Positions 1 through 64,000 of a stretch of 64,000 nucleotides of DNA are shown here, in pieces (position 1 is the stretch's first letter; every line of letters starts with the position of its first letter). Under the pieces are notes generated by a model. That model did no database searches, was not told where the DNA came from, and saw only the letters and a list, made by a program, of their open reading frames with translations. A program made the position numbers and the translations under genes. The stretch comes from a virus: IMG/VR virus record IMGVR_UViG_3300028883_000005, positions 1 through 64,000 of that record; one strand, given 5' to 3'.

Positions 1-708
1 ACTTCTATCAGATACGGTAGAGTCTATTAGACCGAAAGCATTAGGTATATTTCTAATGGAACCGTCGAGCTGAGTGAAAAACTTAGGGTTTTTCATATCA
101 AAAATTTCAGAGAAGGAATAATTCGAAATGTTAGACACAATACCGCTGGCAGTAGAGATAGATCTGATAAGACTTGTTACTTCTCCTTTAGAATTGGTTA
201 GCCTTATTTCTTTTTCTTGGATATTCTTAGCCCCAACAATCTTCTTGAGCTTGGGGCTGTTTCTCACGATATCCCGGATGATATCGTAATGAACAAACTT
301 GGTTTGTTCTTTACTATTAGCACCCAGCATTATCTGAAGTCTAGGCCAGCATAAAAATCTCCAGATTAGTATTAAACACACTAAAAGAGACTTACCTTCA
401 CCTCGCATCCAACATAGGATTATCAAGGTATACACAAACATACCGTCTCTCATTTTGAGGGCTTCCCTGATAACTTCTTTCTGGCCCTCCCACATATCCT
501 TATAGCTTCTTCCAGTTACAGGGTGCTTTTCATCTGTCATCTTGCCCATCAGTACCCACTTCTTTACAGTGCTTACCCTTCCATTCTTTATAGGGTAGAT
601 CTCTAAGCAGGCGTTTTCCTCTGCCCACTGGATAAACCCCTCAGCCCCATTTCGGTACACTTGTATTTTTAGGGCTAGTTCTTTCTTTTCTTCTGAGGTT
701 GTACTCAT
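1..708 (-). CDS. terL: Terminase large subunit, N-terminal ATPase part (cut by window edge)
   Basis: The reading frame starts at an ATG at 706-708 and stays open to base 1, so only the first 236 residues are visible. This is the packaging motor ATPase. Seen: a Walker A-like RGEGKS at residues 102-107, preceded by a hydrophobic strand; a GANSKEQ stretch near 129-135 typical of terminase ATPases; a Walker B-like SEIFD at 200-204; and a DST coupling motif at 229-231. The nuclease domain lies outside the window. The gene follows the probable small subunit on the same strand, the usual packaging order, with one dispersed repeat copy (740-800) between it and the gene upstream. Motif order makes the family assignment good; the exact subfamily is not resolved. 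Confidence 0.85.
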   Translation of the reverse strand, partial: MSTTSEEKKELALKIQVYRNGAEGFIQWAEENACLEIYPIKNGRVSTVKKWVLMGKMTDEKHPVTGRSYKDMWEGQKEVIREALKMRDGMFVYTLIILCWMRGEGKSLLVCLILIWRFLCWPRLQIMLGANSKEQTKFVHYDIIRDIVRNSPKLKKIVGAKNIQEKEIRLTNSKGEVTSLIRSISTASGIVSNISNYSFSEIFDMKNPKFFTQLDGSIRNIPNAFGLIDSTVSDRS

Positions 709-739
709 TAAAGGTTCTTTCTATTTAGGATAAAAAGTA

Positions 740-800
740 GACGGGCTCTAAGCGTGAATTCTGCACTTTCTTAGCTATGTCAATGTGTTAGTATGCATTT
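740..800 (-). repeat. Dispersed repeat copy R1
   Basis: This intergenic copy of a ~60-bp dispersed repeat reads on the minus strand, in the direction of the genes around it. Conserved parts are an ATGCATACTAA-type block, then GTGCAGAATTC, then GCTTAGAGCCCGTC. Other copies are at 13571, 29832, 49263 and 54378, with a diverged one at 44876. It fills almost the whole gap between terL and the next gene. Function unknown. Confidence 0.8.
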
Positions 801-1047
801 AAATACTACCTTCACTTAAAAAATTATAGATATCCTTAAGTAAAGGCTTGAGTTGGGGCCACTCCGAAACATTCCCGCTAAAGCACCCTCGAGCATATTG
901 CTCTAATCTGAAAGCGAGCTCTAGTCTCAAGTTTTCTTCATCGGGAGGCGTCCATCCTAAAGCAATAAGAGAAGACTTCATCTCTTCTGCTAGAATCTTA
1001 ACTGACCTTTCTGCGATCCTCTTTGCTCTTTCCTTTTCTTCATCCAT
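799..1047 (-). CDS. Small hypothetical protein, 82 aa
   Basis: The protein is charged and probably mostly helical, with an acidic and basic N-terminal helix (MDEEKERAKRIAERS). No family is recognised. It sits between terL and the probable small terminase gene in the minus-strand packaging operon, two bases from the upstream gene, so it is likely co-transcribed. A packaging-accessory role is only a guess from position. Start chosen at the only upstream ATG. Confidence 0.6.
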   Translation of the reverse strand: MDEEKERAKRIAERSVKILAEEMKSSLIALGWTPPDEENLRLELAFRLEQYARGCFSGNVSEWPQLKPLLKDIYNFLSEGSI

Positions 1048-1049
1048 TT

Positions 1050-1676
1050 TTAATCACTTTCTCTCCTAACAGCACGTTTGAGATTAGGATCCTTCTTGCC
1101 TTCCGGAAACAAAGAGTCCTCAATTTCCTCTCTCATTTCTTCAACCTCTTCACTCATGGCATCCGTATACCCATTGTCTCCATAAGCTTCGGGGTCTCTT
1201 CCTCTGGCGGCTGTCCTTAAGCCCTTGCCGGCGAGCCCCAAAGCTCTATGATATTCCAAATCTATACCTAAAGATTTTTGTGTGCTCTCCACGGCCTGTA
1301 TAGTCTTCCTTATCTCCGCGAAGATGGGATGAACTTTGATAGCACCTTGCGCCGTGGTGTAGCAAACTTCTTCTACGGCATATGCGCGGATTTGGAATCG
1401 TATTAGCTGATGAAAGAGAGGAACTAAATGGAGGGTAACTTTATCCATAAATTCCTGAGTCATTTTGTTCCTTGGTATCTCTATCAAGTGTTTCTGTATG
1501 GCGGCCAGATACTGCATTTCAACCTGGCACTTACCTTGTCTGCTGTAAGGGCAAACCTCGTCCAAAGGACAGCGGTCGTCCCTGCACGGTCTCACAGCAT
1601 CAAACATTAACACTTGGAATCCGTCTTTGGTGAGGCCTTTAGTTGGTCTAGGATTGTAAAGCTCTGTTGTTCTCAT
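1050..1676 (-). CDS. Probable terminase small subunit (P27-like) with Cys-rich N-terminus
   Basis: The product is 208 aa when started at the ATG at 1674-1676, which has an AAGGAAGGA ribosome site; a longer frame reaches 1775 but without a good site. The middle contains a helical stretch with VHPIFAEIRKTIQA and a following LGIDLE, the layout seen in P27-type small terminase subunits (variable helices, a conserved H-P, then an LGL-like end). The N-terminal 60 residues carry CRDDRCPLDEVCPY and a further Cys, a possible metal site not usual for this family. The tail is acidic. Position one gene upstream of terL supports DNA recognition for packaging. Family call is inferred by eye; a DNA-binding protein of another family is the main alternative. 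Confidence 0.55.
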   Translation of the reverse strand: MRTTELYNPRPTKGLTKDGFQVLMFDAVRPCRDDRCPLDEVCPYSRQGKCQVEMQYLAAIQKHLIEIPRNKMTQEFMDKVTLHLVPLFHQLIRFQIRAYAVEEVCYTTAQGAIKVHPIFAEIRKTIQAVESTQKSLGIDLEYHRALGLAGKGLRTAARGRDPEAYGDNGYTDAMSEEVEEMREEIEDSLFPEGKKDPNLKRAVRRESD

Positions 1677-1689
1677 TCTATTCCTTCCT

Positions 1690-1869
1690 TTAAATTCTAT
1701 TTGCCAGACCCTTAGCAATAATAACAACTCTGTTAAACACAGACTTCTTAGGTAGAGTTCCTTGTAGATCCTCAATACATTTTCGGCAGTACCAGTCTTT
1801 GGGATCTGTTGATCTGGAAACCTGTATTTCTTTATGACATCTTAGGCAACACACCCATTTGGCAGCCAT
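1690..1869 (-). CDS. Small zinc-ribbon protein, 59 aa
   Basis: Two CxxC pairs are visible (CLRC and CRKC, about 19 residues apart), so a single zinc ribbon is likely. The ATG at 1867-1869 has GGAG six bases upstream; an alternative ATG at 1882-1884 overlaps the stop of the methyltransferase as ATGA but its GGAGG is only two bases away. Function unknown; nucleic-acid or protein binding is typical for such ribbons. Confidence 0.6.
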   Translation of the reverse strand: MAAKWVCCLRCHKEIQVSRSTDPKDWYCRKCIEDLQGTLPKKSVFNRVVIIAKGLANRI

Positions 1870-1880
1870 GCATTTCTCCT

Positions 1881-2435
1881 TCATTTCCTCCAAATAGCCA
1901 TACCGTTGTAAAATGCTTTGATGGCGAGCTTGTGCTTATATGGTTCCAGAGGCAGTCTTATTTTATTCTCAGCATCTTTAGCTCTTCTAAAACCTATACC
2001 ATAGAGAAACCCCTCTTCAGCTTCTTTGATTTCTGGGGCGGCTGAGAGTAAAATAGTGTTTGACCAAGCTACCAAGTTTCCCAGCAGCTTGCCTGTTTTT
2101 CTCACTACACCTAAAACCTCTATACAAGTTACCAGATCAAACTTTCTCTCTGGTCCCATATTGTCCATGCCCATCCATTCGCACACATCCATTCTATATA
2201 AACGGCTTTCTGGCATTACCATTTCCTCAGGAGTAACATACTTATCTAAACCGTAAGCATCGACTCCTAAGTCCAGAAAGCCCTTCACTAAATCTCCAGT
2301 AGCACACCCTACGTCTAACACACTCTCAGGATTTAGCACTTCTTTGATGGCAGAGCAGATGTGCGGAGCCCTCCATTGCAAGTAGTTCCTCTTAAAAAAA
2401 TAATCTCGATTAAAATAAGAATCAGAGTAGTTCAT
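1881..2435 (-). CDS. SAM-dependent methyltransferase (class I), 184 aa
   Basis: Motif I reads VLDVGCATGDLV near residues 40-51, the glycine loop that binds S-adenosylmethionine; a DLVTCIEVL block further on fits motif IV and a LLSAAP follows. No target-recognition domain or DNA/RNA-specific motif is visible, so the substrate is open (small molecule, sugar or protein). A second, clearly related methyltransferase lies in the glycosyltransferase cluster at 51384-51971 and shares CATGDLV and LSAAP. Start taken at the ATG at 2433-2435 behind AGGTGAGGGAG; a GTG at 2444 is possible. It is translated as part of the minus-strand operon. Confidence 0.75.
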   Translation of the reverse strand: MNYSDSYFNRDYFFKRNYLQWRAPHICSAIKEVLNPESVLDVGCATGDLVKGFLDLGVDAYGLDKYVTPEEMVMPESRLYRMDVCEWMGMDNMGPERKFDLVTCIEVLGVVRKTGKLLGNLVAWSNTILLSAAPEIKEAEEGFLYGIGFRRAKDAENKIRLPLEPYKHKLAIKAFYNGMAIWRK

Positions 2436-2700
2436 CTCCCTCACCTAATCTGTACTTTTTGCAGCACTCTGGGCACGCCCAAACTAAAGACCCTTTAATA
2501 GGAGACCTAACCTTCCTCCATCCTGCTTTCTTAGCCTCCTCTATTCCTTCAAAAATAGGAATAGACAGCTTGCAAGGTTCTGTGGCTGGTTTTCTCCTAT
2601 GCGATTTGGTGGTGCAAAAGTAGCACGTTTCCACCACTCTAATTACCTCTGGTCCTCTATACCTGTTTGGGCTCTGGACCACCATTCTGTTTATCACCAT
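2422..2700 (-). CDS. Small protein with two Cys pairs, 92 aa
   Basis: Cys pairs CYFC and CPECC are about 48 residues apart, consistent with a zinc-binding fold with a basic insert. The ATG at 2698-2700 has GAGG six bases upstream; an upstream TTG in frame is less likely. It overlaps the end of the preceding gene (2657) and the start of the methyltransferase (2435), typical of this compact operon. Function unknown. Confidence 0.6.
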   Translation of the reverse strand: MVINRMVVQSPNRYRGPEVIRVVETCYFCTTKSHRRKPATEPCKLSIPIFEGIEEAKKAGWRKVRSPIKGSLVWACPECCKKYRLGEGDELL

Positions 2701-2899
2701 TAGTAACCTCAAAGTATTTGTTTATCAGGTCTCTTATTAGGATTAAGAACTCATCGTCTACAGGGAAGGAGTCCCAGGATCCGTGCTCTAATCTTTTAGT
2801 ATGGAGCTCAAGGCCTTCATATTTGCTATCAATAATCTTAGCCTTCATAGCTCCTCTTTCCAACTCTGCAATCTCACTCTTCATTTTAGAATCACTCAT
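2657..2899 (-). CDS. Hypothetical acidic/basic helical protein, 80 aa
   Basis: The ATG at 2897-2899 overlaps the stop of the upstream gene as ATGA and has GGAG six bases upstream, so translation is probably coupled. A longer in-frame extension upstream to 3061 lies over the membrane-protein gene and is judged not coding. No known domain is visible; the C-terminus is polar and Pro/Gly rich. Confidence 0.55.
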   Translation of the reverse strand: MSDSKMKSEIAELERGAMKAKIIDSKYEGLELHTKRLEHGSWDSFPVDDEFLILIRDLINKYFEVTNGDKQNGGPEPKQV

Positions 2900-3120
2900 G
2901 GCACGCTCCATGTTTCTACCAAATCTCTCACCAGCATCACCCCTGCTAATATGTAAAACAGAAGCATTACCAGGAACAAAGCCAAATGCTTTTTGTTTAC
3001 CTTTGGGTGTGTGGATATGTAATAACGGAAATAGTTTATCCTGAGTGGGGCGGAGCCCCACGGATTTCTGAACCCTTTTTTACTAACCCTAAACAGCATA
3101 AGGCGGCCGATAAAGCTCAT
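2896..3120 (-). CDS. Small single-span membrane protein, 74 aa or shorter
   Basis: The C-terminal third is a hydrophobic helix (HLALFLVMLLFYILAG) followed by a charged tail. The ATG at 3118-3120 overlaps the stop of the DNA-binding gene as ATGA. The first half crosses a perfect 7-bp GC hairpin (3045-3061), which is odd for coding DNA, so the true start may lie downstream of that hairpin, leaving little more than the membrane segment. Role unknown. Confidence 0.45.
   Translation of the reverse strand: MSFIGRLMLFRVSKKGFRNPWGSAPLRINYFRYYISTHPKVNKKHLALFLVMLLFYILAGVMLVRDLVETWSVP
3045..3061. other. GC-rich hairpin inside the minus-strand operon
   Basis: GTGGGGC, a GGA loop and GCCCCAC form a perfect 7-bp stem. 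On the minus strand no T-run follows, so it is not a standard terminator. It lies inside the proposed coding frame 2896-3120 and may instead be an mRNA processing or translational control element. Confidence 0.5.
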
Positions 3121-3320
3121 GGCAGGTATTCCTCAAGTTTGCGAGCACGGATCCTGGTGCGGACGTAGGCTTCGATGGCTCTAGCGTAGAACGTTCCGGG
3201 CTTTAGACCTAAGAACGAAGCTTCTCGCTTTGCGGCTTCGATAGTGATGGGAGTGAGGTGCGTTTGAATTTGCTTACGCTTTTGATTTGGAGGTAGTGGT
3301 TTGCGTCCACGTTTAGCCAT
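3117..3320 (-). CDS. Small basic DNA-binding protein, ribbon-helix-helix-like, 67 aa
   Basis: The basic N-terminus (MAKRGRKPLPPNQKRK) is followed by a short strand (QIQTHLTPIT) and two helices (IEAAKREASFLG, GTFYARAIEAYV), the order of a ribbon-helix-helix repressor. It is the first gene after the leftward promoter (3345-3374), the usual place for an autoregulator. AAAGGAG lies six bases upstream of the ATG at 3318-3320. It likely controls the late/packaging operon or its divergent partner; this role is inferred from position and size. Confidence 0.65.
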   Translation of the reverse strand: MAKRGRKPLPPNQKRKQIQTHLTPITIEAAKREASFLGLKPGTFYARAIEAYVRTRIRARKLEEYLP

Positions 3321-3344
3321 ATGTTACTCCTTTAGTATGCCTAA

Positions 3345-3374
3345 TGTATAGCACCCTCGTAGATGGAATGTCAA
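3345..3374 (-). promoter_or_regulatory. Sigma70-like promoter for the leftward packaging operon
   Basis: On the minus strand TTGACA (3369-3374) and TATACA (3345-3350) are separated by 18 bases. It lies just upstream of the ribbon-helix-helix gene and fires leftward. Confidence 0.7.
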
Positions 3375-3931
3375 GGCTTAAATTTTTACCTCCAAAAAGG
3401 GGCCCTCTGAGGGGGGTAGAAAAGAGGGTATTGGAGAATTTATGAGGTTTTACTTCGATGGTTAGCGACGATAATTAGGAGAGTAACTTATACGACGGTT
3501 AAAGATCTGAACTAAGTTTTTTGGCGAATTCTGGGTTCGACTGTGGTCGGTACCCCGTCCCCGCACCGCACCGACCCGCCGCAACATTTACCGAGGGGTA
3601 TGCTACAAAAAATGAAGCAAACCATTCGCTTGTCCGCTCTGCCTACCACCCCGCCAGCCACTCACTTGTCCTGCCTATCATTCGCTCGCCCTGTCTGCCA
3701 GCCGATCACTCTGCCTGTCGCCCAATCGTTCGTCCAGCCAATCGTTCGTCCACTGAAGCTGATTCATTTATTGTTACTACTGTTATATTTTATTTCTCCC
3801 TGTACTAACTAAATGTAATAAAACAAAATGAAGTTGATTCATTTATTGTTACTACTGTTATATTTTATTTCTTCCCTACATTAGCTAAATGTAGTAAAAC
3901 AAATTAATTTTTGTTTAGGCAATTTTTTTTC
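3375..3931. other. Non-coding divergent control region
   Basis: About 560 bases between two divergent promoters hold no convincing gene. From about 3540 to 3750 the sequence is C-rich on the plus strand with degenerate short repeats (GCCA and TCGTTCGTCCA types, the last present twice near 3727-3752). From 3754 a 75-bp AT-rich unit is tandemly duplicated. Short plus-strand frames here have repetitive, unlikely protein composition. A regulatory or replication-origin role is possible but unproven. Confidence 0.5.
3754..3903 (+). repeat. Two tandem copies of a 75-bp unit
   Basis: Units at 3754-3828 and 3829-3903 both begin TGAAG(C/T)TGATTCATTTATT and continue with near-identical TTACTACTGTTATATTTTATT blocks; a few substitutions lie in the last third. 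They sit directly upstream of the strong rightward promoter. The copy nearest the promoter contains CTACATT/AATGTAG inverted arms. Confidence 0.85.
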
Positions 3932-3960
3932 TTGACACGCCCTGCCCTTGTATATATAGT
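3932..3960 (+). promoter_or_regulatory. Strong sigma70-like promoter
   Basis: TTGACA (3932-3937), a 17-base spacer and TATAGT (3955-3960), preceded by a T-rich tract. It drives the gene at 4016 with a leader of about 50 bases. Confidence 0.8.
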
Positions 3961-4015
3961 GTGTGTAACATTTAATTTTTCTTTTAATTTCATTACAAAC
4001 GAAAGGGGTCGAGAC

Positions 4016-4444
4016 ATGACAAAGAAACAACAACAACAACTGGATAAGGTTTTCGCACTGTACAATGACAGCGCAGCACGGGAGACTGAAGAAAGCGCGG
4101 CGGCTTATGCGAAGCTTCAACAACTTTGCAAGAAGTACAGTGTTGACTTTGAGGCTTTTCTGAAGTCGAAGGGCGCGGGAGTTGAAACGCAAGAAGAAGC
4201 GAAGGCAGAGGCGACGGTCGTTGACTTCATGCGAAGTCGTCGGGCGTACATTATTGAAAAGCTGCAAACGGGGCTTTATGACAAGGCGACACTTGCTGAA
4301 GAAGTCGCGCTTTTCTTCAGTCAATACGGGGACATGAAGAAAAACAAGGCTGCAGTTTCAGGTACAATTTACGACTTGACGCAGCACGGTAAAGCTTCAT
4401 GTCGCACTTGTGAAGACGGTAGACTTATTTTCAAGCTGAAATAA
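4016..4444 (+). CDS. Hypothetical protein with C-terminal winged-helix-like domain, 142 aa
   Basis: The start is the ATG at 4016 behind AAGGGGTCGAGAC; the frame is open further upstream but overlaps the promoter. Residues about 70-142 (beginning near RRAYIIEKL) align by eye with the C-terminus of the protein at 11104-11574: both have a basic II-L helix, a D-x-LAE helix, then NKAA(V/I)(S/A)GT and a final strand. This looks like a DNA-binding winged helix. It is expressed alone between a strong promoter and a perfect terminator (4452-4490). Codon use is more GC-rich than in neighbours, suggesting high expression. Both paralogues have GGGGTCGA before the start. Confidence 0.7.
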   Translation: MTKKQQQQLDKVFALYNDSAARETEESAAAYAKLQQLCKKYSVDFEAFLKSKGAGVETQEEAKAEATVVDFMRSRRAYIIEKLQTGLYDKATLAEEVALFFSQYGDMKKNKAAVSGTIYDLTQHGKASCRTCEDGRLIFKLK

Positions 4445-4451
4445 GCTAGGT

Positions 4452-4490
4452 AAAAGCGCACTGTATGCTACTATGTACAGTGCGCTTTTT
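4452..4490 (+). terminator. Rho-independent terminator
   Basis: A 14-bp perfect stem (4452-4465 with 4476-4489), a 10-base loop and a T-tract right after the stop of the gene at 4016-4444. Confidence 0.9.
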
Positions 4491-4576
4491 AGCGCAGAAT
4501 TTACGCTGAGACTGCGCGAGAAGCTGACGGATATAAAACAGTCGAAGTCTTTTTGACACATGCGAAGGAGGCTGAA

Positions 4577-4657
4577 ATGAGCAACTTGGGAGCGGCGGCT
4601 TTGATGGCGGCGATTTGGGCACTGGTCGGGTTTGGCTACTTTTGGTTTTCACTTTGA
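4577..4657 (+). CDS. Tiny single-span membrane peptide, 26 aa
   Basis: ATG at 4577 with a perfect AAGGAGG five bases upstream. The product is almost entirely one hydrophobic helix (MSNLGAAALMAAIWALVGFG, then YFWFSL). It is followed 14 bases after its stop by a second tiny gene with the same kind of ribosome site. Such peptides can be type I toxin-like, holin-like or regulators of a host membrane protein; nothing here chooses between these. Confidence 0.6.
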   Translation: MSNLGAAALMAAIWALVGFGYFWFSL

Positions 4658-4671
4658 GGAAGGAGGTCAAG

Positions 4672-4758
4672 ATGAAGGCATGGGATTGGGCAGCGGTGGT
4701 GGTGCTGGCGATTGGCATGATGGTTTTCGTGGCGCAGTGGGCGGCTTTGATGGAATAG
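4672..4758 (+). CDS. Second tiny single-span membrane peptide, 28 aa
   Basis: ATG at 4672 with AAGGAGG five bases upstream. A short polar start (MKAWDW) leads into one membrane helix (AAVVVLAIGMMVFVAQWAAL). A strong terminator (4769-4809) starts 11 bases after its stop, so 4577-4758 behaves as a two-peptide unit. Function unknown. Confidence 0.6.
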   Translation: MKAWDWAAVVVLAIGMMVFVAQWAALME

Positions 4759-4768
4759 GAAACAAGAT

Positions 4769-4809
4769 AAAATGAAGCTGATTCAGGAAACAGGTCAGCT
4801 TCATTTTTT
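4769..4809 (+). terminator. Rho-independent terminator
   Basis: A 13-bp perfect stem AAAATGAAGCTGA (4769-4781) with its complement at 4795-4807, 13-base loop, T-tract at 4804-4809. Confidence 0.9.
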
Positions 4810-4824
4810 GGCTGGAGGGAGGCG

Positions 4825-4886
4825 GTGTGGTTCAAAGATTGAAGCTGGTTCAGTGGTGGGGTGTGGTTCAAAGATTGAAGCTGGTT
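4825..4886 (+). repeat. Two direct copies of a 26-bp unit
   Basis: GTGTGGTTCAAAGATTGAAG and the following CTGGTT occur at 4825-4850 and again at 4861-4886, period 36 bases. They are non-coding and lie just after a terminator. Confidence 0.8.
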
Positions 4887-5422
4887 TGGTAGTGTGGTCT
4901 ACGGGAGATGGTGCGGTCATGTGATGGCGCTGAGCGAATGAGCTATGAACTTTAACATGCTGAACCAATCCCATATTGCGGGGCTGGTGCGAGTCCCAGA
5001 ATCTTATATCCTTCCAGATTCTTAAAGTCCTTGATTCAAAAACATATATCCTTTTTCTCTGATGATAAATACAAATCTAAATTAAAATACATTACACTTC
5101 CATCATCTATACCCTCTTTCTTCTACTACTACACTACAGCACACTTACTGATTAACTTGACATGATTTAATCCTTCACCTACCCTCAATACATTGTTTTT
5201 ACAGTGTGCTTTCACAATCTTGATTATTTGCCAGTTGTTTCTTGGTGTATTGACCTTTCTTCTTTCAGCTGATTCTGATTATTGATACTTATCTCACTTT
5301 TAGCCCTTCGATTTGTCGTTGTGGGTGAGCAGAGCTGGTGTTATCCCTACCTTATCCCTCTTAACGTATCGCTTTCTGGGGTGGTTAAATTAAAGCTACA
5401 ATTTAATTGGAGGAATTGCAAA
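4887..5422. other. Unassigned AT-rich stretch
   Basis: I see no convincing gene here on either strand. There is a small hairpin at about 4998-5022 (AGAATCT/AGATTCT) and a distant inverted pair AGCACACT (5138-5145) with AGTGTGCT (5203-5210). One plus-strand frame from 5282 lacks a ribosome site and runs through the promoter at 5423-5457. Confidence 0.4.
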
Positions 5423-5457
5423 TTTATCTTGTTACCGTGTGTTATACTTGTTATATT
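5423..5457 (+). promoter_or_regulatory. TTTATC-family promoter 1
   Basis: TTTATC (5423-5428), TTGTTA (-35, 5429-5434), 17 bases, TATATT (-10, 5452-5457). It precedes the operon starting at 5499. Confidence 0.75.
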
Positions 5458-5498
5458 GAAATTAAATGAAGTTGTTTTTTCTGGAGGAGGTTAAGATA

Positions 5499-5765
5499 AT
5501 GAAACAATTTTTAAAGGTGGCTGGGGCAAGTGAAATAAGCATTTGGAGAGATGAAAAGACAGTTGAGAAAATTATAGTCGAGAAAATTATGGTAGAAAAG
5601 GGGGAGACAGAAAATTTGGAGGCATTGAAAAACTTGCGAGACGATGGCGAGTGCTTTCACATTAATGAGTTTTGCTGCGGTGATTGGGATAACTGTACTT
5701 GTGACCAAGAAAGTCGCAGCTACCAAACCATTTCTGACAACATTTTATATGTAGCTTTCACTTAG
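5499..5765 (+). CDS. Hypothetical protein with Cys-rich C-terminus, 88 aa
   Basis: The ATG at 5499 has GGAGGAGG eight bases upstream; the frame extends upstream without a site. The middle is a repeated EKIIVEKIMVEKG helix; the C-terminal part has CFHINEFCCGDWDNCTC, a possible metal-binding cluster. First gene of an operon of small early-type genes. No family recognised. Confidence 0.6.
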   Translation: MKQFLKVAGASEISIWRDEKTVEKIIVEKIMVEKGETENLEALKNLRDDGECFHINEFCCGDWDNCTCDQESRSYQTISDNILYVAFT

Positions 5766-5775
5766 GAGGTGAAAG
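5755..5775 (+). promoter_or_regulatory. Hairpin presenting the ribosome site of the next gene
   Basis: CTTTCAC (5755-5761) pairs with GTGAAAG (5769-5775), leaving TTAGGAG in the loop. The AGGAGG of the gene at 5777 spans loop and stem, and the stem ends one base before the start codon, so folding could modulate its translation. Confidence 0.5.
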
Positions 5776-5776
5776 A

Positions 5777-6220
5777 ATGGAAAAGCAGAGCATGGTGAAT
5801 GCGGTTTCTTCTTTCGGTTACAATCAATTTCATATTAATGATTTGATTGAGAAGTCAGGAAGAGGGAGGGGAGCGGTGAACTACTTTCTTCTGAAGGAAA
5901 TGAGCAATGGAAGAATCAAGAGAGTAGAAAAGGGAATGTACAAAGCAACCGCACCGATTAAAGAAAAAACTTCTGAAAAGAAGGAGGTTTCGGCGCTGGA
6001 GGTCGGGAACAGCATTATTGAGTTGGTGGAGTCACTGAGGGAGGAAATAAAGGAACTTAAAGAGGAAAAGGAGGAGCTGAAGGAGGAGGTGGAGGAACTT
6101 AAGGGTCTGATGGACGACTACGATTCGATTCTTAACTGCAACAGGGAACTTCAGGGGAGAGTGCAGGAACTTTCTTTGGAGATTGTTAGTCTTAAAGGCG
6201 AGAAGAAATTAGAAATTTAG
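5777..6220 (+). CDS. Winged-helix plus coiled-coil protein, 147 aa
   Basis: Residues about 10-57 form a plausible winged helix (FHINDLIEKSG, then GAVNYFLLKEM and a turn ending RIKRVEKGMYKA). Residues about 75-145 are a strong coiled coil with repeated EELKEE heptads. This build suggests a dimeric DNA-binding regulator. Start fixed by AGGAGG and the hairpin above. It is the second gene of the operon from the 5423 promoter. Confidence 0.65.
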   Translation: MEKQSMVNAVSSFGYNQFHINDLIEKSGRGRGAVNYFLLKEMSNGRIKRVEKGMYKATAPIKEKTSEKKEVSALEVGNSIIELVESLREEIKELKEEKEELKEEVEELKGLMDDYDSILNCNRELQGRVQELSLEIVSLKGEKKLEI

Positions 6221-6231
6221 GAGGTGGGAAA

Positions 6232-6483
6232 ATGAAAGTTATGTTTAAGGTAATAGAATGCGAAGAGGCAATTAACCAGGTTTACAACATATGCGACGAG
6301 TTTGATGTCGCAGTCTTCTGGGAGGTATGTGAGGAAAGGACGCTTTTCGCAGTGATAGAAAGGGTGGAGGGAGAAAAGTGGAAGGAGTTGGAAAGGAGGA
6401 TACAGGAAGTCTTCGGAGATGGATACGACGTTACGATTCTTCATTATGAGCTGGAGATTCTCGTGATTCACAGAAAACAGTAG
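6232..6483 (+). CDS. Hypothetical protein, 83 aa
   Basis: A small mixed alpha/beta protein that could be ferredoxin-like (strand, helix with EEAINQVYNIC, strand FAVIERV, helix, strand). Ribosome site GGAGGTGGGAAA before the ATG. A structured RNA (6484-6545) starts immediately after its stop. No family recognised. Confidence 0.6.
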   Translation: MKVMFKVIECEEAINQVYNICDEFDVAVFWEVCEERTLFAVIERVEGEKWKELERRIQEVFGDGYDVTILHYELEILVIHRKQ

Positions 6484-6545
6484 TTGGTTAGTTGGTTTCT
6501 GTGTGCTTTCTTGGAGGAGGAAGCACACAGACGGGAATTAACCAG
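6484..6545 (+). ncRNA. Structured leader element A (paired with element B)
   Basis: The outer helix pairs 6484-6493 with 6536-6545 (10 bp, two wobble); a 5x5 internal loop starts with GGTTT (6494-6498); the inner helix pairs 6499-6510 with 6520-6530 (11 bp, one bulge); the apical loop is TTGGAGGAG. Element B (7403-7456) has the same plan with different paired bases. It lies in the leader of the gene at 6565. Confidence 0.7.
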
Positions 6546-6564
6546 CAACTAGGGAGGTAGAAAA

Positions 6565-6867
6565 ATGAAGGCACAGGACTTGATAGATAGTCTGAGAAAA
6601 GAGGGAGTTGATTTGAACAAAACGGTTGCTGTTTCTAACAGCACAATGGCGGTTAATTACGAAGGAAGAGACGGATTGATAGTAGAAGCGGCGGTTCTGG
6701 GAATGGACGTTGAACCTCTTCTTAGAGTCACAGCAACGGAGGAGGACGATTGGTTTCAACCACACATTGTCATTGGAGAGCTGAGTAGACTTCGGTTTGT
6801 TTCTGAAGAGCTGGGAGACGATGTGTATGAAACAAGCTTGGAAGACTGGATTAAAGAGTGGGTATAA
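6565..6867 (+). CDS. Hypothetical acidic protein, 100 aa
   Basis: A mixed alpha/beta protein rich in Glu/Asp with no recognised motif. AGGGAGG ribosome site; its leader carries structured element A, so its expression may respond to that fold. Neighbours are small regulatory-type genes. Confidence 0.6.
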   Translation: MKAQDLIDSLRKEGVDLNKTVAVSNSTMAVNYEGRDGLIVEAAVLGMDVEPLLRVTATEEDDWFQPHIVIGELSRLRFVSEELGDDVYETSLEDWIKEWV

Positions 6868-6887
6868 CTAAAGGAGGTTGAAAAGAA

Positions 6888-7217
6888 ATGGAATATACGA
6901 TGGAGGAGGCAGCTAAGGCTGTAGGAAAAGAACGAATTAACTTGGTGATGTGGGAAAGGAGAGGTCTTATACCTTCTCCAGACCGCACAAAACGCCCCAT
7001 GACATTTAGTGCTGAGGAGGTTAGGCAGATAAAACTGTTTTCTATGTTGATGGACAGTGGGGTGGCTGGAGAGAACGCAGCTAGGCTGGCAGAAGAGCTA
7101 ATAGACTGGGAAGGTAAAGTCTTTATTTCTTTGGATGGTTGGTACATTGGAGAACTTAGAGCAGATGTTGAAATTCCAGTATCTGTTGCTCTGCTTATCA
7201 ACCTGGACGAAGTATAA
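6888..7217 (+). CDS. MerR-like helix-turn-helix protein, 109 aa
   Basis: The N-terminal 70 residues follow the MerR pattern: YTMEEAAKAVG (helix-turn-helix), NLVMWERRGLIPSPDRT (wing), then an R-x-F-S-AEEVRQI helix. The C-terminal part lacks a long dimer helix or Cys sensor of classical MerR and ends in a short alpha/beta domain. It may be an excisionase-like or transcriptional factor of the phage. AAAGGAGG precedes the ATG at 6888. Confidence 0.7.
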   Translation: MEYTMEEAAKAVGKERINLVMWERRGLIPSPDRTKRPMTFSAEEVRQIKLFSMLMDSGVAGENAARLAEELIDWEGKVFISLDGWYIGELRADVEIPVSVALLINLDEV

Positions 7218-7260
7218 TTCACATCTAACTACCTTCAAGAAAATAAAAGGAGGAGAGAAA

Positions 7261-7401
7261 ATGGCTAAGAATGTAGAGATCAAAAACGATGGTAATGGGA
7301 ACTCCTGGACTGTAACGGTAGGAAAGAGAGTACTGGCTAAGGGCGTAAAGTACGACTACGCCTGGTTCAGGAAGGTTTACTACGAGACCTTTGGGCAGTA
7401 G
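7261..7401 (+). CDS. Very small hypothetical protein, 46 aa
   Basis: ATG at 7261 behind AAAGGAGGAGAGAAA; an upstream in-frame extension overlaps the previous gene and is not supported. The product is basic and beta-rich (NSWTVTVGKRVLAKG). Structured element B begins two bases after its stop. Confidence 0.55.
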   Translation: MAKNVEIKNDGNGNSWTVTVGKRVLAKGVKYDYAWFRKVYYETFGQ

Positions 7402-7402
7402 T

Positions 7403-7456
7403 CTGTTGGTCGGTTTCTATGCTTTGCTTAGGCAGAGCATAGATGCAGATTAACAG
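7403..7456 (+). ncRNA. Structured leader element B (paired with element A)
   Basis: The outer helix pairs 7403-7411 with 7448-7456 (9 bp, two wobble); the 5x5 internal loop begins with GGTTT (7412-7416), identical to element A; the inner helix pairs 7417-7427 with 7432-7442 (11 bp, one wobble); the apical loop is TTAG. Paired positions differ from element A while pairing is kept. Confidence 0.7.
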
Positions 7457-7479
7457 GTCATCTAAAAAGGAGGTTAGAA

Positions 7480-7797
7480 ATGGATAAAAAAGATTTGATA
7501 GAGGCTATAGATTCTATGGCAGAGGTGATGGGCTTCTCTGTAGAAAAGACGGTGTCTGAGGAATCGGAGTCTGAAGACTCAACCACAGGTTCTAATAGTG
7601 TCGTTTATTTAGTGGTGGTTCGTGTGGATGTTCAAGAGTTTAAAGAGTTTGAAGAAATAGACCAGTTCTGCGATGGTGTAAAGACTTACCTTTTCCTGAG
7701 ACATGGCTTCAACAGTTTTCGTATTGTCTCGATGAGACACCTGATGAAGCCTGGAATTATGCAAGTATCCTTTCTTATGAGAGAATTTGGAGGCTAA
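7480..7797 (+). CDS. Hypothetical protein, 105 aa
   Basis: An acidic, Ser-rich insert (SEESESEDSTTGSNS) splits a small alpha/beta domain with VVYLVVVRVDV. AAAGGAGG precedes the start and its leader holds element B. No family recognised. Confidence 0.6.
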   Translation: MDKKDLIEAIDSMAEVMGFSVEKTVSEESESEDSTTGSNSVVYLVVVRVDVQEFKEFEEIDQFCDGVKTYLFLRHGFNSFRIVSMRHLMKPGIMQVSFLMREFGG

Positions 7798-7799
7798 TT

Positions 7800-8012
7800 A
7801 TGTCAGAAATTTGGCTAGGTTCTATTAAAGATACCAGATGTCCAGGATGCAACAAATGGAGACCGTGTTCCAGGATTATCCCTTTAGTAAATAGTATCGA
7901 ACTCCATTACCATTGTGTATGCAACAGGAGTTGGATTTTCCGTTTGCCTATTCCTGACAAGCCAGATGTTGTATATGCCCACACGAAGGAAGGTATTAAA
8001 ATAATAGCCTAG
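7800..8012 (+). CDS. Small zinc-ribbon-like protein, 70 aa
   Basis: CPGCNKWRPC and a later CVC give at least four Cys suitable for zinc. The ATG at 7800 lies two bases after the previous stop, within reach of that gene's end (GGAGG). Function unknown. Confidence 0.6.
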   Translation: MSEIWLGSIKDTRCPGCNKWRPCSRIIPLVNSIELHYHCVCNRSWIFRLPIPDKPDVVYAHTKEGIKIIA

Positions 8013-8036
8013 AAAATTCTTCCTGAGGTAGAAAAT

Positions 8037-8071
8037 ATTATCTTGCTATTTCTTTGATTATTAGTCATTTT
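8037..8071 (+). promoter_or_regulatory. Weak TTTATC-family promoter candidate
   Basis: ATTATC (8037-8042) and TTGCTA (8043-8048) match the family, but at the family spacing the -10 would be CATTTT (8066-8071); a better TATATA sits five bases further on. Confidence 0.4.
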
Positions 8072-8098
8072 ATATAGAAAAAGACTTGAGGAGGTTAA

Positions 8099-8275
8099 AT
8101 GAGAAGATATTTGGTCAAATGCTTATACGATTATAGCCAAGTAGTAAGGAGAGAAATTAACTTGGACCACTCTAAAAATAACGTCCCTAAAGAATATCCT
8201 TGCATTGTGGTGGTAGGATACTCGGGGGCTGGGTGGGATGAGTTAATTTTTATTTACCCTTCAGAATTCAACTAG
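8099..8275 (+). CDS. Small hypothetical protein, 58 aa
   Basis: ATG at 8099 behind AGGAGG. The translation starts MRRYLVKCLYDYSQVV and ends with IFIYPSEFN. It is mixed charged/hydrophobic without a known motif. It lies between a candidate promoter and the gene at 8285. Confidence 0.6.
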   Translation: MRRYLVKCLYDYSQVVRREINLDHSKNNVPKEYPCIVVVGYSGAGWDELIFIYPSEFN

Positions 8276-8284
8276 GAGGTTAGC

Positions 8285-8524
8285 ATGACCACAATCAAAA
8301 GACACACTCCCTACAATGAAAAGCTCGCCGAGCTGATGGAGGCTATGATGGACAGCAATAGGAGGGTAGGGGAGGCTATTGAAGGTTTCGAGGAGGCGGT
8401 AGAGGAAAATACAATTAAAGGAAGCCGCGACCCTGAAGACCTACCTTTAATAGAGCAAGACTATGATAAATGGAAGATAGAACTAATCAAATCTGTATTA
8501 GACATGAGGGAAGGACTAGGATAA
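8285..8524 (+). CDS. Hypothetical acidic helical protein, 79 aa
   Basis: Mostly helical (EKLAELMEAMMDSNRR, EAIEGFEEAVEEN). GGAGG five bases upstream of the ATG. No family recognised. Confidence 0.55.
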   Translation: MTTIKRHTPYNEKLAELMEAMMDSNRRVGEAIEGFEEAVEENTIKGSRDPEDLPLIEQDYDKWKIELIKSVLDMREGLG

Positions 8525-8542
8525 GCAGATTTTTATTAGAAC

Positions 8543-8577
8543 TTTATCTTGTACTCTCCAGTTATAGTTGTTATAAT
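8543..8577 (+). promoter_or_regulatory. TTTATC-family promoter 2
   Basis: TTTATC (8543-8548), TTGTAC (-35), 17 bases, perfect TATAAT (-10, 8572-8577). Precedes the gene at 8613. Confidence 0.8.
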
Positions 8578-8612
8578 TAAACTAAGAACAACTATAACGA
8601 GAGGGGGACAGG

Positions 8613-8780
8613 ATGGCTTTCTATTTTCATGTTTGGATAGACTCTGCTCCTACTTGTATTTGCAATGGTGGTGACCCTGAGATTAGAGCTTACATTATGG
8701 ACAAGCTGATTCATTCTAATTTCTGGGTGTCACGTTTTAATCTTAAACTAGATACTTACAACCTGATTATGGAGCTTTAA
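8613..8780 (+). CDS. Small hypothetical protein, 55 aa
   Basis: ATG at 8613 behind GAGGGGGACAGG; first gene after the 8543 promoter. Begins MAFYFHVWIDSAPTCIC; no family recognised. Its stop abuts the next ATG (8781). Confidence 0.55.
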   Translation: MAFYFHVWIDSAPTCICNGGDPEIRAYIMDKLIHSNFWVSRFNLKLDTYNLIMEL

Positions 8781-9107
8781 ATGATCAAAATTGTAGCAGA
8801 TGAGAGTATTATATCAGAACTAACAAAAAGCCTTAAACTTCTAAAAGAGGCTTTGGACAAATTTTCCTTATCTGTTTCAGATTTAAATTCTATCTCGTTG
8901 GACTCTTTTTCTGTACATATTAATGAGCTCGAGATGATGATGGATAAATATCAAAAATTAAAATCTTCAAATCGCAGTAAAAACAAAAGGTTAAACTTCA
9001 AAAACCAAAGGAGGACAGAATGGCAGAAACCGCATATCAAAAGGTTACTATGGAGGGGAACACCTCATACGAAGAGGACATCCGTAGGGCGGCGGGGGCG
9101 CTTATAG
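8781..9107 (+). CDS. Hypothetical protein with suspicious C-terminus, 108 aa
   Basis: The first 70 residues look like a normal helical protein (LTKSLKLLKEALDKF). The last 30 or so, from about 9020 on, are Arg/Lys-rich and run out of frame through the next gene, 88 bases of overlap. A lost stop or a frameshift near 9000 could explain this. Function unknown. Confidence 0.45.
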   Translation: MIKIVADESIISELTKSLKLLKEALDKFSLSVSDLNSISLDSFSVHINELEMMMDKYQKLKSSNRSKNKRLNFKNQRRTEWQKPHIKRLLWRGTPHTKRTSVGRRGRL

Positions 9108-9223
9108 ACCGAGGAAAAGGAGACTGGCTTTATCTCACTCACTACATGAGCGGCACCACTGTGTGGAGAAGCCCTGACAAAAAACGCAGTATTATGGTAG
9201 ATAAAGGAGGTGAAATGAAATGA
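9020..9223 (+). CDS. Small hypothetical protein, 67 aa
   Basis: AAAGGAGG five bases before the ATG at 9020. Charged alpha/beta protein with GDWLYLTHYMSGTTVW. Its stop overlaps the next start as ATGA. No family recognised. Confidence 0.6.
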   Translation: MAETAYQKVTMEGNTSYEEDIRRAAGALIDRGKGDWLYLTHYMSGTTVWRSPDKKRSIMVDKGGEMK

Positions 9224-9543
9224 AACACTTTGAGTATTTGGGTAGGATTGAGTATCGTGGGGAGGCTCTTTCACTTTATAGAACCTCATACGAATCGGAT
9301 CCAGGTGTTCCTGCTCTTCTGCTCCTGGTTGAAGAGACAGGAGAGCCCTACTGCACCTTAACTGTGAACCTGAGGAAGTCTACTAAGAAGGGAGAATACA
9401 CGATAAAGACCTGGTCAGAAAACGAGAACATTTATAACTTCCTGGTAAATGAAGAAATACTCTCTCCTACAGGAGTGATGATTCCTACAGGATTCTGCAA
9501 AGCTGCGGTTTGTAAGCTTGATATAAGAAAACTGAGTATTTAA
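9220..9543 (+). CDS. Probable DUF4313-like protein, 107 aa
   Basis: The layout, a strand ending in EPYCTLTVNL, then IKTWSENENIYNFLV and a C-terminal strand, resembles the small DUF4313 family found on phages and mobile elements. Function of that family is unknown. Start overlaps the previous stop (ATGA). Assignment is by eye. Confidence 0.5.
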   Translation: MKHFEYLGRIEYRGEALSLYRTSYESDPGVPALLLLVEETGEPYCTLTVNLRKSTKKGEYTIKTWSENENIYNFLVNEEILSPTGVMIPTGFCKAAVCKLDIRKLSI

Positions 9544-9564
9544 TCCATACACTAGGAGAACAAA

Positions 9565-10125
9565 ATGAAAAAGGAAAATAATCTTTGGATAGACGAAAAA
9601 GGAAACTCTTGGGATTCTGCTGCTTACACAGAGGAGGAGGCAGCAGCAGCCTCTATGTCCTGCCACGACTGCCGCTACTGCCGCAACTGCCGCAACTGCC
9701 ACAACTGCCACGACTGCCACAACTGCCACTACTGCCACAACTGCCGCGACTGCCACGACTGCCGCTACTGCCACAACTGCTACAACTGCCGCAACTGCCA
9801 CAACTGCCGCAACTGCCGCGACTGCCGCAACTGCCGCGACTGCCACGACTGCCACTACTGCCGCGACTGCCGCGACTGCCGCGACTGCCACGAATGCCGC
9901 GACTTCGAAAAAAACCCAGCGAGATATACCAGCTCGCCTATAGGATCTAGAAAAGGACAAACAACAACCTACTGGGACTTAAACGGAAATAATTTGGTAG
10001 TTTGCGGATGTTTTTCAGGTACGCTGGAGGAGTTTGAAAGAGCCGTAGATCTCACTCATCAAAACAACCTATACGGAAAGGAATACCAAGAATATATAAA
10101 ACAAGTGAAAGCACTGATTAAATAA
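9565..10125 (+). CDS. Protein with 27 Cys-x-x triplet repeats, 186 aa
   Basis: After a 32-residue start, residues 33-113 are 27 uninterrupted triplets of form C-(H/R/Y)-(D/N/Y/E). The remaining 73 residues form a separate domain with SSPIGSRKGQTT, a VVCGCFSGTLEEFE block and a YGKEY helix. The triplet block gives a Cys every third residue with His and Asp, suited to bind many metal ions or to form a stacked beta-helix-like rod; neither is shown. The DNA is a 9-bp tandem repeat (9661-9903), likely variable in copy number. AGGAG precedes the start. The C-terminal domain is probably the functional part. Confidence 0.7.
   Translation: MKKENNLWIDEKGNSWDSAAYTEEEAAAASMSCHDCRYCRNCRNCHNCHDCHNCHYCHNCRDCHDCRYCHNCYNCRNCHNCRNCRDCRNCRDCHDCHYCRDCRDCRDCHECRDFEKNPARYTSSPIGSRKGQTTTYWDLNGNNLVVCGCFSGTLEEFERAVDLTHQNNLYGKEYQEYIKQVKALIK
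9661..9903 (+). repeat. 27 tandem copies of a 9-bp coding unit
   Basis: The unit is TGCC(A/G)C(G/A/T)AC with few exceptions, in frame, encoding the Cys-x-x triplets of the gene at 9565. Confidence 0.9.
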
Positions 10126-10159
10126 TTTATCTTGACATTGCAGTTCTTTATGCTATTTT
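10126..10159 (+). promoter_or_regulatory. TTTATC-family promoter 3
   Basis: TTTATC (10126-10131), a perfect TTGACA (-35), 16 bases, TATTTT (-10, 10154-10159). Confidence 0.75.
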
Positions 10160-10199
10160 AATGGTATGCTTAGGGTCGTTAAACAATAAGGAGAGAAAA

Positions 10200-10631
10200 A
10201 TGCAAGAAACACCTCCAGAACATATCGAGGGAATCGACCCCGAAAAAGAACGACTATTCTTAGCTCTTTCTGAGTTTACCTCACTAAAATTCAAAGAAAA
10301 CAATTTCCCTGGTTTGATCCTCTCTGCGGATATCGACCACGAGTTCTCAGATGTTTATTCCATCTACTGTGATGCTTCAATTGCACAAATAGTGGGCACA
10401 ATCTCAGCTCTGATACGCATGGTTAAACCTAAAGATAGAAAAATGATAAGGGAGCTTATTATGAAAGAGTGGGACCCCTTCCAAAGCCCGACCTTGAGAG
10501 CAGATTGGGTTATGAAATATCAAAAACAAGAAAGGAGGGAAAAACTTAAAGAGAAAATAAAGACGATAGTTGGTGCAGGTCTTGTTTTTGCTCTACTCTA
10601 TGGCATTTCTGTGTTCGTTTTTTCACTATAA
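10200..10631 (+). CDS. Hypothetical tail-anchored membrane protein, 143 aa
   Basis: ATG at 10200 with AAGGAG six bases upstream. The soluble part (residues 1-115) ends in a basic helix (KYQKQERREKLKEKIK), then one C-terminal membrane span (VGAGLVFALLYGISVFVF). First gene after the 10126 promoter. Role unknown. Confidence 0.6.
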   Translation: MQETPPEHIEGIDPEKERLFLALSEFTSLKFKENNFPGLILSADIDHEFSDVYSIYCDASIAQIVGTISALIRMVKPKDRKMIRELIMKEWDPFQSPTLRADWVMKYQKQERREKLKEKIKTIVGAGLVFALLYGISVFVFSL

Positions 10632-10646
10632 AAGGAGCAGAGTGTA

Positions 10647-10814
10647 ATGAAATGGATAGGCATTTCTAAAAATGGTACAGCTATTTTCAGAGTAACCGCA
10701 CAAGATCCAAAAGAGGCTAAGGTTAAAGGCAGAGAAATGTTGGAGGACCCGACATACAGACCTCTGCTGAAGCTTTGGATTAAAGACGGGTCCCAGATTA
10801 GAAATGGAGAGTGA
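10647..10814 (+). CDS. Small basic hypothetical protein, 55 aa
   Basis: ATG at 10647, AGGAG upstream. Begins MKWIGISKNGTAIFRVTAQD; beta strand then helix. Its end contains the ribosome site of the next gene. Confidence 0.55.
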   Translation: MKWIGISKNGTAIFRVTAQDPKEAKVKGREMLEDPTYRPLLKLWIKDGSQIRNGE

Positions 10815-10815
10815 C

Positions 10816-11076
10816 ATGCCTAAGATTACTGTAGTTAAAGAAGTCGGCCCTTGGAAGAAAGTGGAAACACTTCTCGTTTCCGATCAACAACTCGAAATAT
10901 ATCGAGAGCTTCAGTACTTGGGGGACTTCACTTCGGTGGAGGATTTGGAACTTCGCCTCCGTTCTAGTTGTACACACATCCGAAAGTCTCTGGGATGCTT
11001 AGAAAGGAAAGGTCTCATAACTCTGATGAACTTCGAAAGCACGGGTGAGGGAGAAATGGCAATCGCAAACAGCTAA
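10816..11076 (+). CDS. Small winged-helix DNA-binding protein, 86 aa
   Basis: Residues about 28-80 fit a winged helix: LEIYRELQYLGDFTSVEDL, then a recognition helix CTHIRKSLGCLERKG and the wing LITLMNFE. This is the MarR/GntR-like shape of a small phage regulator. Start set at the ATG at 10816, with GGAG six bases upstream; an ATG 12 bases earlier has no site. Confidence 0.65.
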   Translation: MPKITVVKEVGPWKKVETLLVSDQQLEIYRELQYLGDFTSVEDLELRLRSSCTHIRKSLGCLERKGLITLMNFESTGEGEMAIANS

Positions 11077-11103
11077 CCAACCTTAGGGGGTCGAGAAGAG
11101 ATT

Positions 11104-11574
11104 ATGAACAGCAAAGACTATCAGAAAGATCTCGGTACTAAACCATTACCGGTGATTAAAAAACTCTACATCAAAATATTCCAAACCCCTCCTCCTTCTC
11201 ATTACAACAAACCACAAATGATTGAAAAGCTGGCAAATAAATTTGAGGAGCTCTACGCAGATGCTCCTAAGTTTGTAAACGATGAGGCTGAGGAGGTCTT
11301 GGTTGAGAGCCCTCCTGTTAAGCCCAAAAAGCCTAACGGTAAAAGAAAGAAGAAAAAAGGAAGCCGAAGGGGAAGAATTATCGAAGAGTTGTTTTTGGGC
11401 ATTTGGGATACAGCTCTACTCGCTGAAGCTTTAAATATCGAAAACAGAGACTGGAAGGTTCCCCAAAATAAGGCTGCGATTGCAGGAACTTTGGCGGACT
11501 TGAGGAACAGGCATCATTTGAAGTTCGTGGTGGGTCAAGCTAAAGACCAAGGTAGAATCTTCTTAGACTGTTAA
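11104..11574 (+). CDS. DNA-binding-like protein, paralogue of the 4016 gene, 156 aa
   Basis: An N-terminal helical region, a Pro/Lys-rich basic linker (residues about 70-95, KPKKPNGKRKKKKGSRRG), then a C-terminal domain matching the end of the 4016-4444 protein (RIIEELFLGIWDTALLAEAL, later NKAAIAGTLADL). The linker suggests DNA or RNA contact. Like its paralogue it has GGGGTCGA before the start (11087-11094). Function unknown. Confidence 0.65.
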   Translation: MNSKDYQKDLGTKPLPVIKKLYIKIFQTPPPSHYNKPQMIEKLANKFEELYADAPKFVNDEAEEVLVESPPVKPKKPNGKRKKKKGSRRGRIIEELFLGIWDTALLAEALNIENRDWKVPQNKAAIAGTLADLRNRHHLKFVVGQAKDQGRIFLDC

Positions 11575-11575
11575 T

Positions 11576-11610
11576 TTTATCTTGCTACCTCCTAGAACAA
11601 CTATTATAGT
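11576..11610 (+). promoter_or_regulatory. TTTATC-family promoter 4
   Basis: TTTATC (11576-11581), TTGCTA (-35, 11582-11587), 17 bases, TATAGT (-10, 11605-11610). Precedes the DUF932 gene. Confidence 0.8.
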
Positions 11611-11650
11611 ATGCACAGAACATAACAAAAAACAACAAAGGAGATGCATC

Positions 11651-12466
11651 ATGAAATTAGTAAAGTTTGAGGAGCTGCCCAGGGTCGAGGCGAGAGCAAT
11701 TAACATCGATGACAGATTCATCGAAGGCCATCAAGCAATTTGGAACCCGGATACCGGCCATGTTTTCTGCCTCCCAACAGACGAGTATAAACTCGTCTCC
11801 CACCAAGAAATGATCGAAATGACAGAGGAGAAGATAGCTTCCTTCTCCCATCTGGGAAAGTATGAAAGAGAAATCAGGATGGATGGGGAAGGTGAAAGAA
11901 TGAGGGCGGTGTTTCGTTTCACTGAGAACAAAGTGATGATCCAAAAAGGCGATCACATCAACCCCACGGTGGAGATCTTCAACTCTTACGACCGAAGCTG
12001 GAAGAACCAAGTGATGATCGGAGCTTTTCGACTCGTTTGCACAAACGGTCTCACCATCGGAGAGACTTACGGAAGATTCAAAAAGCGCCACATCAAGTCA
12101 TTGAGTCTGGACGAGGTCGACGGCATTCTCGAGAGTGGGTTCGACAAGCTGGACAAAGTTGCCATCGAGTGGAAGGATTGGCGCAAGGAGAAGATGGAAC
12201 CCAAAGCAGTGGAAGATGCTGTGAAGCAGCTGGCACTCACTACCAAAGAGGAAGCACTCCTCTTGGAAGAGGAAGAGGTGTCCACCCAAATTTCCGTAGA
12301 GGATTGGCTGCTATTTCAAGAGCTGCAGATGAGGAAGGAAATGTGGGGAGTGATGACCAAGTGGGTATTCTACAACATCCTCACTCAGTTCATCACACAC
12401 CAGATCAACACCGAAAAGAGAAGGATGCAACTTCAATCCAAAGTAACGGACATCTTCTACAACTAG
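11651..12466 (+). CDS. DUF932-type protein, 271 aa
   Basis: The central pattern, a strand with VEIFNSYDRSWKNQ followed by FRLVCTNGLTIGE, is the signature of the DUF932 / phage-plasmid-like family found on many phages and plasmids; its biochemical role is not established. Start at the ATG at 11651 behind AAAGGAGATGCATC. The DNA is more GC-rich and codons (AAG, GAG, ATC, CTC) differ from neighbours, as in the SSB gene, which suggests strong expression under the promoter at 11576. The last 90 residues are helical and acidic. Confidence 0.7.
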   Translation: MKLVKFEELPRVEARAINIDDRFIEGHQAIWNPDTGHVFCLPTDEYKLVSHQEMIEMTEEKIASFSHLGKYEREIRMDGEGERMRAVFRFTENKVMIQKGDHINPTVEIFNSYDRSWKNQVMIGAFRLVCTNGLTIGETYGRFKKRHIKSLSLDEVDGILESGFDKLDKVAIEWKDWRKEKMEPKAVEDAVKQLALTTKEEALLLEEEEVSTQISVEDWLLFQELQMRKEMWGVMTKWVFYNILTQFITHQINTEKRRMQLQSKVTDIFYN

Positions 12467-12476
12467 GGAGGTTTTT

Positions 12477-12629
12477 ATGCTTTTCACACCCTGCATCATC
12501 GCCGAGCCCCTATGGGAGGGATTTTGGACGAGAGGGGAAAATCCCCCAGCCGATGCAGGAAGGGCGCATATAGATATTATCGGAACTTGCATGGGCCGCG
12601 CTGTGGATTTGGCCGGCGTCTGGCTCTAA
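12477..12629 (+). CDS. Small hypothetical protein, 50 aa
   Basis: ATG at 12477 behind GGGAGG; follows the DUF932 gene by 10 bases. Starts MLFTPCIIAEPLWEGFW. No family recognised. Other frames across 12512-12832 are longer but lack a ribosome site. Confidence 0.5.
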   Translation: MLFTPCIIAEPLWEGFWTRGENPPADAGRAHIDIIGTCMGRAVDLAGVWL

Positions 12630-12665
12630 ATTCTAGGGTGCCCTTCCTGGGATTTAGTTTTCTCG

Positions 12666-12698
12666 CTGCCCGTCTTTACTCGGAGTTTAGGCGGGCAG
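12666..12698 (+). other. Hairpin after the 12477 gene
   Basis: CTGCCCG (12666-12672) pairs with CGGGCAG (12692-12698) across a 19-base loop. No T-run follows, so termination is doubtful; it may protect the upstream mRNA. Confidence 0.4.
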
Positions 12699-12740
12699 TA
12701 GGAAAACTAAACAGATATGCAACTAAGTGGGAGGTGTATA

Positions 12741-13040
12741 GTGTTTTGGTTAGAGATGTTTTGGTTAGAGATATCCATATCTATATTTTCTTTTTTCGCT
12801 GGTCTTTCCCTACTCGTTTGGATGATATCTAAAATAAAAATGCCCACTATCAGAAAAATCAGGTTGGAGGGCTCCATGCCTAAAAAAATTATAGTGTTAT
12901 TGTCAGATGAGGATCGTTGTGCTGGTCACGTTCCAGATTGGGTTTTTAATTTATGCCATAATCACGACGTTTTTTATGAGGATCATAAAACAGGGGAGTT
13001 GATTCAGGTTCTTGACATGCTCCCTGAGGAGATGCTTTGA
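12741..13040 (+). CDS. Small membrane-anchored protein, 99 aa (GTG start)
   Basis: GTG at 12741 has GGAGG six bases upstream. The N-terminus holds a membrane span (SISIFSFFAGLSLLVWMI), followed by a short soluble domain with CAGHVPDWVFNLCHNHDVFY. An internal ATG at 12876 also has GGAGG and could yield the soluble part alone (54 aa), so two products are possible. Function unknown. Confidence 0.5.
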   Translation: MFWLEMFWLEISISIFSFFAGLSLLVWMISKIKMPTIRKIRLEGSMPKKIIVLLSDEDRCAGHVPDWVFNLCHNHDVFYEDHKTGELIQVLDMLPEEML

Positions 13041-13558
13041 TGAAAACATTCTCTCTCGCAATACTATTATTGATTCTAATCTGCACTCCGGCTATGGCTA
13101 AATCTTACTGGACTATAAATGGCATACCTCTGAGTGAGTTCCAAGACATAACTTGGAAAAAAGCTGGAGCTCTAGGGGCCGGTGCTGTGATTAGTGCCCT
13201 CACCCACGCAACATCTCACATCTTATATCTAGAAATATTAGGAAGAAGCTGGCATATAGACGGATTGATGGAAGTATGCGACGGAAGGCTATCTGACAGC
13301 CAGGCTGCAATGTTCGGAAGAGCAGGGTTTATTGGGGCTCTTTCTGTAGGAACTTTAGGAAAGATTTTCGGAAAAAAGAAGTCTTATTTCTGGACAGGTT
13401 TTCACTTTATGACATTTATAGAGACATCCACTTATCCTATTAGGTGGAAAGATGAAGGTGACTTAGAGCTTATAGACCGATCCAGCAACTCCGAAATAGA
13501 ATGGGCTATATATACCACTTGGTCTTCGATTCTTTTAGATTTACATAAGCAAAAATGA
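13040..13558 (+). CDS. Secreted or membrane protein with signal peptide, 172 aa
   Basis: A clear Sec signal (MKTFSLAILLLILICTPAMA, cleavage after AMA) is followed by a hydrophobic Gly/Ala-rich segment (AGALGAGAVISALTHATSHI) and a second one near residue 105. Start is the ATG at 13040, overlapping the previous stop as TGATG. It may sit in or at the inner membrane facing the periplasm. No family recognised. Confidence 0.6.
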   Translation: MKTFSLAILLLILICTPAMAKSYWTINGIPLSEFQDITWKKAGALGAGAVISALTHATSHILYLEILGRSWHIDGLMEVCDGRLSDSQAAMFGRAGFIGALSVGTLGKIFGKKKSYFWTGFHFMTFIETSTYPIRWKDEGDLELIDRSSNSEIEWAIYTTWSSILLDLHKQK

Positions 13559-13570
13559 AGGCAGTTTAAT

Positions 13571-13631
13571 TATGCATACAAGTGCATTAGTAGCAAAAAG
13601 ATCGTGCAGAATTCGTGCTTAGAACGCTTAG
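13571..13631 (+). repeat. Dispersed repeat copy R2
   Basis: Reads on the plus strand: ATGCATACAAGTGCATTAG, then GTGCAGAATTCGTGCTTAG and AACGCTTAGA. Nearly identical to R5 at 54378 over its first 45 bases. Intergenic, upstream of the helicase gene and in its direction. Confidence 0.8.
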
Positions 13632-13678
13632 ATTTTAAGCTCTTTACACTAACTTTACAGCAATTTTAAGTGAAAACT

Positions 13679-15196
13679 ATGAGAAACACGGAACTTGAAA
13701 TTAGAATACTAGATAGCGTACACAGTAAAGTGGTAAACAAAACCACCGCTGAGTTTCTAGGTCCGGTTTTATCTTATGAGGTGGTTAATCAGAGACCTGG
13801 TCCTAGGGGACCAATCTTAAAAATACGAAGAAGAAGCCTACTACATAAAGATTTATTTCCTACAGGGTTGATCCCTAGAATAAAAGAATTGTACGGTAGT
13901 GAGATCAAAATCTATGAAGAAGATGAATTTGAGATAGAACAACCAGAAGCCCTAAAAAAACTAAATGGAATTCTTTACAAAAACTACCAGGCGGAGGCAA
14001 TCCAAAAAGCTATCTTACACCGAAGAGGGGTCATAGATGCCCCTGCTAGATCAGGAAAGACAGTAATTGCCGCGGGCATTATATCTACAGTACAGAGTAC
14101 TTTCGACTGCCCCTCCTTGTTCTTGGTGAACACTAAAGATATATTGTATCAAACTAAAGAGGCTTTTGATTCATACGGAATACCTTGTGGACTTATGGGA
14201 GACGGGAATAAAGATTTAGATTCTAAAAATATAATCGCAACCTTTCAAACTATGAAAGAATACACAGATGTGGATTATTTATCCAGATTTGGAATTATAA
14301 TTGTTGACGAAGCTCACCATGCGAGCAAAGAGGGTGGGGCATATTGGAAAATATTGATGAGTTCCTTAGCCCCTTTTAAAATAGGTTTAACAGCTTCCGT
14401 ACCTAGTAAAGAAGAAAAAAGAATCGTGATGGAAGCAATCCTAGGTCCTGTAATCTACAAAGTACCTCAATCTAAAGCTAAAGAAATGGGGGCAACAGTG
14501 AAGGCCAAACTTAAATTTATCAAAGCTCCTGAGGTTTCAACCTTCGTTAAAAAGATGGCTTATCAAGACGCCTATCAAAAAGGAATCATCGAAAACAGAT
14601 CCTTAAATCGGCTTATCGTGAATACAGCCGCGGAGTACATTCAAGAAGGAAGCACTGTACTGATTTTAGTCACTAGAGTTCAACATGGTTTTCATTTAGA
14701 AAAAATCTTTAATCTTCTTTTCCCCCAGTATGAGGTACCTTTCCTATGCGGAGGGCTAGATAGTGGAACTAGAACTTATTTAGACTTTCTAAAAAAGAGA
14801 CTGATCAGATATGAAAATAAAGGTAAATTCCCTCCAAATATGAGAGAAACTATCGACCAAGAAATTTGCAAGATTAAAGAAATCGAGGCTAAGATAAAAG
14901 CAAGGTCAAAGAACAGAAATAAATACCGCCACGCTTTTATCAAGAAAGAAATACCTTGTGTGGTGGCTACTAACATATGGAATGAAGGAGTGAACATACC
15001 TTCACTTAATGTGATAATAAACGCTGGCGGGGGAAAGAGCGAAATAAAAACTATCCAGGCATCTAGCAGATCCTTAACTGCTGCTCCTGGAAAAGAAGAA
15101 GGAATTATAGTAGATATCTTCAATCCTCTTCATAAATCTTTTATTGAGCATTTCGGTCATCGCATAAGCACTTATTGTGATTTAGGGTGGATGTAA
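13679..15196 (+). CDS. Superfamily 2 DNA helicase (UvsW/RecG-like ATPase)
   Basis: 505 aa. Walker A APARSGKT at 121-128, DEAH at 210-213, TAS (motif III) at 238-240, and a C-terminal helicase lobe with VVATNIWNEGVNIPSLNVII and an SSRSLTAAPGK motif VI-like stretch. The N-terminal 100 residues resemble the small beta domain of UvsW-type enzymes. Likely remodels forks and D-loops in recombination-dependent replication. The ATG at 13679 follows an AAGTGA; a GTG at 13670 is an alternative. It opens the replication block, just after repeat R2. Confidence 0.85.
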   Translation: MRNTELEIRILDSVHSKVVNKTTAEFLGPVLSYEVVNQRPGPRGPILKIRRRSLLHKDLFPTGLIPRIKELYGSEIKIYEEDEFEIEQPEALKKLNGILYKNYQAEAIQKAILHRRGVIDAPARSGKTVIAAGIISTVQSTFDCPSLFLVNTKDILYQTKEAFDSYGIPCGLMGDGNKDLDSKNIIATFQTMKEYTDVDYLSRFGIIIVDEAHHASKEGGAYWKILMSSLAPFKIGLTASVPSKEEKRIVMEAILGPVIYKVPQSKAKEMGATVKAKLKFIKAPEVSTFVKKMAYQDAYQKGIIENRSLNRLIVNTAAEYIQEGSTVLILVTRVQHGFHLEKIFNLLFPQYEVPFLCGGLDSGTRTYLDFLKKRLIRYENKGKFPPNMRETIDQEICKIKEIEAKIKARSKNRNKYRHAFIKKEIPCVVATNIWNEGVNIPSLNVIINAGGGKSEIKTIQASSRSLTAAPGKEEGIIVDIFNPLHKSFIEHFGHRISTYCDLGWM

Positions 15197-15207
15197 AAGG
15201 AGGAAAC

Positions 15208-15420
15208 ATGAAAGAGTATGAAGAAACACACATGGATGGGCTAATCTCTATAGAGCATGAAATGCAACCCGGAGCTTTCTTCGGAGACATAGGAATTCAA
15301 ATTGCTAAAGATGGCAGAATCTGGGTGTGCATTGACGGTAGGGCTTTTCTCAGATTCTCACCTAAGAAGTACACAAACCCGCAGAGACCTGAAAAGCAGT
15401 TTAGAACTGAGATTTCATAG
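15208..15420 (+). CDS. Small hypothetical protein, 70 aa
   Basis: ATG at 15208 behind AAAGGAGG. It contains a beta-rich stretch with GIQIAKDGRIWVCIDGRAFL. Lies between helicase and primase, so a replication-accessory role is possible but not shown. Confidence 0.6.
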   Translation: MKEYEETHMDGLISIEHEMQPGAFFGDIGIQIAKDGRIWVCIDGRAFLRFSPKKYTNPQRPEKQFRTEIS

Positions 15421-15429
15421 GTTAAATTT

Positions 15430-16347
15430 ATGGAAAAAGCAGACATTAGAAATTTTGATGTTATATCTTATCTCAAAACTAAAGGAATCTCCATATATTA
15501 TGAGGGCAAAAATGTAAGCCCTGGCTGGATAGGTATAAAATGTGTTTGGTGTTCTGATAAAAGCAATCACTTAGGGATCAACCTTAGATCTAAAGCTCTA
15601 AAATGCTGGAAGTGCAAGAAAACAGGAACTGTTCTTAACCTGATACAGACTTTAGAACAGTGCTCCTGGGACCAAGCCGAAGACATTTGCCTAAAGTATT
15701 TCGAATACTACATACCAGAAAAAATAACCACATTTGTTCCTAAAATAAAACCCGAAGATGTTCTTCCTAAACAAGCTTTTAAAGAACCATTACAGATGCA
15801 TATTGACTACCTTAAAGGTAGAAATTTCGATGTGTCTGAGATACGAAGAAAATATCAGATACTATTTACAGATCATAGAGCTGGCAGATTAAAATTTAGA
15901 ATCATTGTTCCTGTTATTATGGACAGAACTATAGTGAGTTTCACCGCCAGAGATGTTACAGGGTCCGCAGAGCTTAGATATATTGACTCTAAAAAAGAAG
16001 AGTTTCTAGTAGATCCAGACTCTGTTTTTTACAACATAGACACAGTATCAGATACAGCCTTTATTGTGGAGGGAGTAACAGATGTTTGGAGGTTAGGTGA
16101 TGGGGCCTGTGCCACATTAGGAACAGAGTTTAATAACCATCACATTCATGCTTTAGTATCTAGAGGGGTAAAAAGAGCTTTCTGGATCTATGATCCTGAA
16201 CCTGAGGCACAAAAGCTGGCAAAGAGAGGAACAAGCATGTTATCTGTTTCGATACCTCAGGTGGAAAACATAGAACTAAACAGTGGAGATCCTGGCTCTT
16301 TATCTCCTAGAGAAGCTTATAATTTAAAAAGAGATCTGCTTAGATGA
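15430..16347 (+). CDS. DnaG-like DNA primase, 305 aa
   Basis: The N-terminal zinc ribbon has C38/C41, H47 and C59/C62 (CVWC, NHLGIN, CWKC), as in CHC2 primases. The Toprim domain has EG at 214-215 (IVEGVTDVW) and D-P-E at 255-257 (IYDPEPE). At 305 residues it is shorter than bacterial DnaG and lacks the helicase-binding C-terminus, as is common in phage primases. It makes RNA primers for the DnaB-like helicase encoded at 17743. The gene ends just before the long-hairpin region. Confidence 0.85.
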   Translation: MEKADIRNFDVISYLKTKGISIYYEGKNVSPGWIGIKCVWCSDKSNHLGINLRSKALKCWKCKKTGTVLNLIQTLEQCSWDQAEDICLKYFEYYIPEKITTFVPKIKPEDVLPKQAFKEPLQMHIDYLKGRNFDVSEIRRKYQILFTDHRAGRLKFRIIVPVIMDRTIVSFTARDVTGSAELRYIDSKKEEFLVDPDSVFYNIDTVSDTAFIVEGVTDVWRLGDGACATLGTEFNNHHIHALVSRGVKRAFWIYDPEPEAQKLAKRGTSMLSVSIPQVENIELNSGDPGSLSPREAYNLKRDLLR

Positions 16348-16364
16348 AAGCCGAAAAAAACCCC

Positions 16365-16394
16365 TTGACATTCCACTTGCATATGTTTTATTTT
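16365..16394 (+). promoter_or_regulatory. Promoter upstream of the long hairpin
   Basis: TTGACA (16365-16370) and TATTTT (16389-16394) with an 18-base spacer. A start about seven bases on would begin the transcript at the 5' arm of the hairpin (16403). It lacks the TTTATC box of the other plus-strand promoters. Confidence 0.55.
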
Positions 16395-16402
16395 GTATAT
16401 GC

Positions 16403-16505
16403 ATTTGGAAACTTTTGTGGGGGATTGACCTTCTCTCCTTTGTTAGCTGCCTCGACCCCAGCTTATACAAAACCCCTGGTCGATCCTCCGCAAAAGTTTC
16501 TAAAT
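16403..16505 (+). ncRNA. Long hairpin RNA candidate
   Basis: 16403-16430 pairs with 16478-16505 over 28 consecutive base pairs, four of them G-U. The 47-base apical part holds a second hairpin (AGCTG 16445-16449 with CAGCT 16459-16463, and TGT/ACA outside). The loop CGACCCC (16453-16459) could pair with GGGGTCG at 16511-16517, a possible pseudoknot. Nothing coding fits here. It could be a small RNA, an initiation hairpin for replication or an attenuator before the gene at 16547. Confidence 0.6.
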
Positions 16506-16546
16506 TTTATGGGGTCGGATCTTTCCTTATTATCTTCACGTTCTAG

Positions 16547-17746
16547 ATGGTAACAGATATGGAATACAGAGAACTTCTGTGTGAGAGAATACTTTTGATG
16601 GTAAAAATAAGCCCTGTAGGATTTATAGGAGATAACGAAATTCTGTCTCTAATTTTAGGGGAACAGGTGGAGGAGGTGTCTTCTGTTCTTTTAGAAATGG
16701 TAGAAACAGGTCTTGTGTTCCGTTGGTTTGATAAAGACAGCAGTACTCGTGTGCTTTCCTTGTATTCTCCAGAAGAAGAAGAAAAGTTCACCTCCAAAGA
16801 AAAGAAAGAAAGAAGCAAAGAAAGAAAAGAAATATATACCTATTTATCTTCATATTATCTAAGAAATAAAAGTTTGCTTCGCAAACTTTTATTCTTACAT
16901 AATACTCAGAAAACAGGTATTAAAGGATTCTGCAAATCCTCGGAGCTCGCCCAAGAGGAGGAGTTTGCAGAAGAAGAAACAGTCCTCACACCTGCTCCTA
17001 AAAAGGAGAAAATGATTGTTCCAGGAACAATAACCTCTATAGTAAATTTTTGGAACAATCTAGGATTAAAAACCTGTTATATTAAAGATACAGAGGTATT
17101 TCGTAAAACTTGGAAAAAAATAAATGATGCAAAAAGAGGAACCCTGTTTTCAAATGATACTAGATTACAAAACAGGAGGTTCTCCTCAGAAGAAATAACA
17201 GAGTCCATCAAGAACTTCTCTTTAGCTACTTTAGATTCACATTACTTTCCTGTTCCTAACTCCCCTCTAAAAAATATCTATTTAAAAACAACATTGGAAT
17301 CCTTCCTGTATAACCCCTTCGCTAAGTCTGTGGAAGGTTTAAGCTATCTGTTAAAATTCCAAGAAAAGCCCAGATTATTAGAAACCTCAATACCTCTGTT
17401 AGAAGATAAGTATCCTAAGATAACTAAAATATATCAAAGTTTTTACTCTAATAAAGCACTAGGAGGAACTTTAAAAGAAGATAAGATTTCTCCTAAAGAG
17501 AAGAACAAGTTTATAGACGGTGCCAATAAAACCGTAGATTTCTTCAAAGAAAACAGAAACAGATTTCTAAATTACTCTGTAATGGGCGGTGTTAATACAG
17601 AGAAAATGGCTCGTTGGGTGTGTGAATCTATCGAGAATGACATTGAAGATGGGAGAGTTTCTTTATCTCCTGGTTTCTTTTGTTCTGATTATACTTTTTC
17701 GAGAAGATTACCTGCTTATTTAGTTAAACAAGGAATTTGGGAATGA
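16547..17746 (+). CDS. Possible replication initiator or helicase loader, 399 aa
   Basis: No motif is diagnostic. Residues about 1-70 look like a winged helix (helices ending in VSSVLLEMVETGLVFRWF). Residues 80-110 are very charged, and the rest is helical with a VNFWNNLGLKT stretch seen in phage replication proteins with a C-terminal helical domain. It lies between primase and DnaB-like helicase and overlaps the helicase start as ATGA, the position of loaders/initiators in many phages. The function is inferred from context. No clear ribosome site precedes the ATG at 16547. Confidence 0.5.
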   Translation: MVTDMEYRELLCERILLMVKISPVGFIGDNEILSLILGEQVEEVSSVLLEMVETGLVFRWFDKDSSTRVLSLYSPEEEEKFTSKEKKERSKERKEIYTYLSSYYLRNKSLLRKLLFLHNTQKTGIKGFCKSSELAQEEEFAEEETVLTPAPKKEKMIVPGTITSIVNFWNNLGLKTCYIKDTEVFRKTWKKINDAKRGTLFSNDTRLQNRRFSSEEITESIKNFSLATLDSHYFPVPNSPLKNIYLKTTLESFLYNPFAKSVEGLSYLLKFQEKPRLLETSIPLLEDKYPKITKIYQSFYSNKALGGTLKEDKISPKEKNKFIDGANKTVDFFKENRNRFLNYSVMGGVNTEKMARWVCESIENDIEDGRVSLSPGFFCSDYTFSRRLPAYLVKQGIWE

Positions 17747-19290
17747 TATACACCAGAAACAAGATAAGCTCTGAAAGAGAAAAAGATTTAATGATCGGTC
17801 TTATAGCCGATACCAGGTTCTGTAGGGAGGTTATGCCCTCAGTAAAAAAGGACCTTCTTCAAGTAGATCAGTTTAAAGTCATATTGGATTGGATTCAAGA
17901 CTACTACAAAAAATATGATGAGGCTCCTAAAGAAAATATAGAGAAAATCTACATCGCTAAGAGACAAGAATTAGATCAAGCCTTAGGAGACAACATAGAA
18001 ATATTCCTAAGAACTTTATCTAAAAAGCTCGAAGGGATGGAGAGCTTCAACACAGATTATTATTCAGATGAAAGCATTAAGTATCTCAAGGAAAGGAACC
18101 TTCAGGTTTTACTTTCCAGAGCTCAAGGTCTTATAGATATAGGTAATGTAGACGAGGCAGAGCAGGTTTTTTCTACTTATAGGAAGGTTGCTAGAACAAC
18201 GAGCAAATGGATAAACCCACTATCTAAAGAGTTTGTAGAATCTGTTCTGTTTAAAGAAGAGGAATATCTATTTCAGTTCCCTGGAGCAGTGGGTGCTTTA
18301 CTAGGTAAGCTCAAGAGAAAACAGCTCGTAGCTGTTTTAGCACCAATGAAAAGAGGAAAGACCTGGTGGATGCTCGAAGCTTTATGGTTGCTCGCCTCTA
18401 ATCACCTCAAAGCTGTTCTAATTTCCCTAGAAATGGATGAAGAGGAAATAGGAAGCAGAAGTTTTAAAAGAATAACCGGAATGGATTATGAGAAGGAAGA
18501 AATTACAATACCCGTTTTCGACTGTTTGAGAAACCAAAAAAACAGATGTAATCTGCCAATAAGAGAATCCAATTCTGATGGCCTTCCTTTAGATGAACTA
18601 GATATGCCTCCAGCATATAGCGAAAAGTACAATCACACCCCCTGCTCTGCATGTAGAGATAAAAAAGATGGAAATTTCATACCTGGTATTTGGTATGTCA
18701 AAAGGACTTCTCCTAAAATAGATTATTCTAATCTGACTTCTACTTTGAAATCGTTTGAAGAAAGTTTTGGAGATAATATACGGATAATTAGTTATCCTAT
18801 GAATACTGCTAATATAAGCGATGTAAAAAGAGATTTGGATCTTCTAGAGTATACAGAAGGGTTCGTTCCTGATGGCATTGTTTTGGACTATGCAGATATT
18901 TTAGGACCTGAAGATTCTAGATTGGTAGGAAGAGATAGCATCAACCAAACTTGGAAGATGCTGAAAAACCTAGCTCAAGAGAGAAACTCTTTAGTAATCA
19001 CGGCAACACAAAGCAATAGAGGTAGCATGGATAGAAGGAGGGTTAAGCCTACGGATACTAGTGAGGACATTCGAAAGCTAGCCCATGTGAACTTAATGGT
19101 ATCTCTTAATCAAACTCCTAGGGAAAAGAGAAGAGGATTAATGAGACTAGGAGTATCCGTAGCTCGTGGTGTGGAATTTGACGAGCTACAAGAGGTGCTT
19201 GTAGTTCAGGAACTTTCAATTGGTCAGCCCTTTTTAGATTCTGAAGTGCCTGGCTTTTTAGAAGATGAAGGAGAAAATCATGAAGATTAG
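17743..19290 (+). CDS. DnaB-like replicative helicase, 515 aa
   Basis: RecA-fold ATPase with Walker A APMKRGKT (200-207), a following LISLEMDEEE (H1a), Walker B IVLDYADIL around D382, and a TATQSNRG motif H3-like stretch. An insert carries four Cys (about 261, 269, 301, 304) in CLRNQKNRC and CSAC, a likely zinc site absent from bacterial DnaB. The N-terminal 150 residues are helical. It unwinds the fork with the primase at 15430. Start at the ATG at 17743, overlapping the previous stop. Confidence 0.85.
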   Translation: MIYTRNKISSEREKDLMIGLIADTRFCREVMPSVKKDLLQVDQFKVILDWIQDYYKKYDEAPKENIEKIYIAKRQELDQALGDNIEIFLRTLSKKLEGMESFNTDYYSDESIKYLKERNLQVLLSRAQGLIDIGNVDEAEQVFSTYRKVARTTSKWINPLSKEFVESVLFKEEEYLFQFPGAVGALLGKLKRKQLVAVLAPMKRGKTWWMLEALWLLASNHLKAVLISLEMDEEEIGSRSFKRITGMDYEKEEITIPVFDCLRNQKNRCNLPIRESNSDGLPLDELDMPPAYSEKYNHTPCSACRDKKDGNFIPGIWYVKRTSPKIDYSNLTSTLKSFEESFGDNIRIISYPMNTANISDVKRDLDLLEYTEGFVPDGIVLDYADILGPEDSRLVGRDSINQTWKMLKNLAQERNSLVITATQSNRGSMDRRRVKPTDTSEDIRKLAHVNLMVSLNQTPREKRRGLMRLGVSVARGVEFDELQEVLVVQELSIGQPFLDSEVPGFLEDEGENHED

Positions 19291-19648
19291 TGTATGCAAA
19301 ATATTTGAGTTTCACGCCGCACATCACCTCCCTCATTACTCTGGCAAATGTAGAGAGGTTCATGGTCATTCCTACACACTTGAGATTGAGATAAGTGGAG
19401 AGGTGGGCGCTTGGACTGGAATGATATGCGACTTCTCTGAGCTTAAAAAGAAAGTTGAGGGTGCTATTATTTTCCATTTAGATCACAAAGATCTGAATAT
19501 ACTGATGGAAAACCCCACCGCCGAAAAAACTGTGGAGCTTATTGTGAGTAGGAAAAATCAGTATGTTCCAGACGGTGCAGAGCTAGAAAGGGTTCGTCTT
19601 TACGAGACCCGCACAAGTTTTGCAGAGTGGAGGAGGGAACAACAATGA
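19280..19648 (+). CDS. queD: 6-carboxy-tetrahydropterin synthase (QueD)
   Basis: 122 aa. FHAAHHL at 11-17, C24 as the catalytic Cys, HGH at 28-30 for zinc with the upstream His, LDHKDLN at 67-73 and the ETRTSFAEW end, all as in QueD of the T-fold family. It converts dihydroneopterin triphosphate into 6-carboxy-tetrahydropterin, the second step of preQ0 synthesis. AAGGAG lies six bases before the ATG. It opens the deazaguanine cluster, overlaps queE (ATGA), and follows the replicative helicase closely. Confidence 0.9.
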   Translation: MKISVCKIFEFHAAHHLPHYSGKCREVHGHSYTLEIEISGEVGAWTGMICDFSELKKKVEGAIIFHLDHKDLNILMENPTAEKTVELIVSRKNQYVPDGAELERVRLYETRTSFAEWRREQQ

Positions 19649-20328
19649 ACAGAGGTAAAACAGACTTTTGCTCAGCTCCTTTATGGGAGGTTTTCACTTC
19701 TATAGACGGTGAAGTGAACAATATAGGTCAAGGGGTTTTGAGTAAATTCATAAGAGTAGCAGGATGCAATCTCCACTGCTCTTGGTGTGACACTAAAATA
19801 ACGCAAACGGTTCCTAAAGAAGCTTCTTGGGAAAACTCTGCAAGTATGATGAGATCTGGTATTATAGGCAGAGACCACGTTCAGAAATACACCATCACAG
19901 GGGGCGAGCCGCTTCTTTACCCAGAGTGGGTTAGAGAAGTGGTGAACACTCTAGTAGCTCTGGGTAAGAGCGTGTCTGTAGAAACAAACGGTTCTAGAGT
20001 TCTAGTACCAGGATTAGACTGCTGCTGGGTGATAGACGATAAGCCGCCTTCTTCAGGTCATCTGGGTAGTTTTGTATACAGCAATTTGTGTACGATGAGA
20101 GAAGGAAGAGACTGGATTAAAATTGTAATAGCAACACAAGAAGATTTAGAATGGGCTATCGAGGAGACTAAATATATAAGTAGCAGGATTGGTAAGGCAA
20201 ACATCGCTTGGAGCTTATCTGAAACTTGTGAGGTTGAAGCTAAACATATCATTAGCGTTTTACTGGAAGAAAGCCTGCATTATGTTAGAATTAATGCCCA
20301 GCTTCATAAGTACTTAGGATTATTGTAA
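19645..20328 (+). CDS. queE: 7-carboxy-7-deazaguanine synthase (QueE, radical SAM)
   Basis: 227 aa. The cluster-binding CxxxCxxC is C41, C45, C48 (CNLHCSWC), followed by TITGGEPLLY, a SVETNGS strand and DDKPPSSG, all typical of QueE. It contracts the ring of 6-carboxy-tetrahydropterin to 7-carboxy-7-deazaguanine. The N-terminal VFTSIDGEVNNIGQG fits the family's substrate side. Translationally coupled to queD. Confidence 0.9.
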   Translation: MNRGKTDFCSAPLWEVFTSIDGEVNNIGQGVLSKFIRVAGCNLHCSWCDTKITQTVPKEASWENSASMMRSGIIGRDHVQKYTITGGEPLLYPEWVREVVNTLVALGKSVSVETNGSRVLVPGLDCCWVIDDKPPSSGHLGSFVYSNLCTMREGRDWIKIVIATQEDLEWAIEETKYISSRIGKANIAWSLSETCEVEAKHIISVLLEESLHYVRINAQLHKYLGLL

Positions 20329-20343
20329 ATAAAAATCTAAAGA

Positions 20344-20378
20344 TTTATCTTGCAAACCGCCTAATTGCTTGTTACATT
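20344..20378 (+). promoter_or_regulatory. TTTATC-family promoter 5
   Basis: TTTATC (20344-20349), TTGCAA (-35), 17 bases, TACATT (-10, 20373-20378). It restarts transcription inside the deazaguanine cluster, before the GC-rich gene at 20484. Confidence 0.75.
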
Positions 20379-20394
20379 GTAAGTAACTTTTAGG

Positions 20395-20450
20395 AGGGCA
20401 ATCTCTTCAGAGAAGAGTCGAGGCAGCAGAAATACAATCCTCATCGCCCT
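20395..20450 (+). promoter_or_regulatory. Possible folded leader of the 20484 gene
   Basis: AGGGC (20395-20399) can pair with GCCCT (20446-20450), enclosing a good hairpin CTCTTC/GAAGAG (20403-20417) and a weaker GAGG/CCTC one (20420-20442). The leader is about 100 bases long. Support is moderate because the outer and third helices are short. Confidence 0.35.
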
Positions 20451-20483
20451 ATCCTTACTAACTTCATTACAAGGAGGAATATT

Positions 20484-21098
20484 ATGTTGAGCCCAGAATT
20501 CTGCAATGCAACATCCGTTCGGAAAGAGATTGGCGCGCTGAACAAGTGCGGCGTGCTGGCCGAAAAAGTGAAAGCTGTCGGAGTGGCCAAGAAGGAGTTG
20601 GTGGAGTCTTTCCTGAAGGCCGTGGAATCGGTTCCCGAGGGCACCGAGGAAGCCAAGAAGATCCCTGCTTCCGTCATCAAGCTCTACAATGAAATCGTTG
20701 AAGGTGTTGATCCTTCGCCGGAAGAGCAGGAAAAGCTCAAGGCCGCCAAGACCAAGAAGAAGGACGCCAAGCCCCGCGGCCCCAGCAATGAAGCCAAAGC
20801 TCTGGAAATTTTCACCGAATCTTTCAAGGCCGGCCTGGACGACGCAGCAATCAAGGCCAAGATGACCGAGTACTTCAAACCGTACTATGAAGCTCGTGGA
20901 AAGGGGGATCAACCGGATTTCATCGAGAAGCGGGTGGGCATCTATACCAACATTGCCAAGAAGCAATACTTTGCCGCCCATCCCGACGAGGCTCCCAAAA
21001 AAGAGGAAAAGCCTCCGAAGAAGGAAACTGCCAAAAAGGATGCCGCCAAAGACGAGAAGGCCGCCACCGGCGAAGAGGAAGCGCCCACGGAGGGGTAG
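20484..21098 (+). CDS. Lys/Ala-rich probable nucleoid-type protein, 204 aa
   Basis: Residues 1-160 are helical; the last 40 are a disordered Lys/Glu/Pro/Ala tail (KKEEKPPKKETAKKDAAKD, then acidic). The gene is strikingly GC-rich with AAG, GCC and GAG codons, unlike the AT-rich genes on both sides, and has its own promoter, long leader and AAGGAGGAA site, which points to high expression. It sits between queE and folE. A DNA-coating or processing protein is conceivable, but no family is recognised. The folE ribosome site lies in its last codons. Confidence 0.6.
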   Translation: MLSPEFCNATSVRKEIGALNKCGVLAEKVKAVGVAKKELVESFLKAVESVPEGTEEAKKIPASVIKLYNEIVEGVDPSPEEQEKLKAAKTKKKDAKPRGPSNEAKALEIFTESFKAGLDDAAIKAKMTEYFKPYYEARGKGDQPDFIEKRVGIYTNIAKKQYFAAHPDEAPKKEEKPPKKETAKKDAAKDEKAATGEEEAPTEG

Positions 21099-21099
21099 A

Positions 21100-21690
21100 A
21101 TGGACCGGAGCCTAACTGAGCAATATCTTCAGAAGGCTTTAACTGAGGGGTTGGGGCTTGATATTAAAGACCCCAACCTCTCAGGAACTCCTGGGCGCAT
21201 CGCTAAGATGTGGACCCAGGAGTTTTTCTCCTCTTTAGAGCATCCTGAAGGTTTCGACAATCTCACTTCCTTTCCTAATGATAGGGAGTATGATCAAATA
21301 ATCCTATTAGATAAGATCCATTTCGTTTCCATGTGTTCCCATCACTTTCTGCCCTTCGCTGGTATAGCTTGGTTAGGTTATATACCTAAAGGGCAACTCG
21401 CTGGAGCTTCAAAGCCTTCACGCCTGATTAACTTTTACTCCAAGAAACCGCAGCTTCAAGAACACCTCTCTCATGAGATTATCGATTGTTTCAATGAAAA
21501 GATAGAACCTCAAGGATGCATTGTTGTAATGCGTGGTATCCATGGCTGCATGAGTAATCGAGGGGCCCTCCAGTATAATGGAAGTGGTATGACAACCTCC
21601 GCAGTTAGCGGTGTTTTCAGAGATGACAGCAAGGCTAGGTCTGAGGTTATGGACCTAATAAAAATATCCTTAATGATCCACGAATTGTAA
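21100..21690 (+). CDS. folE: GTP cyclohydrolase I (FolE)
   Basis: 196 aa. Zinc ligands C79, H82 and C150 lie in the signature blocks SMCSHHFLPF and RGIHGCMSNRG; GYIPKGQLAGASKPSRL and the QLQEHLSHEI helix are also classic. It makes dihydroneopterin triphosphate from GTP, the entry step for QueD. The frame is open far upstream but the ATG at 21100 has GGAGGGG four bases before it. Supplying a FolE suggests that pathway flux, not just a scavenged precursor, matters to the phage. Confidence 0.92.
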   Translation: MDRSLTEQYLQKALTEGLGLDIKDPNLSGTPGRIAKMWTQEFFSSLEHPEGFDNLTSFPNDREYDQIILLDKIHFVSMCSHHFLPFAGIAWLGYIPKGQLAGASKPSRLINFYSKKPQLQEHLSHEIIDCFNEKIEPQGCIVVMRGIHGCMSNRGALQYNGSGMTTSAVSGVFRDDSKARSEVMDLIKISLMIHEL

Positions 21691-21713
21691 TCCTTCCATC
21701 AGGGGGTCGAAGC

Positions 21714-22064
21714 ATGGATAATAAAATCTACGCTCGAATCATCATTAATTTTCAATTTGAAGCTTTACACTCTTGGCCGGGGTGTTCTCTTTTGGACGTA
21801 AGTTTCCTTAAGAACGCCCATCGCCATGTTTTTCATGTAGAGATGAAAAAATTGGTGATGCATGACGATCGAGATATAGAATTTATACACTTCAAAAGAG
21901 AGGTTTTGAGGTGGGTGAGAGAGAACTGGGAAGAAAAAGATCTAGAATCTAAATCCTGCGAAATGATCGCTACCCATCTTCTTCTCTTATTTGAATGTGA
22001 CTATGTAAAAGTAATGGAGGACGGAGAAAATGGAGCAGAAGTCTTCAAGGATCATAATAATTGA
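21714..22064 (+). CDS. Second QueD-like T-fold protein, 116 aa
   Basis: A strand with NFQFEALHSWP, then FLKNAHRHVFHVEM and HDDRDIEFIHF, and a later SCEMIATHLLLLF with EDGENGA. This matches the PTPS/QueD-like proteins carried by many phages: H19 and H36/H38 could bind metal, while the QueD catalytic Cys context (GKCxxxHGH) is missing. It may act on a pterin or deazapurine intermediate or assist the neighbouring radical SAM enzyme. GGGGGTCGA precedes the ATG at 21714. Confidence 0.65.
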   Translation: MDNKIYARIIINFQFEALHSWPGCSLLDVSFLKNAHRHVFHVEMKKLVMHDDRDIEFIHFKREVLRWVRENWEEKDLESKSCEMIATHLLLLFECDYVKVMEDGENGAEVFKDHNN

Positions 22065-23400
22065 TCCCACTTCAACAGAGTTTAATCGAGGATCATTTTG
22101 TTATTTGCCTTACATCGTTTTTAGTTATTACAAGGATTATTGTGATGCAGAGCTTTGGGAGGACTTCACCGCCGCACAAATTGACAACATCCCTCCTGAA
22201 GATGAAGTCTTGGTTGCTCTTTGGAGTTACCCTCAAGTAGACCTCTGCAAGACAATATATCGCTTCTCTGCCTCTAGGAAAATAAAGTTCTTCGGGTATA
22301 CACCTCTGGTTAAGTGGGCGGGGCTGCCCTTAAAAGTTTTTACTCCCGCTCGTATTAAACAAGGAATCGTAAGTTATGCTAATTATGTATCCCTGGGGGC
22401 TTTCTATCATATCCTTTTGTCAGATTGTGATATGCATCTTAATAAATATGATGGCATTGTGTACCCTTTGTTCTCTTCCTACGGGTGCCCTAGGAAATGC
22501 ACCTTCTGCCCCTCTTGTGTAGCGAGCGAGCATAGAAGACTTTGCATTCATCTAGATGATGTAGAAATTATGCTCAGTACGATGTACAACAGAGGTATTA
22601 GGAATATCCATTTCACCGACGAAGACTTTTTTATGATTCACAAAAGAACTCATGAAGTCTTGAAAATTGCCAAAAGAATAGGTGATTTCAATTTTATAGC
22701 CCTGGCACATCTAGACACATTAAAAAAGTTTGTGGAGGAGTATGGACCAGAGTGTCTGAAAGAATTTGGAGTTAGATTAGTAGAGTTAGGGTTTGAAACA
22801 GCCGATCCTGCTCTAGCTAAGTCCATGAAAAAAGGAAAGTCTCTCCAAGAGTACATCGATGTATACACCGCTGTAAAAGACTACACGGACATTTTCTGGT
22901 TGTGTCTAACTTTCTTTCCTGGGGAGACAATTACAACATTGAATGAAACAGGCAAGTTTCTTAGAGAATACGGAAGTAAGCCTGAAGATTTATACGATAG
23001 AATCAAAACAAACAGTACTGAAGGAGGACTAGGGCAGTTTTTTCAGCCTTACCCTGGGACTCCTGGATTTGAAGACCTTCCTAGTTTAGGTCATCAAATC
23101 GAAGATAGACCTGTTCGCCTCATGCCTAGTTTCCTTCCTGATTCTTTTCTAAACGATGAAATAGAATGGGCATATAAAGACGGATTTCGCAGCACAATAC
23201 CTGATAAAGTGTGGGAATGGACGGAGGTTTATAATCTACCTACAGGAAAAATAATTAAATTTTTAGCATGGGTGCCCCAAAATGTTCGCCAAGCTATTTT
23301 AGATGCGAAGAACAATTGTCATCTTTCCGCAGGCGAGGCAGCAACTTTCATCGCAATCCTAGCGAGACTAGGAATTATCAAAAGTGGGAGGAGATCATGA
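22030..23400 (+). CDS. Radical SAM enzyme of unknown substrate, 456 aa
   Basis: The iron-sulfur motif CxxxCxxC is C153, C157, C160 (GCPRKCTFC), followed by NIHFTDEDF, a VELGFETAD strand and WLCLTFFPGET, as in B12-binding/MiaB-like radical SAM proteins. Residues 1-110 form a Rossmann-like domain (IIIIDPTSTEFNRG, later VLVALWSYPQ) that resembles a degenerate B12-binding domain without an obvious DxHxxG. The C-terminal 100 residues are an extra domain. Wedged between the QueD-like gene (35-base overlap) and the glycosyltransferase (ATGA), it most likely modifies the deazaguanine base or its sugar donor. It is distinct from QueE. Confidence 0.75.
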   Translation: MEQKSSRIIIIDPTSTEFNRGSFCYLPYIVFSYYKDYCDAELWEDFTAAQIDNIPPEDEVLVALWSYPQVDLCKTIYRFSASRKIKFFGYTPLVKWAGLPLKVFTPARIKQGIVSYANYVSLGAFYHILLSDCDMHLNKYDGIVYPLFSSYGCPRKCTFCPSCVASEHRRLCIHLDDVEIMLSTMYNRGIRNIHFTDEDFFMIHKRTHEVLKIAKRIGDFNFIALAHLDTLKKFVEEYGPECLKEFGVRLVELGFETADPALAKSMKKGKSLQEYIDVYTAVKDYTDIFWLCLTFFPGETITTLNETGKFLREYGSKPEDLYDRIKTNSTEGGLGQFFQPYPGTPGFEDLPSLGHQIEDRPVRLMPSFLPDSFLNDEIEWAYKDGFRSTIPDKVWEWTEVYNLPTGKIIKFLAWVPQNVRQAILDAKNNCHLSAGEAATFIAILARLGIIKSGRRS

Positions 23401-24425
23401 AAATTATACTTGTTCCTATAGAGCCTTTTGAAGAGAGATATTCTATCCAGTGGTCTCGTTGGTTCAAAGAGAGCATTTCAAATCTAGATATACCATACAT
23501 AGAAATCTGCCCTGAGCCTCTTAAATCGTATAGAGAGACAGGTGCCTTTTTGGATGTTGTAGGAACCAACTACTTCAAGGCTACCCAACTTCAGATGATT
23601 TGTGATCTGATAGATCGTGGTGAGATTGAGAGTGGAGATGTTTTCTTGTTTCACGATCTTTGGTTCCCTGGTATCGAAATGCTCGCTTATATTAGAGACG
23701 GCATGGGTATGGATTTCAAAATCACAGGCTGTCTTCATGCAGGAACCTGGGATCCTTGGGATTTTCTAAGCCGAAGAAACATGGGGAGGTGGGGCACTTT
23801 ACTTGAAGAGTCGTGGTTTAAGTTTATAGATGCTGTTTTTGTAGCCACAGAATTTCACAAAGAGATGATTCAGTCATACTTTGATAGCCCGATACCAAGA
23901 ATCTACACTACTGGGTTTCCTATTAAAAATGAAGAAGAGCTACCAAATACTGGTAAAAATCAAGTAGTGTTCCCTCACCGTCTAGATAAAGAAAAAAATC
24001 CTGATAGATTTGACAAATTAGAAAAAGCTTTCACTTCAGAATACCCTCTACCTAAGGTGACCTTCCTTAAAACCAAAGAAGCATGTACTACAAAGAAAGA
24101 ATATTATGAGGTGCTGGCTAACTCTGTAGTTTCTGTTTCTTTTGCGAGTCAAGAAACTTGGGGAATCGCAATGATAGAGAGTGTGCTATCTGGTTGTATA
24201 CCATTTGTTCCTAATGAGCTAAGTTATGGAGAATTGTACCCTAAAGAGTTCAGATACGACTATGATTTTTCAGATGATCACTCTTATTTCCTTCTAGCAA
24301 AGAGGATCCATGAGGCTCTTAGGAACACCGAGTACCAAAACATGGTTGAGGATCTGGGTAAAAAATTTATCCTCAAAGGGTCTTTAGCTATACCTAGAAT
24401 GATAGAAATTATTATGGATTTGTAA
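23397..24425 (+). CDS. GT-B glycosyltransferase resembling tRNA-queuosine mannosyltransferase
   Basis: 342 aa. The C-terminal half has VVFPHRLDKEKNPDRF (191-206) for the nucleotide sugar, a KKEYYEVLANSVVSVSFA helix-strand and ETWGIAMIESVLSGCIPFVP (253-272) with the E-x7-E pattern. The N-terminal ILVPIEPFEERYSIQW and the overall layout recall GTDC1/QTMAN (DUF3524), which adds mannose to queuosine in tRNA. A relative in a phage deazaguanine cluster suggests glycosylation of a modified base in DNA or its precursor; this is inference. GGGAGGAGATC precedes the ATG at 23397. Confidence 0.75.
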   Translation: MKIILVPIEPFEERYSIQWSRWFKESISNLDIPYIEICPEPLKSYRETGAFLDVVGTNYFKATQLQMICDLIDRGEIESGDVFLFHDLWFPGIEMLAYIRDGMGMDFKITGCLHAGTWDPWDFLSRRNMGRWGTLLEESWFKFIDAVFVATEFHKEMIQSYFDSPIPRIYTTGFPIKNEEELPNTGKNQVVFPHRLDKEKNPDRFDKLEKAFTSEYPLPKVTFLKTKEACTTKKEYYEVLANSVVSVSFASQETWGIAMIESVLSGCIPFVPNELSYGELYPKEFRYDYDFSDDHSYFLLAKRIHEALRNTEYQNMVEDLGKKFILKGSLAIPRMIEIIMDL

Positions 24426-24470
24426 AATTTAGCCGCATGTGCCATTACCCCGGCATGAAAGGAGTGGGTT

Positions 24471-24731
24471 GTGCAATTCATAGAAGACACACAAGGATTA
24501 GACCAGGTCATAGAATACTGGCACGGATGGTATTGGTGTAGGTTTGCATTGGGCCAAGCGCTGCTATCAAAAGTTGACCAAATTTGCAAGGAATACCCGG
24601 AAGCTGAAACGATTGGCGATTTGCCAGGTGCCATCGGTCTTGAATGCTGTGAAATGCTTGATATAGCGTTTCGGCAACAAGAGATTCTTACGCATGAAAA
24701 TATTCCAAACCCCGGCACGACCATCAGTTAA
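24471..24731 (+). CDS. Small hypothetical protein, 86 aa (GTG start)
   Basis: GTG at 24471 behind AAGGAGTGGGTT. Helical and acidic, with IEYWHGWYWCRFALGQALL. Base composition is more even than in the flanking genes. It begins a run of small accessory genes inserted between the glycosyltransferase and dpdA. No family recognised. Confidence 0.55.
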   Translation: MQFIEDTQGLDQVIEYWHGWYWCRFALGQALLSKVDQICKEYPEAETIGDLPGAIGLECCEMLDIAFRQQEILTHENIPNPGTTIS

Positions 24732-24760
24732 CCCTACTATGCATTAATAAAGGAGAAACC

Positions 24761-24967
24761 ATGGATACCGGAAAAGGATATTTTGAACAATTTGAATCAA
24801 TGGAAGCACTGCATGAGGCGAAAACCAGGTTGGAACAGTTAGGAGGCACAGTGCGCGGTGTTTTTACAGTTGGAGAGGAAATTGAGATAAAGGGTTCACA
24901 CTTCAAGGTGCAGCAGATATGGCCGCGCAAGCTGGTTTTAAAACTGCTTGCGGCAGATCCGCTATAA
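24761..24967 (+). CDS. Small hypothetical protein, 68 aa
   Basis: AAAGGAGAAACC before the ATG. Helix then a small beta domain (GVFTVGEEIEIKGSHFKVQQ) that could be SH3-like. No family recognised. Confidence 0.6.
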   Translation: MDTGKGYFEQFESMEALHEAKTRLEQLGGTVRGVFTVGEEIEIKGSHFKVQQIWPRKLVLKLLAADPL

Positions 24968-25092
24968 CCGACTCCCCAGCCATCGGACCTAAACCGAAAC
25001 AGGGTCACGTTATTGTTTTCGCTAACTATTGGTTTCCTGTTCCTGCGACCTGTTTTTCCGGTGAGGTAAAATTTACTTGATAGGGGAATATA

Positions 25093-25308
25093 ATGAGAAA
25101 AATTAAAAAATGGAAATTAGCATCTGTTTTATATTTACCGTGGATGTGGCTTTTATTTTTTATCTATCATAGTATATGTGAACCATATAGAATTTTATAC
25201 TCATGGGAAAGACCTTGGTGGACAGGAACACCATTAATTTTAACTATAGGAATTTTATTGTTTGTTCCTGTAGCGTCAATATTTTCACTCTATGTTAACG
25301 ATGATTAA
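25093..25308 (+). CDS. Two-span membrane protein, 71 aa
   Basis: Two hydrophobic helices (VLYLPWMWLLFFIYHSI and TPLILTIGILLFVPVASIF) separated by a short aromatic loop, with a basic N-terminus (MRKIKKWK). Probably inner-membrane; function unknown. Confidence 0.6.
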   Translation: MRKIKKWKLASVLYLPWMWLLFFIYHSICEPYRILYSWERPWWTGTPLILTIGILLFVPVASIFSLYVNDD

Positions 25309-25331
25309 CCGCTTGGAAAGGAGGACCGACC

Positions 25332-25493
25332 GTGTTTCACATTCATATTTTAGGAGCCATTGAGAATAAGTGGTTATCTGCGTACAAGGGAAGTGAATAC
25401 ACCAAGCAAGTTTTGGGGGAGTGGTTTGGGTTGCTCAGTCGAGACACTAAGGTTTATATTTGCTACATCAACCATCCCGTATGCCCTGTATGA
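25332..25493 (+). CDS. Small hypothetical protein, 53 aa (GTG start)
   Basis: GTG at 25332 preceded by AAGGAGGACCGACC, one of three identical ribosome-site cassettes in this stretch. Begins MFHIHILGAIENKWLSAYKG. No family recognised. Confidence 0.5.
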   Translation: MFHIHILGAIENKWLSAYKGSEYTKQVLGEWFGLLSRDTKVYICYINHPVCPV

Positions 25494-25508
25494 TAAGGAG
25501 GACCGACC

Positions 25509-25670
25509 ATGAAATGGAAAGAATTTTACAAGCGGCTTTCAGAGTTTAAAAATGCTGTTCGTAATCACGAGAAAAATCCTTCTTTAGAATCCCTGGATAG
25601 GTATAAGTGGGCTTATATTGGAATGAAGCAAGCATTTGAAATATTAAGTAGCGAGGAGGACCGACCGTGA
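25509..25670 (+). CDS. Small hypothetical protein, 53 aa
   Basis: ATG at 25509 preceded by AAGGAGGACCGACC. Helical and basic (MKWKEFYKRLSEFKNAVRNH). Its last codons contain the next cassette, and its stop overlaps the next GTG as GTGA. Confidence 0.55.
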   Translation: MKWKEFYKRLSEFKNAVRNHEKNPSLESLDRYKWAYIGMKQAFEILSSEEDRP

Positions 25671-25999
25671 CAGATTTAATCGAAAAAATACTTTCTGTTG
25701 GAACGATATTCGAAGACGACACACCAGAAAAACCGAGTGTTATCTTTGGACACCCAAGTTCAGAGGAGTGGGTAGATATATTTCTTACTGCAAAGATGCT
25801 CGCGAACACTCGCGCCGCCGATCCTGTGCGGGTGGAGGATAGGTTGCCGGAAACAACTGATGCTATTTTGGTATATTCTCAGAGCAGGAAATCATGGTGT
25901 CGCGGAAGGCTGGTTGAGTTAAACGTAAATCGTTTCTTTGTTGAAGGGTATTTGGATGACAGAGTAACCCACTGGCAACCAATGCCACCAGCTCCATAA
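25667..25999 (+). CDS. DUF551-domain protein, 110 aa (GTG start)
   Basis: The C-terminal 60 residues follow the DUF551 pattern: V-E-DRLPET, a DAILVYSQSRKSWCRGRL strand pair and a final VTHWQPMPPAP. DUF551 is a small phage/prophage domain of unknown function. GTG at 25667 preceded by GGAGGACCGACC. Confidence 0.65.
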   Translation: MTDLIEKILSVGTIFEDDTPEKPSVIFGHPSSEEWVDIFLTAKMLANTRAADPVRVEDRLPETTDAILVYSQSRKSWCRGRLVELNVNRFFVEGYLDDRVTHWQPMPPAP

Positions 26000-26001
26000 A
26001 A

Positions 26002-26036
26002 TTTATCGTTACATGCCTTATTTTTATTGCTATATT
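26002..26036 (+). promoter_or_regulatory. TTTATC-family promoter 6
   Basis: TTTATC (26002-26007) and TATATT (-10, 26031-26036) at the family spacing of 23 bases; the -35 is GTTACA/TTACAT rather than TTG. Precedes dpdA. Confidence 0.7.
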
Positions 26037-26068
26037 GTAGTTAAAACAAAGATTTAGAAGGATTAATA

Positions 26069-27046
26069 ATGGAAATGACCTTGTTTGTAGATTCAGGTGC
26101 TCCCAGTCTTTATAATCAATTTATACGCCGAAACAAAGGCGGTACTTATATGGGAAGCTTTCTTGAAGATAGGAAAAACGATGACTTCAGCTGGATCCAA
26201 AGCAAGGATTTCCAAACCTACCGAAGGAACTATGCTCTTTTTATCAAGAAAAATCTTCAGTTTATTGATTATTATGCAAATTTTGATGTGATTAATAATG
26301 CAGAAGCAACCTGGTCAAATCAGCAATACTACGAGTCTAAAGGATTGAAACCAATACCTGTTTGGCATTATGGAACAGATATGAAGTGGCTGGAAATGTA
26401 TTTGGAAAAAGGATATGACTATATCGCTATAGGGGGTCTGATACCTAACCCGCCTAGAATCTTGCTTCCTGCATTAGACTCTATATGGGGCTCTCTTCTC
26501 ACAGACTCTTCAGGAATGCCTAAAGTAAAAGTTCACGGATTTGCTGTAACTTCTACGAGACTAATTGCCCGCTACCCCTGGTTTAGTGTAGATTCCTCTT
26601 CTTGGGTAAAATTCGGACAATATGGAGTGATATGTGTCCCTCCTAAAAGAGGGGGAAAGTTTGATTATTCTACCACAGCTCATAATATTTTTGTATCCAC
26701 AAGATCGCCCTCCCAAGAAATTACAGGAAAGCACTATTACACACTGTCAGGCGCAGAGCAAGCAATGATTGATCAATACTTGGACCTTAAAGGTCATGTG
26801 ATGGGTAAATCAGAATTTAAAATGGTAGGTTCAGAATACGAACTTAAAGAAGATGAGGTTTTTGTCAGTGGAAGAAAGGGAGATGAGGAAAGAAGGGTGG
26901 AGATTATATTAGAGAGAGGCGTATGCAACGATTATAAGCTCAGGGACGAGCTTAATGTTCAATATTATATAGATTTGCAGAACAGTGTTCCGGAATGGCC
27001 TTGGGCTTTTCAAATTAATCAGAAGAAAGGATTCTTTGAAATATGA
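26069..27046 (+). CDS. dpdA: DpdA-like DNA-guanine transglycosylase, 325 aa
   Basis: The TIM-barrel pattern of tRNA-guanine transglycosylase relatives is visible: FVDSGAPSL (D8), YYANFDVINN, a GLKPIPVWHYG strand, DYIAIGGL, VKVHGFAVTS and RYPWFSVDSSSWV with D175 as the probable nucleophile. The tRNA-enzyme zinc Cys cluster is absent. This is the signature of phage DpdA, which exchanges guanine in DNA for a 7-deazaguanine. With folE, queD and queE nearby it gives a DNA-modification route that hides the genome from restriction. Own promoter at 26002; AAGGA before the ATG. Confidence 0.82.
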   Translation: MEMTLFVDSGAPSLYNQFIRRNKGGTYMGSFLEDRKNDDFSWIQSKDFQTYRRNYALFIKKNLQFIDYYANFDVINNAEATWSNQQYYESKGLKPIPVWHYGTDMKWLEMYLEKGYDYIAIGGLIPNPPRILLPALDSIWGSLLTDSSGMPKVKVHGFAVTSTRLIARYPWFSVDSSSWVKFGQYGVICVPPKRGGKFDYSTTAHNIFVSTRSPSQEITGKHYYTLSGAEQAMIDQYLDLKGHVMGKSEFKMVGSEYELKEDEVFVSGRKGDEERRVEIILERGVCNDYKLRDELNVQYYIDLQNSVPEWPWAFQINQKKGFFEI

Positions 27047-27091
27047 AAAAGTATATCCTTTATGGTGAAGAATAATGAAAGGACACAGGTA

Positions 27092-27433
27092 ATGACCGAG
27101 AGAAAGCCCAGAAAAATACCTGAAGAAGAAACTTGGTCGGAGGCTTATAATTGTCATACTTTTATCAAGTCTTCCATTCCGGTAGATGTTAGTTGGGCAT
27201 CCGTAGGGGGAGGCTACCAAATAAAAGTGTGTGGTCAGCTATGCTCTGAAAAACCTTCAGATGTTGAAGAGGGGAAGATTTTAGCTTTGCTCAAAGCTCG
27301 TCGTTTAGCTAAAGCTTCCCTAGATAACCTAAACAAAGAATTAGAAGGTCTGTATAGAAAAGGACCTAAAAGATATATGGAGTTATATAATAAAATGCTC
27401 GAAGGAGAGATTAAATGGGAGAAGCAGAGATGA
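27092..27433 (+). CDS. Hypothetical protein, 113 aa
   Basis: ATG at 27092 with AAAGGACACAGGTA before it; an in-frame ATG at 27062 has no site. A beta-rich N-terminus (VDVSWASVGGGYQIKVCG) is followed by two charged helices. The stop overlaps the next gene as ATGA. No family recognised. Confidence 0.6.
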   Translation: MTERKPRKIPEEETWSEAYNCHTFIKSSIPVDVSWASVGGGYQIKVCGQLCSEKPSDVEEGKILALLKARRLAKASLDNLNKELEGLYRKGPKRYMELYNKMLEGEIKWEKQR

Positions 27434-27609
27434 AGTTATTCCTAGCGGGCAACTTCCCTCTGATGAGCAACATCGAGAAGGAAAGAGAGATGAAAGATTA
27501 TGTTTTTTCCAAAGATGCTCCTTATAATCGCCTAGCCAGTTTTTTCTATACTAAAGGAGCAGCAAACTTGGTAGAGATAAGAAGTGAAGTTTTGGAAGAG
27601 ACTAAATGA
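27430..27609 (+). CDS. Short MK-x-FLAG family protein, 59 aa
   Basis: Starts MKLFLAGN and later has NRLASFFYTKG, a two-part signature shared with the genes at 27606, 30465 and 34089. GGGAG eight bases before the ATG. Small phage proteins with this start are common, but their function is unknown to me. Confidence 0.6.
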   Translation: MKLFLAGNFPLMSNIEKEREMKDYVFSKDAPYNRLASFFYTKGAANLVEIRSEVLEETK

Positions 27610-27812
27610 AAGTATTCTTCGCAGCGGTTGGCTACGAGCTAATGGACAGCTTTTTAAACGGAACAAAAGGGCAACATCGAAATATGCTCTTTTCATATTG
27701 GGAACTGTCAGGTAGTTCTGGATTTAAACAAAGAAAAATAAACTGGGAGAATATCACAAATGGAACTCAACAGATACGACCTTCAATGGTGCGTGAGGAG
27801 ACTTCCAAGTAA
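27606..27812 (+). CDS. Short MK-x-FLAG-like protein, 68 aa
   Basis: Starts MKVFFAAVGYELMD and has RNMLFSYWEL, a diverged version of the signature in the preceding gene; start-stop overlap ATGA. The last 17 residues overlap the nucleotidyltransferase gene. Probably arose by tandem duplication of the preceding gene. Confidence 0.55.
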   Translation: MKVFFAAVGYELMDSFLNGTKGQHRNMLFSYWELSGSSGFKQRKINWENITNGTQQIRPSMVREETSK

Positions 27813-28449
27813 CCTACGAAAGTTAATGAAGAAAGAAGAAATCACAGTAGGTGGAGGGTTCATTAGGTCCTGTATATTTAATGAAAAGCCCAACGATATC
27901 GACTTGTTTGTCCCAGATAAAGATTGGGCTAAAGAGCTGGCTTTGTTCCTAAGTGAGTACACTCCTGGGCGTTTAGTGCATACTCCTAATGCCATCACTA
28001 TCCGTGGCCCGCGCCCGCACGTTCAATTTATCACCAGATGGCTCTACGAAGAACCTCAAGATGTGATTCCTTCCTTCGACTTCACCCTTTGTCAAGCTAT
28101 CTTCTGGTGGGATCACTATTGCGGAAAATGGAAGTCTCTGGTTTCAGACGAGTTTTATCCTGCTTTAGCGGCTAAGAGGCTGGAGTACACAAACCCAGAC
28201 AGAAACGAGGATGCCGGAGGCAGCTTATTGAGGGTCCTTAAATACTACCAAAAAGGATTCCGCATCACTATACCTTCTTTCTCTGACGTAATGACCAGAT
28301 TGATCCGAGATATCGATTTTGATGAAATTAATAGAAATGTGAACAACTTTCCTGGACAGACACGAGAAGAGCGAATTAGTTGGATAATTAGAGGACTGCT
28401 CAGGGAGGTAGATCCTAACATTGACCCCGATCACATAGTAGGAGAATAA
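27760..28449 (+). CDS. Nucleotidyltransferase-fold protein, 229 aa
   Basis: ITVGGGFIRSCIF followed by NDIDLFV is the G-G and D-x-D active-site pattern of the Pol beta-type nucleotidyltransferase superfamily, close to the phage proteins often annotated as poly(A)-polymerase-like. A third acidic residue near SFDFTL may complete the site. The C-terminus is helical. Substrate unknown. The ATG at 27760 has GGGAG ten bases upstream, inside the previous gene. Confidence 0.7.
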   Translation: MELNRYDLQWCVRRLPSNLRKLMKKEEITVGGGFIRSCIFNEKPNDIDLFVPDKDWAKELALFLSEYTPGRLVHTPNAITIRGPRPHVQFITRWLYEEPQDVIPSFDFTLCQAIFWWDHYCGKWKSLVSDEFYPALAAKRLEYTNPDRNEDAGGSLLRVLKYYQKGFRITIPSFSDVMTRLIRDIDFDEINRNVNNFPGQTREERISWIIRGLLREVDPNIDPDHIVGE

Positions 28450-28450
28450 A

Positions 28451-28759
28451 ATGAGCGACGGCAGGTTCGAAGGCGATAGTATTGAAGAGATTGTTTGTTT
28501 AGTAGGTCAACTAAACGACGAGATTTTTAATCAAACTGGCCGTGATCATGGTTGTGCTTATAGACCGTTGGTAGCTCATTTTGACGGTGACGATTGTGCG
28601 TCAACCGCCTCAGTTTACTTAATCGACATTTGTATCTGGAACTCCGATTGTAACAATAGAGGATTCGATGAGAGCTTTAATGTATACCAGCCCCTCAAGG
28701 AGTTTCTCATTCAAGAAATAAATAGAGTAGTATCTGAATTAAAAGAAATCAAACTTTAA
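28451..28759 (+). CDS. Hypothetical protein, 102 aa
   Basis: Acidic, with HFDGDDCASTASVYLIDICIW (a beta region) followed by a C-terminal helix. GGAG six bases before the ATG. It lies between the nucleotidyltransferase and the clamp. No family recognised. Confidence 0.55.
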   Translation: MSDGRFEGDSIEEIVCLVGQLNDEIFNQTGRDHGCAYRPLVAHFDGDDCASTASVYLIDICIWNSDCNNRGFDESFNVYQPLKEFLIQEINRVVSELKEIKL

Positions 28760-28776
28760 ATCTAGGGAGAATAAAA

Positions 28777-29796
28777 ATGATTATGCAAAAGAAAGAGTTC
28801 CTTAAAGTGATGCAACTTCTAAAGCCTGGGCTAGCTAAGAAGGACATCATCGAAGAGTTTGTCCATTACCTTTTCACAGGAGATGATGTGATTACATTTA
28901 ATGATGAAATTTGCATCTCCCACCCCTTCAAAACAGATTTCAAATGCTCCTGCCGTGCTGAAGAGCTTTTCAAAACGGTAAACGGGATCAAAGAGGAAAC
29001 TTTGGAGGTTGGAATAGCAGAAGCCGGAAACTGCATCGAAATCAAATCTGCAGGCACACGAGCTCGACTTGCTGTGTCTTCCGAAGATAAGGCTTCGCAG
29101 CTAATCTCTGTACTCAACTTGGAAGAGGTGTGTAAAAACATGACTCCTCTTCCTAAAGACTTTGTCCGCGCTCTGTACCTTTGCATGTTCTCTGCCTCTA
29201 AGGACATGACTAAAGGTATATACACTTGTGTAAAAGTAGATTCAGATTCTGTTTACAGTTCTGACGGAGTGAGGATTAGTAAGTATAACTTAGAAGAGCA
29301 TACAGACTTGTCCACTCTAATACCTGCCAGAAATATTGAGCATTTAGTTCGTTTTCCAGTGATAGAGTTTCGCCTTACAGACAGCTGGTGTCATTTTAGA
29401 ACTGAAGAAGGCGTGGTGTTTAGTACTAGGGTGATGGAGGGCGAGTACCCCTCTCTTGATCAGTATTTTACTATTGAGGGAAAGAGAGTGAGGCTTCCTT
29501 CAGAGATAAAATCTCTGGTGTCCAGTGTTTCTTTCATGTCTGATGATAAGGTTATCAAAGACAAAACGGTCACTATGGTAATAAGTAGTGGCCAGATAAC
29601 CTGTAAGGCAGAAAAGAAAGACATAGGTATGGTAGAAAGAGACTTCGATTTTGAATATGCACAAGAAGGGTTTGAGATTCAGATTAATCCTATATTCCTA
29701 AACGAAGTCTTGGAAAAAGCTACTATTATGAGAGTGAACAAAAATGCAGCTATGTTCACTTCGGGGACCTTTAACCACATTATTTCTTTGCAATAA
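28777..29796 (+). CDS. Sliding clamp (DnaN-like), 339 aa
   Basis: Segments recall the beta clamp: SSDGVRISKYNLE in domain 2, TLIPARNIEHLVRF, and FSTRVMEGEYPSLDQYF in the third domain, plus a C-terminal strand pair. Length fits a three-domain clamp (about 360 aa). It would tether the polymerase at 30899 and be loaded by the protein at 34940. Similarity is modest by eye. GGGAG seven bases before the ATG. Confidence 0.7.
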   Translation: MIMQKKEFLKVMQLLKPGLAKKDIIEEFVHYLFTGDDVITFNDEICISHPFKTDFKCSCRAEELFKTVNGIKEETLEVGIAEAGNCIEIKSAGTRARLAVSSEDKASQLISVLNLEEVCKNMTPLPKDFVRALYLCMFSASKDMTKGIYTCVKVDSDSVYSSDGVRISKYNLEEHTDLSTLIPARNIEHLVRFPVIEFRLTDSWCHFRTEEGVVFSTRVMEGEYPSLDQYFTIEGKRVRLPSEIKSLVSSVSFMSDDKVIKDKTVTMVISSGQITCKAEKKDIGMVERDFDFEYAQEGFEIQINPIFLNEVLEKATIMRVNKNAAMFTSGTFNHIISLQ

Positions 29797-29831
29797 TGTG
29801 CTGAAGCTTATGCAAAAGGACAAAAATCCTT

Positions 29832-29890
29832 CGTGCTCTAAGCGCGAATTCTGCACGAACTTTATGTAGTCAATGCATTAGTATACATTT
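29832..29890 (-). repeat. Dispersed repeat copy R3
   Basis: Reads on the minus strand, opposite to the genes around it, the only such orientation among the copies. It carries ATGCATTGAC, GTGCAGAATTCGCGCTTAGA and the following GCACG. It lies in a 177-base gap between the clamp gene and the gene at 29974. Confidence 0.8.
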
Positions 29891-29973
29891 GAAAGCTGCC
29901 AGCTATGAAATCTTTAATTAGTGGAAAAAGAGGCGGAGGGAATTAAGAAAAGGATAAAAGGGAGGTTCAAAGA

Positions 29974-30468
29974 ATGGTCGATTTTAAAAGAATACTTAGA
30001 GAAAGAGGTCTAAAAGCAGAGGCAGATTTCGCTCCTAAATCTCACAGACCAGACTCTCAAGGGGTATGTGTACAATGCGGCTCCGTTTTGGATTTGAGTG
30101 ATGCCCCTTCAGAATGCCCCGGACCTTACGAGTTTAAATGCACAGGAATCCGAACCAGCTGCATATATCCTGCCTTGGTGCATTCCCGCATAGCAGATCG
30201 TAAATTTGTAGAATTAGATTTAGAACTTAGATTCCTGATGGACGAGTGGTGGATTAATATCTTAAATGGGGTTACGGGATTTGAGAGCTGCTCTGTAAAG
30301 GATTTTACAACAGGAATGTACCAAGGCAGGAAGGGATGGACCGCCTGTGCAGGAACTACTGGGAGATGGGATTCTCTTTTTGTTCCTTTTAGCGAGTGCA
30401 AAAAGATTTTAAAATGGGTTGAGGGGGTGCTTAAACGAATAAACGGAGATGAGGATGAGGAAAAATGA
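29974..30468 (+). CDS. Hypothetical Cys-containing protein, 164 aa
   Basis: CVQCGSVLDLSDAPSECPG looks like part of a zinc ribbon. The rest is helical with Trp-rich MDEWWINILNGVTG. GGGAGG before the ATG. The stop overlaps the next gene as ATGA. No family recognised. Confidence 0.6.
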   Translation: MVDFKRILRERGLKAEADFAPKSHRPDSQGVCVQCGSVLDLSDAPSECPGPYEFKCTGIRTSCIYPALVHSRIADRKFVELDLELRFLMDEWWINILNGVTGFESCSVKDFTTGMYQGRKGWTACAGTTGRWDSLFVPFSECKKILKWVEGVLKRINGDEDEEK

Positions 30469-30899
30469 AAGTTTTCCTGGCAGGAGTTCCCGCAGGCAAT
30501 CAAGCTGTTAGGGAGCATCACTTAAAAGCGATGGGTGCCAATAATCGCCTAACTACCTTTTACTATTTGAGGCAGGCAAAAATAACTATGAAAAAATATA
30601 AAGGTCCAGGTAAGGTGGTTCATTGCAAACGGGAACAATTTGATGTTTATATAGGTAGAACAAATACCATGCATCATTACGGAAACCCCTTTGTAGTGGG
30701 CACTCACGGAGATGCTTTTAAATGTGTATCTAATTATAGAAGATGGCTAACTACAAATGCATACCCACACTTAGAACCAGAGAGGAAAGCCTGGATACTA
30801 TCTAGGGTCAAAACCCTCAAAAACAAAAGGCTGGGCTGCTTCTGTACTAAGCCGCCCTGTCACGGATTTATTCTTTTAGAGTTGGCGGAGAAGTCATAA
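30465..30899 (+). CDS. MK-x-FLAG domain fused to DUF4326, 144 aa
   Basis: Residues 1-35 are the MK-x-FLAG signature (MKVFLAGV, NRLTTFYYLR). Residues 40-144 match DUF4326: FDVYIGRTNTMHHYGNPFVV, a YRRWL helix, LKNKRLGCFCTKPPCHGFIL. DUF4326 is a small domain of phages with conserved G-R, G-N-P-F and Cys/His residues suited to an active site; its activity is not established here. It is the only fused member of the four-gene family. Confidence 0.7.
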   Translation: MKVFLAGVPAGNQAVREHHLKAMGANNRLTTFYYLRQAKITMKKYKGPGKVVHCKREQFDVYIGRTNTMHHYGNPFVVGTHGDAFKCVSNYRRWLTTNAYPHLEPERKAWILSRVKTLKNKRLGCFCTKPPCHGFILLELAEKS

Positions 30900-33583
30900 T
30901 GGCACTTAAAGGTTTTTTCCAAATAGAATCTACTGAACCTAGAAGGAATGCTAATAAAGAGCTTTTGGATAAAAGATATAACCATCCTGGCGATCCGGAT
31001 TGCTCTAGCTGTGGATTAGATAAAAAAGGATGCAAAAGGCCCAGGATACCTGTAACAGGAAATGGTAGAAGAAACATTCTAGGGATAGCAGAAGCTCCTG
31101 GGGCCACCGAAGACACACTAGGGAAGAATTTAGTGGGGGAGGCTGGTCAGTTTCTGGAAAAAAGTCTTAAACCTCTTGGGATTGATCTTCATAGAGACCT
31201 TTACTTAATAAATTCTGTAAATTGCCGTCCTCCTGAGAATAGAAAGCCTACAGATCATGAGTGCCTGTGTTGTCGTCCTTTATTGCTTAAAACCATCGAA
31301 GAGATAAAACCAGATCATATATGGTTATTTGGAGGAACTTCGGTAAGTACTTACATTAGAGATAGATTCAAAAACACAACAATCAGCAGATGGGTAAATT
31401 TACCCTTCCCTGACCCTGAAAATGGAGCTTGGGTTACTGCTCAATATCATCCTTCTTTTGTGATGAGAGGAAAAAACGATAATCTCAGAGCTATAAACCA
31501 GATATATCTCAAAAAAGCAGTAGGCCGTCTATCTTGGAATCCTTACGAGTTTCCTGACTTTGACAGTCAGGTTACTATTTTATTAGAATTTAAAAAAATA
31601 ATCTTCCATCTTAAAAGGATACTTAGAACTAAGCCTTCGATAACTATTGATTATGAATCCACAGGTGTGAAGCCATATAAGATTGGTCATAAGATCTATT
31701 GTGTAAGTATAGATGATGGAGATCAAAGCTATGTGATTCCTTTGCAAAGGCCTGGGTATTGGAAAGAGGAAGAATGGTCAGAAATTCATCGTTTATATGT
31801 AGAAATTTTGGAAGATCCTAAAATATTAAAAACAGCTCAAGGTAGAAATTTCGAGGACTCCTGGTCATCTGTTGTTTTAGGTGCAGATGTTAAAGGTTGG
31901 GATTGGTGCACTATGACAGCCTCACATCTTATAGATAGCAGAGAGAAATTCACAGGTCTGAAATTTCAAGCTTTCTTAAGATTTGGAATAACAGGTTATG
32001 AGGAAGAGATTGCACCATATCTGAAGTCGGATAAAGGAGAGGAATTTAACAATATTCATAATGCCCCTCCCGAAAAGCTACATCACTATTGTGGACTAGA
32101 TACAGTAAATACCAGAGAGCTGAAAAAATGGCAAAAATCCTTTTTTGATAGGCACCCAAAACTCGAAGCTGCCAGACAATTCACGATGGATGGTTTGGAA
32201 GCTCTAATGAGTGTGCAAAATGAAGGAATCGTAGCAGACAGGGCTTATTACGACGAGCAAAATGCTTTTCTAGGGGATGAGATAGAAAAATTAACATTAC
32301 AGATTTATCAGTCTAAGGAGGCAGAAAAGTTTAAAAAGAGAACAGGAAAGTCCTTTAACTATAAATCTTCTCAAGACTTACAAATTCTGTTTTTTGATAT
32401 TTTAGGGTATACACCAAAAAAGTTCACCAATAAAGATGAAACCAATGCATCGGTAGATGCTGAAGTTGTGAGTTCTATTAATTCACCTATAGCTAAAAAA
32501 ATTCTTCGTGTAAAGAAGCTCTACAAAGTAAAAAACACCTACTTGGCACAATTCTTCAGGGAAATTACTGAAGAGGGCAAGATACACCCTGTTCAGAATC
32601 TTCATATAGCTACCACACATAGAGGATCTCAAGATCATCCTAATTTTCAAAACATACCAGTTCGAGATGAGGAGTCTAAAAAGGTGTGCAGATCTGGTAT
32701 CGTTGCTTCTTTAGACCCTGAAGAGCCTGTTAGGCTAGGAGAAAAAGATTATGGGTCTCAAGAAGTTAGGATAATTGCTTGTTACTCTGAGGACCCTGTT
32801 TTAATAGATTATATTAATGATCCTACTACGAACATGCATCGAGATGAGGCGGCGGCCTTATTTATCCTACCTGAAGAAAGAGTAAGCAAAGATATCAGAT
32901 TTTATGCCAAAAACTGTTGGGTGTTCCCTCAATTTTATAAAAGCTGGTATGGAAGTTGTGCTAAGGATTTACAAAAGAACGTTATCATTCCTAATTTAAA
33001 AACAGCAGACGGTGAAAAGATACAGGACCACCTTAAGTCTAAAGGAATTTATACAGAGCAGTCTTTCGAGAATCATTGTAAAAGGATGGAGAGTGCTTTC
33101 TGGGACAAATACAAAGGTGTAAAGAAATGGCAAGATAAAACAATTAAAAAATATCTAGAGCAGGGGTACGTGGGGACTTTCTTTGGTCATAGAAGAACAG
33201 GTTTCTTGTCCCCTAACGAGATTGTGAATAGCCCTATTCAGGGCACAGCATTCCACTGTTTGCTTTGGACGTTAAAGAAAGTTAAAGATAGAATTAAGGA
33301 TTTAGGCTTCCGTAGCCGACCTAACAATCAAATACATGACTCCATTAAAAGCAAAATATATGTTGAAGAGCAAAACGAATATATCCAAATGGTAAAAACA
33401 ATTGCCGAAGATGAAATCAGAGAGCAAAATGGTTGGTTAATTGTACCACTACTATTAGAAATAGAGTTATGTCCTATAGGAGGAAACTGGTATCAGAAAG
33501 AGGAAGTGTTTTTTGAAGGCGGCACATGGGTAAGTAAAAACAAGGACGGTAGCATTAAGAACGTATACGATGAAAATTTCTAA
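30899..33583 (+). CDS. Family A DNA polymerase fused to a uracil-DNA-glycosylase domain, 894 aa
   Basis: Residues 30-200 are a family 4/5-like UDG: Cys for a 4Fe-4S cluster (C35, C38, C45 and C122-C125), EAPG at 65-68, NSVNCRPPENRKP and HPSF at 184-187. Residues 245-415 are a 3'-5' exonuclease (D251, E253 in DYESTG). Residues 440-890 are the polymerase: motif A is DYGSQEVR (D617, where DYSQIELR is usual), motif B starts RFYAK at 667, motif C is IHDS (H813, D814; the usual E is S815). It replicates the phage genome with the clamp and loader. UDG-like N-termini are known on some phage polymerases. Stop of the previous gene overlaps the start (TAATG). Confidence 0.88.
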   Translation: MALKGFFQIESTEPRRNANKELLDKRYNHPGDPDCSSCGLDKKGCKRPRIPVTGNGRRNILGIAEAPGATEDTLGKNLVGEAGQFLEKSLKPLGIDLHRDLYLINSVNCRPPENRKPTDHECLCCRPLLLKTIEEIKPDHIWLFGGTSVSTYIRDRFKNTTISRWVNLPFPDPENGAWVTAQYHPSFVMRGKNDNLRAINQIYLKKAVGRLSWNPYEFPDFDSQVTILLEFKKIIFHLKRILRTKPSITIDYESTGVKPYKIGHKIYCVSIDDGDQSYVIPLQRPGYWKEEEWSEIHRLYVEILEDPKILKTAQGRNFEDSWSSVVLGADVKGWDWCTMTASHLIDSREKFTGLKFQAFLRFGITGYEEEIAPYLKSDKGEEFNNIHNAPPEKLHHYCGLDTVNTRELKKWQKSFFDRHPKLEAARQFTMDGLEALMSVQNEGIVADRAYYDEQNAFLGDEIEKLTLQIYQSKEAEKFKKRTGKSFNYKSSQDLQILFFDILGYTPKKFTNKDETNASVDAEVVSSINSPIAKKILRVKKLYKVKNTYLAQFFREITEEGKIHPVQNLHIATTHRGSQDHPNFQNIPVRDEESKKVCRSGIVASLDPEEPVRLGEKDYGSQEVRIIACYSEDPVLIDYINDPTTNMHRDEAAALFILPEERVSKDIRFYAKNCWVFPQFYKSWYGSCAKDLQKNVIIPNLKTADGEKIQDHLKSKGIYTEQSFENHCKRMESAFWDKYKGVKKWQDKTIKKYLEQGYVGTFFGHRRTGFLSPNEIVNSPIQGTAFHCLLWTLKKVKDRIKDLGFRSRPNNQIHDSIKSKIYVEEQNEYIQMVKTIAEDEIREQNGWLIVPLLLEIELCPIGGNWYQKEEVFFEGGTWVSKNKDGSIKNVYDENF

Positions 33584-33863
33584 GATGATAATCATAGTAG
33601 TAACGCTTAGGGAGGAAGACTTTCTAGATAAGGAGCACACCCTCAAGGTTTGGGAAGCGATAAATAAGAGACTGCCTGAAGTTCCTTGGGAAAGATTTTG
33701 GGATCAAAGCAGGATTATAACTGAGTCTATTTTTGAAATTCCTGGCGAGAGGTATACTATACAAATTCCTATGAGATGTTTGTTATTTAAAAAGATAAAT
33801 TGGACTTGGAAACCAGAATGGAAAAAGAGGAAAGAACTCCTACTAAGGAAAATAAAATGGTAA
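33570..33863 (+). CDS. Hypothetical protein, 97 aa
   Basis: Overlaps the end of the polymerase gene by 14 bases; an in-frame ATG at 33585 is an alternative. Alternating strands and a basic C-terminus (KKINWTWKPEWKKRKEL). No family recognised. Confidence 0.5.
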   Translation: MKISKMIIIVVTLREEDFLDKEHTLKVWEAINKRLPEVPWERFWDQSRIITESIFEIPGERYTIQIPMRCLLFKKINWTWKPEWKKRKELLLRKIKW

Positions 33864-34111
33864 AGAATGTACCAAACCACCCTCATCCTCCCAGAGTTCC
33901 TAAACCTCCTAAACCTAAATATCATTTTGGTAGAAGGGCAAAGAGCAAAGATGAGAAGATGTTAGGTTTGCTTATTCATGATCTTTGCGTTCTTTCCTCC
34001 AGAGTAGATCAAGGTGTTCTATCTTCAGAGATTATTGAGGAAGAAGTAGAACGATATGTAGAGGCTTTTAAAAATAGGATGATGGGAAATGAATCTGTTT
34101 CTGGCGGGTAA
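33857..34111 (+). CDS. Hypothetical protein with Pro/Lys-rich N-terminus, 84 aa
   Basis: ATG at 33857 with AAGGA seven bases upstream, overlapping the previous stop. PPRVPKPPKPKYHFGRR is followed by two helices. No family recognised. Confidence 0.5.
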   Translation: MVKNVPNHPHPPRVPKPPKPKYHFGRRAKSKDEKMLGLLIHDLCVLSSRVDQGVLSSEIIEEEVERYVEAFKNRMMGNESVSGG

Positions 34112-34289
34112 TCCTGGTCATGGCAAAGCAGGAACTTACAGAGAGGAATATTTGATAAACAATAAATGTAACAGATTGATTAGTTACTTTTGGTTTGGTG
34201 AAGGTAAGGATTTTAATAAATATTTTGAGAGGTGGAAAGATGCCAAAGAAGATACTATTCACAGACACAGAGACTACAGGTGTAGATGA
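34089..34289 (+). CDS. Short MK-x-FLAG family protein, 66 aa
   Basis: Starts MNLFLAGNPG and has NRLISYFWFG, the same two-part signature as the genes at 27430, 27606 and 30465. Overlaps both neighbours; the last 50 bases run under the exonuclease start. Confidence 0.5.
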   Translation: MNLFLAGNPGHGKAGTYREEYLINNKCNRLISYFWFGEGKDFNKYFERWKDAKEDTIHRHRDYRCR

Positions 34290-34857
34290 GAAAGATCAGG
34301 ATGGGTACACACTTCTAGCTCATGAAGTTCACTCTATTATAGAGCTTTCAGGCATTATAGACATAGATGGTAAAATGGTGGACAAATTTCAACTCTATGC
34401 CAGGCCTAAAGAGGGCGATCCTGTAAGCGCAGAAGCTTTGAATAAAAATGGAAGAACCAAAGAAGAAATAGCCTCTTTCCCTCCGCAGGTCGAGATGTAC
34501 AAAAGATTTATTGAGATTTTAGGGAAATGGGTAGACCCTATGGATAAAGAAGATAAATTATGGTTTGTAGCATTCGGGCCCGGAAGGGGGGCAGGGTTTG
34601 ATAACGAATTCTTAAGGAGTCTATTTGCCGATCAGGGAGATGTGTATTTCGGATCTTGGTTTTGGGTTCCTTATATTGATATTATGCAACTGGCAGGCAT
34701 TGTTTTGATGGAAAGTGGAGGAAGAGAGCTCATGCCTAATATGAAATTAGCATCTTTGGCTTATCAATTAGGCATACAAACCAAAGAGGAAAACTTTCAC
34801 GACGGCCTGTATGATAGTAGAATTATGAGGATGATTTATTATAAATTGATGAGCTAA
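34240..34857 (+). CDS. DnaQ-like 3'-5' exonuclease (DEDDh), 205 aa
   Basis: FTDTETTG gives D9 and E11 (Exo I), FDNEFL gives the third acidic residue (Exo II), and HDGLYDSRI carries the His and last Asp (Exo III). It is a stand-alone proofreading or processing exonuclease beside the polymerase. Start at the ATG at 34240 behind GAGAGGTGGAAAG; an in-frame upstream extension lies over the previous gene. Confidence 0.8.
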   Translation: MPKKILFTDTETTGVDEKDQDGYTLLAHEVHSIIELSGIIDIDGKMVDKFQLYARPKEGDPVSAEALNKNGRTKEEIASFPPQVEMYKRFIEILGKWVDPMDKEDKLWFVAFGPGRGAGFDNEFLRSLFADQGDVYFGSWFWVPYIDIMQLAGIVLMESGGRELMPNMKLASLAYQLGIQTKEENFHDGLYDSRIMRMIYYKLMS

Positions 34858-34870
34858 ACAAGTATTAAAT

Positions 34871-34905
34871 TTTATCGTTTATTTCCATTAATTTTGTGTT
34901 ATATT
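34871..34905 (+). promoter_or_regulatory. TTTATC-family promoter 7
   Basis: TTTATC (34871-34876), a weak -35 (GTTTAT), and TATATT (-10, 34900-34905) at the exact family spacing. Precedes the clamp loader operon. Confidence 0.7.
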
Positions 34906-34939
34906 CCTATTAAAATGAAACACTTACAGGAGCAGCTAA

Positions 34940-35887
34940 ATGGACCTTGCAGAGAAATATCGACCTAAGACCTTAGACGAAGTGGTAAACCAGGATCCTG
35001 TGGTTAACAGTTTAAAATCTGTATTAGCAAGGCCTTTGGATAAAATACCACATGCCTTCCTTTTTTGCGGCCATCATGGATGTGGTAAAACTACTATAGC
35101 TTATATTGTGAAAGACATGATGGGGTGCGGTGATATGAATTTTGAGTATTACAACACCTCAAACACGAGAGGTATAGATACTATTAGAGATTTGGACAAA
35201 ACATGCAGATTCAAGCCTCTCGTAGCTGAAGGAGAGAAAGTTATAAAGTTTTACATTTTAGATGAGTGTCACGAGCTCACCAAAAATGCACAAAACGCCC
35301 TGTTGGCTCTATTAGAGAAGCCTCCGGCTCATGTTTACTTTGCTCTATGTACAACCGATCCTGGACAGTTGTTAGATACAATACGATCCAGATGTCATAC
35401 CTACACACTTCAATCTTTCAACAGAGTTCGTCTTGTGTATCTCCTCAAAACAATCTGCAATAAGGAAGGAATCGACTACCCAAAAGACATCTACAGAAGA
35501 ATAGCAGATTCCAGTGAGTACTCTGCTAGAAACGCTTTGAAAATCCTAGATGCTGTGATAGACATCGAAGATGTAGAGGCAGTTCGAGACTCTATCCAAA
35601 CCGCAGCAGTGGAGCATAAAGAGGTGATTGATATTTGTAGGATAATGCTCGAAAGTCAATATACTTCCTGGTCGGACCTTTGCTCCCTTCTTCGCAGTAT
35701 AGATGCAAAACCAGAAAAGATTAGGTTAAGCATTCTAGGATATTTAGGATCCGTAGCTATGAACTCAAAATCCTACCCAGGAAAGCTCATTTCTATGTGT
35801 TCCCTTTTCTCTGAAAGTGTAATGTACAGCGGGCTGGGCGGTTTAATATCTTTAATAGGGTTGGCATTTAATATAAAGGACGAATAA
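34940..35887 (+). CDS. Clamp loader ATPase (DnaX/RFC-like), 315 aa
   Basis: AAA+ motifs: EKYRPKTLDEVV at the start, Walker A GHHGCGKTT (44-52), Walker B LDECH (108-111 region), sensor I LCTTD and the arginine-finger SRC motif. Size matches phage gp44-type loaders. It opens the clamp at 28777 on DNA. GGAGCAGCTAA precedes the ATG. No separate small loader subunit is recognisable, although one could be among the neighbours. Confidence 0.85.
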   Translation: MDLAEKYRPKTLDEVVNQDPVVNSLKSVLARPLDKIPHAFLFCGHHGCGKTTIAYIVKDMMGCGDMNFEYYNTSNTRGIDTIRDLDKTCRFKPLVAEGEKVIKFYILDECHELTKNAQNALLALLEKPPAHVYFALCTTDPGQLLDTIRSRCHTYTLQSFNRVRLVYLLKTICNKEGIDYPKDIYRRIADSSEYSARNALKILDAVIDIEDVEAVRDSIQTAAVEHKEVIDICRIMLESQYTSWSDLCSLLRSIDAKPEKIRLSILGYLGSVAMNSKSYPGKLISMCSLFSESVMYSGLGGLISLIGLAFNIKDE

Positions 35888-36414
35888 TGAAAGTTTATGA
35901 AGATTATGATGAGAGTAAAAATCGAGATCTGGTTCGTGTAGATCTAGATAATTTGGATATAGAACTTAGAAACCATAGTTTGGTCACTTATGATTATGGT
36001 GTGTACCTAGCATATGCCAACAAAAATTACTCTGTAGCTAAAGCAAAAGCAGAGAGGAGAAGAAAGGAGTTATCTTCTGAGGTTAGGGCCGATCCTTCAG
36101 AGTATGGGTTGTCTCCGCCAAATTTGAAGGATGCAATAGATGAATGGGTTTCTTCAAACAAAGAAGTGATAGAATTGGAAGACGATGTTATCGAGAAAAA
36201 ACTTATTGTAGATAAGCTCGTTTCGGCTTGCAATTCTCTGCAAACAAAAAGCAATGACATTGGCAGGGGGCTGAAGCTCCTGCTGAGAAATTACTACATG
36301 GACAACCCCGTTCCAGACGATGTCAAGAAGCGATTTGAAAGTATGGATTACGAGGAAGTCTATGAGAATTTAGCTAAAATTATGGAGAAAAGGAGGAAAA
36401 CAAATGAAGTTTAA
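35887..36414 (+). CDS. Possible UvsY-like recombination mediator, 175 aa
   Basis: A helical protein with a charged coiled coil (AKAKAERRRKELSSEVRADP, then a YGLSPPNLKDAIDEWV helix). The layout of an acidic N-terminal helix, a basic middle and an E-R-x-P-x-Y-G-L stretch recalls UvsY-type mediators, and the position just before SSB and RecA supports this. No diagnostic motif exists, so the call rests mainly on context. Start overlaps the previous stop (TAATG). Confidence 0.5.
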   Translation: MKVYEDYDESKNRDLVRVDLDNLDIELRNHSLVTYDYGVYLAYANKNYSVAKAKAERRRKELSSEVRADPSEYGLSPPNLKDAIDEWVSSNKEVIELEDDVIEKKLIVDKLVSACNSLQTKSNDIGRGLKLLLRNYYMDNPVPDDVKKRFESMDYEEVYENLAKIMEKRRKTNEV

Positions 36415-37588
36415 TCGGGAAGACCTGGTAAACCAGCTTAGAGAGAGAGCTCAGGAAAGCTACAAAAGCAAAGATGAAGGAGGTAAATACGGAAAGTATT
36501 ACCGATCCCCACCACTACCTGAATGGAAATGCTCTGAAGGTGAGCATGTGATTGACATCCTTCCTTTCTTTGCAGGTGAGAACTACCCCACCAAAAGCCA
36601 TGCAAGTCAAGGAAAACCGGTGGACCCAGGTAAAATTCTTTACTGGCTGGATGTATGGATTCATTCAAAGATCGGCGTAAACGAAGATAACGTGGTTTGC
36701 CCTTCTATGAGCTACGGCAAGCGGTGTCCCATCTGTGAAGATGTGGCGGCGGAAAGCAAAAAGCCTGCGAATCTCAAGGACGAAGCTTTCATAAAAGACA
36801 CCAAGGCAAAGCGCCGGTCTATGTATCTGATCGTTTGCAGGGATAGCGAATCCGAAGAGAACAAGGGCGTGCAGGTCTTCGAGGTAGCTCATTTCTATTT
36901 GGAAAAGCACATCTCTGCCCTGGCGAAGAAGCCCTTCGGTGGTGGATTTCGTTTGTTTTCGAATCCTTACAACGGCCAATCTGTTTACTTTTCCAAAAGT
37001 GGAACAGGGATGGGGCAGGAATGGTCCGGGTTTCAATTTCTTGATCGCGATTATGCCATCTCGGAAGAGCATCTGGATGTTGCGGCAGCTACTCCTCTGG
37101 CAGACTTCCTGATCCTTTTGGGTTACGAAGAGCTTTGGGAGAAATATTACGGAAAGCCCTTCGATGGAAGTTCTGCTAAGAGCCCCTCTGACTCTTCAAA
37201 TCCTGACTACCAGCCCAAAACTAGGGCTCCCAAAGAGGATCCACCTGAGGAGGCTAAAGAGGCTACGACTAGACCAACTAGGGCTCCGAAAGAGGAACCT
37301 GCTAAAGAGGATCCGCCCTCTAGAACTACCAGAGCCCCGAAAGAAGATCCACCCTCTAGAGCCACCAGAGCTCCGAAAGAGGAACCCCCCGAAGAGGAAC
37401 AACCTGTTCGGAGAACACGGAGACCCCTTCAAGAGGAACCTGCTGAAAAAGAACAGGAGTCTTCAGCCAAATGCCCTGGTGGTGGAGTATTTGGCAGAGA
37501 CATTGACAAGCTCTCAGGATGCGGACCTTGTGAACTATGGGACGATTGCGCCATAGAAGCACAACGGCTAGAGCAAGAAGGTAAATAA
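36404..37588 (+). CDS. Single-stranded DNA-binding protein, gp32-like, with long Pro-rich tail
   Basis: 394 aa. The core (1-255) has a zinc-type Cys set (C99, C108, C111: CPSMSYGKRCPIC) as in T4 gp32 relatives and an OB-fold-like beta region (GVQVFEVAHFYLEKHI). Residues 270-350 are a disordered tail of TRAPKE(D/E)PP repeats. A second Cys motif ends the protein (CPGGGVFG, CGPCELWDDC). Codon use is GC-richer than in neighbours, in line with an abundant protein. It coats ssDNA for the replisome and RecA. The tail end (PVRRTRRP) resembles the RecA start at 37674. Confidence 0.8.
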   Translation: MKFNREDLVNQLRERAQESYKSKDEGGKYGKYYRSPPLPEWKCSEGEHVIDILPFFAGENYPTKSHASQGKPVDPGKILYWLDVWIHSKIGVNEDNVVCPSMSYGKRCPICEDVAAESKKPANLKDEAFIKDTKAKRRSMYLIVCRDSESEENKGVQVFEVAHFYLEKHISALAKKPFGGGFRLFSNPYNGQSVYFSKSGTGMGQEWSGFQFLDRDYAISEEHLDVAAATPLADFLILLGYEELWEKYYGKPFDGSSAKSPSDSSNPDYQPKTRAPKEDPPEEAKEATTRPTRAPKEEPAKEDPPSRTTRAPKEDPPSRATRAPKEEPPEEEQPVRRTRRPLQEEPAEKEQESSAKCPGGGVFGRDIDKLSGCGPCELWDDCAIEAQRLEQEGK

Positions 37589-37592
37589 CTTT

Positions 37593-37657
37593 CTTGGGCC
37601 CCCTGCCTGAATAGGCGGCGGTAAGCGTGGGGCTGAATCGCTACAAGGGGGCCCAAG
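37593..37657 (+). ncRNA. Three-way-junction RNA in the recA leader
   Basis: Outer helix 37593-37603 with 37647-37657 is 11 perfect base pairs (CTTGGGCCCCC). Inside are hairpin 2 (37605-37608 with 37613-37616, loop GAAT) and hairpin 3 (37621-37627 with 37639-37644, one bulge, 11-base loop). Joining segments are 0-3 bases. Four more pairs (AACT/AGTT) can extend the outer helix. It ends about 16 bases before the recA start, so it could regulate recA or stabilise the SSB message. Confidence 0.65.
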
Positions 37658-37673
37658 TAGTTTAGGAGGAGTC

Positions 37674-38783
37674 ATGGAAGAACCTGTAAGAAGAGCAAGA
37701 AGACCTGCTACAGAGCCCTCTGAAGAAGAAATTAAAAAAGCTTCAGATGCTGTGGAGGAAGAGTACGAAGAGGAACCACCTCAACCCTTTTGCTTTAAAG
37801 ATACAGATGTTGTTTTAAGCACAGGCAGCACCCTCCTCAACTTGGCAGCTTTCGGAGATAGAACTAGGGGCGGCGGTCTCCCTGGTGGTATTATGGTTGA
37901 AATCTATAGCCAATCAGGACTAGGCAAAACTGCCTTAGCTTCTGAAATTTGTGGGTGTGCCCAAAGAGATGGAGGCGATATCCGATTTGTAGATCCTGAA
38001 GGGAGGCTGGATAGAGCTTATGCTCAAATATATGGAGTGAGTATTCCTAAAGATAAATATGCTCGCCTTCATTTAGTTTCGGATATCATCGAAGATTTTA
38101 TGGCTTGGGACCCGCCCAATAAAAACGCCATAAATGTGTATGTCACTGATTCTTTGGCAGCCCTCTCCACAAATCTAGAGATGGATAAAGAAGATAAAAT
38201 GGGCATGAGGAGAGCTAAGGAGCTCAGCACTCTATTCCGCAAAGGATCTATTCAAATTGCCGAGGGCCACAAGCTGATGATTTGTACTAACCAGCTTAGA
38301 GAAGGGGACAAAGGTACTTTCACTCCTGGCGGCAAAGCAGTAGGATACTGGGCCTCTATAAGGATAGAATTGACTAGGATAACCCAGTATACTAAAGGCA
38401 TAGTGAACAAAGATCACGAAATTATGGAGTCTATTACTGTAGGCAGCAAAAACCGATCTGTAGAGCAGGTTATTGGTATCCGAAGTATGGCGAAGATCAC
38501 TAAGAACTCTTGTGATTCCCCTTTCAGAACCGCACCTGTAGCTCTCGTGTTTAACTATGGCATAGACGATATCCGTGAAAATCTCCAATATGTAAAAGAT
38601 ATGACTGGAAACACATCCTTCCTCTGCCCAGATGGAAAATCCTATGTGAGCCTAAAAGATGCTATCAGATATGTGGAGCAAAATCAGTTAGAGGAAGAGC
38701 TCCAAGAAGAGGTAATAGATATTTGGGAAGGAATCAGTAAGGCTTTCAAAGAAAAGACCCCTCGGGAACCTAAAAGAAGATGA
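37674..38783 (+). CDS. RecA/UvsX-type recombinase, 369 aa
   Basis: Walker A YSQSGLGKTALA with G82-T86, RFVDPEGRLD, VYVTDSLAAL (Walker B) and ICTNQLREG (L2-like) are all in order for a RecA-fold recombinase; the phage-type length and the acidic C-terminus fit UvsX. It pairs ssDNA with homologous duplex for repair and recombination-dependent replication. The first 40 residues are an Arg/Glu-rich extension resembling the SSB tail. GGAGGAGTC precedes the ATG at 37674; the 65-base folded RNA lies just upstream. Confidence 0.88.
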   Translation: MEEPVRRARRPATEPSEEEIKKASDAVEEEYEEEPPQPFCFKDTDVVLSTGSTLLNLAAFGDRTRGGGLPGGIMVEIYSQSGLGKTALASEICGCAQRDGGDIRFVDPEGRLDRAYAQIYGVSIPKDKYARLHLVSDIIEDFMAWDPPNKNAINVYVTDSLAALSTNLEMDKEDKMGMRRAKELSTLFRKGSIQIAEGHKLMICTNQLREGDKGTFTPGGKAVGYWASIRIELTRITQYTKGIVNKDHEIMESITVGSKNRSVEQVIGIRSMAKITKNSCDSPFRTAPVALVFNYGIDDIRENLQYVKDMTGNTSFLCPDGKSYVSLKDAIRYVEQNQLEEELQEEVIDIWEGISKAFKEKTPREPKRR

Positions 38784-39631
38784 TTGAAGACCCTATCATA
38801 ATTATAGATAGCCATGCTGTAGGACATGCAGCCAAACACTCCTACGGGGGCCTTTCATATGGAGGGGAGCCCGTAGGAGTTATTTATGGATTTTTAACCA
38901 AGATGCTGTCCTTAGCTCAAAAATTCGATACCAGAAAATTTGTATTTACTTTTGATAGCGGAAAAAGTTACCGCAGAGACATTTATTCTGGCTATAAAAT
39001 TAAGGACATAGAATATTCTGAAGAAGAAATAGAGAATAACAGAATAGCCAGATACCAATTGGGATTACTAAGAACCCAAGTACTGCCGGAATTGGGGTTC
39101 TCTAATATATACATACAAACAGGGCTGGAAGCAGACGATATCATTGCTTCCTGTGTCATACATAATAAAGGAACAAAAATTATTCTTTCGGATGATAGAG
39201 ATTTATATCAGCTTCTCGGCTACTGTGATATGTTCAAACTCAAAAAGAAAAAGTTGTACACTAAACAGAATTTAAAAGATAGATGGGGATGCACTCCTGA
39301 AGAATGGAAAGAGATGAAAATCTACGCAGGGTGTAAAGGAGATAAAGTTCCTAATATCCCTGGTGTTGCTGAAAAAACAGCCTTAAAATATTTACAAGGA
39401 AGAGCTTCTGTTAAGGTAGAAACAAAAATCAACTTGTTTCTCAGAGAAAACCCTGACTTCATAGATAGGAACAAAAGCCTAACTTGGTTACCATTTGAAG
39501 ATACACAAAAAATTAAATTCAAGGAATTTAATAAACTGCAATATATGGATATTTATAGGGTGTGCAATAGATACGGATTCAACTCTTTGATAAATAAAAA
39601 CTATAACAGAACTTGGGAAAGGTTTTGTTGA
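38780..39631 (+). CDS. 5'-3' exonuclease / flap endonuclease (FEN-like), 283 aa
   Basis: PIIIIDSHAVG at the start, FTFDSGKSYRRDIY, GLEADDIIA, LSDDRDLYQLL and GDKVPNIPGVAEKTALKYL (helix-hairpin-helix) are the acidic and H3TH motifs of the polymerase-associated 5' nuclease, as in T5/T4 RNase H. The family A polymerase here lacks a 5' nuclease, so this gene supplies Okazaki primer removal. Starts by ATGA overlap with recA. Confidence 0.88.
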   Translation: MIEDPIIIIDSHAVGHAAKHSYGGLSYGGEPVGVIYGFLTKMLSLAQKFDTRKFVFTFDSGKSYRRDIYSGYKIKDIEYSEEEIENNRIARYQLGLLRTQVLPELGFSNIYIQTGLEADDIIASCVIHNKGTKIILSDDRDLYQLLGYCDMFKLKKKKLYTKQNLKDRWGCTPEEWKEMKIYAGCKGDKVPNIPGVAEKTALKYLQGRASVKVETKINLFLRENPDFIDRNKSLTWLPFEDTQKIKFKEFNKLQYMDIYRVCNRYGFNSLINKNYNRTWERFC

Positions 39632-39632
39632 T

Positions 39633-40202
39633 ATGGCAAAGAAAAAAGCTAAAGGTGGTATCAAAAAAGGAGCCCCTTACGAAAACGAAATGGCTAAAGA
39701 GCTAAGCTGGTGGTTCTCCTGGGGAGAAAGATCCGACTTGATAAGAAGGACAAAAGCTTCAGGTGGGTGGGCTACAGAAAGAGACAAAGTAGACCTGCCG
39801 GCGGCTTATCAACATGGTGATCTTTCCCCTACCCATCCTAGTATTTACCCTTTTTTCGATTTGTTTCTCGTGGAGGTTAAGAGGGGATATACGGGAATGG
39901 ACATCCTAAACATAGTAGACCAGCCTCCTGGTTTTAAAGAAGTGTGTCCTCTTATGGATTGGTGGGAAAAAGCGGAAAAGGAGAAGGAAATTAGTAAAAG
40001 GTTGCAAACTATGATCCTTTTCAAGAGGGATCGAAGGAAAAAAATGGTAGCTATTTCATCCTCTCTTAAAAACGCTCTTAAGATATATGATCGCGAAGGT
40101 ATTTTAATCAAAAACAAGATATTTATAATGGATATGGCAGAGTTTTTCTGCCATATAGATCCTGAAGATGTGAGTAATTTGATATCCTTTTTCAGAGGAT
40201 AG
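39633..40202 (+). CDS. Resolvase-like PD-(D/E)XK nuclease, 189 aa
   Basis: APYENEMAKELSWWFS is followed later by PFFDLFLVEVKRGYTG, the D and E-x-K of the PD-(D/E)XK fold, with R-R-T-K-x-S-G-G between. This order resembles Holliday-junction-resolvase or phage endonuclease-like enzymes. Basic N-terminus (MAKKKAKGGIKKG). Likely cuts branched recombination intermediates; substrate not proven. Confidence 0.65.
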   Translation: MAKKKAKGGIKKGAPYENEMAKELSWWFSWGERSDLIRRTKASGGWATERDKVDLPAAYQHGDLSPTHPSIYPFFDLFLVEVKRGYTGMDILNIVDQPPGFKEVCPLMDWWEKAEKEKEISKRLQTMILFKRDRRKKMVAISSSLKNALKIYDREGILIKNKIFIMDMAEFFCHIDPEDVSNLISFFRG

Positions 40203-40237
40203 GTTCAAATGCAGATTATACTTTATAATTCGTAAAT

Positions 40238-40272
40238 AATATCTTGCTGCCTTCATAAATAGCTGTTATATT
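40238..40272 (+). promoter_or_regulatory. TTTATC-family promoter 8
   Basis: AATATC (40238-40243), TTGCTG (-35), 17 bases, TATATT (-10, 40267-40272). Precedes the operon with the DNA ligase. Confidence 0.75.
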
Positions 40273-40302
40273 TAGACATAAACAATAAATGAGGAGAACG
40301 TT

Positions 40303-40635
40303 ATGAGTTCCGATACAATACATCTGAAAGACTTTTTAGAGGGAGAAGGCAGATTCTCGTCATATAACATTGTGATGGAGAAGCTATCCGAAGCTTTTAA
40401 CCAAAGCGAAGAGGACCTAGATTATGCTCTCAAAGTTGCAGGTAACTTCGATACCTTAATCATGTTTTGCTCTGCTTCAAGAGATATGAAAATGAATGTG
40501 AGAGAGGTAGCAGATTTATCACTTAATACTACAATCCCTCAAATGTATCTGAGAGAGATACGACCAAAAGGAAGGGAAGAAGATGAGAAGCCTAGCGCCA
40601 GTGTTGTCAATTTTAGAAGAGATAGGAAGTGTTAG
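40303..40635 (+). CDS. Hypothetical protein, 110 aa
   Basis: Helical, acidic, with a DNA-binding-like C-terminal part (MNVREVADLSLNTTIPQMYL). GGAG upstream of the ATG. It overlaps the ligase gene by 53 bases. No family recognised. Confidence 0.55.
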   Translation: MSSDTIHLKDFLEGEGRFSSYNIVMEKLSEAFNQSEEDLDYALKVAGNFDTLIMFCSASRDMKMNVREVADLSLNTTIPQMYLREIRPKGREEDEKPSASVVNFRRDRKC

Positions 40636-41914
40636 AAGCCGAAAAGAGAAAGAAAGAATTCTCCAAGAAGGTCTAGAATCCGAATGCGGAGAGTACCTAA
40701 GAAAAACAATTCTTTATGCTCTAGATGCTTACCGACAGTTCAACGTAACCAAGTTAGATAGCACAATAGTAAATACAGGCATCTCCGGATACCCATCTGT
40801 AGATGAAATATTTTTACAATTAGATCTACTGGCTTCTAAAAAAGGAGCAAGCCAAGCTGAAAAAGACGAGTTAAACTTCCTGTGTGGAACAGATAAAGAA
40901 ACCTTGGAGGTAACAAAAAGAATCATTAACAAAGACCTCCGCTGTGGATTGGGTGTTAAAACCGCAGAGAAGTTTGTTGAAGGCGTTAAAGACTACGGTG
41001 TAATGAAGCCCAAAACAGAGAAGAAAAGCCTTCTAAAGGACTTTGATAAGTTTTTGGCGCTAGCTGGAGGATATCATAATATTTGCTGGTCAGACAAAGT
41101 GGATGGTGTTAGAGTTTGTGACTGCACCGTTCATGAAGATGGATTAGTAGAATACACTTCTACTAATGGTAAACCCTACCGAAACTTTCATTGTTTCAAC
41201 CCTGAAGTTATTGATATAGCTAAAACTATACATTTAGAACACGGTGTGCCCTATCCAATAGGATTTGATGGTGAAGTTATCGACTACACCGGAAATTTCC
41301 AAAAAGTTGTAACCCAAACACAAAGAGATTACGATGTAAATACCTCTAACCTTAGGCTTCTTATTTGGTCAGTCACCTGTCCTGGACCCTTCCAAAAGAG
41401 GTACCAAATGGTTAGAGAGAACTTACCATCTGTTCGCCAAATACTCCGCCAGCAGGACCTTATCGGTCCTAAAGCTAAAACCAATGTTTTCTGTCTGCAT
41501 CATTATTTTGAACATCATTTAAAAGAATGGAAAGATGTAGAGCTTCTCGCACGGAGAATGATAAATACAGGCGAGGAGGGTGTTGTATTAAAGGTTTCTG
41601 ATCATGAACACGAGAGAAAAAGGAGCCGCCTCTGGTTTCGTTTGAAAGCTCTTTACCTTGAAGGTGAGGGTGTAGAGGTAGATCTTAAAGTATTGAGAGC
41701 AGAAAAAGGTACTGGTAAGTTCTCTGAAATGCTAGGAGCCCTAATTTGCGATTATAACGGTGAGGAAGTCAGAGTAGGCGGGGGATTTAAAGAGTCACAA
41801 AGGAAAGAATTTATAGACAATCCTCCTAAATGGATAACTGTAAATGCAGACAGTGAGACAGATGAGAAGTCTCTACGGTTTCCTCAATTTGTTAGAGCTA
41901 GGGAGGAGAAATGA
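40583..41914 (+). CDS. ATP-dependent DNA ligase, 443 aa
   Basis: Motif I is K172-V-D-G (SDKVDGVRV) with the adenylated Lys; motif III IGFDGEVI; motif IV EEGVVLKV; motif V WFRLKAL; and an OB-fold with GTGKFSEMLGALICDY. The N-terminus (SILEEIGSVRSRKEKERIL) resembles T4 ligase. Seals nicks left after flap removal. Starts inside the previous gene with GAAGGGAAGAAG before the ATG. Confidence 0.88.
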   Translation: MRSLAPVLSILEEIGSVRSRKEKERILQEGLESECGEYLRKTILYALDAYRQFNVTKLDSTIVNTGISGYPSVDEIFLQLDLLASKKGASQAEKDELNFLCGTDKETLEVTKRIINKDLRCGLGVKTAEKFVEGVKDYGVMKPKTEKKSLLKDFDKFLALAGGYHNICWSDKVDGVRVCDCTVHEDGLVEYTSTNGKPYRNFHCFNPEVIDIAKTIHLEHGVPYPIGFDGEVIDYTGNFQKVVTQTQRDYDVNTSNLRLLIWSVTCPGPFQKRYQMVRENLPSVRQILRQQDLIGPKAKTNVFCLHHYFEHHLKEWKDVELLARRMINTGEEGVVLKVSDHEHERKRSRLWFRLKALYLEGEGVEVDLKVLRAEKGTGKFSEMLGALICDYNGEEVRVGGGFKESQRKEFIDNPPKWITVNADSETDEKSLRFPQFVRAREEK

Positions 41915-42165
41915 GACCAGGACAATATAGAAAAGAGGGAAGAAAAGCTTATCGAGATGGCATTCCTATTGAAGATTGCCCTTTTAAACACGGAATAGAA
42001 GATTGGAGAGAGGGCTGGAGGGATGCAGCGATAGAAGAAGAGAGGCTGCACCTCGCCAGAGAAAAAGAAACCTCACCTCCTTATTACACGCTCCTGTATG
42101 AGGTAGGCACTGTAGGAGAGCTCTATGAGTTGCTGGAGCAAATAAAAAGGAATCAAGGTGATTAA
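41911..42165 (+). CDS. Small protein with Rmf/CrpP-like motif, 84 aa
   Basis: The N-terminal 45 residues read EGRKAYRDGIPIEDCPF and DWREGWRDA, close to the short motif of ribosome-modulation-factor/CrpP-like proteins that many phages carry. In bacteria Rmf dimerises ribosomes; a phage copy could act on ribosomes, but this is speculative. Start overlaps the ligase stop (ATGA). Confidence 0.5.
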   Translation: MRPGQYRKEGRKAYRDGIPIEDCPFKHGIEDWREGWRDAAIEEERLHLAREKETSPPYYTLLYEVGTVGELYELLEQIKRNQGD

Positions 42166-42361
42166 ATATAATCAAGCCATGCACTACTTGAGACAAAATG
42201 GATTTCAAGTAGGTGAGGACGCTGAGGAGGGCATACCTGGTGCTCAGGAAGTTATGGATGCCTACTCTTTTCATTACTCCTCACCTGGTGATCCTGGAGG
42301 ACAGATGCTTCTATGCGTGAAATTAGAGGAGTATCTAAAAACTAAAGAGGCTATAGCATGA
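42158..42361 (+). CDS. Small hypothetical protein, 67 aa (GTG start)
   Basis: GTG at 42158 with AAAGGA upstream; an in-frame ATG at 42179 is the alternative. Acidic. No family recognised. The stop overlaps the next start (ATGA). Confidence 0.5.
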   Translation: MIKYNQAMHYLRQNGFQVGEDAEEGIPGAQEVMDAYSFHYSSPGDPGGQMLLCVKLEEYLKTKEAIA

Positions 42362-42696
42362 ATCGTTCTCTAGCACTTAAGAATAAAGAACCGGCTGGTG
42401 GTTGTAAAGGTATAATTGCCCGTGCCTCTGCTTCCGAGGGTTTCACAAAGTACAATGATGGTTCAAGGGCTTTCTTCCTCCGTAAGTCCTTACGAATCCT
42501 TAAAAAGAAGTCTTGCCCTGGATGCGAGAAATGCGGATGGTTCTATGACTGTGCTCCTGAAGTACATTTAGATGATTTTCCTATCGAAGGATTTGAAGAA
42601 ATTCAAAACGGGAAGCTGTATCGTATATGGGGAACTGGAGATGAGGACGATTTCTATTTATGTGTGATGCCCTACTCTGAGGAGGACCAGAAATGA
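42358..42696 (+). CDS. Cys-motif protein, 112 aa
   Basis: CPGCEKCGWFYDC in the middle suggests a metal site; the N-terminus is basic (KSLRILKKKS) and the end acidic. The region around GKLYRIWGTGDEDDF forms a beta pair. Function unknown. Confidence 0.55.
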   Translation: MNRSLALKNKEPAGGCKGIIARASASEGFTKYNDGSRAFFLRKSLRILKKKSCPGCEKCGWFYDCAPEVHLDDFPIEGFEEIQNGKLYRIWGTGDEDDFYLCVMPYSEEDQK

Positions 42697-42869
42697 CTGA
42701 AGCTAAAAAAGTTGAGATAATTTATTATCACTTAAGATTGAGTGAAGAGGATGCACGGATTATGATGGGCCTAGTTCAGAACCCCATCATTCACAATGAA
42801 GACGAGAGGATTAAAAAGTTCAGAGAAAGAATTTGGACTACCTTAGAAAAGATAGGTTGCAAGCCTTAA
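42693..42869 (+). CDS. Small hypothetical protein, 58 aa
   Basis: ATG at 42693 overlaps the previous stop (ATGA) and has GGAGG seven bases upstream. Helical (KVEIIYYHLRLSEEDARIMM). No family recognised. Confidence 0.55.
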   Translation: MTEAKKVEIIYYHLRLSEEDARIMMGLVQNPIIHNEDERIKKFRERIWTTLEKIGCKP

Positions 42870-42949
42870 TAGAGCCCGTGTTTCTCGTGAAGAGTTTCTA
42901 TTAATGTGTAGCTAACTACAGAAGTATTTAAGAGAGCTAAAGGTTTGAA

Positions 42950-43717
42950 ATGGTAGATTTTTTCAAAGAAATTAAACCAAGACATTCCCATATTTATCCT
43001 GCTAAAATGACAGAAATGGGGTTAAGTAGGCATTTCCAGATTCCTATGTTCGATTACAATATGCAGGCGCATGTGAGGATGGGTGTTTTCTTTGAAATGG
43101 TATCGGCTTGTTTATTTGGAGGAGTATTAGTGGATTCTGTTGTGAGTGAAAAGAAAGGTATTTATATAGGATGCAAACCAGATGTTAAAAACGGAAAAGA
43201 CAAAAGGTTTATAGAGTCGAAAGCAGTTAGAATGGGCAATCAATTAAATCTTCTTCATGGACAAGTTAGTGCTTACAAAGCTCTACAAATTGTTTACCCA
43301 GGATTTGATATTTATTACTGTATTTGGAGACACTCTGTTAAAGGGATAAAATCTTATTCTGGTTCTCACATGGATCTAAATAAAGAGTTGGCTGAAAAAA
43401 CCAGGGCAGGTATACTGGTTCCTTTTAGTTTAATAGAGAGGATGTGTTTTGAAGAAGGAAACGAATTGGCCAGATATGTAGATAACAAAGCATGGCCGGA
43501 TTGTACCAGAATTAAAAGCACAATATTAAATTCTATTCTTTTTAAACCCTCGGAAACACTGGAAAAATATGGCGGAGATTACAAATACACCTACAAACGA
43601 TATAGAACACCCAGGCTAAAAGTAGACGGGGTATTTGTAGAGTCCTTTCCTATTATCGTTGTGGAAAACAAAAACGATAATTGGAAAGATAACCTTTTAA
43701 ATACTGTTCCTTTTTGA
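42950..43717 (+). CDS. PD-(D/E)XK nuclease-like protein, 255 aa
   Basis: MGVFFEMVSACLFGG, then GCKPDVKNGKDKRFIESKAV and a Q-x-x-x-Y helix (HGQVSAYKAL) reproduce the E, D, E-x-K and Q-x3-Y order of RecB/Cas4-like nucleases. The C-terminal 90 residues show no motif. It lies next to the split Rad50/SbcD genes, so a role in DNA-end processing is plausible. AAAGG precedes the ATG. Confidence 0.6.
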   Translation: MVDFFKEIKPRHSHIYPAKMTEMGLSRHFQIPMFDYNMQAHVRMGVFFEMVSACLFGGVLVDSVVSEKKGIYIGCKPDVKNGKDKRFIESKAVRMGNQLNLLHGQVSAYKALQIVYPGFDIYYCIWRHSVKGIKSYSGSHMDLNKELAEKTRAGILVPFSLIERMCFEEGNELARYVDNKAWPDCTRIKSTILNSILFKPSETLEKYGGDYKYTYKRYRTPRLKVDGVFVESFPIIVVENKNDNWKDNLLNTVPF

Positions 43718-43761
43718 GGCACAAACCCGGATTGGCTTGCGATGGAAAAAGGTCTAATTTG

Positions 43762-43926
43762 ATGATATTTCATACTTTTGTACACACACATAAGCACTGG
43801 AAATGGAAAGTTCGTCAATGGGAGTGTTGCGGGCATATATGGCAGTTGCTACTTAGCAATAAATTTCCAGAGAGATATGGTTGGAGACCTGTTTGCCCTA
43901 CTTGCAAAAAGATAGGAAAGATATAA
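43762..43926 (+). CDS. Small zinc-finger-like protein, 54 aa
   Basis: ATG at 43762 behind AAAGGTCTAATTTG. ECCGHIW and CPTCKK give four Cys; the stop overlaps the next start (TAATG). A longer TTG-started frame begins at 43714 but without support. Confidence 0.5.
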   Translation: MIFHTFVHTHKHWKWKVRQWECCGHIWQLLLSNKFPERYGWRPVCPTCKKIGKI

Positions 43927-45032
43927 TGCCTTATTTGAGCAGCTTAACTTTTATCAATATCCAATCTCATAAAGAGACAATCCTACCTCTTTCTGAAGGC
44001 TTGAATATAATCAAAGGATCCTCCCACAAAGGTAAATCAGCGCTCATAAGAGGTATCAGATTGTTGCTTTTCAATGAGCCTCTGGCTCCACAAGATAAAA
44101 TAAAATCTTGGTTTTCTAGAGATAATGAGGAGCTATCCGTAACGGCAGAGTTTTCTGATGGTTCCTACGTGATCCGTACTCATAGCAAATCCTTCAATGG
44201 TTACATAGTGGGGAATGAAGATGGGGAGGGGGAGTTCGAAGCTTTAAGAGGTGACGTTCCTGAAGAAGTTAAAAAAGCATTAAATTTAGATAGAATAAAC
44301 TTCAGAGGCCAACATGATGGTTATTTCATGTTATCTTCTAAATCTGGTGAAGTTGGAAAATTGTTCAATCAGGTGGCTGGTCTGAGCGTAATAGACTTTG
44401 TTTTAGGTAACGTCAATTCTATGTCTAGAGAGACAAGCTGGAAGCTAGAATTAGCTAAAAAGGAAGTGGCTAAAGCAAAAGGTAAAATAGAGTCTCTATT
44501 ATACGCTAGAGAGGTAGAACCTAGGATTAAAGCTTTGGAGAGAAGGATAAACAGATGCTCTGCACTCACAGAGAATTTATCTGTGATGAAATCTGTTAAG
44601 AGCAGTATAAATCTCCAAGAGGAAATAATCAAAAGATCTAAAGAAAAAATATCTTTCAAATCCAAACTTCTGCTGCTAAAGTCTAAAATTGAAGAGTTTA
44701 AGACCTTAAATGGAGAGTATATATACCTTAAAAGCATAGATAGCACTATCAAAAGAGAAGAAAGAGCACACAAAGAAACCTCAGAGTGGTTGAAAGTAAA
44801 AACTAAAGCGGTCAAATTAAGAGCTAAAATCGAAGAGTACAAAACCATCGACGAAAAAAGAAAAGAACTTTCAAACATATACAACAGCATTACTAGTGCA
44901 AACTTACTGCAGAATTCGCTGTCAGAACGCTTAGAACAGCTAAAGGAAAAGCGAAAAGCACTACATAAGCAGCTTAATTATTGTCCGCGCTGCGGAGCAC
45001 ACAAGAGTCATTGGGATGATAAACGAGTTTAA
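43926..45032 (+). CDS. Rad50/SbcC N-terminal half (Walker A plus coiled coil), 368 aa
   Basis: LTFINIQSHKETILPL and Walker A GSSHKGKSAL (31-40) mark the ATP-binding N-lobe of SMC-like nuclease subunits; QHDGYFML fits the Q-loop region. Residues 180-345 are a long coiled coil. The end has CPRCG (C353, C356), a zinc-hook-like motif, and then stops. The C-lobe with Walker B is a separate gene (46889-47515). Together with SbcD (45766) they form a likely split Mre11-Rad50 complex, comparable in role to T4 gp46/47. The last 160 bases contain a diverged dispersed repeat (R6). Confidence 0.78.
   Translation: MPYLSSLTFINIQSHKETILPLSEGLNIIKGSSHKGKSALIRGIRLLLFNEPLAPQDKIKSWFSRDNEELSVTAEFSDGSYVIRTHSKSFNGYIVGNEDGEGEFEALRGDVPEEVKKALNLDRINFRGQHDGYFMLSSKSGEVGKLFNQVAGLSVIDFVLGNVNSMSRETSWKLELAKKEVAKAKGKIESLLYAREVEPRIKALERRINRCSALTENLSVMKSVKSSINLQEEIIKRSKEKISFKSKLLLLKSKIEEFKTLNGEYIYLKSIDSTIKREERAHKETSEWLKVKTKAVKLRAKIEEYKTIDEKRKELSNIYNSITSANLLQNSLSERLEQLKEKRKALHKQLNYCPRCGAHKSHWDDKRV
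44876..44935 (+). repeat. Diverged dispersed repeat copy R6, inside a coding sequence
   Basis: Aligned without gaps to R2 over the first half: ATACAA, GCATTA, TAG, then TGCAGAATTCG and AGAACGCTTAGA at matching spacing. It is in frame within the Rad50 N-half gene, about 75 bases before CPRCG. Confidence 0.6.
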
Positions 45033-45456
45033 AGGTAAATATCGGTTTTTAAGCAACTTTAGCTCTGCTCCTATTAAAGTAGGAAATAGAGAGTACCCTA
45101 CCGTGGAGCATTATTATCAAGCAATGAAGACTGATTCTTATCTAGAACAAGAATCTATAAGACTTTGCTCGTCTCCGGCTTTAGCTAAAAAACTAGGTAG
45201 AGAAGTTAAGATTAGAAAAGACTGGGAAGAGATAAAAATAATTGTAATGCTGAGGGCTTTGAGATTAAAATTTGAAAATCCTACCCTAAGAGAAAAGCTG
45301 TTAAGTACAGGAGATCAACTTTTGGTAGAGGGCAACTGGTGGCACGATACTTATTGGGGTAGATGTAGATGTAGGATATGTGAAGGCCATGGAGAGAATA
45401 AATTAGGGTGGCTTTTAATGAAAGTAAGAAAGGAGATTAAAAATGGGAAAGAGTAA
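45016..45456 (+). CDS. NADAR-family (YbiA-like) protein, 146 aa
   Basis: INEFKGKYRFLSNFSSAPI, the YPTVEHYYQAMKT helix, AKKLGREV, VMLRALRLKF and a closing W-H-D-T-Y-W-G with GENKLGWLLM are the NADAR (DUF1768) landmarks. Members are N-glycosidases acting on riboflavin intermediates or on ADP-ribosylated guanine in DNA; the latter reverses DarT-type toxins. In a phage this suggests defence evasion, or base handling linked to the deazaguanine genes. A CRCRICEGHGE loop is an added Cys-rich insert. Confidence 0.8.
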   Translation: MINEFKGKYRFLSNFSSAPIKVGNREYPTVEHYYQAMKTDSYLEQESIRLCSSPALAKKLGREVKIRKDWEEIKIIVMLRALRLKFENPTLREKLLSTGDQLLVEGNWWHDTYWGRCRCRICEGHGENKLGWLLMKVRKEIKNGKE

Positions 45457-45769
45457 ATTCAAAACAGAAACTCTGGGTCGGAAAAACAATACTAATCCTC
45501 TCGATCATATGTTTTCAGATTTTGATAGTATTCGAATCGAAGTTAGGTTCTTTCTCAAAAACCGCCCTCGACCCTACAGAAGGCCCTATCACCGCTCTGT
45601 ATTCTATATAGGCAGAAAGGTTTCCGTGCTTAGATTTTACGGAATACTATCTGATATGTTTACAGTAAATCGCTTAATCAAGCATTTAAAAAACCTTTTT
45701 CCAGATTTTAAAATCCACAAGATAAGTACATTTAGTTTAGCTATATACACCCGAGGTGATAGAAGATGA
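45443..45769 (+). CDS. Hypothetical basic protein, 108 aa
   Basis: Arg/Pro-rich (NRPRPYRRPYHR) with alternating strands. AAAGGAG before the ATG; overlaps both neighbours. No family recognised; lies between NADAR and SbcD-like genes. Confidence 0.5.
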   Translation: MGKSKFKTETLGRKNNTNPLDHMFSDFDSIRIEVRFFLKNRPRPYRRPYHRSVFYIGRKVSVLRFYGILSDMFTVNRLIKHLKNLFPDFKIHKISTFSLAIYTRGDRR

Positions 45770-46695
45770 AAATCGGATGTTTCGGGGATGTTCACATAAC
45801 AGACAAACGTCCTAAAAACAGAACGGATAAAGACTACCTGAACTCTCTGTATCGCAAGATAGAATGGGCTCGCGTAGAGCCCCTTAAAGAATGCGAATAC
45901 ATTATAATGCCAGGTGATATTTTTGACTCGTTTAAAGCCAGTGATTTCCTAAAGCAGTTCGCTATCCCTCTTTTCCTAAAAATGAAAGTCTTGGCTATCT
46001 ACGGTCAGCATGACTTACGATTCCATAACTCTAATAAGATGAACACACCATTAAGAGTGCTAGAAGTCGCAAAGGCTGTCACTGTACTAAATGGAAAACC
46101 TTTAGAAGTTTGCCCTGGTGTAGAGATATACGGATGCAATTGGGGGGAGGAAATACCTAAAATTGTAGACCCTGAAGCTTTAAATATCCTAGTGATTCAC
46201 TTGATGGTGATTAAAGATGAAAAGCTTTGGTCAGCACAAGAGGGTCATTCTATGGCTAAAATTCTATTAAGAACTTCTGGCTTTGATCTGATAATTTCTG
46301 GCGATAATCATCAGAGATTCACCAGCAATTATAAAGACAAGGCTTTAATCAATATGGGGTCTCTAATGAGATCTAAAATAGACCAAGTAGACCACAAACC
46401 TGCTGTAGCCGTTTTTGATACGGAAACTAAAAAAGTAGAAGTGATAGATATCCCTGTGAAGCCTATAAATGAAATCTTTAGGATAGAAGAGGCACAAAAA
46501 GAAGCTGATAGGAGTGAGCAATTAGAGTCTTTCATTGAAGGTTTAGAATCCACAGAGGAGATCGAAGGTCTAGATTTCAAAGCGAATGTTGAAGAATGGA
46601 TAAAAGATAACAAGGAAGAGCAGGATCCTGAGATTATAAAAATCATGGAGGAGGCTTTAGAATGGAAGAAATCGAGCAAGAAATCCAATCTTTAG
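45766..46695 (+). CDS. SbcD/Mre11-like metallophosphoesterase, 309 aa
   Basis: Metal motifs: GDVH (D8, H10), PGDIFD (D51), GQHD (82-83, for GNHD), VIHLMV and GDNHQRF (GHxH-like). The last 100 residues are a capping/acidic helical tail. It is the nuclease partner of the split Rad50 proteins at 43926 and 46889. Start overlaps the previous stop (ATGA). Confidence 0.82.
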   Translation: MKIGCFGDVHITDKRPKNRTDKDYLNSLYRKIEWARVEPLKECEYIIMPGDIFDSFKASDFLKQFAIPLFLKMKVLAIYGQHDLRFHNSNKMNTPLRVLEVAKAVTVLNGKPLEVCPGVEIYGCNWGEEIPKIVDPEALNILVIHLMVIKDEKLWSAQEGHSMAKILLRTSGFDLIISGDNHQRFTSNYKDKALINMGSLMRSKIDQVDHKPAVAVFDTETKKVEVIDIPVKPINEIFRIEEAQKEADRSEQLESFIEGLESTEEIEGLDFKANVEEWIKDNKEEQDPEIIKIMEEALEWKKSSKKSNL

Positions 46696-46895
46696 AAAAA
46701 GAGATAGCTAAGGCAGAACGGGACTTAGCTAAATCTGAAGGCGTAATTGAAAGCGAAAAGCTCCGCCTAGAAACTATAGGTGTATCTTATGAAGATTTGG
46801 AAGACAAACTATCAGTGATGGGTTCCCAGCTCAAAAAGATTTCCGAGGAAGCACAAAAGGAACTCGAAGAAATAAAAGGTGGATACCAATGGTAG
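46662..46895 (+). CDS. Coiled-coil protein of the Rad50 locus, 77 aa
   Basis: Entirely coiled coil (EEIEQEIQSLEKEIAKAERD and onward). GGAGG seven bases before the ATG. It ends seven bases inside the Rad50 C-half gene. It may be a leftover piece of the Rad50 coiled coil or an adaptor between the two halves. Confidence 0.6.
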   Translation: MEEIEQEIQSLEKEIAKAERDLAKSEGVIESEKLRLETIGVSYEDLEDKLSVMGSQLKKISEEAQKELEEIKGGYQW

Positions 46896-47515
46896 ATACT
46901 TTAATCTCTTCTTTTAATGAGCTAAAAGAAGCCTGGTCTAAAAAGATGAATACTCTTTCGGACTCCGAGGAAGACCTTAAAAAAGCTGAAGAGGAGAAAA
47001 TTTCTCTGGAGGAAAGAGATATCAATATAAAAAAAGTAAGGGCCATACTTCAAGATATAGCTTATAAAACACAAAAGAACTTAGAGTTTCATGTATCTTC
47101 TTTAGTTACCACCTCTTTGAAGCATGTAGACATAGAGTGGCCGGATTATGAAATAGAATTTGTGAAGAGAAGGAACACAACAGAATGCGATGTGTTCTTC
47201 GTAGAAAACGAGAGAAAGCAACATCCCTTAGATGAAGGGGGAGGTGGGGCTTGTGATGTAGCCGCTTTCTCTCAGCTAATAAGCTATTGGACCCTCAAAA
47301 AGAATAATCCTATTTTTATCTTGGACGAGCCCTTTAGAAATGTAAGCCCAGATTTACAAGATAGAATATCTGACATGCTAAAAATGCTCTGCAAAAAATT
47401 AAAGCTTCAGATTTTGATGGTAAGTCATGCTGAAGATGTAAATATTGCTGCGGACAGAACTTACGTGGCAACCAAAGAAGGAGATGTTTCGGAACTTAAG
47501 ATTTTAACTAATTAG
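46889..47515 (+). CDS. Rad50/SbcC C-terminal half (signature and Walker B), 208 aa
   Basis: After a coiled-coil start (1-50), GGGGACDVAAFSQLISYW takes the place of the ABC signature, Walker B is IFILDEPF (D146, E147), and VSHAED is the H-loop. These are the C-lobe parts missing from the protein at 43926. The two halves would have to meet in trans to make the ATPase. Confidence 0.78.
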   Translation: MVDTLISSFNELKEAWSKKMNTLSDSEEDLKKAEEEKISLEERDINIKKVRAILQDIAYKTQKNLEFHVSSLVTTSLKHVDIEWPDYEIEFVKRRNTTECDVFFVENERKQHPLDEGGGGACDVAAFSQLISYWTLKKNNPIFILDEPFRNVSPDLQDRISDMLKMLCKKLKLQILMVSHAEDVNIAADRTYVATKEGDVSELKILTN

Positions 47516-47525
47516 GAGGTGTGCG

Positions 47526-47933
47526 ATGTCAAAATGGGTAATGTTGATTTTAGTGATTATGATAGGATCTCTGTCTTCTCTGGCTTTTTGTAACGATAGA
47601 GATTCCAAATGGGTTACACCCTCTGAGCCGGGATGTAAAGATCAGTATCGATGGTCAATGGACAAAAACAAGGCTGGTCAAGAATTTATGATCATTGATA
47701 CTGCCCAAGACCTTCTTAAAGAAACTATGGTTTTGGAGAGGATGCAAGATGTGGTTAAAAAGGGCACCAAACTAGGAATCTCTCTATTTGGTAAGTTCTC
47801 TAACCATAGTGAAACCCAAAAGGTTCTGATATCTAGGAGGCAGATTCTTGTTTTCAAATACCCTCTGCCAATGACCTGGACCGACTACCAAAAGGATATC
47901 ATATCCTTGCTCAAGAAACACTTATGTAAATAG
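47526..47933 (+). CDS. Exported protein with signal peptide, 135 aa
   Basis: Signal peptide WVMLILVIMIGSLSSLAFC, with a Cys at the likely cleavage point (AFC), though not a clean lipobox. The mature part is alpha/beta with a basic helix end. AGGAGG before the ATG. Periplasmic or membrane role; family unknown. Confidence 0.6.
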   Translation: MSKWVMLILVIMIGSLSSLAFCNDRDSKWVTPSEPGCKDQYRWSMDKNKAGQEFMIIDTAQDLLKETMVLERMQDVVKKGTKLGISLFGKFSNHSETQKVLISRRQILVFKYPLPMTWTDYQKDIISLLKKHLCK

Positions 47934-47941
47934 GAGGAATT

Positions 47942-48277
47942 ATGACATCCATCGTTTGTTTTTTAGTGAGGGGGTTAGGCCATATTATAGGTGAGGACGG
48001 AGGAAAGGCCCACCACAAAGTTAATATTAGATATCCAGGTCTGGTGATACCAGTAAATTCCGAAGGCAGAGAGGCCTACTATCTGCAGTCTATTATACCT
48101 GGCTTTATGAAAGACCCCTCCACCATCGCACGATCCTTCAATGTACCTGCTGAGGATATAATTATGAAAGGAGATATAGATCCAGATATGGAAAATTTGT
48201 ACATCTCATGGAAAGCAGAGCAAATCCGAAAATGGTCGGGTCTTATAATTTCAGGAGGTCCTAAGCGGGCACAGTAG
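47942..48277 (+). CDS. Hypothetical protein, 111 aa
   Basis: Last gene of the plus-strand block; its end overlaps the end of the opposing glycosyltransferase by 17 bases. AGGAGG before the ATG. Mixed alpha/beta, no family recognised. Confidence 0.55.
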   Translation: MTSIVCFLVRGLGHIIGEDGGKAHHKVNIRYPGLVIPVNSEGREAYYLQSIIPGFMKDPSTIARSFNVPAEDIIMKGDIDPDMENLYISWKAEQIRKWSGLIISGGPKRAQ

Positions 48278-49211
48278 ATTCATCTATCAACCCTTTAGAG
48301 GCAGCTTTTTGCATCCATTCATTAATTGTCATCACTTGCCTAGATTCAATAAGCTGCCTCTGTTTCCACCCTTTCTTTAAAACATCATTCATAATATCAT
48401 CTAGCACGTTTGGTCTACCTTTAGCGATATTCCTAAAAGATTTAAGAACCTCCACTCCACCAAAAAGATAATGAGCTAAAAATCTATTTCTAAGAGAATC
48501 ATCGTAGTTACTACTATATCCTCTTTTTTCACCATGATGGGCGAGACTCCCTTTATTCCAAATCCATTTTTTCTTCCCCAAGACTGCCAGTGTGTAATTC
48601 ATAAAGTGCTCTCCACCAGAGTAAATTCCGAACTCAGGATTCCACCCTCCTGTAAGATCATAAATAGATTTATGAATCATCATACCACAAGTTGACATAC
48701 AAGGCACCTCATAAGGAGTATCAGATTCTCTATACCCTGTAAATCTGTAATCAAAGAAAGCCCCTTTATCCAAGAGAAATTTGTAAATAAGTTTATGCGG
48801 TTCTAGAACCTTATAGTTAATAGGGAGATGAATAGTTCCATCTAATTCTTCCCAATTTTCTTTATAGTATTTAAACATAGAATAAATAGAGTCTCTGGTA
48901 GGAACAACATGAGAATCACAAAAGAGTAGAAATTTTCCAGAGCTTTTACTAATGCCCATCCTTTTAGCGTTCCAATGAGAAAGTTTGGTTTTGTACTCTA
49001 CATATCTAAGCCAAGAACAAACACCAGCACCTGCTCTGACAGCCTCTCCGGATTTATCCTCAGATCTATCCACATAGCCGTCGGCATAGTTATCTACAGC
49101 AATGATCTCAAAATCAACTCTTCCTAACAGCTCCTCTGCTATACTGCGAATTGTAAATATCACTTGAGGATACTCATTCACGAATGGGATTATAATAGAT
49201 AGTTCTGCCAT
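48261..49211 (-). CDS. Family 2 glycosyltransferase, 316 aa
   Basis: SIIIPFVNEYPQVIFTIRSI opens a GT-A fold, FEIIAVDN follows, LLFCDSHVVPT carries the metal-binding D-x-H, and GGWNPEFGIYSGGEHFMNY is close to the acceptor/catalytic block of polypeptide GalNAc-transferase-like GT2 enzymes. It stands apart from the cluster upstream by repeat R4. Converges with the plus-strand block. Confidence 0.78.
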   Translation of the reverse strand: MAELSIIIPFVNEYPQVIFTIRSIAEELLGRVDFEIIAVDNYADGYVDRSEDKSGEAVRAGAGVCSWLRYVEYKTKLSHWNAKRMGISKSSGKFLLFCDSHVVPTRDSIYSMFKYYKENWEELDGTIHLPINYKVLEPHKLIYKFLLDKGAFFDYRFTGYRESDTPYEVPCMSTCGMMIHKSIYDLTGGWNPEFGIYSGGEHFMNYTLAVLGKKKWIWNKGSLAHHGEKRGYSSNYDDSLRNRFLAHYLFGGVEVLKSFRNIAKGRPNVLDDIMNDVLKKGWKQRQLIESRQVMTINEWMQKAASKGLIDESTVPA

Positions 49212-49262
49212 TTCCTTTAGTCCTTATTTATTGTTTAATTTCACAAGCTTACAGTAAATTTT

Positions 49263-49326
49263 AAGACGGGCTCTAAGCATGAATTCTGCACGATTTTTAG
49301 TGTCTTAATGCATTAGTATGCATTAA
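49263..49326 (-). repeat. Dispersed repeat copy R4
   Basis: Reads on the minus strand with the genes: ATGCATACTAATGCATTAAG, then GTGCAGAATTCATGCTTAGA and GCCCGTC. It separates the GT2 gene from the sulfotransferase. With R5 it flanks a six-gene block in direct orientation. Confidence 0.85.
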
Positions 49327-49334
49327 ATTTATAC

Positions 49335-50003
49335 CTATAAGCGATAACCATATTTATAAGCTACCTTCTTCAATTGAAGGGCTAGCCTTTTGTTTTCAGA
49401 TTTCAGATCTTCAAAGGTTAATTCCGGATTAAATATTTTTCTTTTAGGGGTAGTGTGAACTTTTTGGCCTAGACTTTGTATTTTTTGATACATTTCTTCA
49501 GAATATTTTAGATTCACTCCCTTGCAGAACTTATTTACTTTACCTTTATATTTAAAATCCTCAACCTTAATTGTATAATCAAAATTATAATTCTTTTTAC
49601 ATTCCCTATTCCAAATTATCCACCAAATTAAAACATAAGAAGGAGTTCCTGACAAGTGGTTGTATTGAGGAAAGCCTCTTCTAAAAATATCTAACCCAGA
49701 TCTTTTTCGGGTTAAATCTATATTATACATCGAAGAGATAACCTTAACAGGATTCCTGACTAGATGAATATACTTCACATCATGACCTGCCATAATTTTA
49801 TGGGTAGCTCTAGATCTATCTTTTTCACCTAAATACCAAGAACAGATGCCATTTTTGTTGAACCCTTCATGACCCACCTTATAACCTAAAATCTCAAAAA
49901 CCTTAGTCATATAAAGGGTTCCGCTTCTTCCGCACCCAACCACCACAAACTTTTTAACTTTAGGGTCTTTAGATAGCTTATTTAGATTAGGTATCATCCT
50001 CAT
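49335..50003 (-). CDS. Sulfotransferase-family protein, 222 aa
   Basis: VVGCGRSGTLYMTKVF (22-37) is the 5'-phosphosulfate loop of PAPS-dependent sulfotransferases, and IHLVRNPVKVISS (79-91; R83, S90) is the 3'-phosphate-binding motif. A catalytic acidic or His residue is not certain. It probably sulfates a glycan built by the neighbouring glycosyltransferases. Start overlaps the previous stop (ATGA), with AAGG upstream. Confidence 0.72.
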   Translation of the reverse strand: MRMIPNLNKLSKDPKVKKFVVVGCGRSGTLYMTKVFEILGYKVGHEGFNKNGICSWYLGEKDRSRATHKIMAGHDVKYIHLVRNPVKVISSMYNIDLTRKRSGLDIFRRGFPQYNHLSGTPSYVLIWWIIWNRECKKNYNFDYTIKVEDFKYKGKVNKFCKGVNLKYSEEMYQKIQSLGQKVHTTPKRKIFNPELTFEDLKSENKRLALQLKKVAYKYGYRL

Positions 50004-50656
50004 GGTACCTTACTCATCTCCCTTCTGTATATTTCTTTCTCTTTGTTCATTAAATATCTAATTTCCATATTAGATCTTAAGGTTTCCCCTACTTTATGAG
50101 TGATTGGATTATATAAATCTTTAAACCAAAAGTATTTATTCCTCTTGGTAAAGTTCCAAATCCAATCGTCTCCGCAAAAGAACTTTAAAGAGGACGGAAT
50201 ATGTGGTATTTTCTTCACCAAAGAGTTTCTAATCGTAAAAGCCCATCCTTCTCTTTTCTTCATTCCCTTAATCTTAACTTCAGGTGTTACGGTAGATAAA
50301 GCGGACTTTGAGGTGACATTAGGGCAAATAACCCCTGCTCTGGATCTTATATTAAAGCATTTTTCTATCTTATAGAAAAATAAAGGTGTGATTTCTATAT
50401 CATCGTTCAAGATTGAAAGATGATTTCCTTCTTTACACTTTCTAAGTCCATAATTCCAAGCGGGGTTCACTCCTACATTTTTCTTGGGTGTTACTATTTT
50501 AACAGGGTATTCATAAGCCCTAGAGAAATTTAAAGCTTTCTCTGAGTTATTAATTACAGTTACCCTATAAGGTAAGGTTTCGTTTTTGTTTATCTGGGAC
50601 AGAACAGCTAGGACTAGGTCTTCATTCATAGTAGGTATTAGAACTTCTATGCTCAT
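50000..50656 (-). CDS. Glycosyltransferase (GT2-like), 218 aa
   Basis: IEVLIPTMNED, VTVINNS, KNVGVNPAWNYGL and LSILNDDIEIT (the DxD-like site) form the GT-A core; FFCGDDWIW is the later acidic block. Donor and acceptor unknown. Overlaps neighbours on both sides by one to four bases. Confidence 0.72.
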   Translation of the reverse strand: MSIEVLIPTMNEDLVLAVLSQINKNETLPYRVTVINNSEKALNFSRAYEYPVKIVTPKKNVGVNPAWNYGLRKCKEGNHLSILNDDIEITPLFFYKIEKCFNIRSRAGVICPNVTSKSALSTVTPEVKIKGMKKREGWAFTIRNSLVKKIPHIPSSLKFFCGDDWIWNFTKRNKYFWFKDLYNPITHKVGETLRSNMEIRYLMNKEKEIYRREMSKVP

Positions 50657-51387
50657 TATATCTTTTCCCAGCAGGTGAAGTGTTGAGGGTTTCCAGACTT
50701 ACGCCATCCATTTTCTTCCATCCATTTTCTTCCTATATCTTCTAAACAAGGAGGTGCCTCCTGGGGGTGGTAAATTCCAAACCTCCATTGATTTAAATAA
50801 TCACCCATCCATCTTCCTTTTATTTGTTTCTCAGGATTATGAACAGGATCTATTCTAGCTATAGCCCCTTTAGCAAAAGCTGTCCTGTTTAGAGAAGGAT
50901 GACCACACCACCCTGCAGCACCTTTATCTGCTTGAGGGCACTCAAAAAACTTACCGTTCCATAAAAAGAAATGCTTCCAATTCTTTAAGTGTTCTGAAGT
51001 AGATCTAAATTTACTCAATCTCAGATGAGCTAGAGTTATATTATCCTCCATTATTTCAATCATTTCATTGAAATCTAGTTTTCTTTTTAAGAGCCAATCT
51101 TCTTCTAAATGAAATAAATAAGGAGCCCTAGCTAAATTCCATACGGTTAGGAAGGCTTTAGGAAAAAAAGCTCTACTAGGGCGAGTGGCTTTGATCTCTT
51201 TGAAATATTTAGAACATACCCTAATAACATCCTTATAGCGGTTATTTTCAGATCCTACAGGGTCTATATTAATTACCAATCTTAGATCACCTGAAAACCC
51301 TGAGAATAGGTTTTCAAAAAAAGACTCTAAAGTTCTATCGATTAGCTCTGGTCTCCAGGTGGCGGTCATAGTGACATCTACTTTCAT
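50656..51387 (-). CDS. Glycosyltransferase-like protein, 243 aa
   Basis: VTMTATWRPELIDRTLESFF, LRLVINIDPV, and a FHLEEDWLL acidic site match a GT-A fold; FKEIKATRPSRAFFPKA links them. Later SKFRSTSEHLKNWKHFF and WCGHPSLN blocks may shape the acceptor pocket. AAGGTG precedes the ATG; overlaps the next gene (ATGA). Confidence 0.6.
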   Translation of the reverse strand: MKVDVTMTATWRPELIDRTLESFFENLFSGFSGDLRLVINIDPVGSENNRYKDVIRVCSKYFKEIKATRPSRAFFPKAFLTVWNLARAPYLFHLEEDWLLKRKLDFNEMIEIMEDNITLAHLRLSKFRSTSEHLKNWKHFFLWNGKFFECPQADKGAAGWCGHPSLNRTAFAKGAIARIDPVHNPEKQIKGRWMGDYLNQWRFGIYHPQEAPPCLEDIGRKWMEENGWRKSGNPQHFTCWEKI

Positions 51388-51971
51388 TTCTTCACCTTTT
51401 CAAATATTGCTGCATTTTTATGGAAAGCCTCTATTCCTGGCTTAAGAGCCCAAGGACTTAAATACTTTTTGAATAAATTTGTAAGAACAGGTCTGTACTC
51501 ATATCCTTTATTTCTAAACTTTTCTATCCAGTACTCCAAAGGTTGGCAATTTACATGATAATGGCCCTTTTGACCAGGAGGTGCGGCGGAAAGGATTAGT
51601 TTATCAGACAATTTAATCAAATTGTCTACTAAAATATCAGAGTACTCCTTCTCTATATGCTCCATTACTTCTAAGCAAGAGCAGAGGTCCATGCGGAGGA
51701 GGCCTTCTAGAGGCTCTCTCAGGTCTCGTATTAGAATATTATCTGTCATTCTAAATTCCCAACAATGAGTGCTGCCTTCAATTCCCCAAGAATAGTGACC
51801 TCTGCGGCCCATTTCAAACACCAAATCTCCAGTAGCACACCCTACATCTATATAAGAGAAAATATCTGGGTATAATTTCTCGAAGGCGTCTGCTACATGG
51901 AGTGCTCTCCAATTGAACTTATACCTTCTGGTAAAGAAAGCCCGTTTATAAATATCCACCAAAGGCTTCAT
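51384..51971 (-). CDS. SAM-dependent methyltransferase, 195 aa
   Basis: SYIDVGCATGDLVFEM is motif I, DLCSCLEVMEHI matches the post-motif region, and LILSAAPPGQ follows. It is the paralogue of the methyltransferase at 1881-2435 (shared CATGDLV and LSAAP). Within this cluster a sugar or small-glycan O-methylation is likely. Overlaps the glycosyltransferase upstream by 26 bases. Confidence 0.72.
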   Translation of the reverse strand: MKPLVDIYKRAFFTRRYKFNWRALHVADAFEKLYPDIFSYIDVGCATGDLVFEMGRRGHYSWGIEGSTHCWEFRMTDNILIRDLREPLEGLLRMDLCSCLEVMEHIEKEYSDILVDNLIKLSDKLILSAAPPGQKGHYHVNCQPLEYWIEKFRNKGYEYRPVLTNLFKKYLSPWALKPGIEAFHKNAAIFEKVKK

Positions 51972-53067
51972 TGCTATACCTCTCTTTGATAAAATCCAGA
52001 GAAGGTGCTGATTCTCCGAAACTAGAAAACAATCTGCCCATCGTAGGAATTAAATAATCCGACCCTGATGTCTTATTATACCAACTGGTGGCTTTGTTAC
52101 GATCTTTAGGACTGTAATGCTTTAGAATGTCTCTAAACAAACGGGCTACGGAACCGAAATCGTCTTTATTTTTGGGAACGGTACAATACTTTCCATAAGT
52201 GATATAAGGAGAATGATAAGCAGGTGTTCCTATGATTAATTGACAGCCGCATCTTAAGGCTTCAATAGGTCCTCTATCGTTTTGGCCTGAAGTGCCTAAA
52301 TGAACGAACACTTTAGAAGAGTTGAGAATTACATTTAGATCTGATCTAGGAACCATACCAGGCATGTCAACACCAAGGTCTTTGGCTAAACCCAAAATTT
52401 TGTTTGTTTGGGTGCTATGACGAACAGCCCCAGGCATTATACATTTAGGAATTTTACCGTATATTTTTTTGTACTCCTCTAGAGCTCGAATTGTTCTCCA
52501 CTGACCTTTTCTATCGTGTATAAAACTAGCACCTATGCAAAAGTCATATATAGGATTAGATTCTGGTATGAATCTAAATATTTCTTCGTGAACTGGTTTA
52601 GAGAAAGGGAACCAGAGTCTGTTTTCTGTATCTATTCTCAGTTCCAAATCTAAATCGTCTAAAATAGCATCCCACCAGGGCCATCTTTGTCTTCCTGTGT
52701 TAGCTGCATAAAGAACTAACCAGTGCTTTCCCTTCTTAGAGGCTAACCAATCATGCCAACCTCTAAAGCCCCCTCGAACAAACAAAACATCTCCTTTTCT
52801 TAGAACTTTATCTACTTCGGAGATGTGGGGCACTACAAACCCTAAATTACCATTGAGTTTGAATCTTCCGCATCCTCTAGAAGATTCTATTATCAAAAGC
52901 ATATCTTTAATGAATCCTTTAGCCTTCATTTCTTTTAGCATCCAGTAAAGGCCTTCGGACTCTAAGCCACCGTTGTCTAGATACTTATTTTGGGCAGTAG
53001 CTTTGGGATTCCAAGTAGGAATATCATTAGTTCCACCGGTGGTCATAAACAAAAACACTACTCTCAT
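51946..53067 (-). CDS. GT-B (GT4-like) glycosyltransferase, 373 aa
   Basis: GASFIHDRKGQWRTIRALEE and the C-terminal KVFVHLGTSGQNDRGPIEAL with CGCQLIIG form the donor-binding half of GT4 enzymes. The N-terminus is a Rossmann-like domain starting at the ATG at 53067 (ATGA overlap); an ATG nine bases upstream lies too close to its AAAGG. Confidence 0.7.
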   Translation of the reverse strand: MRVVFLFMTTGGTNDIPTWNPKATAQNKYLDNGGLESEGLYWMLKEMKAKGFIKDMLLIIESSRGCGRFKLNGNLGFVVPHISEVDKVLRKGDVLFVRGGFRGWHDWLASKKGKHWLVLYAANTGRQRWPWWDAILDDLDLELRIDTENRLWFPFSKPVHEEIFRFIPESNPIYDFCIGASFIHDRKGQWRTIRALEEYKKIYGKIPKCIMPGAVRHSTQTNKILGLAKDLGVDMPGMVPRSDLNVILNSSKVFVHLGTSGQNDRGPIEALRCGCQLIIGTPAYHSPYITYGKYCTVPKNKDDFGSVARLFRDILKHYSPKDRNKATSWYNKTSGSDYLIPTMGRLFSSFGESAPSLDFIKERYSNEAFGGYL

Positions 53068-54326
53068 TCTACCCATCCTTTAGATTCTTCAAATAAAGGT
53101 TTATACTCTTTAAGGTACAACCTATCCCAATTATACTTTTGACGAATGAAAGATTTAGATCTGATAGATTTATCCGTGAGCATCTGAGAAACAACATCTC
53201 TAGCTATCGCAGGATAGTACTCGTCTCCCATTGTATTGTCATAGTTTCGATTAAACGACCCAAAATCAAAAAATAAAGCGTTTCCTCCAGATATCTCTTC
53301 GAGCATCTGTAAAGATTTATTTAATACTAAAAGAACACCTCCTGACAGGCAAGCTTCTGGGAGTACCAATCCAAAAGTCTCTTCCCTAGTTAGAAATACA
53401 AATAAATTACTTAGAGAGAATAACTCTCTAACCATACGTTTAGGTATGCCTATTTCATATTTTGGAGGGTCAAAATCTGAGGTAAAAACAACTTCTTCAT
53501 TTGGTATCAGACCTCTGCATTTAGCTTCCCATTTAAACTTTTTTATATCTTCTTTCCTAGTGAGAACCGTGGCCCATTGATTTGCAACCACTAAACAAAC
53601 AGATAAACCTAGAGACTTAATAGCCCCGAATATCTGCAGAGTCTCTGATAGTCTCTTTGCGGATAATCTATCGCAAGAAGCGGGGTATATTTGAACAACA
53701 TCCGATTGCATTACTTTAGGATAGGCAGATATAAACTTTCTGGTGGGATCGCTAAAGTCAAACCATGTTCTAGGGTCTTTTATATGATGTATACATCTAG
53801 TATCATCAAAAGTACCTCTATATTGTTTAGCTACATGGTTTCTATCGGTATTGTTAGGATATACAATTTTATGATTAGGTCTTAAAATTGAGATTAAATG
53901 CCAATCTAAGTTTCTAGAGGGGATACTATGCACCCAATGAAGCCATCTGGTAGAGGGTAGATTAGCAGATGCTTTTCTTACCCCTAAACAATAAGGTAAG
54001 AACCATCCTTGAAACATTAAATCATGAGTTATAACAATATCTATTTCATTTTCTTTGATAAAAGATTCTAAAACAACACCTGTTTTAATTGCTTCCTTTT
54101 GGTGCTCTTCTGTGATTTGTGAACAGCTGGAGTAATCTCTTAGATGGAAAAAAGGAAGGATTTTATGCGAGTCTATATCCTCACCGTGGTAGTTCTCATT
54201 TACTACGAGAAACACTTCGTGACCATAAGAGGATAACATTTCTATTTGATCGGAAACAATGCCTGTTAAGGAATTACCAGGATTAAACTCCATGAAATTT
54301 GTTAAGATTGCTATTTTTTCTTTCAT
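53064..54326 (-). CDS. GT-B (GT4-like) glycosyltransferase, 420 aa
   Basis: LFVFLTREETFGLVLPEACL is the E-x7-E donor site of GT4; GNSLTGIVSDQIEMLSSYGHEVFLV is the N-terminal pattern. The frame continues upstream into repeat R5, giving a false extension; the ATG at 54326 with GAGG five bases before it is preferred. First gene of the sugar block. Confidence 0.75.
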   Translation of the reverse strand: MKEKIAILTNFMEFNPGNSLTGIVSDQIEMLSSYGHEVFLVVNENYHGEDIDSHKILPFFHLRDYSSCSQITEEHQKEAIKTGVVLESFIKENEIDIVITHDLMFQGWFLPYCLGVRKASANLPSTRWLHWVHSIPSRNLDWHLISILRPNHKIVYPNNTDRNHVAKQYRGTFDDTRCIHHIKDPRTWFDFSDPTRKFISAYPKVMQSDVVQIYPASCDRLSAKRLSETLQIFGAIKSLGLSVCLVVANQWATVLTRKEDIKKFKWEAKCRGLIPNEEVVFTSDFDPPKYEIGIPKRMVRELFSLSNLFVFLTREETFGLVLPEACLSGGVLLVLNKSLQMLEEISGGNALFFDFGSFNRNYDNTMGDEYYPAIARDVVSQMLTDKSIRSKSFIRQKYNWDRLYLKEYKPLFEESKGWVE

Positions 54327-54361
54327 AAGGCCCTCAAGGCTAATGATTGTTTTAGCAGTTT

Positions 54362-54393
54362 GCTTAGAGCCCTTTTTAAGACGGGCTCTAAGC
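54362..54393. other. Perfect 11-bp inverted repeat at the R5 boundary
   Basis: GCTTAGAGCCC (54362-54372) and GGGCTCTAAGC (54383-54393) are complementary, with a 10-base spacer. The second arm belongs to repeat R5; the first is an extra inverted copy of the repeat end found only here. Confidence 0.75.
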
Positions 54394-54437
54394 ATGAATT
54401 CTGCACGATCTTTTTGCTACTAATGCACTTGTATGCA
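54378..54437 (-). repeat. Dispersed repeat copy R5
   Basis: Reads on the minus strand: TGCATACAAGTGCATTAGTA, GTGCAGAATTCATGCTTAGA and GCCCGTC. The first 45 bases nearly equal R2. It lies upstream of the sugar block whose other end is marked by R4. Confidence 0.85.
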
Positions 54438-54443
54438 GCTAAA

Positions 54444-54668
54444 TTATACCTCTTTGTTCAAGAAAGGCTCCGAAGCTTTCCTGCGTCTAACTTCAGAGAT
54501 GGCTAGCTGCATCTCTTCACTTTCAATGAGAGAAGGAAGATCCTCAATCTTCACTTCGATGCCGTCACCCAAAAAGTAAGAGATCAAATCGGCTGTAGCG
54601 ATCAAAGCACCAGCTACTGCCAACGATGCCTCCGCCCCCAACTCTATTTTTTCCGCTACACTCGTCAT
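54444..54668 (-). CDS. Small protein with hydrophobic segment, 74 aa
   Basis: ATG at 54668 behind GGAGG (seven bases). ASLAVAGALIATADLISYFL is hydrophobic enough for one membrane span or a buried helix; the rest is acidic then basic. It neighbours the lysis-type genes, so a holin-like role is possible. Confidence 0.5.
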   Translation of the reverse strand: MTSVAEKIELGAEASLAVAGALIATADLISYFLGDGIEVKIEDLPSLIESEEMQLAISEVRRRKASEPFLNKEV

Positions 54669-54691
54669 TTTGTCACCTCCCGTTAAAGAGT

Positions 54692-55357
54692 TTATTTGGT
54701 GGTGATGATAATAGTCATCGCTTTTTGAATCAATTTGTTTCTCATCATCCTCCATTCTTCAGAACTTGCTCCGGCGGCTACAGCGTCCGTGGTGTCGATG
54801 GCAAGCTTCCAGTCTTTCAAGATAACACTTGCATCATCTAGAATTTTATTTACTTCGGTTACCCACTTGATTACTGTAGGATCGTTATAGGTAGCTTCCG
54901 GTAAAATCTCTAGCTGCTCTGCTACCCTGTTGTTAGCTTCCTTAAGAAAAGCAGTAGCTTCCAGATAAACCCCTTTGTTCACATCTAAAGCAGTACCACC
55001 CTGCTCCGCAATCTGCTGTGGAATGGTTTTATTAACACCACTACAACTTATAAAAAGCAGAGGTGCTGCAATAAATACAACAATACACAAGGCATGTACA
55101 AGATAAATAAGAGATATCGAAGAGGATCCTTCTTGAGATTTTTTATATAGCTCTTTTCCTTTAGACCACGCAGCCGCCACCCCTGCTATCAAAATACCAA
55201 AATTTGATAGGAACTGGGTTGCTGAATCTATCAGCGTTTTTTGGTCCTCTTCACTAACCTCGATGTTGAGAGCTTTTAAGAGCAGAGACACTACTGCCAA
55301 TAGAACAATCCCCACCCTTCCCTGAGCCAAGCTTTTAAGTAAACTATCGGTTTTCAT
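54692..55357 (-). CDS. Multi-span membrane protein, possible holin-spanin type, 221 aa
   Basis: Three hydrophobic segments (GIVLLAVVSLLLKAL, FLSNFGILIAGVAAAW, IYLVHALCIVVFIAAPLLFI) followed by SCSG, which looks like a lipobox in the middle of the protein, and then a 115-residue soluble helical part. The first two segments look like a phage holin; the part from about residue 80 looks like a separate lipoprotein or spanin. A fusion of two lysis proteins is one reading. AAGGAGG before the ATG. Next to the endolysin gene. Confidence 0.5.
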   Translation of the reverse strand: MKTDSLLKSLAQGRVGIVLLAVVSLLLKALNIEVSEEDQKTLIDSATQFLSNFGILIAGVAAAWSKGKELYKKSQEGSSSISLIYLVHALCIVVFIAAPLLFISCSGVNKTIPQQIAEQGGTALDVNKGVYLEATAFLKEANNRVAEQLEILPEATYNDPTVIKWVTEVNKILDDASVILKDWKLAIDTTDAVAAGASSEEWRMMRNKLIQKAMTIIITTK

Positions 55358-55367
55358 AGCTCCTCCT

Positions 55368-55856
55368 TTACGCCGGGGATAACCCGGGAATTTTGATTTT
55401 ATGCGGAGCGGTCAACAGCTTCCGCGCATTCTTTGGATCAGCCCATGATTTGGTTCGGTCGAGAACAAAGCGATAGGTGTGTGCTCTGCATTCCCACGCC
55501 CCGTCGTCTATCATAAGCCGTTCAATGACTTTGTTCGATGCGAACCGGCACCCCATGGGGATATAGCCACCGCGCATTAACGCTGCCAGCGCATCATGGG
55601 CATGCCCCCCCCGCCCATTGGTGTTCGTATCAATCGTCGGGCCGCTGCAGCCGTCCCATGCAAAGTATTTTCCGACCCACATCCAGCTGTCTGTGCGCAA
55701 AATGATCAGTTCTGTAACAATGGTTTTAGGCGGGAAAATGCCTGTGAAGTACACCATGTCGTTGCGTGATTGGTACTTGAAGCCATCGACGTAGAACAGC
55801 TGCGGGGTTTCAACCATGTCGGTGCTGGCCGCCGAAATAAAGTCGTTCCGTTTCAT
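55368..55856 (-). CDS. DUF1353-like phage protein, 162 aa
   Basis: FAWDGCSGPTI followed by GGHAHDALAALMRGGYI is the core of DUF1353, a small phage protein of unknown function often found near lysis or tail genes. AAAGGA is nine bases before the ATG. The DNA is GC-richer than most of the window. Confidence 0.65.
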   Translation of the reverse strand: MKRNDFISAASTDMVETPQLFYVDGFKYQSRNDMVYFTGIFPPKTIVTELIILRTDSWMWVGKYFAWDGCSGPTIDTNTNGRGGHAHDALAALMRGGYIPMGCRFASNKVIERLMIDDGAWECRAHTYRFVLDRTKSWADPKNARKLLTAPHKIKIPGLSPA

Positions 55857-55871
55857 GACTCGAATTCCTTT

Positions 55872-56270
55872 TTATCTTACTATCTCGAAATGACCGTAAT
55901 CACGCAGTTTGCCGACCTCGTTTTTGAAATTCCAATCGCCATCCCAATCACCCCCCCAGCGCAAGCGGAAGTTGTAGCATTTGGCTATTCCACGCAACAC
56001 GCCGCCCAGTGCTATGAAGCGATCGATATCTTTCCAGTCAACGGGGTAGGGCGCCACGTCGATGGCATCCGACGGCCATTTATTGTGCTTCGATTGTCCG
56101 GCCTTGGCCCTGCTTTTACCTTCTGAATAGAGCTGGTCCTGGATGATGTTGTTGCGATACCCGCAAATCACGGTGAAATCGATCAGATCGATGGCCAAAT
56201 GGGTGAGGGTAATAATTTCTCCGCAGCAAGTCGAAATTTTGTCTTTTGATGCACGGCTCAGAATAGGCAT
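55872..56270 (-). CDS. Endolysin: M15-type L-Ala-D-Glu peptidase, 132 aa
   Basis: FTVICGYRN, SKHNKWPSDAIDVAPYPVDW and DYGHFEI are the metal and active-site blocks of the VanY/M15 endopeptidases (H62, D68 or D71, H127) used as endolysins. It cleaves peptidoglycan stem peptides at lysis. Start at the ATG at 56270 with GGAGG seven bases upstream; an upstream in-frame extension is not supported. No signal peptide, so a holin must release it. Confidence 0.85.
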   Translation of the reverse strand: MPILSRASKDKISTCCGEIITLTHLAIDLIDFTVICGYRNNIIQDQLYSEGKSRAKAGQSKHNKWPSDAIDVAPYPVDWKDIDRFIALGGVLRGIAKCYNFRLRWGGDWDGDWNFKNEVGKLRDYGHFEIVR

Positions 56271-56292
56271 ATCTGCACCTCCATGGCGGCCT

Positions 56293-56610
56293 TCATTTTC
56301 CGAATATGTGTTCGATTCCTTTCCTAAACACGAACACAACACCACCCGCTAACGACAGACAAATAAAAGTAACGATCACGAGGCCTATCTTTTCGCCGCG
56401 CTTTTTGTACCTCGAAAGAAACTTAAGGTCCTCTCGTATAACCTCCACTCCGGCTGAATGTGACCCGTTGCCAACATCGCGGACCATCCCCATGAAATGC
56501 CCCATTTCAAGCTGTGCATCATGTGTGAGCCCGCACATGCAACTTTCTCTCATCTCTTCTTTAATAGCAGCTTTAACAACTCTTTTGAGATCTTCCTCAG
56601 TGATATTCAT
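56293..56610 (-). CDS. Single-span membrane protein, holin-type candidate, 105 aa
   Basis: A long amphipathic start with MCGLTHDAQLEMGHFMGMV, then KKRGEKIGLVIVTFICLSLA (one membrane span) and a basic tail. GGGAG before the ATG at 56610. Directly upstream of the endolysin gene, so a holin or antiholin is likely; not proven. Confidence 0.55.
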   Translation of the reverse strand: MNITEEDLKRVVKAAIKEEMRESCMCGLTHDAQLEMGHFMGMVRDVGNGSHSAGVEVIREDLKFLSRYKKRGEKIGLVIVTFICLSLAGGVVFVFRKGIEHIFGK

Positions 56611-56647
56611 TATCGCTCCCGCCTGCACTCCATGACCAGCCTAGTTA

Positions 56648-57835
56648 TTAATCTCCACCTGTGCGGATACCTAACCCACTAACGCCGGTAATGACCGTTG
56701 ATTCTGTATATGTGACCGTGATTTGGTCCGTTCCTGTGTTGGAGGATGAGTCCGTGGCTGTTACTGTTATTGCGTTTTCGCCGTCAGATAAAACTATATC
56801 CGATATAGTCCAAGAAGTCGTTCCAGAGGCAGACCCAGAGGTCGGTTCGCACGTTGGACAAGCCCATGTTACCGATGAAACCGATACGTTATCAGAAGAT
56901 GTTCCACCTAAACTAACAGTGCTATCATACCCATTGTCGTAGGTTGCGCTTGAGGTTGGAGACGTTATTGTTACTATCGGGTCTGTTGTGTCTTCACCTT
57001 CTGACCGAGCACCTATAGGGCTTGTGCTAACAACAACATCATCAAAATAAAATGATGTAACTGTGCTGGAAGACGGATTCATGTACCGCCAACCGGATAT
57101 TCTAATGTCGCTGAGTTCGGCCGTAAACCCAGGTATGTTCTGGTCGATCATTACTGCATTTTCGTTGATCCATATAGAAAAGAGGTTATTTTGGTTATCC
57201 AGCATAAACTCAACCAACACCCACTCCTCGGTATGCTCAGTCCAGTCAAATGCAGTCCTGCCGCCATTTACGGAATATCGGTAATCCCCTCCGTTGGTGG
57301 CCACAGCAAGGTACTTTCCTCCGTCGCACCCTGAGTAGTTGTATTGGCAATTGATGAAATCTATAATTCCACCAGCCGCGAAATATGAATTTAAAAATAT
57401 AAGATGGGTAGATGTCCACTCTGTCCCCGGTACAACATAAAGATAAAACCTTAGATATATTTTATTGTGTGCAGATCCAAGGCTGTAAAGTATGTCGCAT
57501 CCCGGCCCCTCCGTTCCAACACCATAGCTTGTACATTTAAGCGAGCTTGTCCCAGAATTTTTTATACTTGTCTGTATTTCATTAAGCGATGACATAGCGG
57601 TATCATTTGGTGTAAATCCATGCCAAGGCGAACACCGCGAATCGGAAGAACAGGCACCGTCGTCTGGGCGGGCACAACTTGAACACCTCGGGTAAGGCCA
57701 ATCTTCTGCCGGTGGTGAATCCTGATCCCAATCCTCACAAAGCAGCCACCCCGTACCTCCCTCGGAGCAATTGTCATACGCCCAAAGATTGGAGCATAAA
57801 AGAAGTACTGCTAAAATAATGATAAACTTTTTCAT
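56648..57835 (-). CDS. Exported Ig-like and jelly-roll-type protein, 395 aa
   Basis: A Sec signal (MKKFIIILAVLLLCSNLWAY, cleavage after WA), a Cys-rich stretch (residues 40-75, CSSCARPDDGACSSDSRC), a beta-rich region with WVLVEFMLDNQNNLFSIWIN (a concanavalin-like layout), then an Ig-like/bacterial-Ig domain from about 285 (DPIVTITSPTS, GGTSSDNVSV, DGENAITVTATDSSSN). This looks like a carbohydrate-binding surface or tail protein. Overlaps the upstream stop (TGATG). Confidence 0.65.
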   Translation of the reverse strand: MKKFIIILAVLLLCSNLWAYDNCSEGGTGWLLCEDWDQDSPPAEDWPYPRCSSCARPDDGACSSDSRCSPWHGFTPNDTAMSSLNEIQTSIKNSGTSSLKCTSYGVGTEGPGCDILYSLGSAHNKIYLRFYLYVVPGTEWTSTHLIFLNSYFAAGGIIDFINCQYNYSGCDGGKYLAVATNGGDYRYSVNGGRTAFDWTEHTEEWVLVEFMLDNQNNLFSIWINENAVMIDQNIPGFTAELSDIRISGWRYMNPSSSTVTSFYFDDVVVSTSPIGARSEGEDTTDPIVTITSPTSSATYDNGYDSTVSLGGTSSDNVSVSSVTWACPTCEPTSGSASGTTSWTISDIVLSDGENAITVTATDSSSNTGTDQITVTYTESTVITGVSGLGIRTGGD

Positions 57836-58497
57836 CAGTTCATCTCCGCTATTACAGATATATTGTACCCAGAGGAAACTTCTGTTGCCGAAGATGGATC
57901 AAAATTGGACAGAGTGGCACCGCCACTCATTGCTATGTACCAGTAATTACCTCCGCTTGTCCATCCACTCGAATGAATATCAAAGTCTGTGTCAGAGCCG
58001 TCAACAACACAGCCGATGGCATAATTCTTAGCTGATTCCAGGCACACCGTATCGTCTAAGGTAACAACAATAGCTTGACCCTGTGTATTGTTTCCCTCTC
58101 CTGTATTTGGGCCGTCTGCTAGCAGGGTGGCAGTTGAGGCGTTTTCGATTTCCCAAATACCGCAATTGATATAATTCCCAGAATCAAGCATGCGCATGTT
58201 TACGGTTATTTGGTTAACAGTACCATCAGAAGATGTGTCCGTTGTGTAAACGTCAAAAATCAATACATCTTCTGAGTCAACCTGCCTATTGCCATCTGTT
58301 GTATTTAATCCAAGACCGGCAGATACACCACCAGCGCAGGATGGCGCACCACTCGCCACCGATTGGCCTTCCCGCGTGTCAGTAGCATTTTGGCCTTCCC
58401 ATGTATCTGTCCCAGATTGGCCTTCAAACGTATCTACATCGGCAAAAACGAATGCGGCAAAAAGGAGTATTAATAATATAGTTAGTAATTTTTTCAT
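57835..58497 (-). CDS. Exported beta-rich protein, 220 aa
   Basis: Signal peptide MKKLLTILLILLFAAFVFAD, a threefold repeat of the form (F/W/R)EGQ(S/N) (TFEGQSGTDTWEGQ and on), then a beta-sandwich-like domain (residues about 50-220) with two Cys pairs possible. Likely a tail or receptor-binding accessory. TAATG overlap with the upstream gene. Confidence 0.6.
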   Translation of the reverse strand: MKKLLTILLILLFAAFVFADVDTFEGQSGTDTWEGQNATDTREGQSVASGAPSCAGGVSAGLGLNTTDGNRQVDSEDVLIFDVYTTDTSSDGTVNQITVNMRMLDSGNYINCGIWEIENASTATLLADGPNTGEGNNTQGQAIVVTLDDTVCLESAKNYAIGCVVDGSDTDFDIHSSGWTSGGNYWYIAMSGGATLSNFDPSSATEVSSGYNISVIAEMN

Positions 58498-61352
58498 TAC
58501 TCAACCTCTTGATATGGCCGTGAGAAGTCAAAGTATATTTCGGAATCAGACAAGGCCCATCCAATTATTTGAACAGCAGAGTTGGATGTAGACGGGGCTG
58601 TCTGGGTTAGGCCTCCTGCTGTTTCTGAAAGATAAACAAAACCACCTGGAGTAAGCCCTGTCCATCCTTCATTTCTCACAACACCTTTAACGAGAATCTT
58701 TGCTTCATTCCCGTCTGTACAGGCAGCCACAGATAGTCCAAATGCAGGAAATTCTCCTGCTGCATCAGCATCTGCCTGATGCCAAGGATCTGCATCATTT
58801 TGTATCGAAACTAAATCCCACTGTGTGAGGTTCTCACCGCAGTTTCTGCCGGTGATAGTAATGCCATTGAATTCATCATCATCCATTCCATCGGCATCCG
58901 CCATTATTTCCACATCTGAATCATCATCTAGTGTAACCCCTTTCACCGCTAAAGTGATAGCTGCTGATTCTGATCCAGAGTTAGCTACGGTAACATCACT
59001 ATTACCAGAATCTGCTATAGTAGCTACATAGTTACCAGTAGTATCTGTTCCCATTGCTACGGCATTTGCCGAAATGCTACCATCCGACTCTAAATCGGCA
59101 GCATCCTCCCACTCAATACTCGCATCTGTATCGTCTAGATTAGCTGAGGCAAGACCAACGGCCGCAGCAGTTGGTGCTCCATTATCTCCTAGATAGGTTA
59201 TATTATCCCAGTTAATATGTTCGTTATCTATAGAATCAGTATTATAATTATCTGAATCTATAACATCGGCACCATTGAAATCTGTAAATGCCGTTGTTCC
59301 GTCGAGTATATTTGAAAACTGAGTTTGAATGTTACCAGTAAGATTATCTAAATAACCTATCTCTGTTGCTGTTATAGCGGAAGCGGAAGGTTCTCCATCG
59401 GCATCTGAAACAATAGCTCTGCTTCCTGTTACAGTTACACCCTCAATTGTACCATCACCTGTCCAAACTCCCCACTGATGGTTAGAAGGGGTTCCTACTT
59501 TGGATACATCGCCTCCTCCCATTCCTCCTACATAATCTATAACTGCGGCACAAGTTGGGATGGTAGTATCATTATCGTTGCTTCCTATTCCTTCAGATTC
59601 GATAACCAGCGCGGCGGCTGCGATGTCTCCTATTACAATGTCGCCTACTTGAACAGCGGAGCCACCAACGTAAATAGATTTAGTTGTTTCCCACCTATCA
59701 TCAGATTCATCAAAACGTAGTATTTCTGTTCTGGTTCCTCCTTGAATAGTGGTTATCCAAAAATCCGCATCTTCTGAGTCTTCTGTTGTGGTTTCAAAAT
59801 TACCATAGATCCTGAAAGTTTCTTTATCAGCATCCTCAGACCCCTCCCCATCGCTATCTAATAAAGAAATAAAAGGGTCAGATGCTGCGTTAAATCCCTC
59901 TACTAGGGATTGAGCTATTAAATTATCATCCGTATCGTCTCCGTTTAAGCGGTCAGGGTCTATATCATTAGAATCTGAATCCTCTTTATTACCAAGAGCT
60001 GTAGCTACAGCACCGGAACTAGGCACAGTGCTCGCTGTGCCTCCATCTGAAAGATCAGTATCTACAGGAAGTCTAGCATACTCCAAAGTACCTGAAGAGA
60101 AAAAAGCTGTGGCAGAATCTCCAGCATTAGCTGTGGTGGCGGTGGTTGCTAAATCTACCGTGATGTCGTTTGGAACTTGACTATCGGTTACAGCACCCTG
60201 GAGATTAGATAAAGTTAAAACACCTTCTAAAGCAGTTTGGAATCCTGCTATTGCTGCCATTGCAGCATAGTCCGCAGCGGTCACCAGAGACAGTCCATTT
60301 GCACTAACCACATTTTCTGCAGATAGACCAGCCTCGATCTCGCTTGTCAAATAGGAAGCATCTGTAGGAGCTCCTGAAGTACTCGGCCATGAGTCGTCTA
60401 TGGCTTTAAAAAGCTCGTCTATGGTGTCATCGTCTGCATCTCCGTAGTTATTATAGGTATTTCCTGCGGACAGGTCCGTAAAGGCAGTGTCTCCTATAGC
60501 TGCTCCTACTCCTATAGAAGTTACACCTGTTTGTAAAATGCTAATAGCACCTGAGATTTGAACTGCTTCTATTCTGCTATCACCAACGCCGTCGTAAATG
60601 AGCATTTGGGCATTGTTCATTCCTGTGATTTCAGCAGTTACACCATCTAAAGTAGTATCGCTACCACCAGCCCCCTCCACTGCTGTCTCTAAAGCTTGCA
60701 GAGCTGCTTTGATGGTTACATTGTCATTGATTGTGGTTCCGGTGAACTCTCCGAGGTGTTGCGCTCCATCAGCAACACCAGAAAGTGTAATAAGATCATC
60801 AACAGACATGGCTGCCTGGACGGCTGAAGCATCTGCCATACCTAATAAATTTGAAGCATAGGCTCCTAGAGAAAGGGAACTCTCAAGGCTTGCGGCAGAG
60901 TTAATACCTAATGTAGCTAGCATTGTAGCAGCATTGGCATCGTCCAATAAAGTTTCTGCAAAGGCAGATATACTGGTATTGTCAAGCATTGCGAGCGTGA
61001 TAGATCCGGCCTCAACACCGTCAGGAAGGCCGTCGAAATCAGGATCATGCTGAGCCAAGTAATCTCGTATATCGTCCTTAGAATAGGAATGAGTCTCGTC
61101 ACCATTTCCACCGTCAGCTATTGTAGCGTCCACAACCTCGGTAGTTCCCGTTCCGCAAAGACCAGGTTCTATCGTTTTTGTGGCCCAGTTAATAACCCAA
61201 CAATAACCATCCTCACCTGCTATTGGAGTCTGGAAGGTGAATCCCTTTACTGGGTTTGGAGAGGTGCCTTGCATTGCACCACAAAATGCAGTGGTGGGTA
61301 TTAGAATAAATAATAGAATAAATAATAGAAAAACTATCCAGAGTCTTTTCAT
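58497..61352 (-). CDS. Long tail-fibre-like protein with signal sequence, 951 aa
   Basis: Ser/Thr/Asp/Ala-rich with many short repeating turns (such as SLATVTAADYA, SDGGTASTVPSSGAVATAL and repeated ITATEIGYLDNLTGNIQTQ), typical of phage fibre shafts. The C-terminal 110 residues (WTGLTPGGFVYLSETAGGLT, and IIGWALSDSEIYFDFSRP) form a compact head as in tail-fibre tips. Unusually, it starts with a hydrophobic signal-like segment (MKRLWIVFLLFILLFILIPT, then TAFCG). Start at the ATG at 61352 behind AGGTGG. Confidence 0.7.
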   Translation of the reverse strand: MKRLWIVFLLFILLFILIPTTAFCGAMQGTSPNPVKGFTFQTPIAGEDGYCWVINWATKTIEPGLCGTGTTEVVDATIADGGNGDETHSYSKDDIRDYLAQHDPDFDGLPDGVEAGSITLAMLDNTSISAFAETLLDDANAATMLATLGINSAASLESSLSLGAYASNLLGMADASAVQAAMSVDDLITLSGVADGAQHLGEFTGTTINDNVTIKAALQALETAVEGAGGSDTTLDGVTAEITGMNNAQMLIYDGVGDSRIEAVQISGAISILQTGVTSIGVGAAIGDTAFTDLSAGNTYNNYGDADDDTIDELFKAIDDSWPSTSGAPTDASYLTSEIEAGLSAENVVSANGLSLVTAADYAAMAAIAGFQTALEGVLTLSNLQGAVTDSQVPNDITVDLATTATTANAGDSATAFFSSGTLEYARLPVDTDLSDGGTASTVPSSGAVATALGNKEDSDSNDIDPDRLNGDDTDDNLIAQSLVEGFNAASDPFISLLDSDGEGSEDADKETFRIYGNFETTTEDSEDADFWITTIQGGTRTEILRFDESDDRWETTKSIYVGGSAVQVGDIVIGDIAAAALVIESEGIGSNDNDTTIPTCAAVIDYVGGMGGGDVSKVGTPSNHQWGVWTGDGTIEGVTVTGSRAIVSDADGEPSASAITATEIGYLDNLTGNIQTQFSNILDGTTAFTDFNGADVIDSDNYNTDSIDNEHINWDNITYLGDNGAPTAAAVGLASANLDDTDASIEWEDAADLESDGSISANAVAMGTDTTGNYVATIADSGNSDVTVANSGSESAAITLAVKGVTLDDDSDVEIMADADGMDDDEFNGITITGRNCGENLTQWDLVSIQNDADPWHQADADAAGEFPAFGLSVAACTDGNEAKILVKGVVRNEGWTGLTPGGFVYLSETAGGLTQTAPSTSNSAVQIIGWALSDSEIYFDFSRPYQEVE

Positions 61353-61361
61353 TTTTTCCAC

Positions 61362-61760
61362 CTAGTCCATATATATAATTTCTAAGGTGTCGCTGGCGGA
61401 ATCCGCGATAGCATAAAATATTGTTTTTCCTGGATATGCTACTATCGCTAAACTCATATTGAAATCCACCAACATATACGCGCTGGGATTGGATTGTGTA
61501 GCCAAGCGCCAAGAATTCCCTGACCTAGTTTTTATGTAGATAGACTTACAATAGACTTCAGGAGGTAATGTGATTGCTACATATGAAGCTGAGGTTATAG
61601 AAACATTTTGAACTCTGATTACAGAGCTAACTGCTTGGATCGCACTACCTTGAACATCTCTAGGTAGTGGTTTAGATGTTGCACCATAAATAACTAATGG
61701 TGCCGCAAAAGTAACAAACAACAACAATACCAAAATCAAAAGTTTTTTAAGGGTAATCAT
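61362..61760 (-). CDS. Exported beta-rich protein, 132 aa
   Basis: Signal segment ITLKKLLILVLLLFVTFAAP, then a small beta protein with VSSVIRVQNVSITSASYVAI. AAGGAGG six bases before the ATG at 61760. Fourth consecutive late-region product with a Sec-like signal. Function unknown. Confidence 0.6.
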   Translation of the reverse strand: MITLKKLLILVLLLFVTFAAPLVIYGATSKPLPRDVQGSAIQAVSSVIRVQNVSITSASYVAITLPPEVYCKSIYIKTRSGNSWRLATQSNPSAYMLVDFNMSLAIVAYPGKTIFYAIADSASDTLEIIYMD

Positions 61761-61784
61761 TTTACACCTCCTTATACCATACAT

Positions 61785-61811
61785 AGTATATCCGCCTTGC
61801 TTTTTCAACAA
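61785..61811 (-). promoter_or_regulatory. Possible leftward promoter for the tail/lysis genes
   Basis: On the minus strand a good TATACT (-10, 61785-61790) with a weak TTGTTG (61806-61811) 15 bases upstream. Low confidence because spacing and -35 are poor. Confidence 0.35.
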
Positions 61812-61825
61812 TAAAGTTTTAAAAT

Positions 61826-62002
61826 CTACTTCTCAGATAAAGCTTTTTGGAGTTTTTTAATTTCCTCTCTGAGAACTCGATTTTCAGACTCCAGAGTAGA
61901 CACCGCCTCGGTTGCCATCGCGAGCTCCCTGGCGTATCTCCCTAGCCATTGATCGTATTTAGAAATATCCACATACTGAACAGGTGATTTATTTTCGGGC
62001 AT
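61826..62002 (-). CDS. Small coiled-coil protein, 58 aa
   Basis: ATG at 62002 behind GAGGAG (seven bases). The C-terminal half is a coiled coil (LESENRVLREEIKKLQKAL), like small tail chaperones or fibre adaptors. Starts 14 bases inside the end of the tail gene upstream. Confidence 0.6.
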   Translation of the reverse strand: MPENKSPVQYVDISKYDQWLGRYARELAMATEAVSTLESENRVLREEIKKLQKALSEK

Positions 62003-64000
62003 TCCTAATCTCCTCTTCTAAACTTATAATTTTGATGTTTAAAAATTCTATTGCAGAGGCTAAATCTTGACAGAACACATCTGTAGCTCTGTGGGCACCA
62101 AAGGACAAGCCTATAGCAGATTTCAATGCAAAATAAGGTTTACCATCAGGATCTAACAAAGTTTCCTTAGTTTTCTTATTTTTAGTTGTAAACCAATCAG
62201 GAAGAGAATTATCATCTATAATACGAAACCCTGTTCTTTCATCATATTCTGAAGAAGGTCTTATAGAACTTATCACAGATAAGTCATCTATATGTTCTAT
62301 CAACCCATTAGTCTTTCTCCTCTCGTCCAAATAAGGGATATCTGCAACATTTTGAAAATCATCTGCATAAATATCATCTGCAGCTTTGGCGGCGGTGAAC
62401 ACATCTAAAACTTTATGAGATGAAGGCCAAATTTCCTCACTCCCGTCTGCCAACTTATAAAAATCTATTTGTAGGCCACCATCCCCGGCGACATGGTTTC
62501 TTAAATCTATTCTAAATCTAGAATACGAATCGTTTTGTAAAATCTCTAGAGAAGCAGATTGCGTACCGTAATCTTCATCTAAAAGATCTAATGTTATATT
62601 GCTCCTTGCTGCCATAAAAGCAGTAGAGAATCTGTTTCCTAAATAAAAACCATTACCCATCATTAGTTGAGTTACATTATCTGCCTCCGGCTCTAAAATA
62701 AAACGATTGCCGTCTGTATCTGCCCCCATAATTGTAGAGTAAGAGGTTCCATTGAAAAGAATTTTTCCGGGGTCACTATCATTTCCTTCCAATGTTATAT
62801 CCGCCCCATCTGCGATTACTAAGCCTTCAGGTTGATTAACCGTTAAAACTGCATTATCTAAATCAAAAGACAAATTTCCGTTTGTGGACTCCAAAACTCC
62901 TGAAATCAGCTTATCTGCAGACAGATATTTTACATGTTGATCTAAAACAGATAAATTCTTTATATAAGCTGAACCTATTACCTGATTAGCAGTGGCCGTC
63001 CAGGCCATAGTGTGTGTTCCACTATTATTGGTAGCAATTATAAAGTCCCCTTCATCTAGTGAAGGTTCTGTGGCGGCCGCAGAATAACTACTGTCTCCGT
63101 TATTCCACCAAACATAAGCTAAGTTAGTATTTCCTGCGGCAATTGTATATTCTGTACCATTATAATAAAGTTTGTGCTCTGTCCAAGAAATATAACCTGC
63201 AGACGGGTCATCGTCTGCCCAAGCATCGTCTACTAATACAGGTATTTCGGTGAAAGCACCACTCAGCTGAGCTATGTCTGAAATTGCGGTGGAGGGTAGG
63301 TAAATAGAACCTGTGGTGTCGTTATCATCTGCAGCACTACTCTCATTTCCAAAAGTATCTACCGCTTTAACTTCAAAATAAAGGTCGGCTCCAGAAGGAT
63401 AACTCTCAGCCTGTGAGTCCGTTAAAAAAACAAATGCCCTTCTATCGTATTTATCATTTTCTATCCAACTTCCCCACCCTTCAGATTCTACTTGGAATCT
63501 GTACTCATAATGATCAAGGTCTCTTTCTGATCCTAAATTCCATTGGTATGCTAAACCATTCATATAAGGTGTAGAAGATAAACCATCAGGAGTGGCGGGT
63601 GCGGCATTTGTGAAAGTTACCACAGAAGATACAGATTCATCTAAGCTTCCCATCTCCACCGCTGCTATTCTAACTTTAACAGAGTTGGAAGGGGCACCGC
63701 TGTTATCTGAAACATTTTGCTCGTATGTATAAACATAATTATTTACAAAGGAGTCTACCTTTTTAGGAACTTCTATACTACGCAGAACTGCTGTTTCCCC
63801 AGAATTTAAAAACTCTAATCTCACATGAGATAATGTTATGATCTCAGGTTCAGTCCAAGAAATATCTAGATCTCTACTAGCCCAGGTTTGATTGCCTGTA
63901 TCTGTGCATTCTATGTCTGTTACGGCTTCAATTCCATCGCCTTCGATCGTTACTGTTTCAGAACTTGTCCAATCAGAAAGCATTCCATAAACGCTTTCTG
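61989..64000 (-). CDS. Tail tip / host-specificity protein, C-terminal part (cut by window edge)
   Basis: The frame is open to the edge, so the N-terminus lies outside; about 670 residues are visible. Fibronectin type III-like repeats (DLDISWTEPEIITLSHVRLE, then YQWNLGSERDLDHYEYRF) are followed by a beta-helix-like region (LESTNGNLSFDLDNAVLTV, DPGKILFNGTSYSTIMGAD). The end (PYLDERRKTNGLIEHIDDL, then NIKIISLEEEIRN) resembles the S74-type intramolecular chaperone that is cut off after trimer folding; its catalytic Ser/Lys cannot be assigned by eye. This layout is typical of lambda J-like central fibres. Confidence 0.7.
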   Translation of the reverse strand, partial: ESVYGMLSDWTSSETVTIEGDGIEAVTDIECTDTGNQTWASRDLDISWTEPEIITLSHVRLEFLNSGETAVLRSIEVPKKVDSFVNNYVYTYEQNVSDNSGAPSNSVKVRIAAVEMGSLDESVSSVVTFTNAAPATPDGLSSTPYMNGLAYQWNLGSERDLDHYEYRFQVESEGWGSWIENDKYDRRAFVFLTDSQAESYPSGADLYFEVKAVDTFGNESSAADDNDTTGSIYLPSTAISDIAQLSGAFTEIPVLVDDAWADDDPSAGYISWTEHKLYYNGTEYTIAAGNTNLAYVWWNNGDSSYSAAATEPSLDEGDFIIATNNSGTHTMAWTATANQVIGSAYIKNLSVLDQHVKYLSADKLISGVLESTNGNLSFDLDNAVLTVNQPEGLVIADGADITLEGNDSDPGKILFNGTSYSTIMGADTDGNRFILEPEADNVTQLMMGNGFYLGNRFSTAFMAARSNITLDLLDEDYGTQSASLEILQNDSYSRFRIDLRNHVAGDGGLQIDFYKLADGSEEIWPSSHKVLDVFTAAKAADDIYADDFQNVADIPYLDERRKTNGLIEHIDDLSVISSIRPSSEYDERTGFRIIDDNSLPDWFTTKNKKTKETLLDPDGKPYFALKSAIGLSFGAHRATDVFCQDLASAIEFLNIKIISLEEEIRNARK

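Follow-up and report, generated by a model that had tools for sequence, protein, structure and literature searches.

The question raised by this locus is what function, if any, is served by two strong hairpins located in gaps between small virus genes. The window analysed covers bases 1 to 64,000 of a virus record that is 82,575 bases long. In a first-pass annotation, two RNA leader structures sharing one plan were described in it, an outer and an inner helix separated by an internal loop, and three possible roles were offered for them: a regulator, an RNase site or the target of a bound protein. Refolding confirmed two hairpins of a common two-helix plan at essentially the positions claimed, here designated E1 and E2 (Table 1). 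The label of leader was found to be imprecise, as both are intercistronic elements inside one apparent operon.

Table 1. Positions of the two hairpins and of the genes and signals around them.
Feature	Position	Strand	Description
Promoter-like motif P1 (TTGT...TGTTATATT)	5426..5457	+	ahead of the gene cluster
Gene upstream of E1	6232..6483	+	83 aa, orphan
UAG stop of gene 6232-6483	6481..6483	+	its G opens the E1 outer helix
Hairpin E1	6483..6546	+	outer helix 11 bp, 4x4 internal loop GGUU/CGGG, inner helix 15 bp, GGAG loop
E1 internal loop, 5' side	6494..6497	+	GGUU, common to E2
Shine-Dalgarno GGGAGG of gene 6565-6867	6551..6556	+	outside hairpin E1
Gene downstream of E1	6565..6867	+	100 aa, orphan
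MerR-type helix-turn-helix protein	6888..7217	+	109 aa, PF13411 E=1.4e-8
Gene upstream of E2	7261..7401	+	46 aa, orphan
UAG stop of gene 7261-7401	7399..7401	+	its G opens the E2 outer helix, with weak pairing
Hairpin E2	7401..7458	+	outer helix 11 bp (basal pairs weak), 4x4 internal loop GGUU/UGCA, inner helix 12 bp, UUAG loop
E2 internal loop, 5' side	7412..7415	+	GGUU, common to E1
Shine-Dalgarno AGGAGG of gene 7480-7797	7468..7473	+	outside hairpin E2
Gene downstream of E2	7480..7797	+	105 aa, orphan
Promoter-like motif P2	8546..8577	+	just after the cluster

Several structural details had to be redrawn. The outer helices, earlier given as 10 and 9 bp, do exist and both reached 11 bp once the G of the UAG stop codon was counted (GUUGGUUAGUU/AAUUAACCAGC with arms at 6483-6493/6536-6546 in E1, GUCUGUUGGUC/GAUUAACAGGU with arms at 7401-7411/7448-7458 in E2). 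The internal loop had been read as 5x5 because one closing U-A pair was left out: the last U of 'GGTTT' is paired to an A at a probability of 0.95-0.99, which makes the loop 4x4. Its 5' side was correctly recognized as common to both elements, and the inner helices, described as 11 bp in both, proved to be longer (Table 1). The AGGAGG site announced after both hairpins was present after E2, and E1 was followed by a GGGAGG variant. The total helix length amounted to 26 bp in E1 and 23 bp in E2, about two turns, nearly uninterrupted and on the transcribed strand. The fold energies calculated with flanks were -39.8 and -34.9 kcal/mol, the corresponding z-scores were -8.18 and -5.78, and none of 200 shuffled sequences folded as well. 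In a context of 180-660 nt the helices formed with high probability; only at the base of E2 were one to four pairs weak.

The rarity of this architecture was assessed with a descriptor (inner helix of at least 10 bp, outer helix of at least 9 bp, loops of 3-6) scanned over both strands of the 82,575-base record. E1 and E2 were the only matches, and five shuffled copies gave none. An unbiased z-score scan of the record in 72-nt stretches also placed both among its strongest structures. Other structures noted in the record include a near-perfect palindrome at 16853-16904 (AATAAAAGTTTGCTTCGCAAACTTTTATT core) within the ORF 16547-17746, with the strongest z-score of the record (-12, - strand). A + strand hairpin at 21819-21860 (8 bp, 2x2 loop, 8 bp, z -6.8) occupies the gap between the ORFs ending at 21690 and starting at 22030, and another one, at 8548-8612 (+), overlaps P2 just before the next gene and has a 12-bp inner helix, a 2x2 loop and a z-score of -5.1. 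At 37590-37665 (+), a branched RNA, closed by a helix of 12 bp and carrying two hairpins inside it (-43 kcal/mol, z -3.7), fills the gap from the stop at 37588 to the Shine-Dalgarno site of the RecA-like gene 37674. An ORF at 9565-10125 (+) carries a long tandem cysteine repeat of the CRDCHDCRNC type, and strong hairpin scores were obtained on its antisense strand.

The helix sequences of E1 and E2 were said to differ and yet stay paired, which was borne out by the alignment: 12 of the 23 aligned pairs were identical, both bases had changed in 7 and a single base in 4. In the internal loop, the 5' side was identical and the 3' side had one base in common. The most conserved part was the 5' side of the loop together with the flanking UCU/AGA pairs (GGUUUCU...AGA), and both helices drifted. 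Permuting the pairs and loop letters of E2 indicated a similarity beyond architecture (P ~0.0003). A covariance model of E1 scored E2 at 40.4 bits and E1's own antisense at 40.1 bits, so that much of the E2 score reflects a generic hairpin and is not to be over-read. The third-best + strand match of this model (14.5 bits, E 0.3) was an intergenic hairpin at 12653-12711, located in the gap after 12629 and built of 11 bp, a 1x1 mismatch and 11 bp (z -5.9); it has no GGUU and is possibly a further processing site.

Covariation had been put forward as the mark of a selected fold. Taken alone, covariation between only two sequences says little, because aligning any pair of strong hairpins will produce it. 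That E1 and E2 represent a selected RNA fold is well supported by their energy, uniqueness in the record, common loop, pairing kept through changes of the helices, placement and strand. The level at which it acts was indicated by 4 G-U pairs in E1 and 5 in E2 and by antisense folds weaker than those of the + strand, which point to a + strand RNA and not to a DNA palindrome. The same data bear on the idea that E1 and E2 are a duplicated mobile DNA palindrome, REP-like or a small inverted repeat, sitting by chance after CAGTAG stops. The sequence CAGTAGT does precede both elements and the record has other strong palindromes, such as that at 16853-16904, but E1 and E2 exist in two copies only, with strongly diverged helices and none found elsewhere by pattern searches of viral and genome contigs, and the 4-5 G-U pairs of each would be mismatches in DNA, which together with the weaker folds of the other strand makes such an origin very improbable. 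A REP-type repeat in the strict sense, which requires many near-identical dispersed copies, was rejected on the two diverged copies.

E1 and E2 are located inside a run of ten small + strand genes extending from 5499 to 8524. The gaps in this run were 2-43 nt long with the exception of 81 nt (E1), 78 nt (E2) and 86 nt (8013-8098). Among the first seven genes, the only gaps of about 80 nt were those containing E1 and E2, the remaining ones being 11-43 nt. No hairpin was detected by the energy or descriptor scans in the third large gap. A BLASTP comparison of the genes flanking E1 with those flanking E2 revealed no paralogy, and no significant similarity between the two downstream genes was detected. 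The motif TTGT-N(16-20)-TGTTATAWT occurred in only two copies in the 82.6-kb record, P1 and P2, at 5429-5457 and 8549-8577 immediately on either side of the run, with a chance expectation near 0. The bracketing of the cluster by these promoter-like sequences suggests that the ten genes may be read as one transcript, which E1 and E2 would split into groups of 3 + 3 + 4.

No G+C-rich stem followed by a T tract was found on the + strand between 5200 and 8800, and the tails following the hairpins, AACTAGGG and CATCTAAA, were devoid of a T run. As the T tract is absent after both elements, they are not terminators, and an intrinsic terminator was ruled out as an explanation.

Both hairpins begin at the stop codon of the upstream gene and end 19 nt (E1) and 22 nt (E2) before the next ATG. 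The Shine-Dalgarno sites located in between were 64-96% unpaired in a context of 180-660 nt and are not buried by the hairpins. Hairpins of such stability, set immediately at the stop codon and leaving the Shine-Dalgarno sites exposed, would suit passive insulators or stabilisers. These would shield the upstream mRNA at its 3' end, or make the downstream mRNA more stable at its 5' end, and would prevent translational coupling, no dedicated nuclease being involved. A plain hairpin, however, needs neither a common 4x4 loop with GGUU nor the similarity beyond architecture measured above, and this explanation seems quite unlikely.

The position at the stop codon might also mean that a helix 3' of UAG promotes readthrough and joins the neighbouring genes. 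The linkers 6481-6565 and 7399-7480 are indeed in frame from UAG to ATG over 28 and 27 codons, and no stop codon other than UAG occurs in them. Each linker is nevertheless interrupted by a second UAG, UAG is in regular use as a stop (11 of 39 genes), the window yielded no suppressor tRNA and the ribosome would melt a helix that begins right at the stop. Readthrough is therefore barely credible, and the reading frame of the two linkers is probably a coincidence.

To find relatives, E1 and E2 were compared with the 4227 families of Rfam, and no match at the gathering threshold was obtained; the sub-threshold matches were generic long-hairpin microRNA models only. A known Rfam family was consequently ruled out at the curated cut-offs. 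Viral contigs were queried with the 100-aa and 105-aa downstream proteins, the DNA polymerase, the RecA-like protein and a polymerase alignment, the last also against genome contigs. These queries returned relatives of the polymerase only, on records of 8, 24 and 50 kb, in which the E1 model had no match. The relatives were few in the viral collection, with the nearest at 41% identity. The pattern GGTTTCT..AGANGNNRATTAAC gave 37 viral matches and the pattern GTTRGTYGGTTTCTNTG 97, and a longer form gave three matches in genome contigs; none of these folded into the E1/E2 plan and all seem to be chance matches. The search of annotated phages by DNA and by protein also yielded no meaningful match. 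The family thus comprises two members, with no third homologue found in the collections searched, and the neighbouring proteins tested are orphans, the MerR-type protein excepted.

Other genes of the record also deserve mention. The DNA polymerase of family A is encoded by one ORF (30899-33583, +) together with an N-terminal domain of the uracil-DNA-glycosylase superfamily (PF03167, E 7e-20). A radical SAM protein is encoded near GTP cyclohydrolase I (19627-20328 and 20887-21690, +), a combination that hints at synthesis of 7-deazaguanine bases or at DNA modification.

A loop sequence kept constant while the helices change would be just as compatible with recognition by a protein. It could be proposed that E1 and E2 are cis-regulatory RNAs binding a protein or a ligand, in which a phage or host protein reads the GGUU loop and the UCU/AGA pairs and controls the translation or stability of the downstream genes together. 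The conservation of the 5' side of the loop and its flanking pairs amid drifting helices agrees with this proposal, the cluster encodes a MerR-type protein and many orphans, and two targets ahead of two orphan genes would suit a regulon. On the other hand, the Shine-Dalgarno sites and starts are outside the hairpins, the 3' sides of the loops differ (CGGG vs UGCA), no alternative switch fold was seen and Rfam offered no match at its curated cut-offs. A regulatory RNA of this kind is possible, if somewhat unlikely.

Among the three roles offered earlier, the RNase site is favoured, as a candidate and not as a demonstrated site, through a comparison with the RNase III sites annotated in phage SPO1. 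As a positive control, the early modules of SPO1 and SP82G, which serve host takeover, were subjected to an energy scan of the type that detects E1 and E2. A family of two-helix hairpins of about 62 nt emerged, with six copies per genome, variable paired helices and a conserved GCTAG/CATGGAG internal loop. The structure of the SPO1/SP82G alignment predicted by RNAalifold misplaced the outer helix and individual folds were used instead; a covariance model (R2) built from seven copies recovered 12 of 12 at 59-75 bits. Four of the six SPO1 hairpins coincide with RS-A, RS-B, RS-C and RS-D of the RNase III sites RS-A to RS-E annotated in AF031901 (coordinate offset 1691). RS-E is absent from the family, and not every annotated site has the two-helix plan. 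Three of the six SPO1 copies (RS-C, RS-D and 12221-12282) hold the UAG stop of the preceding gene within the 5' strand of their outer helix. From the end of the hairpin to the next ATG there were 23-45 nt in all six, a stretch containing an AGGAG-type or G-rich site. RNase III sites of SP82 early mRNA are attributed to Panganiban and Whiteley 1983, as cited in PMC12502629. Two family copies in SPO1, 12221-12282 and 5796-5858, carry no RNase III mark in AF031901, and the former overlaps a feature labelled terminator TL2.7.

The SPO1/SP82 hairpins and the E1/E2 pair are alike in being two-helix structures of about 60 nt in gaps between small genes, in several copies per module, with a conserved internal loop amid variable paired helices and a free Shine-Dalgarno site downstream. 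As in half of the SPO1 copies, the upstream UAG stop is held at the foot of the outer helix. The loops differ, GCTAG/CATGGAG in SPO1/SP82 and GGUU/NGNN here; the inner helix is about 10 bp in SPO1/SP82 vs 12-15 bp in E1/E2, and the SPO1 outer helix is shorter and interrupted. Model R2 misses E1 and E2, which places them outside the SPO1/SP82 sequence family, and the E1 model run on SPO1 detected one family copy, not an annotated RS site, only at E 0.58. E1 and E2 share the design of the SPO1 hairpins and not their sequence, and are a probable new instance of the processing-hairpin class, not members of that family.

Stem-loops located just after a stop codon between small phage genes are also known from the T4-type 'PeSL' promoter/stem-loop cassettes. 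E1 and E2 likewise directly follow a stop codon between small genes, but no promoter adjoins them and their fold is not terminator-like. Five T7 sites (R0.3, R0.5, R1, R1.1 and R1.3) were folded at what we take to be their cut positions. The early RNase III sites of T7 resemble E1 and E2: they are irregular intercistronic hairpins some 60 nt long, in which an internal loop separates a lower from an upper helix. The T7 loops are asymmetric and of other sequence, in contrast to the symmetric 4x4 loop found here, and the lower helices of T7 are interrupted, unlike those of E1 and E2. R1.1, between genes 1 and 1.1, measures 60 nt and its internal loop is 4/5 (PMC6121014).

On helix length, E1 and E2 fit the functional class of phage intercistronic processing hairpins, the cleavage itself being putative. 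We consider it probable, by analogy with these phages, that both are intercistronic processing sites for the host RNase III. A long mRNA of early type would start at P1 (about 5457) and run through the ten small genes, and the gaps before genes four and seven would fold into the two-helix hairpins of 23-26 bp. Host RNase III may then bind the stacked helices and cut in or near the conserved internal loop, dividing the message into pieces of 3 + 3 + 4 genes. Each piece would have a hairpin-derived end and an exposed ribosome-binding site, and the cutting would set the ends and stability of the three mRNA pieces. The single transcript, its early timing, RNase III as the enzyme, the cut position and the effect on expression are what we infer for this locus. 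The fold alone cannot prove the enzyme, because RNase III has little sequence specificity. No RNase III or dsRNA-binding domain was found in the virus record by a search in which the controls were detected. The enzymes of B. subtilis and E. coli show stereotyped cutting within helices with similar base-pair preferences (PMC11780869); since they cut alike, a host enzyme could serve for E1 and E2.

The position of the stop codon allows a variant of this proposal. A ribosome halted at UAG would sit on the 5' strand of the outer helix, and when the 13 nt at the start of the element were omitted from the fold, the inner helix alone remained. This helix is short as a substrate of RNase III, so that translation might govern whether the message is cut. 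Carried further, E1 and E2 may be an undescribed kind of RNA, in which the terminating ribosome melts the outer helix and leaves an inner helix of 12-15 bp too short for RNase III. Cutting or binding would then take place only on messages not translated to the end, and the cut would report the translation of the upstream gene; the SPO1 sites with a stop in the helix would be the same idea reached independently. This version appears unlikely.

If host RNase III does process these hairpins, a phage lineage without close relatives in the searched collections would use the device known from SPO1 and T7, built around its own loop sequence, from which it would follow that intercistronic RNase III processing arose or diverged several times. 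E1 and E2 would also provide a compact pair of substrates with natural compensatory variation. The presence of the stop codon inside the outer helix, here and in half of the SPO1 copies, hints at a possible built-in link between the movement of ribosomes and the cutting of mRNA.

Follow-up and report, generated by a model that had tools for sequence, protein, structure and literature searches.

A phage gene cluster that may place a glycosylated 7-deazaguanine in DNA

A gene cluster at positions 19280-27046 of the virus record IMGVR_UViG_3300028883_000005 (G000) appears to encode a pathway placing a glycosylated 7-deazaguanine in the phage's own DNA, a reading to which we give a probability of roughly 60%. 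The window, meaning the whole stretch analyzed, spans positions 1 to 64,000 of the record, which is probably complete because it carries a terminal repeat of 127 bp. Encoded in the cluster are QueD, QueE, FolE, and DpdA, together with a QueD-like T-fold protein, a second enzyme of the radical SAM type, and a glycosyltransferase (GT) of GT4 type (Table 1), and replication genes (DnaB-like helicase, clamp, and polymerase) surround it. Profile matches of 8e-47, 1e-29, 8e-30, and 7e-36 confirmed the joint presence of folE, queD, queE, and dpdA claimed in a sequence-only reading of this DNA. That reading had also placed three extra genes between folE and dpdA with overlaps of 35 and 4 bases. Both overlaps are exact (T-fold/radical SAM, 22030-22064; radical SAM/GT, 23397-23400), the three overlapping genes constitute one operon, and the gene order stands, with small additions: a gene at 20484-21098 and four small open reading frames between GT and DpdA.

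Table 1. Genes of the deazaguanine cluster in G000, with the match or model supporting each
Feature	Position	Strand	Support
QueD (6-carboxytetrahydropterin synthase)	19280..19648	+	PTPS 1.2e-29
QueE (7-carboxy-7-deazaguanine synthase, radical SAM)	19645..20328	+	phrog_2076 8.4e-30
Lys/Ala/Glu-rich fast-evolving protein, QueE-FolE gap	20484..21098	+	clusters c33/c18
FolE (GTP cyclohydrolase I)	21100..21690	+	PF01227 8.4e-47
T-fold protein, distant QueD paralogue	21714..22064	+	phrog_17812 6.4e-26
Radical SAM enzyme, AprD4 / B12-type architecture	22030..23400	+	PF04055 8.3e-13
GT-B (GT4-like) retaining-type glycosyltransferase	23397..24425	+	AlphaFold2 pLDDT 92.5; fold E 2.6e-12
DpdA (DNA guanine transglycosylase, phage 9g family)	26069..27046	+	phrog_887 6.6e-36

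The established enzymes FolE, QueD, and QueE would convert GTP into 7-carboxy-7-deazaguanine (CDG). The catalytic residues of QueD (zinc His, Cys, and Asp-His) are intact, and H20, C29, H33, H35, D73, H74, and E114, numbered from the ATG at 19265, are invariant in its family. FolE shares 34% identity over 160 aa with FolE of phage 9g, and QueE matches the QueE-type models of NCBIfam at about 5e-30, under their cut-offs. QueC was not found in G000 and is absent from 29 of the 31 records, the only clear match being in PhiXhv-15 and a match in X1 falling below the cut-off. Synthesis should therefore end at CDG rather than preQ0 or preQ1. The absence of QueC, and with it CDG as the expected precursor, was missing from the earlier reading. 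The protein encoded in the QueE-FolE gap occupies the same position in most loci having the second radical SAM gene, and its gene has an unusual GC3 of 0.68; its membership in the pathway is uncertain.

By sequence, DpdA belongs to the 9g family (35% identity to 9g DpdA over 196 aa, E 6e-38), and base exchange into DNA is predicted. Its motifs DVINN, KVHGFA, and SVDSSSW are intact, H156 (KVHGF) aligns with H196 of the 9g protein, and D73, H156, and D175 (SVDSSSW) are invariant; a sequence comparison with solved structures gave no match. The 9g enzyme modifies DNA (PMC6884629). The G000 protein, a member of this established family, would swap guanine in DNA for a deazaguanine.

The T-fold protein reaches the cut-off of no Pfam family, and its kinship to QueD is supported by profile comparison (hhalign, E 2e-6) together with conserved residues. 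The zinc His triad (H19, H36, and H38) is invariant and the substrate (purine-binding) Glu of QueD is retained; the catalytic Cys and the Asp-His pair are missing from the family alignment, which has new invariant motifs, R53..EF57 and SCE. We regard this protein as a candidate CDG-converting enzyme, probably yielding 7-deazaguanine by decarboxylation, because we liken it to DpdL, reportedly the CDG decarboxylase in the 2023 work of Cui and colleagues. In Cellulophaga phage phiST a T-fold relative adjoins QueD-QueE-FolE, a genomic position that fits DpdL. Relatives occur in at least 595 stretches in IMG/VR, as found with a closer alignment subset, the full T-fold alignment being too divergent to serve as query.

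The GT model most closely resembles MshA/BshA in fold (E 2.6e-12, about 13% identity), and the E-x7-E motif (E253 and E261) is conserved. The earlier assignment of this protein to the queuosine-mannosyltransferase kind was rejected: HMM searches of the sort proposed with it recovered dpdA (phrog_887) and queD (PTPS), but no QTMAN-type model in Pfam or NCBIfam matched the GT at E up to 1. Near its tail genes, G000 encodes further glycosyltransferases as a separate set.

A query of viral contigs with the GT only returned 44 contigs, and the matches lay in deazaguanine clusters only. DpdA and the T-fold protein are present in all contigs not cut off before them, and most also have the remaining deazaguanine genes; chance grouping is excluded, since the same gene set recurs in 44 contigs found by GT alone. 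Among 79 further T-fold loci, 58 have the T-fold/GT pair, always on the same strand. The pair also occurs in the cultured phages PA5oct, Paride, ACP17, X1, and BUCT-ZZ01 alongside a different TGT-like enzyme, and the cultured Pseudomonas aeruginosa phages PA5oct, Paride, and MIJ3 have this core pair. The enzyme of PA5oct, ACP17, X1, and BUCT-ZZ01 is assigned as TGT/DpdA-like because one member is so annotated and the group shares DSGG-Q and Asp motifs; its hhalign comparison with G000 DpdA was not significant. These four phages and Paride yielded no second radical SAM gene. The T-fold/GT pair is a widespread core, and the radical SAM step is lineage-restricted and replaceable, points that the earlier reading also lacked. 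Comparative evidence strongly supports the earlier placement of the extra genes in a deazaguanine DNA-modification pathway. The sugar-bearing product suggested at the same time is well supported, if indirectly, by the tie of the GT family to deazaguanine genes and by two bacterial loci in which a GT relative lies directly 3' of a Vut_1 (YhhQ-type, queuosine-precursor-type) transporter gene. Counting against this reading, the GT relative of Paenibacillus locus L170 belongs to a biosynthetic cluster in which no deazaguanine genes are visible.

It is unlikely that the DNA has only an unglycosylated deazaguanine (dDG/dCDG), with the GT and radical SAM enzyme acting on some other target, for example the cell surface or a virion protein. 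Some T-fold phages (Cellulophaga phiST, RHph_I1_18, Bakedbeans, and Roos) have no GT nearby, so the T-fold step would work sugar-free, and the other glycosyltransferases near the G000 tail genes would also suit such a role. However, those tail-region enzymes form a separate cluster, the genes in question overlap in one operon, and the GT is nearly always found with deazaguanine genes in very different phages having two DpdA types. Transfer of the sugar to a hydroxymethyl pyrimidine in T-even style, with the deazaguanine genes an unrelated neighbor, is hardly credible. Most known phage DNA glycosyltransferases do use hydroxymethylated pyrimidines, yet no thymidylate-synthase-type base hydroxymethylase was found in 14 of 16 records, G000 included, and linkage to the deazaguanine genes is conserved; on the lack of this gene, pyrimidine hydroxymethylation was rejected.

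In the preferred pathway to glycosylated DNA, the GT4-like enzyme would take a sugar from a host nucleotide-sugar and attach it before or after insertion of the base. The GT family is not basic (median pI 6.2 vs 9.2 for DpdA), a hint that its substrate may be the free base, and glycosylation ahead of DpdA is compatible with the main model. The same pI would suit a deazaguanine that is glycosylated yet remains a free small molecule or enters tRNA, as would the small acceptors of MshA and BshA, the nearest GT folds, and the proposal that HuiG modifies a deazapurine antibiotic with N-acetylglucosamine at its 2-amino group (PMC7439116). We consider this outcome quite improbable, given that a DNA-modifying-type DpdA of the 9g family is always present and that the cluster lies among replication genes.

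The second radical SAM enzyme has an intact CxxxCxxC motif, with C153, C157, and C160 invariant in 20 sequences, and its structure model (pLDDT 89.6) has a predicted fold resembling AprD4 and B12-type enzymes. The B12-binding domain PF02310 gave no match at E up to 1, although the library detects it elsewhere, and no AprD4-type partner reductase was recognized. Its loci came from an alignment query of viral contigs; a single-sequence scan of viral contigs gave no matches, and tblastn found none among phage isolates. The enzyme was seen only with the GT (32 of 32 loci, 31 of them with the T-fold protein), and in other lineages its place is taken by radical SAM proteins from different families, either SPASM-type or shorter. 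It may introduce a radical-dependent change, for example deoxygenation or oxidation, on either base or sugar. AprD4 is a radical SAM 1,2-diol dehydratase of apramycin biosynthesis whose substrate is the amino-sugar unit of paromamine. A role in tailoring the sugar, with AprD4-like diol dehydration giving a deoxy-sugar, would be compatible with the main model, and we put it somewhat short of even odds. AprD4 is the best solved match (sequence 2e-12, fold 3e-15, the aligned folds being about 12-14% identical), and some phages with the GT lack the radical SAM step, as expected of a late decoration. Nevertheless, the PhpK- and HpnJ-type models of NCBIfam outscore the AprD4 model. Radical SAM distances track those of DpdA, the T-fold protein, and, with outliers removed, the GT beyond the phage background, the correlation being strongest for DpdA (partial r 0.75, or 0.44 once outliers are dropped), and among loci matched for GT similarity the similarity of DpdA varies with the radical SAM type (101-211 bits in SPASM loci, 159-431 bits in B12-type loci). 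Because DpdA follows the radical SAM enzyme in both measures, a base-level step before insertion is hinted at.

Against the proposed glycosylated product, neither CDG nor 7-deazaguanine offers an evident hydroxyl that could accept a sugar. Candidate attachment points are the carboxylate, C7, the exocyclic N2, and any group that the radical SAM enzyme may install; this enzyme cannot supply the sole acceptor in all phages, since no such gene turned up in PA5oct, ACP17, X1, and BUCT-ZZ01. The modification would likely shield phage DNA against host nucleases.

We know of no sugar-bearing deazaguanine described in DNA; to our knowledge, the glycosylated DNA bases are pyrimidines and the known DNA deazaguanines are sugar-free. 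A literature search found no glycosylated DNA deazaguanine, its limited coverage being no proof of absence. We think it slightly favored that a large and diverse set of phages has glycosylated 7-deazaguanine DNA, a new hypermodification class made with a T-fold protein, a GT4-like enzyme, and interchangeable radical SAM proteins. If so, deazaguanine insertion and glycosylation, two great phage hypermodification strategies, would be joined, new resistance to restriction and CRISPR nucleases would be predicted, and protein families now mostly labeled hypothetical would gain functions.

G000 has the early enzymes and a 9g-type DpdA in common with the FolE-QueD-QueE-QueC-DpdA systems of 9g, CAjan, and Rosebush, but is without QueC or an amidotransferase and adds the T-fold protein, radical SAM enzyme, and GT. 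In dDG/dCDG phages the pathway likewise ends at CDG without QueC, and phiST, unlike G000, has no GT or second radical SAM enzyme that we could see. The likeness to AprD4 is one of sequence and fold only, so that diol dehydration by the G000 enzyme is at most predicted. MshA and BshA share the GT-B fold and retaining-type E-x7-E motif with the GT, for which the acceptor would be a deazaguanine. In the huimycin and dapiramicin systems, the glycosyltransferase HuiG is encoded beside folE/queD/queE homologues and is proposed to glycosylate a 7-deazapurine (PMC7439116); it resembles the GT in gene context and proposed role, and huimycin differs in being a free antibiotic made from preQ0, with a 2-amino sugar and no DpdA in the reported cluster (PMC7439116). 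QTMAN shares with the proposed pathway a sugar on 7-deazaguanine in nucleic acid, but modifies tRNA, at the cyclopentene-diol of queuosine.

The deazaguanine cluster that the sequence-only reading had placed at 19280-27046 was recovered at exactly those positions, including overlaps of 35 and 4 bases, with all seven genes on the + strand and ribosome-binding-like sequences preceding the cluster genes. HMM searches, proposed there as a check for QueD and DpdA, confirmed both families together with QueE, FolE and the radical SAM domain.

Genes of the deazaguanine cluster and the basis of their assignment
Feature	Position	Strand	Basis
QueD	19280-19648	+	family searches
QueE	19645-20328	+	family searches
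FolE	21100-21690	+	family searches
T-fold protein	21714-22064	+	sole match, unnamed PHROG 17812
Second radical SAM enzyme	22030-23400	+	radical SAM domain by family searches
Glycosyltransferase (GT)	23397-24425	+	predicted GT-B fold
DpdA	26069-27046	+	family searches

The cluster is surrounded by phage replication genes, with primase-like and DnaB-like helicase genes (assigned by reading translations) on its 5' side and processivity factor, polymerase, clamp loader, UvsX-like recombinase and ligase genes downstream. The record (82,575 bp) has a 127-bp direct terminal repeat, so the genome is probably complete. A gene in the QueE/FolE gap (20484-21098), which gave no match in family searches, has a GC3 of 0.68 versus 0.31-0.45 in other genes tested; GC3 is also raised in several same-position relatives, which suggests very high expression. 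Near the tail genes, a further set of glycosylation genes on the minus strand (48261-54395) encodes two GT2 proteins, a GT4-like protein and a product with a weak match to methyltransferases; this set may serve to decorate the virion or to extend a DNA sugar.

A scan of IMG/VR using the window's GT as the only query returned 44 contigs, several of them near-duplicates, of which 43 contain DpdA and the remaining one ends before the DpdA position. Profiles detected the T-fold protein in every contig except those cut inside the GT gene, the commonest order being QueD-QueE-x-FolE-Tfold-radical SAM-GT-DpdA. Near-duplicates notwithstanding, the linkage of GT to the cluster is old, since GT identities to the window's protein run from about 38 to 52%. 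The radical SAM alignment retrieved 32 loci, all with GT, 31 with the T-fold protein and 29 with DpdA, the other three ending first. With the T-fold sub-alignment, at least 595 stretches were confirmed; among the matches listed, GT lies on the same strand in 58 of the 79 new loci kept, mostly within 1.4 kb. The T-fold/GT pair is also carried by the cultured phages PA5oct, ACP17, Phosso, X1 and BUCT-ZZ01, whose T-fold proteins, and mostly their GTs, are annotated as hypothetical.

FolE, QueD and QueE have 7-carboxy-7-deazaguanine (CDG) as their common product. Searches of the window's record for QueC found none; among 31 records examined, QueC was clear only in the distant PhiXhv-15, as a Gat-QueC fusion, and X1 gave one match below the cut-off. 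The T-fold proteins resemble QueD (profile comparison, E 2e-6; best solved relative a PTPS-like Pyrococcus protein, E 0.005) and keep its zinc triad and substrate Glu, having lost its Cys and Asp-His and sharing new invariant R..EF and SCE motifs, a pattern to be expected if they bind CDG or something closely related to it but catalyse a different reaction. A phage enzyme that decarboxylates CDG, named DpdL, was reportedly put forward by Cui et al. in 2023. In Cellulophaga phiST a T-fold relative adjoins QueD-QueE-FolE, and identity of the T-fold protein with DpdL is a lead.

The GT model (AlphaFold2, pLDDT 92.5) has a GT-B fold closest to MshA, glycogen synthase and BshA, and E-x7-E is conserved. 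Its earlier assignment to the queuosine-mannosyltransferase kind was not borne out, no such family model having matched in family searches. In Azospirillum isscasi (L171, 7481-9074) and Pseudooctadecabacter jejudonensis (L178, 7362-9047), GT relatives immediately follow a gene for a Vut_1 transporter; YhhQ, which transports queuosine precursors, belongs to this family, and the arrangement links GT relatives to deazaguanines outside phages. The Azospirillum locus has a B12-binding radical SAM protein about 5.5 kb downstream. A relative with 40% identity occurs in Paenibacillus polymyxa ISL-58 (L170, 8001-9020). The biosynthetic cluster around it looks unrelated: inspection by eye showed a mannose-1-phosphate guanylyltransferase-like gene together with genes for an acyl carrier protein and a PLP enzyme, and no deazaguanine genes. 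Synechococcus phage BUCT-ZZ01 has a different second glycosyltransferase (L051, 6004-7347; Glyco_trans_1_4, 3e-5) between FolE and a DpdA-like gene, which perhaps adds a second sugar. In Xanthomonas phage PhiXhv-15 (L052, 6621-9855) the Gat-QueC fusion, a PIG-L deacetylase and a distant GT relative are consecutive; they may form a glyco-deazaguanine pathway of their own, with use of N-acetylglucosamine and then deacetylation.

The radical SAM family has an invariant CxxxCxxC, and its best solved match is AprD4 (2e-12 by sequence, 3e-15 by fold), which dehydrates a diol in an aminoglycoside. PhpK- and HpnJ-type models outscore the AprD4 model in NCBIfam, so AprD4-like chemistry is one option among others. 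In nine contigs without this enzyme the cluster includes instead a radical SAM protein with a SPASM domain, in three further contigs a shorter radical SAM protein, and searches found no second radical SAM enzyme in PA5oct, ACP17, X1, BUCT-ZZ01 or contigs L032 and L039. The step is therefore accessory, filled independently by several lineages, with T-fold and GT as the core. Pairwise radical SAM distances correlate with those of DpdA, with a partial r, given the clamp, of 0.75 that falls to 0.44 once three outliers are removed; the corresponding values are 0.48 and 0.40 for T-fold, and for GT the correlation is 0.64 with the outliers removed. At matched GT similarity, DpdA similarity varies with radical SAM type (Mann-Whitney p 0.009; five versus twelve non-independent loci, picked after the data were seen), a weak hint that the radical SAM enzyme has a part in determining which base DpdA handles.

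The window's DpdA belongs to the phage 9g family (35% identity) and retains the Asp motifs as well as the residue equivalent to His196. In isolate phages carrying the T-fold/GT pair, the neighbouring TGT-like protein is a different one, and the pair therefore works with two transglycosylase kinds. Pyrimidine hydroxymethylase, also searched for in the window's record, is absent, as is QueC; these two absences, the gene content and its conservation, the residues and the predicted folds are what the analysis shows. We propose, with a probability of roughly 0.6, that the T-fold protein converts CDG, GT glycosylates a deazaguanine, the radical SAM enzyme modifies either the base or the sugar, and the product is placed in DNA. 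The odds are slightly better than even that glycosylated deazaguanines in DNA form a general, new class. The sugar could be attached on the C7 side, at the carboxylate, or at N2 as in huimycin.
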